From Actinomycetota bacterium (GTDB lineage: Bacteria; Actinomycetota; Nitriliruptoria; Nitriliruptorales; Nitriliruptoraceae), in the NCBI GenBank assembly GCA_018335555.1, contig JAGXST010000099.1, positions 1-32,333 of the forward strand: DNA of 32,333 nucleotides, written 5' to 3'. Of this stretch, positions 1 to 32,333 are shown one piece after another; the stretch's first letter is position 1; each line of letters starts with the position of its first letter. Position numbers and translations under genes: made by a program. The notes beneath the pieces were generated by a model that saw only the letters and a program-made list of their open reading frames with translations, had not been told where the DNA came from and searched no databases.

Positions 1-21
1 CTTCGGCGGGCCTCCCGCGTG

Positions 22-1428
22 TCAGCGCCGGGCGTCGAGGCGGGCCATCAGCATGCGGGCACACTCGGCGACCGACCCGGCCATCGACGGATACACCGTG
101 ATGGTCTGGGCGAGCTGCGCCACGGTGAGCCGGTTCTGGACCGCCACGGCCAACGGCTGGATCAGGTCGCTGGCGCGCATCGACACGACCACACCGCCGA
201 CCACCGTGCCCGACCCGACCTGGGCGTGGACCTTGACGAACCCGTCGATCCCGTCGGTCATCTTCGCCCGTGGGTTGCCACGGAAGTCGAGCCGCGCCGT
301 CTCGACCGGGATGCCGGCGGCCGTGGCGTCCTCGGCGGACAGGCCGACGGTCGCGACCTCCGGGTCGGTGAAGATCGTCGCGGCGACCGAGTCCCAGCGG
401 ATCGGCTGCACGGCCTGACCGAGCGCGTGCCACATCGCGGTGCGGCCCTGCATGGCGGCGACCGATGCCAGCATCACGTGGCCCGTCACGTCGCCCGCGG
501 CGTAGAGCCAGCGGCAGTCGGTGCGGCTGACGGTGTCGACCTCGACGCCTCCCCAGTCGTTGACCACCGCACCGACCTTCTCGAGTCCGATGCCGTCCGA
601 ACTCGGGACCTGGCCGACGGTGAACAGCGCGTGGCTGCCGACGACCTCGCCACCGTCCTTGAGCCCGACGACGACCTCGTCGCCACGGCGCTCACACGAC
701 ACCGCCCGGGCGTTGCGGAGGATGGTCATGCCGCGGCGCTCGAACACGTCCTCGATGACGGCGGCTGCATCAGGGTCTTCGGTCGGCAGGATCAGGTCAC
801 GTGAACTGACGAGGGTGACCTGCGACCCGAAGCGACGGAACGCATGGGCGAATTCGGCACCGGTCGCGCCGGAACCCACCACGACCAGGTGCTCGGGCAC
901 CTCGGGTAGCCCGTAGACCTGCTGGCCCACCAGGATCCGTTCACCGTCCGGTTCGAAGAAGGGCAGTATCCGCGCGGTCGAGCCCGTGGCGACGAGCACG
1001 TAGTCGGCGGGCAGGACCTGCTCGTCGCCGGTTTCGTCGGTCACGGCGACCTCGTGGTAGCCCGCGACCCGGCCACGGCCACGCAGCAGCCGGACGCCCG
1101 CGGCGCCGACCTTCGTCTCGATGTCGCGCGACTGGTTCGCGCCGAGTTCGAGCACCCGGTGGGCGACCTTGGGGAAGTCGATGAAGGTGCGGTCGACCAT
1201 GCGCCCCTCGGCGAGGTGCACGCCCATCCCCTCGGCGAGGTGCATCCAGCCCATGGCCTCGGCCGCGACGATCAGCGCCTTGGAGGGCACGCAGTCCCAC
1301 AACACGCAGTTGCCGCCGAGTCCCTCGTCGCTGACGACCGTCACGTCGGCGCCCAGTTCGGCGGCCACCAGCGCGGCCTCGTAGCCGGCCGGTCCGCCGC
1401 CGAGGATGACGATGCGTTGACTGCTCAC
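22..1428 (-). CDS. lpdA: FAD-dependent pyridine nucleotide-disulfide oxidoreductase, LpdA-type NAD(P)H quinone reductase-like
   Basis: GTG start; RIVILGGGPAGYEAALVAAELG FAD-binding motif, VVVGSGATGAEFAHAF NAD-binding motif, LYAAGDVTG; C-terminal YPSMAGSVAE resembles mycobacterial LpdA rather than the HxxxxE of true lipoamide dehydrogenases. Confidence 0.85.
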   Translation of the reverse strand: MSSQRIVILGGGPAGYEAALVAAELGADVTVVSDEGLGGNCVLWDCVPSKALIVAAEAMGWMHLAEGMGVHLAEGRMVDRTFIDFPKVAHRVLELGANQSRDIETKVGAAGVRLLRGRGRVAGYHEVAVTDETGDEQVLPADYVLVATGSTARILPFFEPDGERILVGQQVYGLPEVPEHLVVVGSGATGAEFAHAFRRFGSQVTLVSSRDLILPTEDPDAAAVIEDVFERRGMTILRNARAVSCERRGDEVVVGLKDGGEVVGSHALFTVGQVPSSDGIGLEKVGAVVNDWGGVEVDTVSRTDCRWLYAAGDVTGHVMLASVAAMQGRTAMWHALGQAVQPIRWDSVAATIFTDPEVATVGLSAEDATAAGIPVETARLDFRGNPRAKMTDGIDGFVKVHAQVGSGTVVGGVVVSMRASDLIQPLAVAVQNRLTVAQLAQTITVYPSMAGSVAECARMLMARLDARR

Positions 1429-1545
1429 GGTGGGGCCTCGGACGGTGCGCGGGGACGGTTGCCTCTCCCGCGACCCTACCCGCGTGTCGGGTCCGGGCGT
1501 CCGCCCGCCCGTCCGCGCCCGAGCCGGGGCCCTCGGAGCTCTGCG

Positions 1546-3135
1546 CTAGAACTTCTCGCTCGGGACATAGGCCCCGTACTCGTCGCGGAGCACGTCGCAG
1601 ACCTCCTGGAGGGTGGCACGACGGCGCAGTGCCTCGCGCATGGGCGGCAGCAGGTTGTCGTCGCCCTTTGCGGCCCGCCGCACCTCGTCGAGCGCGGTGT
1701 CGACCCCGGACTGGTCGCGCTGCGACTTCACCTGGTCGATCCGGGCGATCTGCCCCTCCCGGATCGCCTCGTCGATGCGCTGCAGGTCCGGCGAGATCTC
1801 GTCGTCGGTGCGGTAGCGGTTGACGCCGACCACGACCTGTCGTTCGGCGTCGATGTCCTTGGCGAGCTCGTAGGCCGCCCGCTCGATCTCGCCCTTCTGG
1901 AAGCCCTGTTCGATCGCCGCCACGGCGCCGCCCATCTCGTCGATCTGGTCGAGGTACGTGCGCGCGTCGGCCTCGATCCGATCGGTCATCGACTCGATCA
2001 GGTACGAGCCGGCGAGCGGGTCCACGCTGGCCGGGACGTCGGTCTCGTGGGCGATCACCTGTTGGGTGCGCAGGGCGAGCCGGGCGGACTTCTCGGTCGG
2101 CAGGGCGAGCGCCTCGTCGAAGCTGTTGGTGTGCAGGGACTGGGTACCGCCGAGCGTGGCCGCCAGTGCCTGGATGGCGACGCGCACGAGGTTGACCTCG
2201 GGCTGCTGGGCGGTGAGTTGGACCCCGGCGGTCTGGGTGTGGAAGCGCAGCATCTGCGACTTCGGGTCCTTGGCCCCGAACTGCTCGCGCATGATCGACG
2301 CCCACAGTCGTCGGGCGGCGCGGAACTTGGCCACCTCCTCGAGCAGCGTCGAGCGCGCCACGAAGAAGAACGACAACCGGGGTGCGAACGCGTCGACGTC
2401 GAGCCCGGCGTCGACGGCGGCCTGCACGTAGGCGATGCCGTCGGCCAGCGTGAAGGCGATCTCCTGCACCGGCGTGGCCCCCGCCTCGCCCATGTGGTAG
2501 CCCGAGATCGAGATCGTGTTGAAGTTGGGCAGGTGTTCGGCGCAGTAGCCGAAGGTGTCGGCGATGATCCGCAGCGAAGGGGCAGGCGGGTAGATGTAGG
2601 TGCCGCGGGCGATGTACTCCTTGAGCACGTCGTTCTGGATCGTGCCGCGCAGCTTCGTCGGCTCGACGCCCTGCTCCTCGCCGGCGATCTGGTACATTAG
2701 CAACAGCAGGGCCGCCGGCGCGTTGATCGTCATCGACGTCGACACCTGGTCGAGCGGGATGCCGTCGAACAGCGCCTTGACGTCCTCGACCGTGTCGATC
2801 GCGACGCCGACCTTGCCGACCTCGCCGTCGGCGATCTCGGCCGACGAGTCGTAACCCATCTGCGTCGGCAGGTCGAAGGCGACCGACAACCCGGTTGTGC
2901 CCTGATCGAGCAGGTACTTGTAGCGGCGGTTGGACTCCTCGGCGGTGGACATCCCGGCGTACTGGCGCATCGTCCACAGCCGGCCGCGGTACATCGTCGG
3001 GTAGACGCCGCGGGTGAAGGGGTACTCCCCCGGCGTTCCGAGCTGTTCCTCGGCGTCGAACCCGTCGAGATGGCCGGGCCCGTAGACCGGATCGATCCCG
3101 AACCCGCTGACCGTCGTCGGTTCGTTGTCTGCCAT
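1546..3135 (-). CDS. Methylmalonyl-CoA mutase large subunit, catalytic (TIM barrel) domain only
   Basis: [70 protein letters not shown]; ends at [10 protein letters not shown] with no B12-binding domain. Start chosen at MADNEPTT inside the longer ORF. Confidence 0.88.
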
Positions 3136-3287
3136 CGCCGCACCTCGCCGTCCGGTTCGTCGACCGCAGGCTACGCGGGCCGCCTCCCCGCGACCGAACC
3201 CGGGTGCCCGGGTGCTCTTCACCGCCGCTGCAGGCGGCCGACAGACCATGTACCCCTGCGGATCGCAAGGCTTGTCCGAGGTCGCCC

Positions 3288-5294
3288 TTGCCCACCAATC
3301 TTCGCGTGCGCGCATTCGTCGCGGTCCTGGTGACCGCGGCCCTTGGCGTGCTCGTCGTCACCACCGCCACCACGGACCTACCGCCGCTCGACGAGTGGAT
3401 CTGGGCCGCGCTGGTGTTCGGGCTGCTGTTCGCGCTCGCCGAGTACTACCCGATCCCCCTGCTCGGCCGAAGCGGTGCCAACGCGTTCACCATGACGGCG
3501 GTGCCCGGGTTCGCACTGCTGCTCACCACCCCGCTGCCCGTGACGGTCGGCCTGGTCGGCGTCGCGGTGTGTCTCGCGGGTCGCCTTTCCGGGCGAGGGC
3601 GGTCGACCATCCGGACCGCCTTCAACGCGGCGCTCTCGTCACTCGCGTTCGGGCTCGGTGCTCTCATCCTCGCCCTGGTCGTCGATCTCCCGGCCACCGA
3701 GATCGGGCTGGAGACGGTCGCGGCCGTCCTCGCCGCGGGCACGGTCACCCTGTCGCTCACGGCGGTGCTGACGGCCGCGGTGATCGCGCTGGACCAGGGG
3801 GCCGCCTTCCGGCGCGTCCTGCGCGACGGCGTCGCACTCAACGACCTCGGGACCCACTTCCTGTTGCTCTCGTTGGCTCCGATGGTGGTCGTGATCTGGA
3901 ACTACGACCGCGGCCTGGTTCCGGTGATCGTGGTCGTGATGATCGCGGTCCACCGTGCCAGCCGCGAAGGCATCGCGGCCCGCACGTTCGCGCTCAACGA
4001 TCCACTGACCGGACTGCCCAACCGACGGGCACTCGATGAACGCGTCGCCCAACTGTTGCGCCGTGGGGACGAGCAGGGCTGCCTGTCGCTGCTGCTGGTC
4101 AACCTCGACCGGTTCGGGATGATCAACGACAAACTCGGACGTCCCTTCGGCGACCGACTGCTGCGCCTGGTCGGGCGGCGACTCGATGCCATGGCCCACG
4201 TCGACACCGTGGCACATCTGGGCGGGGACAGCTTCGCCGTCCTGGTCCGCCGCCACGACGCCGACGGCGTCCGGGCCGTGGCCGTCCAACTGCTGGAAGC
4301 CGTCGGCGAGCCCTACGTCCTCGACGGTGTCCCGGTGCAGGTCGACGCCAGCGTCGGCGTGGCCAGCGCACCGGCGGACGGTTCGGACGCGGCGGCGCTG
4401 TTGCTCGTCGCGGACACGCAGTTGACCACCGCGAAGCGGCTCGGTGCTGCGCCCCACATCCACCTCAGCGGGGGCCACGCGTCCGCCGCGCAGCCGGGCC
4501 GGCTGTCGGTGCTCGGCGAGTTCGAGGACGCGCTGGCGGGCGACCAGCTCCGCCTCGACTACCAACCCCAGGTGGATCTCGGTGACGGCGCCGTGGTCGG
4601 GCTCGAGGCACTGCTGCGCTGGCGTCACCCGCAACACGGCGAGATCGCACCCGGGGTCTTCGTCGGGGCGTTGGAGCACACCGACCTGATGCCGACCCTG
4701 ACCCGGTTCGTGATCGACCGGGCGGTCGCGGACCTGGCCGCCCTCCGCCGGCAGGGCTACGTCGGCACGATGTCGGTCAACATCTCGGCCCGTGACCTGC
4801 ACAACCGGCGTTTCGCCGACGAGGTCGCGGACGTGCTCGCCCGCCACGGCATCCCCGGCGACCGGCTGACCGTCGAGCTGACCGAGAGCACCTTCGTGAC
4901 CGACCAGGAACGCGCCCGGCACGTCATGCACGAGCTGGCCGAACTGCAGGTCGGACGCTCGCTCGACGACTTCGGAACCGGGTACTCGTCGCTGTCGGCC
5001 CTGGCCGGCATTCCACTGACCGAACTCAAGATCGACCGGGCGTTCATCGTCGGCCTGCAGCACGGCGCCTCGGGCATGTCGATCCTGCAGGCCATCCTCG
5101 ACCTCGCGGAGCGACTCGAGCTGACCTCGGTCGCCGAAGGCGTCGAGTCGCCCGGGGAGCGACAGGCGCTGCAGCGGCTCGGCTGCCAGGTCGTGCAGGG
5201 CTACCTCATCGCCCGGCCGATGGGTCGCGAGGCCGTCCCCGGCTGGCTCGCGGCCAACGACCCCGCACGGTCCGCGACCCGCACCGCCGGCTGA
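3288..5294 (+). CDS. Membrane-anchored GGDEF/EAL protein (degenerate GGDEF, intact-looking EAL)
   Basis: N-terminal hydrophobic segments; [19 protein letters not shown] in place of [47 protein letters not shown]-domain motifs. A TTG at 3288 is the probable start; ORF track begins at 3204. Confidence 0.87.
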
Positions 5295-5329
5295 CAGCAG
5301 TGGACCCCGCCGAGGCGGGGCCCACGCTG
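5295..5329. terminator. Putative bidirectional hairpin terminator between convergent genes
   Basis: Inverted repeat CAGC-a-GTGG-a-CCCCGC [CGAG] GCGGGG-c-CCAC-GCTG (14 bp with one bulge and one mismatch) directly after the 5294 stop and before the sdhB stop at 5344; no T-tract. Confidence 0.6.
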
Positions 5330-5343
5330 CGTCACGTCCGCGC

Positions 5344-6092
5344 TCAGGCGCTGCGGCGCGTCTTCATCAGGCCCTTGCGGTAGTCCTTGTTCATCATGGC
5401 GATGAAGTCGATGGAGATCCCCTTGGGGCAGGCCGCCTCGCACTCACCCATGTTGGTGCACGAGCCGAAGAACTCCTCCATGGTGTCGACCATGGCGACC
5501 GCGCGCTCGTAGCGCTCGGGCTGCCCCTGGGGCAACACGCTCAGGTGCTGCATCTTGGCCGAGGTGAACAACTGGGCCGCACCGTTGGGGCAGGCAGCGA
5601 CACAGGCACCGCAGGCGATGCACGCGGCGGCGTCCATCGAGGTGTCGGCGACCTCCTTCGGCACCGGGATCAGGTTGCCGTCGGGCGCCGATCCGGTGTC
5701 GACCGAGATGTAGCCGCCCGCCTCGACGATGCGGTCGAACGCCGAACGGTCGACGACGAGGTCCTTGATGATCGGGAACCCGGCGGCGCGCCAGGGTTCG
5801 ATGACGATCTCGTCGCCGTCGGCGAACTTGCGCATGTGCAACTGGCAGGTCGCGGTCGCGCGCTCGGGCCCGTGGGCCTGGCCGTTGATCATCAGCCCGC
5901 AGGTGCCGCAGATCCCCTCGCGACAGTCGTGGGCGAACTCGATCGGCTCCTCGCCGGACTCGATGAGCGACTCGTTGACGTGGTCGAGCATCTCGAGGAA
6001 GGACGCGTCCTCGCTGACGTCGGTGGCCTGGTAGGTCTCGAACCGACCCGGTGCGTCCGGACCGGCCTGCCGCCAGACCCGCAGGGTGAGGT

Positions 6093-6096
<4 letters not shown>
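5344..6096 (-). CDS. sdhB: Succinate dehydrogenase / fumarate reductase iron-sulfur subunit
   Basis: [17 protein letters not shown] 2Fe-2S motif; [12 protein letters not shown] and CEAACPKGI Fe-S motifs; GTG start at 6096 overlaps the sdhA stop (GTGA). Confidence 0.93.
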
Positions 6097-8009
<1,913 letters not shown>

Positions 8010-8060
8010 CGATGCTGCCTTTGTCCCGCGAGTGGTGTCGTGGTCGTGGCGGTCGGCTGG

Positions 8061-8810
8061 CTAGCCGACCAACCCGAACTGCACGGCCAGCGGGAACGAG
8101 ACGTTCCCTCCGATCACGATCACGGCGAAGCCGACGGCGAACGCCCGCCGCCAGTGGTTGAACTTGCGGTTGTTCCAGCCCATCGACTGGAACAGGCTCC
8201 ACGCACCGTGGTAGATGTGGATGCCCAGTGCGAGGTTCGCGATCACGTAGAACGCTGCGACCAGGGGCTGCTCGAAGCTGGCGACCAGCTTCTCGAACGG
8301 GGTCGAGCCGGCCGCCGCCGGGTTCGTCCAGCCCAGGGTCAGGTCGGCGATGTGGTAGAGCAGGAACAGCAGCACGATCACGCCGGTCCAGCGCATCGTG
8401 CGGGCCGCGAAGTCGGCCGCGACGTACTCGCGGCGGGCCTGGTAGCGCTCCGGGCGGGCGTTGCGGTTCATCACCGTCAGTTGGTAGGCGGCCATGATGT
8501 GGAGGAACAGCGTCACGATCAGCAGGATGCGCATCAGCCACAATGCGCCCTCCTCCGGCACGATCGGCACCAGCAGACCGGTGCGGAGGAACTCGGCGTA
8601 CTTGTTGAAGTCCGCGGCGCCCGTGTAGATCTTGAGGTTGCCGACCATGTGGGCGAAGATGTAGCCCAGCCACACGATGCCCGTGATGGCCATGACGTAC
8701 TTCTTGCCGACCGCAGAGCCGTACAGCTCGAGCAGGAACGGCCTGCGGGTCCTGCCCCCACCAGGACTCGGCGGTGATCCTTCGGTGACTCCGGTGACCT
8801 TGGTCGCCAT
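8061..8810 (-). CDS. sdhC: Succinate dehydrogenase cytochrome b subunit (single membrane-anchor, type B SQR-like)
   Basis: About 249 aa with about five hydrophobic helices; GKKYVMAITGIVWLGYIFAHMVGNLKIY; upstream of sdhA; AGGAGAG Shine-Dalgarno upstream of ATG. Confidence 0.85.
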   Translation of the reverse strand: MATKVTGVTEGSPPSPGGGRTRRPFLLELYGSAVGKKYVMAITGIVWLGYIFAHMVGNLKIYTGAADFNKYAEFLRTGLLVPIVPEEGALWLMRILLIVTLFLHIMAAYQLTVMNRNARPERYQARREYVAADFAARTMRWTGVIVLLFLLYHIADLTLGWTNPAAAGSTPFEKLVASFEQPLVAAFYVIANLALGIHIYHGAWSLFQSMGWNNRKFNHWRRAFAVGFAVIVIGGNVSFPLAVQFGLVG

Positions 8811-8852
8811 CGCGTTGCTCTCTCCTGCCCAGGCACGTCCGCCAGTGCCCCG

Positions 8853-8858
8853 ACGTTA
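8853..8858 (-). promoter_or_regulatory. Candidate -10 element (TAACGT) for sdhCAB
   Basis: TANNNT-type hexamer on the minus strand about 43 nt upstream of the sdhC start; no clear -35. Confidence 0.3.
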
Positions 8859-8897
8859 GCACCGTGCCCGGACGGCCCCTTCCTCGGGCCCCGGACC

Positions 8898-9284
8898 TCA
8901 GCCGTCCGCGCCGAACAACCGGCCCAGGATCTGGCCGACACGCCCTGACCCGCCCTGGGCGAGTTCGCCACGGGCCGTCTCCGGCAGGGCGTCGGGGTCA
9001 CGGTCCGCGACCGCCCGCAGGACGTCGCGCGTCGACGGGTTGACCAGGGCGAGATCGCCGATGCGCACGGTCGGGACGGTCTCGTTGCCGTCGGCGACCG
9101 AACGCACGAACGCGGCCGCGTCCTCGTCCTCCCAGATGTCGACCCGGTCGAAGGCGAGGCCCGTTCGTTCCAGGCCGCGCAGCAGCGAACTGCAGAACAT
9201 GCAGCCGGGGCGCCAGAAGACGGTGACGGCCGCGTCGGCCGGGGGCACCGTGTCGTCCTCGAAGCGGTGCAGATCGTCGGTCAT
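8898..9284 (-). CDS. Mycoredoxin/glutaredoxin-like protein
   Basis: VTVFWRPGCMFCSSLLRGLE CxxC motif; NETVPTVRIGDLALVNPS; ATG overlaps upstream hydrolase stop (ATGA). Confidence 0.8.
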   Translation of the reverse strand: MTDDLHRFEDDTVPPADAAVTVFWRPGCMFCSSLLRGLERTGLAFDRVDIWEDEDAAAFVRSVADGNETVPTVRIGDLALVNPSTRDVLRAVADRDPDALPETARGELAQGGSGRVGQILGRLFGADG

Positions 9285-10036
9285 GGCCGGCCTTCCTCGA
9301 CCCTCACGGTACGTGCGATCGCCTCGATCAGCACGTCGGGACGTTCGCGGTGGATGCTGTGCCCGCAGCCCACCACCGTCTGCGCGCTCACCGACGGCGA
9401 GGTGAGTCCCTGGGCGAGCGCCGGCGGCAGCAGGCCGCCCCGTGCCGGGTCAGCCGCCAACAGGTGGACCCGCGCCTGCCAGTGGCTGGCCGCAGCGGTG
9501 ACATCCCACGGGTCGTTGTCCTCGAACACCGCGTCGACCACGTCGGGCGTGACACGTCGCGCCGCCAGCACCTTGCGCGCCACGTCGCGGGGGTGCCATG
9601 CCGGGTTGGCCGCGGCGACGGCGGCGGGGTCGAGATCGCCGACCTGGCGCCGCTGCTCCGCCCAGGCGGCGCGGCGCTGGTCCGTGTCGAGGCGCAGGAC
9701 CGGGTCAACGAGCACCGCATGCCGAGTAGCGCCGGGGTCGGCCAGCATCCACGCAGCGACGGCACCGCCCAGGGAGTGGCCGACGACGAGGTCCCAGCCG
9801 TCACCGAGCAGGGCCACGTCGGCGGCCATGGCCGCGATCGAGTGGTCGGCGGCGGGCGGGCTGGCACCGTGACTGCGCAGGTCGGGTGCGAGCACGAGCC
9901 AGCCCTCGTCCGCCAGCGTCGACGCCAGCCGCCACCAACCGGTGCCGTCGGAACCCAGGCCGTGCAGGAGCAGCGCACGCCGCTCACCGAGCGGGTTCCA
10001 CAGGTTGGTGTTCAGCCGGACCGCCGCGGGACGCAT
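9281..10036 (-). CDS. Alpha/beta hydrolase
   Basis: ALLLHGLGSDGTGWW, GHSLGGAVAAW nucleophile elbow, terminal GCGHSIHRERP; start ATG at 10036 or GTG at 10042. Confidence 0.8.
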   Translation of the reverse strand: MRPAAVRLNTNLWNPLGERRALLLHGLGSDGTGWWRLASTLADEGWLVLAPDLRSHGASPPAADHSIAAMAADVALLGDGWDLVVGHSLGGAVAAWMLADPGATRHAVLVDPVLRLDTDQRRAAWAEQRRQVGDLDPAAVAAANPAWHPRDVARKVLAARRVTPDVVDAVFEDNDPWDVTAAASHWQARVHLLAADPARGGLLPPALAQGLTSPSVSAQTVVGCGHSIHRERPDVLIEAIARTVRVEEGRP

Positions 10037-10043
10037 CGTCACG

Positions 10044-11048
10044 TCAGGCCTGGCCCGGGGGCAGCAGACCCATGGCCTGCTTCGCACGTTCGAGCGTGGG
10101 CGCGGCGATCTCGCGCGCCCGTTCGGCACCGCGGGCGAGCAGGGCGGCCACCTCGCCGCGGTCGCCCTCGAGTTCCCGGTAACGGTCCTGGAACGGGCGC
10201 AAGCGTTCGACGACGGCGTCGGCGACCGCCTGCTTGAACGGGCCGTACCCACCACCGTCGTACTCGGCGGCGAGCGTCTCGACCTGCGTGCCGGTGACCC
10301 CCGAGAAGATCTCGAGCAGGTTCGACACCCCCGGCTTCTCGGCCCGGTCGTGGCGGATGTCGGCGGCCGAGTCGGTGACCGCGCTCTTGAACTTCTTCTC
10401 GATCTGCTGGGGGGCGTCGAGCAGGCGGATGATGCCCTTCTCGCTCGACTGCGACTTCGACATCTTTCGGGTGGGGTCCTGCAGGTCCATCACCCGCGAC
10501 CCGGCCTGTGGGTGCACGGCCTTCGGCAGCGTGAAGACCTCACCGAACCGGTGGTTGAACCGCTGGCCGATGTCGCGGGCCAACTCGATGTGGTGGCGCT
10601 GGTCCTCGCCGACCGGGACCTCGTCGGCGTGGTAGAGCAGGATGTCGGCCGTCTGCAGCACCGGGTAGTCGAACAGCCCGACGCTGACCGACTCGCCGCG
10701 CCCCTCCGACTTCTCCTTGAACTGCGGCTGCTTGCGCAGTTCACCGAACCCGGCGACGCAGTTGAACAGCCACGTGCACTCGGTGTGTTCGGGCACGTGT
10801 GACTGGACGAACAGGATCGAGCGTTCGGGGTCGACGCCGACCGCGAGCATCCCCGTGGCCAACTCGACGGTCCGTGCCCGCAGCGTCTCGGGCTCGTGCT
10901 CGGCCGGCGACGTCATCGCGTGCAGATCGACGACGCAGTAGATGCACTCCGCCCGCTCCTGCATGGCCACCCAGTTGACCCAGGCACCGAGCAGGTTGCC
11001 GAGGTGGGGTTCACCGCTGGGCTGCATGCCGGAGAAGACACGGGTCAC
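10044..11048 (-). CDS. trpS: Tryptophan--tRNA ligase
   Basis: VFSGMQPSGEPHLGNLLGAW, RKMSKSQ (KMSKS motif), IRLLDAPQQIEKKFKSAVTDS; GTG at 11048 with AGGA upstream gives 334 aa; alternative ATG at 11126. Confidence 0.93.
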   Translation of the reverse strand: MTRVFSGMQPSGEPHLGNLLGAWVNWVAMQERAECIYCVVDLHAMTSPAEHEPETLRARTVELATGMLAVGVDPERSILFVQSHVPEHTECTWLFNCVAGFGELRKQPQFKEKSEGRGESVSVGLFDYPVLQTADILLYHADEVPVGEDQRHHIELARDIGQRFNHRFGEVFTLPKAVHPQAGSRVMDLQDPTRKMSKSQSSEKGIIRLLDAPQQIEKKFKSAVTDSAADIRHDRAEKPGVSNLLEIFSGVTGTQVETLAAEYDGGGYGPFKQAVADAVVERLRPFQDRYRELEGDRGEVAALLARGAERAREIAAPTLERAKQAMGLLPPGQA

Positions 11049-11151
11049 GGGCGTGGTCCTGGTCGCGAAGGCGGGGAACGGGCGAGCACCGAAGGTAGCG
11101 TTGCCGAGGACGCTGACGACACCCATGCCGAGGCGACGTCGAGGAGGCCGG

Positions 11152-11715
11152 ATGTCGCGCATCACGTTGCCGCCGCTGGTCGATGGGGACCTGCGATTGC
11201 GGCCGCCGAGCGACGTGGACGTGACGGCGATCACGGCGGCCTGCCAGGACCCCGTGATCCAGCGCTTCACCCGGGTGCCGTCGCCCTACACGACCGACGA
11301 CGCCCGAGCGTTCGTTCGCTTCTGCAACGACGGCCTCGCCCGGGGCTCGGGCGTCCACCTGCTCGCGGTCGACCCCGACGACGACCGCCTGCTCGGCGCG
11401 ATCGGACTCGGCATCGACCGCACCGACCACAGCGGCGAGCTCGGCTACTGGGTCGCGCCCGACGAGCGGGGCCGCCGCGTCGCCCTGCGCGGCTGCCGGC
11501 TGCTGCTGACCGTCGCGTTCGGTCCGCTCGAGCTCGCCTACGTCGGCCTCCACGCTGCCGCCACCAACACGGCGTCGAACGCCCTGGCGCGTCGCCTGGG
11601 ATTCACCCACGAGGGGACCCTGCGCTCGGCGATGCTCGACGGGCCGTCAGGCGACCGGACGGCACCGCGGTGCGATGCCAACGTCTGGGGACTGCTGCCG
11701 GGCGAGTGGCAGTGA
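11152..11715 (+). CDS. GNAT-family N-acetyltransferase (RimJ/RimL-like)
   Basis: RLRPPSDVDVTAITAACQDPVIQRFTRVPSPYTTDDARAFV...GELGYWVAPDERGRRVALRGCRLLL...NTASNALARRLGFTHEGTLR; GAGGAGG upstream of ATG. Confidence 0.82.
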   Translation: MSRITLPPLVDGDLRLRPPSDVDVTAITAACQDPVIQRFTRVPSPYTTDDARAFVRFCNDGLARGSGVHLLAVDPDDDRLLGAIGLGIDRTDHSGELGYWVAPDERGRRVALRGCRLLLTVAFGPLELAYVGLHAAATNTASNALARRLGFTHEGTLRSAMLDGPSGDRTAPRCDANVWGLLPGEWQ

Positions 11716-12887
11716 GCGGCGCGACGAGTGCCCCTGACAGGAGCGCAGCCACCACGGCGTGGCTCGACGCACTGTGCGATTGGACCGGCGCGAGCCGATG
11801 GGCACTCGCTCAGCAACGGCAAGAGCGCTGGCACGTGAGGTCGAGAGCCAACTCGCTGCGTGACGGGGCCCTGGCCCAGGTCGCCGAGGAGATCCTCGGC
11901 GCGGCCGCGCCTGCACCGCGGCTGTTCGCGGTCGACGATCTCGGCGACTCCGGCGCTCGGTTGCAGGCCGCCGGAGTCTCGCGCCTGCTGGCGCTGCCCG
12001 CCGGCGGTGGGGCCTGGCTGTTCCTCGAGTCGCCCGACCTCGAGAGCGCGCTCGACCTCGTCCAGGTCAGCACCGAGTGGCCTCGTCTCGACATCGCCGC
12101 GCTGCTCGCGGCCGAGGACGTCGCCGCGGACATGCAGGACCTGATCGCGTGGTGGTTGGCCGACGAGCGTGCGACGGTCCGCATGCGCACCAGCCGGGGT
12201 TCGTTGCTCGCCAACCAGTTGCACATGGCGATCGAGGCCCTGCAGACCACCGGTGACGAGTCACGCCGCAACGCGCTGCTGCGCGAACGCGCCCGCATCG
12301 CCTCGGTGATCCACGAGGGGATCACGCAGGTGCTCACCAACGTCGCCATCCAGCTCGAGGTGCTGGGACACCACGCCGACGAGCCTGCGGCGGTACGCAA
12401 CATGGTCGGTGCCAGCCGCTCCGCCGTCCTGCAGGCCCTCGAGTCGTTGCGAACGGCCATCCTCGACCTGACGCCGCCGTCCGAGGAGTGGACCGACCTC
12501 GTCGTCGGTCTCCAAGGCTTCGTGGTCGACTTCGCCGCCCAGTGGGGCATCGAGTGCCGCCTCGAGATCCTCGGTACGCCGCGCGAGATCGCGAGCGAGG
12601 TGGTGTCGCTGGCATTCGGGTTCGTGCAGGAAGGTCTCACCAACGTGCGCAAGCATGCCAGGATCGAACACGCGGATGTCCAACTGTCGTTCGGACCCGG
12701 CGTCGTCTCGATCGAGGTCCGCGACGCCGGGGGCGGCCTGTCGGAGGCTGACGTGGACCACACGGACCTGCGTCGACACCAGGGACTGGCCATCCTGGCC
12801 TCCCGCATCCGACTGCTCAACGGGCGCTTCCACGTCGAGTCACCGGCCGAGGGCGGCGTCTGCGTCCGCATGGTCGTGCCCGCATGA
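11712..12887 (+). CDS. Sensor histidine kinase, NarX/DesK (HisKA_3) type
   Basis: ERARIASVIHEGITQVLTNVAIQLEVL dimerisation/H-box; FGFVQEGLTNVRKHA N-box; VEVRDAGGGL and QGLAILASRIRLLNG G-boxes; GTG start overlaps GNAT stop. Confidence 0.83.
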   Translation: MSGATSAPDRSAATTAWLDALCDWTGASRWALAQQRQERWHVRSRANSLRDGALAQVAEEILGAAAPAPRLFAVDDLGDSGARLQAAGVSRLLALPAGGGAWLFLESPDLESALDLVQVSTEWPRLDIAALLAAEDVAADMQDLIAWWLADERATVRMRTSRGSLLANQLHMAIEALQTTGDESRRNALLRERARIASVIHEGITQVLTNVAIQLEVLGHHADEPAAVRNMVGASRSAVLQALESLRTAILDLTPPSEEWTDLVVGLQGFVVDFAAQWGIECRLEILGTPREIASEVVSLAFGFVQEGLTNVRKHARIEHADVQLSFGPGVVSIEVRDAGGGLSEADVDHTDLRRHQGLAILASRIRLLNGRFHVESPAEGGVCVRMVVPA

Positions 12888-13525
12888 GCGCGATCCGGGT
12901 GATGCTCGTCGACGACCACGAGATGGTCCGTCAGGGCCTGCGACTGCTGCTCGAGAGCGTCCTGCACTACGAGGTCGTGGAGGCGTCATCGGGACCGCAC
13001 GCCCTGGCCCTGCTCACCGAGACGACCGTCGACGCGGTGTTGCTCGACGCCCGCATGCCGGAGCACGACGGCATCTGGACCCTGCAGCGCATCCGGGCCG
13101 AACGACCGGAACTCCCCGTGCTGATGCTCTCGACCTACGACACCGCCGACTACGTCGAGGGTGCCCTCGACAACGGCGCCGCCGGCTATCTGTTGAAGGA
13201 TGCCAGCAGCCAGCAGGTCGGGGAGGCCGTGGCGACCGCGCTGGAGGGACGCGGGGTCTACCTGCACCCCCAGGTCGCCCAGCGGCTCCTCGGCCGCCGC
13301 GGGGGCTCGCCCGGCCACACGATTCCGCTCTCCACGCGCGAGCAGGAGATCCTCGAACTGCTCGTCGGTGGGCGGTCGACCGAGGACATCGGCCTGGCGC
13401 TCCACCTGGCCACGGCGACGGTGAAGAGCCACCTGACCTCGATCTTCCGCAAGCTGCGCGTCACCAACCGCACGCAGGCCGTCGCGAAGGCGCTGCAGGA
13501 CGGACTGGTGCGAGGGGGCCGCTGA
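12884..13525 (+). CDS. Two-component response regulator, NarL/LuxR family
   Basis: IRVMLVDDHEMVRQGLRLLLE, AVLLDARMPEHDG phosphoacceptor, LLKDA; LSTREQEILELLVGGRSTEDIGLALHLATATVKSHLTSIFRKL HTH; ATGA overlap with kinase. Confidence 0.93.
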   Translation: MSAIRVMLVDDHEMVRQGLRLLLESVLHYEVVEASSGPHALALLTETTVDAVLLDARMPEHDGIWTLQRIRAERPELPVLMLSTYDTADYVEGALDNGAAGYLLKDASSQQVGEAVATALEGRGVYLHPQVAQRLLGRRGGSPGHTIPLSTREQEILELLVGGRSTEDIGLALHLATATVKSHLTSIFRKLRVTNRTQAVAKALQDGLVRGGR

Positions 13526-13615
13526 CCGGGCCACGACGGCGTGGGCACAACGGGCTACGACCCGGGTCGCATGGACTACCGACCGACGCCGGATGGTGCA
13601 GAACGGCCGATCGCG

Positions 13616-13621
13616 TAGCGT
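13616..13621 (+). promoter_or_regulatory. Candidate -10 element (TAGCGT) for the 12-gene operon, leaderless geometry
   Basis: TAGCGT ends 7 nt before the GTG at 13629; same hexamer lies 6 nt before the ATG at 31287. Confidence 0.4.
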
Positions 13622-13628
13622 TGGCAAC

Positions 13629-14021
13629 GTGAAGTTCGGGGCCCCTGTCAACCTCCGCATCGCCGTGGCCGATTCGGTGACGGCTGCGAGAACATCGCTG
13701 CGGCAGGTCGTCGAGGGTCCGTTGGGGTGGCAGGTCGTCGGTGAAGCGGCCGACGGGTTCGAGGCCGTACGGGTTGCCCGCGCAACCGCGGCCGACGTTC
13801 TGCTCGTGGAGTGCACCATCGGAGGACTACCGCTGAGCGACATCCGGGCCCTGCTGGCGTCGAGCCACACCGTGGTGGTCGGCCTGCTCGACCGTCCCGA
13901 GCAGCACGCGGCGCAGACCGGACCATCGACGCTCAAGACGGTCCCAGCCGACGCCCTGCGCACCCGGATCCTCGCCGCGGTGGAGGAGCGGTGGCACCTC
14001 GGCGGGGTGGTCGGGACATGA
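13629..14021 (+). CDS. Degenerate (pseudo-) receiver domain protein
   Basis: LRIAVADSVTAARTSLRQVVE, VVGEAADGFEAVRVARATAADVLLVECTIGGLPL, STLKTVPADALRTRI fit the CheY-like fold pattern, but the phosphoacceptor Asp position is Glu. Confidence 0.7.
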   Translation: MKFGAPVNLRIAVADSVTAARTSLRQVVEGPLGWQVVGEAADGFEAVRVARATAADVLLVECTIGGLPLSDIRALLASSHTVVVGLLDRPEQHAAQTGPSTLKTVPADALRTRILAAVEERWHLGGVVGT

Positions 14022-16882
14022 GCGAGGTCGCCTCGGTCGGGCCGGCCGACGAGCCGACCACGCGGCCCCGCCGCGTCGAACTCGCCAAGCAGGGCCGCGG
14101 TCGCCGTCGTGCGCGTCCCTCGCCGGCCGAGCCCACGGCCGTGAGCGCGGGCAACGTGGGATTCGTGGCCGGCCTGCTCGGGTTCCTCGAGGACCCGGTT
14201 GCGCCCGCACGCCAGGACACGCGGCCCGAACCGAACGACGCGACGGCCCCGTCGGCGCCCGCGGTTGCGATCGAGTCCCCGTCCTCCGAACCACCGGCCG
14301 TCCCCCCTCCGCCGGCGCGCCCGGACGGGACCGACGGCATCGACGCACCGGCGGCGGTCGTTGAACCGGTGTGGGACTGGGCTGCACGGGGCGAGGACGT
14401 GGATCCGCGTCCGGACGACCCGCCGGGCAGGCAGCCGACCGCGCCCGACCACGACCTCGTCCTCGAGTTGACCTCGTTCGATCCACAACGCCGCCGCGAC
14501 GCGCTGCGGCGCATGCTCGGCGAGAGGCTGACCGGCGCCACCGCCACGGCTGCCGCGGTGGCGCTGCGCGACCCCGAGCCGGACATCCGGCATCTCGCGC
14601 TGCAACTGTTCGAGCACGCCCCTCAACTCCTACCGCTCGACTCCCTCGAAGCACTCGCCTTCGACACCGACGCGGCCGTGCGCCTGCGAGCCGCGGCGCT
14701 CGCGGGGCGGATCGACGATCCCGACGTCGTCCTACACCTGGCCGACCGACTGCTCACCGAGCGTGACGACGCCGTGCTCGAAACGGTGCTGGCCTCGGTC
14801 ATCGGCGTCAGCCGATCCGTCGGCCTCGGCGAGACACACGTCGACGGCCTGTGCCGCGCGATCGGCCAGGTCGCCGTGAGCCACCTCGGTGCACTGCGGT
14901 CCGGTCTGCAGACCCTGGCGGCCAGCCTCGACGCCGGAGACCTGCTCCATCGACTGGGCAGCCACGACCCCGACCTGCGCGCCGGCGCTGCCGTACTCGC
15001 CTTCGAGTCCGGAACCGACACGGCCCTGGCTGCCGTCGCCCGGCTGTCGACCGACGGCCACCCCACGGCACGCCGCTATGCGAACGCGGCCGTCGCGGCC
15101 AGCCGCGCGCCCGCCGACGTTGCACCGACCACTGCGCCGGCCGGTAGCAGCACCGACCTACCCCAGGCCCGGGGCGAGACCAGACGCTCGGAACGCGCGG
15201 CCCCCGGCGAGGCCGAGCTGACCATGCTCCCCGGGCTCGTCGCGGCACTCGGCGATCCCGACCCCGCGATCCGCGACCAGGCGGGCGCCTCCCTGGCTGG
15301 CATCGACCGCGACAAGCTGCTCGCGTGGATGTGGACCCAGTCACGGCACGCGGACGCGGCCGAGCTGGAACGACTCATCGACGCAGCCGGTCGCCTCGAG
15401 GCGGCCGAGATCGGCGAGCCGCTCGCCCGCGCCGTCCTGCGCGTCCGCAGTGCCGGCGACTCCGTGACGTTGGAACTCGCTGCCCGCTCCTTCGAGCCGT
15501 TGGCCACGGTGGCCAGTCGCTGGCAGGGATCGGACAACCCGGCCGACCGTGTGCGGGCGGTCGAGCTGTGGACGGTGCTGGCCTCGGCCGGTCCGGCGCC
15601 GCTGCTCGATCTCCTGGACGACTCGAACGCCAACGTCCGACTCGCTGCGGTCGCCGCCGTCGTCGAGACCGGATCCGACGCCCCGACCGTCGAGCGCCTG
15701 CTCGACCTGATCGAGCGCGACAGTTCGTTGCGCGTCCGGCAGGCGGCGCTGGCGGCACTGCACGCGTCGAGCCCCGCCGAACGCGTGACCGCCGTTCGGA
15801 TCGCCCTCTCCACCCCGCATCCCGACTTGCGCCGCGCAAGCCTGGACCTGCTCGGGGGCGAGACGGACGACGAGTTCCACCTGCTCACGGCGGCACTCGC
15901 CGATCCCGACGGCGGCGTGGCGCAGCGGGCCGCTGCGGTGCTGATGGAGCGGCCTCGCCCCGAGACGTTGGCGGTGCTGTGGAGTCAGCTGCGCACCGCT
16001 TCGGGAGCGAGCCGGGTGCTCCTGCTCGACGTCCTGCGCAACCTCGACGCGGCGGCGTTGCGGCGGCTGGGCACGCAGGCAGCCTCCCATCCGGATCCCG
16101 GCGAACGCATCGTCGGCGTCACGGCCCTTGCCGCGCTCGGCGACGAGCGGGAAGTGTCCCGCCTCGTGGACGCGCTGGGCGACCCGACGCCGGCCGTCCG
16201 CCTCGCCGCGCTCGAGGCGCTGGGCTCTCACGCCGGCGTGACCGCGCTGGCGCCCGTGCTCGCCGCCCTGCGCGACCCGGAACCCAGCGTGCGTGCGTCC
16301 GCCGTGCGCGTGCTGGCCGACTTCGAGGACGACGCGGCGATCCCGCACGTCGTCGGGGCGCTGGACGACCCCGCACCGCTCGTTCGCGACGCGGTGGTCG
16401 AGGTGCTCGGCAGACACGGCTCCCCCCAGGTCGCCGCGCTGCTGCTCGGCCACCTCGACCGACCCGCACACCAGACCACCGTCGCGCAACTGCTCGCCAG
16501 GATGGGGCCGGCGGCCACCGAGGCGCTCCTGGCCCGGATACCCGATGCCGACCGTACCCAGCGCATCGTCCTGCTCCAGGCACTGCGTGCCGCCGGGATC
16601 ACCGACCGCCTCACCGGCGAGCTGCAGGCACCCGCCCCGGACGTGCGCCTGCGGGCGCTCGAGCTGCTGGCACTGCTGCATCACACCGAGGCCGCCGACT
16701 CGATCGCGGACCGGCTGACCGATCCCGACGCCCGGGTCCGGGCACTGGCCGCCACGATTCTGGGCGACTTCGGGGACGACCGGGCCATCGACTGTCTGCG
16801 GGCCGCGTTCGGCAGCGATCCGGACATGGAGGTGGTCGCGGCCGTCGAACGCGCTTTCCGGCAGTTGGTGACCGATGAATGA
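14018..16882 (+). CDS. Large HEAT-repeat (armadillo-like) protein with Pro/Arg-rich N-terminus
   Basis: Many helical repeats such as LVDALGDPTPAVRLAALEALGSHAGVTALAPVLAALRDPEPSVRASAVRVLADF, IADRLTDPDARVRALAATILGDFGDDRAIDCL; ATGA overlap with preceding gene. Confidence 0.85.
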   Translation: MSEVASVGPADEPTTRPRRVELAKQGRGRRRARPSPAEPTAVSAGNVGFVAGLLGFLEDPVAPARQDTRPEPNDATAPSAPAVAIESPSSEPPAVPPPPARPDGTDGIDAPAAVVEPVWDWAARGEDVDPRPDDPPGRQPTAPDHDLVLELTSFDPQRRRDALRRMLGERLTGATATAAAVALRDPEPDIRHLALQLFEHAPQLLPLDSLEALAFDTDAAVRLRAAALAGRIDDPDVVLHLADRLLTERDDAVLETVLASVIGVSRSVGLGETHVDGLCRAIGQVAVSHLGALRSGLQTLAASLDAGDLLHRLGSHDPDLRAGAAVLAFESGTDTALAAVARLSTDGHPTARRYANAAVAASRAPADVAPTTAPAGSSTDLPQARGETRRSERAAPGEAELTMLPGLVAALGDPDPAIRDQAGASLAGIDRDKLLAWMWTQSRHADAAELERLIDAAGRLEAAEIGEPLARAVLRVRSAGDSVTLELAARSFEPLATVASRWQGSDNPADRVRAVELWTVLASAGPAPLLDLLDDSNANVRLAAVAAVVETGSDAPTVERLLDLIERDSSLRVRQAALAALHASSPAERVTAVRIALSTPHPDLRRASLDLLGGETDDEFHLLTAALADPDGGVAQRAAAVLMERPRPETLAVLWSQLRTASGASRVLLLDVLRNLDAAALRRLGTQAASHPDPGERIVGVTALAALGDEREVSRLVDALGDPTPAVRLAALEALGSHAGVTALAPVLAALRDPEPSVRASAVRVLADFEDDAAIPHVVGALDDPAPLVRDAVVEVLGRHGSPQVAALLLGHLDRPAHQTTVAQLLARMGPAATEALLARIPDADRTQRIVLLQALRAAGITDRLTGELQAPAPDVRLRALELLALLHHTEAADSIADRLTDPDARVRALAATILGDFGDDRAIDCLRAAFGSDPDMEVVAAVERAFRQLVTDE

Positions 16883-18830
16883 GCGCGAGCTGCGTTCGGC
16901 CGCGGCAACACCGCGACGCACGCGGGTCCTGCTGACGACCGAGGGCACCTATCCCCACACGATCGGCGGCGTCTCGACGTGGTGCCAGAACCTGGTCGAG
17001 TCGCTCGGCGAGATCGACTTCACGGTCTTCGCGCACATGACCAGCCCGTTCGTCCCCGAGGCCTACGAGCGACCCGCCAACGTCGAGCTCGTCGGGGTCC
17101 CGATCTGGGGCGTCGAGGAGCCGGCCGAGTTCAACCCCAAGCTGTCCCCCCGCCGGGTCATCGTGCTCTCCGCGATGATGGACGAACCCACCGCACGCCG
17201 CTGGTTCTGCCCCCTGCTGCGCGAGATGCTCGAGATGCTGCACTACCCGCAGCGCTTCGACGCCGAGCGCTTCGGGGCCATCGTCGAGTCGATGTACGAC
17301 TACTTCCGCGACCACGACTACCGCGGGACGTTCCGCACCCGGGCCGTTTGGGAGACCTGCCGCGACACCTGGCTGGAGGCCTGCGGCGTGGATCCCGACG
17401 ACGACGACCCCGACGCCGATTTCGACCCGGAGGCGAACCCGAACCCGCACGAGATCGTCCGCCGCCTCGGGCAGCTCCGTCGGCCCCAGCCCGCCGACGA
17501 CGAAGAACTGAAGCGGACACATCGGCTACCGCGGTTGTTCGAGGCGACCGAGGCGATGCGACTCGTCTACCGCCTGCTGACCCCGCTCAACTACGACCTG
17601 CCGGAGGCCGACCTCGTCCATGCGACGGCCGCGTCCTTCTGTGGGCTGGCCGGCATCGTCAAGCGGCGTCGGGACGGCACGCCCCTGCTCGTGACCGAGC
17701 ACGGCGTGTTCATGCGCGAGCAGATGCTCTACCTCGGTCGCGTCCGCTTCCCGTTCCACCTGCGCAAGTTCTTCATCCAGTTCGTTTCCGCCGTCTCTCG
17801 CGCCGTGTATCACCACGCCGACCAGGTCAGTCCGGTCTGCGCCTACAACGCCCGCTGGGAGGTGAAGAACGGGGCCCACCCGGACCGGATCCGCGTCATC
17901 TACAACGGCGTCGAGGAGGATCGGTTCCGCCCGATGGTGGTCGAACGGCCGGCCGCGCCGACGGTGGTCATGGTCTCGCGCGTCGATGCCCTCAAGGATC
18001 TGGAGACGGCACTGCGTGTCGCGGCCCGGGTGCGCGAACGGGTGCCAGAGGTCCGGTTCCTGCACTACGGGCCCGAACCCGACGCCGCCTACGCGACCCG
18101 GTGCCGAGAGCTGTGGCGGGAACTAGGACTCGAGACGACCTTCGAGTGGCGTGGCATGACGAACGACGCCGCGGCCGCGTACAACCAGGGCGACGTCGTG
18201 CTGCTCACGTCGATCTCCGAGGCGTTCCCGTACACGGTGATCGAGGGCATGATGTGCGGCCGCCCGGTCGTCTCGACCAACGTCGGTGGGGTGCCCGAAG
18301 CGATCGGCGAACTCGGAGCCACCGCGAGGATCCGCGATGTCGACGGCCTCGCGCGAGGGGTCGAGTGGCTGCTCCGCCTCGACGCCGGGGACCGCGAACA
18401 ACTGCAGCGCTCCTGTCGCGAGCGCACCGTGCGCCTGTTCACCCAGGCGGCGTCGATCGCGGAGTACCGCATCGCGTACGACGAGTTGATCCGGCAGGCG
18501 CGGATACCGGGGACCACGCCGCTCGTGGCGTCGGCGTCGGCGGCGACGCCGACGGCCGTCCCGCCACCCTTGCCCCTCCCGACCTCGACGGTCGCGACAC
18601 GGACGCTCGTGCGTGTGCCGGCGACCGCCGACGAGGTCCGCCTCGGCCTCGGCGCGCCACTCCCCGAAGCTCGCCTCGCGGCGGTCGCAGCGGCCGGCGA
18701 TCACCTCGAGCAGGTCGAGGCCATCCGGCGGCTGACCCAACTGCTGCGCACCGACCCCGACACCCGCGTCCGCCTCGAGGTGGGCGTGGCGCTGCGGACC
18801 CTGATCGGACTGCAGCAGGAAGCCGGCTGA
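16875..18830 (+). CDS. PelF-like GT4 glycosyltransferase (DUF3492-type N-terminus) with HEAT-like C-terminal tail
   Basis: RVLLTTEGTYPHTIGGVSTWCQNLVESL N-terminus; VSPVCAYNARWEV..IRVIYNGVEEDRF; TSISEAFPYTVIEGMMCGRPVVSTNVGGVPEAIG (E-x7-E); C-terminal PLPEARLAAVAAAGDHLEQVEAIRRLTQLLRTDPDTRVRLEVGVALRTL. Confidence 0.82.
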   Translation: MNERELRSAAATPRRTRVLLTTEGTYPHTIGGVSTWCQNLVESLGEIDFTVFAHMTSPFVPEAYERPANVELVGVPIWGVEEPAEFNPKLSPRRVIVLSAMMDEPTARRWFCPLLREMLEMLHYPQRFDAERFGAIVESMYDYFRDHDYRGTFRTRAVWETCRDTWLEACGVDPDDDDPDADFDPEANPNPHEIVRRLGQLRRPQPADDEELKRTHRLPRLFEATEAMRLVYRLLTPLNYDLPEADLVHATAASFCGLAGIVKRRRDGTPLLVTEHGVFMREQMLYLGRVRFPFHLRKFFIQFVSAVSRAVYHHADQVSPVCAYNARWEVKNGAHPDRIRVIYNGVEEDRFRPMVVERPAAPTVVMVSRVDALKDLETALRVAARVRERVPEVRFLHYGPEPDAAYATRCRELWRELGLETTFEWRGMTNDAAAAYNQGDVVLLTSISEAFPYTVIEGMMCGRPVVSTNVGGVPEAIGELGATARIRDVDGLARGVEWLLRLDAGDREQLQRSCRERTVRLFTQAASIAEYRIAYDELIRQARIPGTTPLVASASAATPTAVPPPLPLPTSTVATRTLVRVPATADEVRLGLGAPLPEARLAAVAAAGDHLEQVEAIRRLTQLLRTDPDTRVRLEVGVALRTLIGLQQEAG

Positions 18831-20434
18831 TGGGCACGACGCTGCCGACCGTCGACGACCTCGCGCACTCGATCTCCAGTGACCTCGGCTGGATACAGGG
18901 CCCGTTCGAGGTGGCGGCCCTGCTCGAATCGCAGGGGATCACCGACACCGACGCGCGGGAGCACTACGGGCAGCCGGACGTCTTCGGGCTGGCGGACGAG
19001 GTGCTCGCCCGCCAGCGCAACGAGATCGACCTCCACCGGTTGGCGTCCGAGGAGGAGGACCGGCGACTGGTCGACGAACTCGATCGTTACCCGACCGAGA
19101 CGATGGGGCTGGTGCGCACCATCATCCGTGGCGCCGCCTACGGCATGCCGATGGGGCTGTCCGTCTTCGCCTCGCTGATCCTGCTGTACTCGCTGTGGTC
19201 GTACTACTACTTCACGCCGGCCCAGGCGACCGCCATCGGGTTGGGCACCGCCCTGTCCTACTTCATCGCCGGCGGCTTCACGCAGGCGATCGGTCGACGC
19301 GGACTGATGTACCTGCGCCAGGGCATGTACCTGATGACGCTCAAGGTGAGCTGGTTCTTCGTCCTCACCGGCATGGTGGTGACCGCCGTCGTCGCGTTCG
19401 TGCTGTGGCTCGTGTTCAACCTGTTCACCGTCATCTCGCAGTTCGAGGCCAACCTGGCGGTGCTGTACTTCCTCAGCCTCTCGGTGCTGTGGCTGTGCCT
19501 GGCCGTGCTCTACATGCTCGAACAGGAGCTGATGTTCACGGTCGCCGTGGCGATCGGCATCGCCGTGGTCTACGCCCTGCGCGAGTACGTCGGCCTGCCG
19601 ATGGTCGTCAGCCACCAGATCGGCCTCGCCGCCAGTTCCCTGTTCTCGATGCTGATGTCGGCCGTGCACCTGCTGCGACTGCACCGCCGTCACCGTGACC
19701 CGGCGGTGCCGACCTACACCAGGCTGCCCCGCATCGTGATCCTGCTCTCGTCGGTGCGCACCTTCGTCCTGTACGGGTCGCTCTACTTCACGCTGCTGTT
19801 CGCCGATCGGCTCCTGGCATGGACCGGCCGGATGGACTTCCGCCAGACCTTCATCTGGTTCCGGGCCGACTACGAGGCCGGCCTCAACTGGGCCCTGATC
19901 GGTATGTTGCCTGCCTTCACGGTGCTCGAGATCGTGCTCCAGCGTTTCGGTGGCCAGATGAAGCCGAAACAACTCGCGCACTCGCTCGCCGACCGCCGCG
20001 GGTTCTCGTCGTGGTACCTGCGCTTCTACGTGCGTCAGGTCGGTCTCTACCTCGTCGTGGCGGTCGCGGGTGTCGTCGCGGCCTGGTACGGGATGCTGGC
20101 GCTCGTGCCTCGCATACCGGAGCTGGCGATCCTCGGCGGCCACGTGACCCGGTTCACGTTCTTCGTCGGCTCGTTCGGCTACCTCGCCATCGGCTTCTCG
20201 CTGCTGAACCTGTCGGTGTTCTTCTGGCTGTCGCGGCCGCGTCTGGCCATGCTCTCGTTGCTGCCGGCCATGCTCGGCAACCTCGTCATCGGCTACCTGC
20301 TGAGTCGGATCTTCTCCTACCACCTGGCCGTGTTCGGGCTTGCCGCGGGGGGACTGGTGTTCGCCCTCATCTCGACGGTGCTGTGCATGCGGGTGATGTC
20401 GAACCTGGACTACTACTACTACTCGGCGTTCTGA
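18830..20434 (+). CDS. PelG-like polysaccharide export membrane protein (MOP-like), with N-terminal soluble extension
   Basis: About 100-aa hydrophilic N-terminus then about 12 hydrophobic segments; immediately downstream of PelF-like GT; C-terminal FFVGSFGYLAIGFSLLNLSVFFWLSRPRLAMLSLLPAMLGNLVIGYLLSR...NLDYYYYSAF fits the PelG pattern. Confidence 0.6.
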   Translation: MGTTLPTVDDLAHSISSDLGWIQGPFEVAALLESQGITDTDAREHYGQPDVFGLADEVLARQRNEIDLHRLASEEEDRRLVDELDRYPTETMGLVRTIIRGAAYGMPMGLSVFASLILLYSLWSYYYFTPAQATAIGLGTALSYFIAGGFTQAIGRRGLMYLRQGMYLMTLKVSWFFVLTGMVVTAVVAFVLWLVFNLFTVISQFEANLAVLYFLSLSVLWLCLAVLYMLEQELMFTVAVAIGIAVVYALREYVGLPMVVSHQIGLAASSLFSMLMSAVHLLRLHRRHRDPAVPTYTRLPRIVILLSSVRTFVLYGSLYFTLLFADRLLAWTGRMDFRQTFIWFRADYEAGLNWALIGMLPAFTVLEIVLQRFGGQMKPKQLAHSLADRRGFSSWYLRFYVRQVGLYLVVAVAGVVAAWYGMLALVPRIPELAILGGHVTRFTFFVGSFGYLAIGFSLLNLSVFFWLSRPRLAMLSLLPAMLGNLVIGYLLSRIFSYHLAVFGLAAGGLVFALISTVLCMRVMSNLDYYYYSAF

Positions 20435-20435
20435 C

Positions 20436-22655
20436 GTGGGCCTGCAAGAATTGCTGCAGACACCCCTGGTCACCCTGCTCCGCGTGCTCACCGGGCTCGT
20501 CCTCGCCGTGGGCGTCCTCCCGGCATTCGTACTACCGCGCCCGACGTCGGCACGCAGCGGACTCGATGCCGCCGCCGTGAGACTGGTCCGCTGGACTGCG
20601 GTCGTACTCGTCGTCAGCCAACTCCTGGCGATCATCCGGCTGTTCCACGTGCTGCCGATCGTGCTGCTGTGCGCCTACGGCCACTGGTACCGGCGGCGCC
20701 ACGAAGGCAGATTGCGGACGCGCGGCCCGGGCGAGGGGCTCCTCCAGAGACCATGGCTCGCGTTCGCCGACCTGCTGCACCGATTCGAACAGCACGGCAT
20801 GGCAGTCGTCACGACGGCGTGGGACGGCATCTTGGTGGCCGCGAGACGACACCGCGAACGGCTGGTCGCGCGACGTGTCCTGCCACTGGCGCTCCTGCTG
20901 GCCCCGATCGCCGCGATCCTTGCGACCTCGCTGGGGATGCGCGTGGTCCAGGCCTTCCGCTTCCAGACGCTGTCACCGCCCGACGCGTACGTGATCCTGA
21001 CCTGGGCCAAGTCGTTCGCCGCCAACCAGCCCTTCCCCGACGGCCTGTACCCGCCCGGCCTGCCGGCCCTGGTCGCGTTCGTCGGGAAGACGACACCGGG
21101 CGTCGACCTGTACGAGATCGTGCGCTACACGGGGCCGCTCATCGGCATGCTGCTGGTCTTCGGGCTGTTCTACGCCTGCCTGCGACTGACCGGCAACATC
21201 GGCGCTGCGCTGGTCGCAGCGGGCACGTTCGGCCTGTTCGGCACCTCCTACTACTGGCACTCGCCCTGGGCGCGCCAGACCGGTCCGCTGCCGCAGGAAT
21301 TGGGCCTGGCGATCGCGTTGATCGCCCTGCCCTCGGCCGTGCTGGCCGTGACCGAACGCGACCGTGACCACCTGCTCACCACCGCGCTGGCGGCGCTCGC
21401 CATCGGGTTGATCCATCCGGCATCGTGCCTGGTCTTCGTCGTGCTCGCGATCGCCGGCGCGATCGGGGCCACCCTCGTCGCGCGGTGCTCGCCAGGGCCG
21501 GCCCTGGCCGTGGTCGTTGCTGCCGCGGCCGGCGCCGTCGTCGCCCACCTGTACCTGCCGATCGGCCTGCTGCTCGGCCTGCCGCTGTTCCGAGGACTCG
21601 ACAGCCCGTTCATCGGGGTCGAGATCGAGCAGGGACGCGACGCGTTCCTGGAGGGGCTGCTCGGCACCTCGGCACTGGGCCACAACCCGTTGAGCCTGCT
21701 CGCGCTGGCCGGTGCCGGCCTGGCGCTGGTCGTTGCGTTCGCGCTGTTCGCACGTTCCCGGATCTCCCCCGGGGTCCACCCGTCTGGCGCCCAAGCGTTC
21801 GCGGCGTTGGGTGGGCTCGCGGGTATCGCCCTCGCCGCCGTCGCCGCCTACGACGTCCGCTGGATCCCGCTGCCGACGAACGTGACCGGCTCGATCGGAG
21901 GCCTGGTCGGCATCGCCCTCGCGCTCGGCCTCGGGGCCGGCTTCGCCGCCCTCACCCCACTCTGGCTCGCCCGCCGCGGTGCGATGGTCCGCGCCACGGC
22001 GTTGGTCACGGCCGCGGCGCTGTCGATCGGGGGCTTCGGTCTGGCCTTCGAGTCCGGCCCACGGGGCCGTGAGCCGAGCGAGTACGAGTCCACGGCAGCG
22101 GTCACCCGTGACATCATGAAGAACCAGGACGCCTACAGCTACACGGTCGTCGGCACACCACAACAGCGGCAGGCGATCCAGGGGGTCGGCGCCTTCATCG
22201 AACTGTGGGTGTTCGCCCGCGACGTGACGGTCCGGGATGCCCGGGACCCGGGCTTCGTCGTCCCCGACCTGTCGTCGCTCATGTTCGCCCGCGACCTCGG
22301 CGAGAGTCTCCCGATCCCGACCGCAGACATCTACGTGTTCGTCGAGAAGCAGCCGTTCCCGGTCACGGCCCGGACGGCCACGGGACCGACCGAGGAGTAC
22401 TACTTCGACCCGGCCAAGCGTGGCCGCATCATGGCGACCGTCTACGCGTGGGCGGAGTACTACCGCCACTACCACACCGACATGGACATCCACCACGAGG
22501 ACGAGCACATCGTCGTCTACCGGATCCGCCGCCGCCCGAACACGGTGGCCGCCGCCGCTTCCCCGCAGTTCAAGGACTACACGTGGGAACCCGGTGTGCT
22601 GTTCAACGGTGGCCCTGCGTCGCCGGCCGAGGTGGAGATTCCATGGCGCATGTGA
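20436..22655 (+). CDS. Polytopic membrane protein, GT-C glycosyltransferase-like (paralogue 1)
   Basis: Multiple TM segments; LSPPDAYVILTWAKSFAANQPFPDGLYPPGLPALVAFV loop; SPWARQTGPLPQELGLAIAL; C-terminal ectodomain with YVFVEKQPFPV and EEYYFDPAKRGRIMATVYAWAEYY; paralogous to 23605-25764. Confidence 0.6.
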   Translation: MGLQELLQTPLVTLLRVLTGLVLAVGVLPAFVLPRPTSARSGLDAAAVRLVRWTAVVLVVSQLLAIIRLFHVLPIVLLCAYGHWYRRRHEGRLRTRGPGEGLLQRPWLAFADLLHRFEQHGMAVVTTAWDGILVAARRHRERLVARRVLPLALLLAPIAAILATSLGMRVVQAFRFQTLSPPDAYVILTWAKSFAANQPFPDGLYPPGLPALVAFVGKTTPGVDLYEIVRYTGPLIGMLLVFGLFYACLRLTGNIGAALVAAGTFGLFGTSYYWHSPWARQTGPLPQELGLAIALIALPSAVLAVTERDRDHLLTTALAALAIGLIHPASCLVFVVLAIAGAIGATLVARCSPGPALAVVVAAAAGAVVAHLYLPIGLLLGLPLFRGLDSPFIGVEIEQGRDAFLEGLLGTSALGHNPLSLLALAGAGLALVVAFALFARSRISPGVHPSGAQAFAALGGLAGIALAAVAAYDVRWIPLPTNVTGSIGGLVGIALALGLGAGFAALTPLWLARRGAMVRATALVTAAALSIGGFGLAFESGPRGREPSEYESTAAVTRDIMKNQDAYSYTVVGTPQQRQAIQGVGAFIELWVFARDVTVRDARDPGFVVPDLSSLMFARDLGESLPIPTADIYVFVEKQPFPVTARTATGPTEEYYFDPAKRGRIMATVYAWAEYYRHYHTDMDIHHEDEHIVVYRIRRRPNTVAAAASPQFKDYTWEPGVLFNGGPASPAEVEIPWRM

Positions 22656-23605
22656 TCCCCGGCTGGCGGCGCGGGCGGCGCCGCATCAGCGCCATCAGCC
22701 TGTTGCTGGTCCTCAGCGTCCTTCTCGGTGGGTGTCGGCCCTCCGGGGAGCGGCGCCTGGTCAGCCTGCGTGAGGGCGAGTTCAGCGGTGGCGAGGTCGC
22801 CGGGCAGCTGCTCTACGTCGAGACACGCGGCGTGCGGCAGTCGGCGCTGTTCGTCCACGACCTCGACCGGGACGAGCGGCAGCGGCTGACGCTACCGCCG
22901 GGCTACGCGAACTCGCCCGCGTGGTCCCCCGATGGCCGTCACGTCGCCTTCTCCCTGACCGGGGCCGACGGCTTCTCGCACCTGTGGGTGGTCCCCGTCG
23001 CGGGCGGCCGTGCCCGGCAGATCACCGACGGCGAGGTGGTCGACGACCATCCGCGATGGTCACCCGACGGCGAGAAGCTGGTGTTCACCTCGATCCGGGA
23101 CGGCGACTACGACTGGCGGCTGTTCACGGTCGCCGTCGACGACCCGGAGCCACCACGGCCGGTCGGCAGCACCGACGGTCACAGCGTCTTCCCGGACTGG
23201 TCACCGGACGGACGCCACCTGGTCTACGCCAATCGCGGGGAGGGCAACTACCGGCTCCGGTTGCACGACCTCGAAAGCGGCCGCGACCGCCGGATCACGG
23301 ACGGCCCGGGCGAGGACCTCTACCCGCGGTTCTCCCCCGACGGCCGAGAGGTGCTGTTCTCCTCCACGCGCGTCGACGACGTCTGGCAGATCCAGCGCCT
23401 CGACCTCGCGACCGACGAGGTGGAGCATGTCGTCGGCAGCGACTCCATGGACGAATTCCCGGTCTACTCACCCGACATGCAACACGTCGCCTTCTCGGCC
23501 GGACACCTCGCGCTGTACCGCGCCGACGGCGAGGCATTCCCCGACGGCAAACTGCGCTGGTCCATCACGCGCAACCTGGCCTGGACACCGGACTGGAGGG
23601 GATAG
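22643..23605 (+). CDS. TolB-like (WD40-like/PD40) beta-propeller lipoprotein
   Basis: ISLLLVLSVLLGGC lipobox; repeated blades SPAWSPDGRHVAFS, HPRWSPDGEKLVFTS, FPDWSPDGRHLVYA, YPRFSPDGREVLFSS, FPVYSPDMQHVAFS. Confidence 0.85.
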   Translation: MAHVIPGWRRGRRRISAISLLLVLSVLLGGCRPSGERRLVSLREGEFSGGEVAGQLLYVETRGVRQSALFVHDLDRDERQRLTLPPGYANSPAWSPDGRHVAFSLTGADGFSHLWVVPVAGGRARQITDGEVVDDHPRWSPDGEKLVFTSIRDGDYDWRLFTVAVDDPEPPRPVGSTDGHSVFPDWSPDGRHLVYANRGEGNYRLRLHDLESGRDRRITDGPGEDLYPRFSPDGREVLFSSTRVDDVWQIQRLDLATDEVEHVVGSDSMDEFPVYSPDMQHVAFSAGHLALYRADGEAFPDGKLRWSITRNLAWTPDWRG

Positions 23606-25764
23606 TGGAGCTCGAACAGGCAGCCACGTTCCTCCGGGTGCTCCTGGCCACGGGGATCGTGCTCGGGGTGCTGCCCCGGCTCGTGCTGCCACGGCCCGGG
23701 AACGCGCGGTCGGGCCTCGACGCCGCCGTTGCGAACCTGCTGCGCTGGCTGGCGATCGTGATGGTCGTCAGCCACGTGCTCGCCGGGATCGGGCTCTACA
23801 ACCGGGTCTCGCTGCTGGGCAGCTTCCTCGTCATCGCCTGGTTCTCGACCTACCGGCCCCGCTACGGCGGCCTCGGTGGCCTCCTGCACCGGCTGTGGCC
23901 GACGGATGGCGGTCGCGCCGCTGCCCGCGAGCCCACACGACCTCGGCTCGGATGGCGCGACCGTGCCGCACTCGTCGGCCTCACCGCCCCGCTCGTCGTC
24001 CTGCTGGCCGCCTCGTATTGGTTGCGCGCCAAGGACACGTTCGCGACCGTGGCGTTGAGCCCGCCCGATGCCTATGTCCACATGACCTGGGCATGGTCGT
24101 TCCAGCAGAACGTGCTCTGGCCTGACGGGGTCTACCCGCAGGGCATGTCGGCGATCGTCTCCCTGATCCACCTGTTCGCGCCGTTCACCGAGATTCTCGA
24201 CGTCGCGCGGTTCACCGGGCCGATGGTCGGCACGTTCCTGGTCTTCTCCATCTACTACGTCGTACTGCGCCTGTCCCGAAACCCCGGGGCGGCCCTGTTC
24301 GCAGCCGGCCTGCTCGGCCTGTTCGGCGCCAACCCCGAATGGCGGGAGCCGTGGGAACGACAGGTTGCGCTGCTGCCCCAGGAGTTCGGCCTCGCGATGG
24401 CCCTGCTCGCCGTGGTGTTCGCCGTGCTCGCCGTCTCCGAGGAGCCGCACGGACCACGGCTGCGGCTCGGGCGCCTGCCCGCGGTGCCGCTGGGAGGCCA
24501 CGCGACGACGCTCGGGGTCGCGGTGTTCGCCGTCGCGCTGTGCCATCCACTGCCCGGCCTGTGGGCCGGTCTGGTCGTCGCGGTCGGTGCCATCGGCGCC
24601 GTGGTGCTCTCGCACCGGTTCGCCGCCCTCGTCGGGGCGGGACTGACGACGTTGGCCGGAGCGGCGGTCGGGTTCGCGGTCGTCCCGCTCGCCCAGTGGT
24701 TCGGGGTTCCCGCCTACCTCGGCTACGGCGCCGGCGAGGCGCTTGCGGACCTCACGGGGATGAGCCTCCAGGAGCGCCAGGCCAAGCTGGTCGAGTACTT
24801 CGGCGAACTCGACCGGCTCGGGCACAATTGGCTCAGCCTCGCCGCCGCAGCCGCGCTCGTCCTCGCCGTCGTCGGCGTCGTGCTGCTGGCGCGGGGCGGA
24901 CAGCGCGGACACGCAGCCGAACTGCTCGGGTTGACCGCGGTCGGCGGCTTCGCCGTCGCAGCGTTCGACCTGCGCCCTCTGGCCGGCGCGCTCGACCCCT
25001 TCTACCTCGTTCGCGTGGGAAACCTGCTCGGCCCGACACTGCCCCTGGCGTTCGGTGCCGGGCTCGGCGGCCTGTCGCTGCTGGTGGCCAGGCGCGTGAC
25101 GTACGTGCGCGTGGCCGTCCTGGTGCTCATCGGCCTGGTCTCCCTGGGCGGCATCGCCACCCGGTTCCCGGCCGACGCGATCGAGCGCTGGTACGAACGC
25201 GAAGAGGTCGAGTACGAGGAGATGACGCACGTCACACTGCGGCTGAAGCGCGAGGTGGAACCGCTGACCTACACCACGGTCGGCTTGGCCTCGCAACGCC
25301 AGGTCATGGGCGAGGCGTCGTGGTTCATCGCTGCCTGGGTCTTCGCCCGCGACCTCCCGGACGTGCCGCACAACGACATCCTGCCGGTCCCGACGCCCGA
25401 GACCTACGTGTTCGTCGAACTCGACCCGTACCGCGTGAAGGAGGTCGATCCCAACGGCGCCGTCGAGGAGTACTACTTCGACCGCGAGAAGCGGGGGCGC
25501 ATCCAGGCCCGCCTCTACGAGTGGGCCGAACAGCGACGACGGATCAATCCCGACACGACGATTTGGTACGACGGGGAGCACGTCCGCGTCTACCGCATCG
25601 CGCGCAACCCGGCCATCCAGACCGACCCCGGCAGCCCGGAGTTCAAGGACTACGCCTGGGTTCCCGGCAAGTTGTTCAACAGCGGCCCCACCTCCCCGCG
25701 CGACCTCGAGGCACGGTTTGCCGCCCTTCCCGAGCCCGTGTTCGACGAACTGGGCGCGCCGTGA
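23605..25764 (+). CDS. Polytopic membrane protein, GT-C glycosyltransferase-like (paralogue 2)
   Basis: LSPPDAYVHMTWAWSFQQNVLWPDGVYPQGMSAIVSLI; EPWERQVALLPQEFGLAMAL; ETYVFVELDPYRV; EEYYFDREKRGRIQARLYEWAEQ; same architecture as 20436-22655. Confidence 0.6.
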   Translation: MELEQAATFLRVLLATGIVLGVLPRLVLPRPGNARSGLDAAVANLLRWLAIVMVVSHVLAGIGLYNRVSLLGSFLVIAWFSTYRPRYGGLGGLLHRLWPTDGGRAAAREPTRPRLGWRDRAALVGLTAPLVVLLAASYWLRAKDTFATVALSPPDAYVHMTWAWSFQQNVLWPDGVYPQGMSAIVSLIHLFAPFTEILDVARFTGPMVGTFLVFSIYYVVLRLSRNPGAALFAAGLLGLFGANPEWREPWERQVALLPQEFGLAMALLAVVFAVLAVSEEPHGPRLRLGRLPAVPLGGHATTLGVAVFAVALCHPLPGLWAGLVVAVGAIGAVVLSHRFAALVGAGLTTLAGAAVGFAVVPLAQWFGVPAYLGYGAGEALADLTGMSLQERQAKLVEYFGELDRLGHNWLSLAAAAALVLAVVGVVLLARGGQRGHAAELLGLTAVGGFAVAAFDLRPLAGALDPFYLVRVGNLLGPTLPLAFGAGLGGLSLLVARRVTYVRVAVLVLIGLVSLGGIATRFPADAIERWYEREEVEYEEMTHVTLRLKREVEPLTYTTVGLASQRQVMGEASWFIAAWVFARDLPDVPHNDILPVPTPETYVFVELDPYRVKEVDPNGAVEEYYFDREKRGRIQARLYEWAEQRRRINPDTTIWYDGEHVRVYRIARNPAIQTDPGSPEFKDYAWVPGKLFNSGPTSPRDLEARFAALPEPVFDELGAP

Positions 25765-27170
25765 GCGGCAGCACGGCCGCCCGGCGGCTCGCCTTGAACA
25801 CGGGCACGCTCGTCGGCGGCGGCCTGCTCGGTCAGGGCGCCAAGGGGCTGATCGCGATCGCCGTGGGGCGCGAACTCGGCCCCGCTCAGCTCGGCGTGTT
25901 CACGTTCGTGTGGACCATTGCCGCGCTGGTCGCGCAGTACGCCCCGCTGGGCATCGGTCACCTGCTCGTGCGCGAGCTCAGCCGCGAGCACGCGAGGGTC
26001 GCCTCGGGTGACGCGCTGCGCGTCGCCGCCTCCATGAGCCTGCTGGCCGCCGTCGGTCTCGTCGCCGGCGCCAGGCTGTTCGGTGCCGGGGACGAGATCG
26101 TGCGTGCGCTGGCCGTCGCGACCCCCTACGTGCTGCTCAGCCCGATCGTGATCGTGCACACGGCGCGGTTCCATGCGCGTGAACGGATGGAACTCGACGC
26201 CGTCGTCCAGATCACCGAGGGAGCGATCGCACTGCTCGGTGCACTCGTCGCGCTGCGGGCCGGCCACGGACTCCTCGGCGTACTAGCGGCGCTCGGCGTG
26301 GGGCGGGCGACCGGCGCCGGGGTGTCGTGGTGGCTCGACCGACGCCTGCCGGCTCCACCGGCCGCCCCACCGGTCGCGCGGTCGTCATGGCGTGAGGTCG
26401 TGCGCCTGAGCCTGCCCATGGGCGGGGCGAGCCTGTTCACCGCGCTCGTCTCGCGCGTGGACCTGGTGATCCTCGGCCTGCTCGTGGCCGCAGCCGACGT
26501 CGGCATCTACGGCGCGGCAGCCGTCGTGGTGGCGCTGCTCGCCGACACCACCAACGAACTCAACCGGGCCGCCTACCCGCGCCTGTCGCGCCTGGCCGGC
26601 CCCCATCTCGGCGCCGGGTTCGCGCGACTCTGGCGGGTGCAGTTGGCATTCACCACGGCCGCGGCCGCTGGACTGAGCGTGCTCGCCGGGCCCATCGTCG
26701 AGATGCTGTTCGGCGACGGGTTCGGCGAGGCCGCCCGCGTGCTGGCGGTGCTGGCCTGGATCCTGCCGCTGCGCGCCCTCAGCCACCTGTGCGGCATCGG
26801 CCTGTACGCGGTCGACCGCGCCGGCGCACGCACCCGGGCGACCGGCGTCGCCGCGGGGCTCAACGTCGCCGCGAACCTCGCCCTCGTGCCGATGTTCGGA
26901 CTCTGGGGCGCCGTGATCGCGGCGCTCCTGACCGATGCCGTGCTGTTGGCGCTCTCGGCCCACTATGGCCGGGATCTCCGGCCGGCCGCGTGGACCGGGT
27001 TGGCGACCTCGCTGGTGGTCGGATCGATCGTGGCGGCGGTCGCCGCCCTCGCGCCCGGACACGTCCTGGTCCGCATCGCGGCCGGCACCGTCGCGTTCGC
27101 CGGCGCCGCCGCGGCGACGCGGACCGGCCGCGACACCGCACGCCGCCTGCGCACGGAGGTGTCCTCGTGA
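25761..27170 (+). CDS. Wzx-like lipopolysaccharide/polysaccharide flippase (MOP superfamily)
   Basis: RRLALNTGTLVGGGLLGQGAKGLIAIAVGRELGPAQLGVFTFVWTIAAL, LSLPMGGASLFTALVSRVDLVILGLLVAAADVGIYGAAAVVV; about 12 hydrophobic segments. Confidence 0.85.
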   Translation: MSGSTAARRLALNTGTLVGGGLLGQGAKGLIAIAVGRELGPAQLGVFTFVWTIAALVAQYAPLGIGHLLVRELSREHARVASGDALRVAASMSLLAAVGLVAGARLFGAGDEIVRALAVATPYVLLSPIVIVHTARFHARERMELDAVVQITEGAIALLGALVALRAGHGLLGVLAALGVGRATGAGVSWWLDRRLPAPPAAPPVARSSWREVVRLSLPMGGASLFTALVSRVDLVILGLLVAAADVGIYGAAAVVVALLADTTNELNRAAYPRLSRLAGPHLGAGFARLWRVQLAFTTAAAAGLSVLAGPIVEMLFGDGFGEAARVLAVLAWILPLRALSHLCGIGLYAVDRAGARTRATGVAAGLNVAANLALVPMFGLWGAVIAALLTDAVLLALSAHYGRDLRPAAWTGLATSLVVGSIVAAVAALAPGHVLVRIAAGTVAFAGAAAATRTGRDTARRLRTEVSS

Positions 27171-28276
27171 CCGGTACGTGTCGTGTCCGGGTGGGGCCGG
27201 TGACCATCGGGCTGACCGGCGTCGACCCGACCCTGCCCGCAGTCGGGGTGTTCGCCGGCCTGCCCCCGGCAGGACCGGACGCGCCCGTCGACCTGCGCAT
27301 CGCCTTCGAGCCGGGACTACGGGTCCCGGGACGCGCGGCTCGCGCCGTGGGGCGGTACCCGCTGTACGCCGCACCCGGGGGCCTCGTGGTCATCGACCAC
27401 GTCGGACGTGAGGCGTACCTGCCGTTGGCCGACCTCGGGACCCGGCCGGTCAGGATCGACCCCGAACTCGACCTCCACGTGCTGCAGACCTGGGTCCAGT
27501 TGCCGCTGCTGCGGATGGCTCTGCACCGGGCCGGCGGCGGCCTGGTCAGGTGCACCGTGGTCGAGGTGGACGGTCACCGTCTCGCCCTCGTCGCGCCCGC
27601 CCGGGCGGGCAAGACGCGGTTGGTGCTGGCGTTGTTGCGCCACGGTGCGGGACTCGTCGGCGACGACTGGGTCGCCGTCGACGCGACCGGTCGGTGTTCC
27701 CCGGCCTGTCGGCTGCTGGTCGTCCGCGACGAGGCCCGCGACGACACCGGCCAGCGGTCGGTTCGCAGCCTGCTCGTCCTGGCCCTGCGTCGCGCGGCGG
27801 CGGTGTTGGTGCGATGGCGGCGGCTGTCACTCGCCATGGCACATGCCGCCGACGTCGTCTGGCGGCTCGGGCAGCAGGTCCGCGACGTCGCCGACGTGGT
27901 TCCCGGGGCGCGCGTCGCCGAGCAACCGGCGGTCCTGGACGAGGTCGTCGTGCTCACATCCCAGGCCACCGAGGCGGCGCCGGTGTCGGCGTCGGACGCG
28001 GCGACCATCGCCGAGATGGTCGCGGCCGCGGTGGTGGTCGAGCACCCGGAGCAGTACGTGCTCGACGGGGTGTTCCGGCTGGTCCACCCTGGCATCCTGC
28101 CGGCGGGGAGCCTCCCGGCCCCGGCCGCCGACCTCGAGCGGGCACTCACGCTGCTGGGACCGGCGCGGGTGGCGTCCATGCCGATCGACGACATCGGTTG
28201 GACCGTGCGACGACTCACGGGTCTGTCGGCCGAGGCACGGTCGACGCGCCGCGACGATCAGGGAGCCCAGGCATGA
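27167..28276 (+). CDS. HprK-related P-loop protein
   Basis: LALVAPARAGKTRLVLALLRHGAGLVGDDWVAVD (Walker A followed by GDDxV); GTG start overlaps flippase stop. Confidence 0.55.
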   Translation: MTGTCRVRVGPVTIGLTGVDPTLPAVGVFAGLPPAGPDAPVDLRIAFEPGLRVPGRAARAVGRYPLYAAPGGLVVIDHVGREAYLPLADLGTRPVRIDPELDLHVLQTWVQLPLLRMALHRAGGGLVRCTVVEVDGHRLALVAPARAGKTRLVLALLRHGAGLVGDDWVAVDATGRCSPACRLLVVRDEARDDTGQRSVRSLLVLALRRAAAVLVRWRRLSLAMAHAADVVWRLGQQVRDVADVVPGARVAEQPAVLDEVVVLTSQATEAAPVSASDAATIAEMVAAAVVVEHPEQYVLDGVFRLVHPGILPAGSLPAPAADLERALTLLGPARVASMPIDDIGWTVRRLTGLSAEARSTRRDDQGAQA

Positions 28277-28932
28277 CACGAAGAACCGGGCTGCGCCTCG
28301 ATCCGTTCCTGTCGAGCTACGTCGCGACGATCCGCGAGGTCCTCGAGCCACTACGTGACCGCGACGTGCTCGACGTCTCGGCGGGAAGCGGCTGGGTCGG
28401 GCAGTTCGACTTCAGGAACTACACCCCCGTCGACATCGTCGACCCCGACGCCTACTGGGACCTCGACACGCCCCTGCCCGATGACCACGTCGCCGGCTAC
28501 GACCTCGTCGTCAACCTCGGGTCCCTGCACTACACGCGGGATCCGGTGCGGTCGTTGGAGCAGATGCTGCGTGCACTGCGCCCAGGGGGCGACCTGGTCA
28601 TCATGGTGCCGTGGATGTTCCCGCCGCACGACCGCCGCGCCGATCGTTGGCGCATCGCTCCCGTGAAACTGTGGGAGATGCTCGACCCCGGCTTCGTGAC
28701 CGTCGACCTGTTCCTGGTCGGGAACGCATTCCAGCTTCCGCTCCACGTCGGCAAGCGCCTGCTCGCCGGACCGTTCGTCGGGGTGACGCAGGCGGAACTG
28801 GCCGCGACCTCCCGGCGTCACGCCGCGCCGCGAGTGTCTGTCACGGACGCCGACGGCGTCCCTGCGCGTTGGACCGGACCGGTGAACGTGGTGGCCCATG
28901 CGACCGGCTTCACCTTCGGCGGTGGCACATGA
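28273..28932 (+). CDS. Class I SAM-dependent methyltransferase
   Basis: DVLDVSAGSGWVGQFDF motif I-like, DLVVNLGSLHYTRDPVRSLEQMLRALRPGGDLVIMVP. Confidence 0.72.
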   Translation: MTRRTGLRLDPFLSSYVATIREVLEPLRDRDVLDVSAGSGWVGQFDFRNYTPVDIVDPDAYWDLDTPLPDDHVAGYDLVVNLGSLHYTRDPVRSLEQMLRALRPGGDLVIMVPWMFPPHDRRADRWRIAPVKLWEMLDPGFVTVDLFLVGNAFQLPLHVGKRLLAGPFVGVTQAELAATSRRHAAPRVSVTDADGVPARWTGPVNVVAHATGFTFGGGT

Positions 28933-29726
28933 CACCCGCGGCGGAGACATCCCCGCCCGGACGCGTCCTCGCCCTGATGCCGGCCTTCAACGAGGAGGAC
29001 ATGGTCGGCGTCGTCGTGCACCGGGTGCTGGGTCAGGTCCCCGACGTCGACGTGCTCGTGGTCGACGACGGCTCCACCGACGCGACCGCGATGGTCGCCC
29101 GCCGGGCCGGCGCCCAGGTCCTCTCGCTGCCCTACAACCTGGGGGTCGGTGGTGCGATCCGCGTCGGCTACCGCTTCGCGGCCCGGCGCGGCTACGACGC
29201 CGTCGTGCAGATCGACGCCGACGGCCAGCACGACCCCGCCGACGTGCCGCGACTGCTCGCCGCCCTCGTCGACGCCGACCTCGTGGTCGGGGCACGGTTC
29301 GCCGGTCGCGGCGACTACCAGGTCGACCCCGTGCGCCGGTTGGCGATGCGCTACTTCGCCCGCAAGGTGTCCCGGATCGCCGGCGTGACGCTGACGGACG
29401 TGACATCGGGGTTCCGTGCGGCCGGGCCCCGGACGATCGCGGCCTTCGCGGCCAACTACCCCCTCGACTACCTCTCCGACACGGTCGAGGCCCTGCTGCT
29501 GGCCGTCCAGGCCGGCCTGCGGGTCGACCAGGTGCCGGTCGCGATGCAGCAGCGGGGTGGTGGCCAGCCGAGCCAGTCGTACGGCCACCTCGTCGCCAGC
29601 GCGGCCCGCGCCGTGTTGCAGTTGCAGATCATGCGCTTCCGTGCGAGCACGTCCCCGCGACCGACGATGGAAGGGACGCCCGACGGCGTACCCGGAGCCA
29701 CGACGAGGGCAGGGAGTCCACCATGA
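28929..29726 (+). CDS. GT2-family glycosyltransferase, DPM1/dolichyl-phosphate-mannose synthase-like
   Basis: VLALMPAFNEEDMVGVVVHRVL, VLVVDDGSTDATA, YNLGVGGAIRVGYRFA, VVQIDADGQHDPADVPRLL. Confidence 0.9.
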   Translation: MTPAAETSPPGRVLALMPAFNEEDMVGVVVHRVLGQVPDVDVLVVDDGSTDATAMVARRAGAQVLSLPYNLGVGGAIRVGYRFAARRGYDAVVQIDADGQHDPADVPRLLAALVDADLVVGARFAGRGDYQVDPVRRLAMRYFARKVSRIAGVTLTDVTSGFRAAGPRTIAAFAANYPLDYLSDTVEALLLAVQAGLRVDQVPVAMQQRGGGQPSQSYGHLVASAARAVLQLQIMRFRASTSPRPTMEGTPDGVPGATTRAGSPP

Positions 29727-30121
29727 TCACCGGTGCACACGTGTTGGCGACCGTCGGCACCCTCGGCACGGCCGGCGTCGCCCTGCACCTCGTCCGACGC
29801 CACAGCCTCAACGTGCGCTACGCCATGCTGTGGATCGCGCTCTCGGTGAGCATGCTCGTCGTGATCGCCTTTCCCGGACTGCTCGACCGGGCAGCCACGT
29901 TGCTGTCGATCGTCGAACCGGCAGACGCGCTGTTCTTCCTCGGCTTCCTGGTGTTGTTCGCGATCGTCCTGCAGTTGTCCTTCGCGATCTCCAAGCTCGA
30001 GATGCACACCCGCACGCTCGCAGAGGAGGTCGCCCTGCTGCGCCTCGAGGTCGAGACCGTCGACCGGGTCGGACACGAGCCGGACCCCGACGCCGAGCGG
30101 CGTCGACCGCAGATCTACTGA
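29723..30121 (+). CDS. DUF2304 family small membrane protein
   Basis: Two to three hydrophobic segments, RRHSLNVRYAMLWIALSVSMLVVIAFPGLLD, LFAIVLQLSFAISKLEMHTRTLAEEVALLR; adjacent to GT2, a common pairing. Confidence 0.8.
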   Translation: MITGAHVLATVGTLGTAGVALHLVRRHSLNVRYAMLWIALSVSMLVVIAFPGLLDRAATLLSIVEPADALFFLGFLVLFAIVLQLSFAISKLEMHTRTLAEEVALLRLEVETVDRVGHEPDPDAERRRPQIY

Positions 30122-31203
30122 CGCGAGTCGGACGCCAACAGCTCGGCCAGGATCGTGTCACTCGGCCGCGCCTCGAGGCGAACCTCGTCGCGGCGGTACG
30201 CGCCCGGATCGGCCAGGAACGCCGAGATGCGGGCGGGGTCGTAGCCCGAGACCACCACGTTGGCACCGAGACCGTCGGGCCGTTCGGTCCTCGCCCGCCA
30301 CAGCAGGCACGGCACACCGAGTGCCGCCGCCTCCTCCTGGATCGAGCCGCCGTCGGTGAGCACGAAGGGCGCGGCCGCGACCATCCGGCTGAACTCGCGG
30401 TGCGGCACGAGGTCGCTGACCTCGATGCCGGCGGCGAGCAGTCCGGCCACCAGCCCGTGCCTTTCGAGCAGCAGGCGGGTCGGCGGGTGCAGGACGAAGC
30501 GCACCCGGGCGCCACGTCCGATGCGGGTCGCGAGCGCCACGAAGGCACGGAGCCGGGCGGGACGGTGCAGGTTCTCGAGTCGGTGGAGGCTCAAGACGAC
30601 AGGCCCGGACGCGACCTCTGGCAGATCGTCCCCGAGCGCATCCCGCAGCGCGTCGACGACGGTGTTCGCACGGGTGGCCACGATGCGCCCCCGCAGGCGC
30701 ATCGCCCGGAGGTTGGCAACCGCCACCTCGTCCGGTGCGAAGAGGAGGTCGGCGCGCCGCATGACCAGGATGCGCACGAGTTCCTCGGGGAAGGGGTGGA
30801 ACAGGTGACGCGAGCGCAGGCCGGCCTCGACGTGTGCGACCCGCAGACCGGCACGTCTGGCCAGCACGGCCGCCAGCCACGTCGACACCGTGTCGCCGTG
30901 GACCACACACACCCCGCCATCGTCGCCGAAGACGCGAGCGCGGAGCCTGGAGGGACGCAACCACAGACCGAGCAGCCGCAGGGTCCACGCGATGCCGTGC
31001 ACGATCGTGGCGACATCACGACGACCACCGAGTCGGACGTCGGGCTCGCGCACACCGAGGTCGGCACGCAGGTCACCGGCCATGCCCGCATGTTGTCCCG
31101 AGTCGATCAGCCGGTAGGGGATGCCCCGGTGGTCCATGAGCCGGAGCAGTGGCGCCAACTTGATGTACTGGGCCTTCGTGCCCGAGAAGACGTGCAGAGC
31201 CAC
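30115..31203 (-). CDS. WecB-like UDP-N-acetylglucosamine 2-epimerase family protein (divergent)
   Basis: VFSGTKAQYIKLAPLL, DSGQHAGM, VVHGDTVST, HVEAGLRSRHLFHPFPEELVRIL, LSLHRLENL, LTDGGSIQEEAAALGVPCLL, TERPDGLGANVVV; GTG at 31203 chosen as start (uncertain). Confidence 0.78.
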   Translation of the reverse strand: MALHVFSGTKAQYIKLAPLLRLMDHRGIPYRLIDSGQHAGMAGDLRADLGVREPDVRLGGRRDVATIVHGIAWTLRLLGLWLRPSRLRARVFGDDGGVCVVHGDTVSTWLAAVLARRAGLRVAHVEAGLRSRHLFHPFPEELVRILVMRRADLLFAPDEVAVANLRAMRLRGRIVATRANTVVDALRDALGDDLPEVASGPVVLSLHRLENLHRPARLRAFVALATRIGRGARVRFVLHPPTRLLLERHGLVAGLLAAGIEVSDLVPHREFSRMVAAAPFVLTDGGSIQEEAAALGVPCLLWRARTERPDGLGANVVVSGYDPARISAFLADPGAYRRDEVRLEARPSDTILAELLASDSRQ

Positions 31204-31243
31204 CGGTGCCGCCGCCTTCGTCGTGCGAGGTGTGTGCTGCGGG

Positions 31244-31249
31244 AGCGTA
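31244..31249 (-). promoter_or_regulatory. Candidate -10 element (TACGCT) for the wecB-like gene
   Basis: TANNNT hexamer about 40 nt upstream of the proposed GTG; divergent from TAGCGT at 31275-31280. Confidence 0.25.
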
Positions 31250-31274
31250 ACTCGGGTCCGCACTGGTCGACGGC

Positions 31275-31280
31275 TAGCGT
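31275..31280 (+). promoter_or_regulatory. Candidate -10 element (TAGCGT), leaderless geometry
   Basis: Hexamer ends 6 nt before ATG at 31287. Confidence 0.4.
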
Positions 31281-31286
31281 CGCGAC

Positions 31287-32129
31287 ATGGCGCACCGGCT
31301 CGTGTTCCGCTTCGACGTCGACAGCCACCGCTGTCTCGGCGAGGGAACCCGCGCGCTCTCGATGGTCGCCGCACGGCACGACGTGGCCTTCACGTTCTTC
31401 GTGCACATGGGCCGCGCGACCGACCGTGGCCGGCTGGCCCGGTCGGTGGTGCTGCGACGCGTCACCGGCAACGACGTCCATCGCCTGTCGACGCGGCGGA
31501 AGCTCGGCACCGCAGGCCTGTTGCGATTGGCCGTCACGAATCCCCTGGTCGGCGCCGCCGACGGCGAGGAGATCCGTCGGTTGGTCGCCGCCGGCCACGA
31601 GGTCGGACTCCACGGCGGTCGCAACCACCGCTCGTGGCAGGAGTCGGCGGACCGCTGGGACCACCGGCGGCTGACCGCCGAGATCGGCTGGGGGCTCGCA
31701 CGCCTGCGCGCTGCCGGCGTCGATGCGCCGGACGGGTTCGCCTCACCGGCCTGGACCACCTCGTCCGCGGTGGCGACGGTCGCGGCGGACTTCGGGTTCT
31801 CCTACCTCGCCGACCGGCACGGCACGGTGGCCGATGTGTTCGACCTCGGCGGACCTCTCCCGGAGGTGTCCACCAACCTGCTCGGAGAACCCGGCGGCGT
31901 CGGCTATCTCGAGTGGTGCCGCGCCAAAGGCTGGTCCGACCGCCAACTCCTCGACGACTTCGCCTGCCGTCTGCATGCGATCGACGACCTCGCCGTCGTC
32001 TACGACCACCCCTTCTGGGCCGGGGTCCACGACGCCGACCTGGTCGACCGCATGCTCGGCATCGCATCGCGACAGGGCGTCGAGGTCCTCACACTGGGCG
32101 CTGCCGTCGCGCGGGAGTTGCGCGGGTGA
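31287..32129 (+). CDS. NodB/ArnD-like polysaccharide deacetylase family protein
   Basis: LVFRFDVDSHRCLGEG, VAFTFFVHMG, LVAAGHEVGLHGGRNHRSW, GFASPAWTTSSAVATVAADFGFSYLAD. Confidence 0.75.
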   Translation: MAHRLVFRFDVDSHRCLGEGTRALSMVAARHDVAFTFFVHMGRATDRGRLARSVVLRRVTGNDVHRLSTRRKLGTAGLLRLAVTNPLVGAADGEEIRRLVAAGHEVGLHGGRNHRSWQESADRWDHRRLTAEIGWGLARLRAAGVDAPDGFASPAWTTSSAVATVAADFGFSYLADRHGTVADVFDLGGPLPEVSTNLLGEPGGVGYLEWCRAKGWSDRQLLDDFACRLHAIDDLAVVYDHPFWAGVHDADLVDRMLGIASRQGVEVLTLGAAVARELRG

Positions 32130-32333
32130 ACGCCCGGCGTGGAGGGCTGCTCGTCGTCGTCCTCGGATGCCACGGCTCGGGCAAGTCGACGCTCGTGGCC
32201 GCCGTTGCCGACCAACTGCGTCGGCGCGACCTGCGCGTCGATGAGTGCTATCTCGGCCGGGCGCAGGACCCGCGGCTGATCGCGCCCTTGCGCCCCGCCA
32301 TCGAGTCGCTCGCACACCGGCTCGTGGCCCGCC
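32126..32333 (+). CDS. P-loop kinase (thymidylate kinase-like), truncated by the window end
   Basis: GTG overlapping deacetylase stop; LLVVVLGCHGSGKSTLVAAVADQLRRRDLRVDECYLG Walker A. Confidence 0.6.
   Translation, partial: MNARRGGLLVVVLGCHGSGKSTLVAAVADQLRRRDLRVDECYLGRAQDPRLIAPLRPAIESLAHRLVAR

Follow-up and report, generated by a model that had tools for sequence, protein, structure and literature searches.

Pel operons (pelABCDEFG in Pseudomonas aeruginosa and pelDEADAFG in Bacillus cereus) place side by side the genes for PelF and for PelG, an exporter described as a MOP-superfamily protein (PMC13254593). PelB and PelC are not part of Gram-positive Pel (PMC7112168). Agd3-associated bacterial exopolysaccharide operons encode an Agd3 (CE18) deacetylase, frequently together with a GH114 protein (PMC7229062). 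In the GalN modification of mycobacterial and corynebacterial arabinogalactan, PpgS of Mycobacterium tuberculosis, with its helper Rv3632, supplies the transferase Rv3779, and PpgS and an Rv3632 homolog act in Corynebacterium glutamicum (PMC9671496).

Here, we analyzed a stretch of DNA of 32,333 nucleotides (the window), which makes up the whole of contig C99 in an actinobacterial genome assembly of 3.3 Mb and 77.5% completeness. The locus that it harbors resembles Pel in that genes for PelF and a PelG-type MOP exporter are neighbors, but differs from Pel in its additional genes, which encode a HEAT protein, a HEAT-like tail on PelF, two GT-C-like proteins, a propeller lipoprotein, a Wzx, an HprK-like protein, a methyltransferase, and a PpgS-like protein. 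According to a preliminary description, no characterized system is known to have this composition, and none is described in the open-access full-text literature that we searched.

Organization of the locus

Recomputed stops, frames, and starts bear out the earlier claim of 12 consecutive coupled plus-strand genes from 13629 to 30121, with neighbors that overlap by 1 to 13 nt or lie 1 nt apart (Table 1). Eight of the 11 junctions are 4-nt or 1-nt overlaps (ATGA, GTGA, TGATG, or TAGTG); these are g01/g02 (4 nt, ATGA), g03/g04 (1 nt, TGATG), g06/g07 (1 nt, TAGTG), and each junction from g07/g08 through g11/g12 (4 nt). The g02 and g03 frames overlap by 8 nt, g04 and g05 are separated by 1 nt, and g05 and g06 overlap by 13 nt if g06 starts at ATG 22643 or by 4 nt if it starts at GTG 22652. 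Third-codon-position GC agrees with the called frame across the whole 12-gene run. The gene families named in the preliminary description are all supported, several of them remotely or below cut-off; what it missed are the methyltransferase g10, the HEAT-like tail of PelF, and the PpgS-like nature of g11.

Table 1. Genes of the locus and its immediate flanks, with window coordinates.
Feature	Position	Strand	Remarks
Histidine kinase (HisKA_3 + HATPase_c)	11712..12887	+	Kinase in same place in G066
LuxR-type response regulator	12884..13525	+	63% identical regulator in same place in G066
g01, receiver-like protein	13629..14021	+	PF00072 below cut-off
g02, HEAT-repeat protein, 954 aa	14018..16882	+	HEAT match; no predicted membrane span
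g03, PelF, DUF3492 + GT4	16875..18830	+	NCBIfam PelF above cut-off
g04, PelG-like MOP/MATE-type membrane protein	18830..20434	+	Remote; N-terminal domain of ~60 aa
g05, GT-C-like membrane protein 1	20436..22655	+	Remote
g06, TolB-like PD40 beta-propeller lipoprotein	22652..23605	+	Lipobox LGGC; start 22643 also possible
g07, GT-C-like membrane protein 2	23605..25764	+	g05 paralog, 37% identity
g08, Wzx/MOP-type flippase	25761..27170	+	Polysacc_synt
g09, HprK-related P-loop protein	27167..28276	+	Weak in window; E=4.7e-7 in an ortholog
g10, SAM-dependent methyltransferase	28273..28932	+	PF13489
g11, GT2, polyprenyl-phosphate-sugar synthase type	28929..29726	+	Best NCBIfam match PpgS, below cut-off
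g12, DUF2304 small membrane protein	29723..30121	+	DUF2304
Polysaccharide deacetylase, outside the run	31287..32129	+	PF01522; best NCBIfam match ArnD deformylase, below cut-off

On the flanks of the locus, a non-hydrolyzing UDP-GlcNAc 2-epimerase-like gene (30115-31374, minus strand) is convergent with the operon, and a GNAT acetyltransferase frame (10942-11715, plus strand) shares its last 4 nt with the start of the histidine kinase gene; with its longest start, the GNAT frame overlaps an opposite-strand tRNA-synthetase gene (PF00579, class I W/Y). A tRNA-Asp call at 18379-18458 (plus strand) was set aside as probably spurious because it lies inside the PelF frame, where the protein aligns with its relatives.

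Distribution and gene order

A search of 65 further genomes from the class of the window gave no match to the PelG-like protein g04, and the same query returned nothing from plasmids. Across 398 sampled genomes of the phylum, g04 has four close relatives sharing 46-53% identity (genomes G066, G210, G190, and G222) and more distant ones; a named genome collection gives the same four contigs, all from uncultured actinobacteria. The five carriers are spread over three classes, with the four others outside the class of the window, and so scattered an occurrence may reflect transfer or else repeated loss. The carriers are not fully independent, since G190 and G210 share a genus and G066 belongs to their family. 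In the same 398-genome sample, a profile of the GT-C-like family has strong matches only in the five genomes with a close PelG, each of which has two copies; a sixth genome gives a weak match (E 4.7e-4).

The gene set is rearranged between the window and the four other genomes. The order in G066 is histidine kinase, response regulator, receiver, HEAT, PelF, GT-C-like, PelG, GT-C-like, GT2, and propeller, followed by sugar dehydrogenase, Wzx, HprK-like, GT4, and an epimerase-GT2 fusion. In G210 and G190, one module contains PelF, PelG, GT-C-like, propeller, Wzx, and epimerase-GT2 (the HEAT end is seen in G210, and the G190 order was assembled from two contigs), and a second module contains GT-C-like, GT2, propeller, sugar dehydrogenase, Wzx, HprK-like, and GT4. 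G222 harbors PelF, PelG, and GT-C-like on one contig and GT2, propeller, GT-C-like, GT4, and sugar dehydrogenase on a separate one. The downstream part, from HprK to DUF2304, varies between loci. A gene order conserved in no relative would have refuted the preliminary description; order recurs in all four, and the PelF/PelG-like pair sits in a conserved gene set to which HEAT, GT-C-like, propeller, and Wzx genes belong.

PelF and the HEAT proteins

With 165.5 bits to the NCBIfam PelF equivalog (cut-off 100), g03 is the PelF that it had been taken for, and it retains the Arg, Lys, and E-x7-E residues. The same cut-off is passed by the three other full-length orthologs from these loci, and each of them, like g03, ends in a C-terminal linker and a HEAT-like tail. 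This tail was scored with a repeat profile built from two HEAT proteins, for which E-values refer to a nine-sequence set; the weakest score is that of the window's own PelF (E 0.0011), and three further PelF proteins, outside this group of four, have no HEAT repeat above the score threshold. The HEAT-tailed PelF proteins form one group in an 11-row tree (90/96, not starred). The separate HEAT protein, g02, shares 34% identity over 951 positions with that of G066. A large HEAT protein is encoded immediately upstream of PelF in three loci; the gene is not always adjacent, because an unrelated exonuclease takes this place in G222.

The PelG-like protein

No Pfam match was found for the window's g04 in a Pfam profile search; its G066 ortholog matches PelG PF16933 with E=2.5e-4, below cut-off, over profile positions 104-452 of 452. 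A structure model of low confidence (mean pLDDT 63) matches MATE transporters (E 2e-4 to 9e-4); its matches to WzxE and MurJ are weaker (E 2e-3 at best). We retain the earlier PelG-like label in a qualified sense: the below-cut-off ortholog match and the MATE/MOP fold matches of the low-confidence model point to it, but the sequence support is remote, and g04 would be a distant PelG with a weak sequence link to the family.

The N-terminal ≈60 residues of g04 are common to PelG-like proteins encoded beside PelF in other actinobacteria. In G390, an Agd3-type deacetylase (5141-7678), PelF (3604-5175), and a related PelG-like gene (2058-3593) stand in a row on the minus strand of locus L022. The shared N-terminal residues and the related protein beside Agd3 and PelF in G390 place g04 in a wider PelF/PelG-like family. 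The window is like the Agd3-associated operons in combining PelF with a PelG-like protein bearing the same kind of N-terminal domain, but in L022 PelF lacks the HEAT tail and no GT-C-like genes are seen. A GH114 gene adjoins the L022 row on the other strand. PelF also lies beside a PelG-like gene with a g04-like N-terminal domain in several large actinobacterial genomes (L030-L035).

GT-C-like proteins and the polyprenyl-phosphate-sugar genes

A structure model of the GT-C-like protein (mean pLDDT 56) has its best matches, at probability near 1, to PglB, DPY19, and EmbB, although no structural match reaches E 0.001 (these three have E 0.01-0.2); AftA is matched with a probability of 0.69. The only Pfam match is PTPS_related, below cut-off, in one relative, and a profile of the family finds no related match among solved structures. 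DUF6541, considered as a bridge to known GT-C-like families, yielded nothing in three carriers. GT-C glycosyltransferases have a conserved acidic residue in an early loop; a candidate for it here is D183, which is invariant in ten relatives. In a tree of the GT-C-like copies, the two from the window group together (94/94), as do the two from G066 (100/98), which suggests that the pairs arose by separate duplications.

The GT2 protein g11 scores 106.4 bits against NCBIfam PpgS, short of the cut-off of 370, and has the DUF2304 gene g12 as its neighbor. In four relatives, GT2 genes matching PpgS, AglJ, or a dolichyl-phosphate-hexose-transferase have a propeller or GT-C-like gene as their neighbor; adjacency of PpgS/dolichol-P-type GT2, propeller, and GT-C genes thus recurs. 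In G066, the DUF2304 gene lies on a different contig. The DUF2304 family is found in C. glutamicum as well, and Rv3632 itself is presumably a DUF2304 protein. By analogy, the PpgS-like GT2, the small membrane helper, and a putative outside-acting transferase may correspond to the arabinogalactan GalN-modification proteins, with the difference that the window's PpgS-like genes sit with PelF and PelG.

Missing Pel components and deacetylation

A single family search, run without a positive control, gave no match to the c-di-GMP receptor PelD (PF16963) in the window's own genome (77.5% complete) or in G066; the earlier statement that PelD is lacking is tentative to that extent. The companion statement on PelA is not secure: this same incomplete genome yields no Agd3-type (Agd3_CE) deacetylase or GH114, but the PF01522 deacetylase gene of Table 1 sits 1.2 kb downstream of the operon. 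That deacetylase is a possible functional partner, and in both G190 and G210 there are DUF3473 deacetylases ahead of the second module; PelA is therefore lacking as regards the known families, not necessarily as regards function.

Regulatory genes

The histidine kinase and LuxR-type regulator genes overlap by 4 nt and are followed by a 103-nt gap to g01. They are part of the same conserved block as the 12-gene run; the kinase-regulator-receiver order is identical in G066. At the position where receivers carry the phosphorylated Asp, g01 has Glu (VLLVEC); its G066 ortholog (51% identity) keeps Asp (VLLVDA).

In G066, the locus is bordered downstream by an opposite-strand HD-domain gene (L018:2867-4156, plus strand) that encodes an HHE...GYP motif, and a homolog takes the corresponding position and orientation in G210 (L064:10236-11510, minus strand); the equivalent G190 reading frame is recognized by similarity only. 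The G066/G210 gene possibly encodes a c-di-GMP phosphodiesterase, and a link between c-di-GMP and the operon is possible on these sequence grounds. A 459-aa G066 reading frame once taken for an operon gene was rejected as the antisense of the HD-domain gene. In the window, a GGDEF-EAL gene (3204-5294, plus strand) is located 8 kb upstream of the operon.

Proposed mechanism and alternatives

The composition and conservation of the locus are well supported, and we infer from the gene content the order of steps, the scaffold role, the donor route, and the identity of the sugar. Our best reading, to which we assign a probability of roughly 0.5, is a surface-glycan operon in which a Pel-like core operates with a HEAT scaffold in place of PelD and PelE and the product is decorated outside the membrane by a polyprenyl-phosphate-sugar/GT-C route. 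PelF (g03) would polymerize or extend a glycan in the cytoplasm, and g04 would export it, with g02, via the HEAT-like tail of PelF, filling the scaffold role that PelD and PelE have in Pel. The g11/g12 polyprenyl-phosphate-sugar branch, with g08 as a possible flippase, would supply lipid-linked sugars to g05 and g07, which would attach these sugars to the glycan on the outer side of the membrane, close to the propeller lipoprotein g06; the kinase/regulator pair and g01 would control the operon. Against this reading, GT2 genes have other roles too, the PpgS scores fall far below cut-off, and a second MOP-type flippase is unneeded in a simple Pel-type synthase route.

An alternative is a lipid-linked route. 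Here, a short glycan would be assembled on a polyprenyl carrier by PelF together with other transferases and flipped by Wzx (and the PelG-like protein), and the GT-C-like proteins would serve as polymerase or as an oligosaccharyltransferase attaching it to protein or wall. Wzx is present wherever a locus extends far enough to reveal it (the window, G066, G210, and G190, twice in G190), the GT-C-like model has the oligosaccharyltransferase PglB among its best fold matches, and GT4 and sugar-dehydrogenase genes stand alongside in the relatives. A Wzx-type flippase and, in relatives, GT4 and sugar dehydrogenases are features shared with Wzx/Wzy-dependent polysaccharide loci. We nonetheless consider this route somewhat unlikely: the profiled genes of the loci include no match to an initiating phosphoglycosyltransferase or a Wzy polymerase, and PelF, the polymerizing synthase in Pel, is kept as a PelF equivalog. 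The latter fact, the nearby deacetylase, and the record of Gram-positive loci with only PelF and PelG (PMC7112194) would also suit an ordinary Gram-positive-type Pel operon that makes partly deacetylated poly-GalNAc and has diverged accessory genes. This is decidedly improbable given that GT-C-like, propeller, HEAT, and Wzx genes lie outside the core pelDEADAFG locus (PMC7112168), and given the negative searches described above for the PelD GGDEF, in the window's own genome and G066, and for Agd3 and GH114. Hardly credible, finally, is a chance juxtaposition of unrelated glycan genes; the variable HprK-to-DUF2304 part and the absence of the set from the other sampled genomes of the class could be read this way, but the 11 junctions are tight, the order is conserved in other classes, and co-occurrence of the PelG-like and GT-C-like proteins is near-perfect.

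Under the surface-glycan operon with a Pel-like core, we tentatively propose a new organization of PelF/PelG export, in which a HEAT platform docks a HEAT-tailed synthase and a GT-C pair fed with polyprenyl-phosphate sugars decorates the exported polymer. If true, it would join two assembly logics that are not known in combination. The Pel synthesis/export core could then be re-used in the absence of the scaffold and the c-di-GMP receptor known for it, and synthase-made polymers could be coupled to GT-C decoration in actinobacteria. The locus also defines a dedicated GT-C-like family, clearly limited in our sample to genomes with this type of PelG, whose donor and acceptor are testable.
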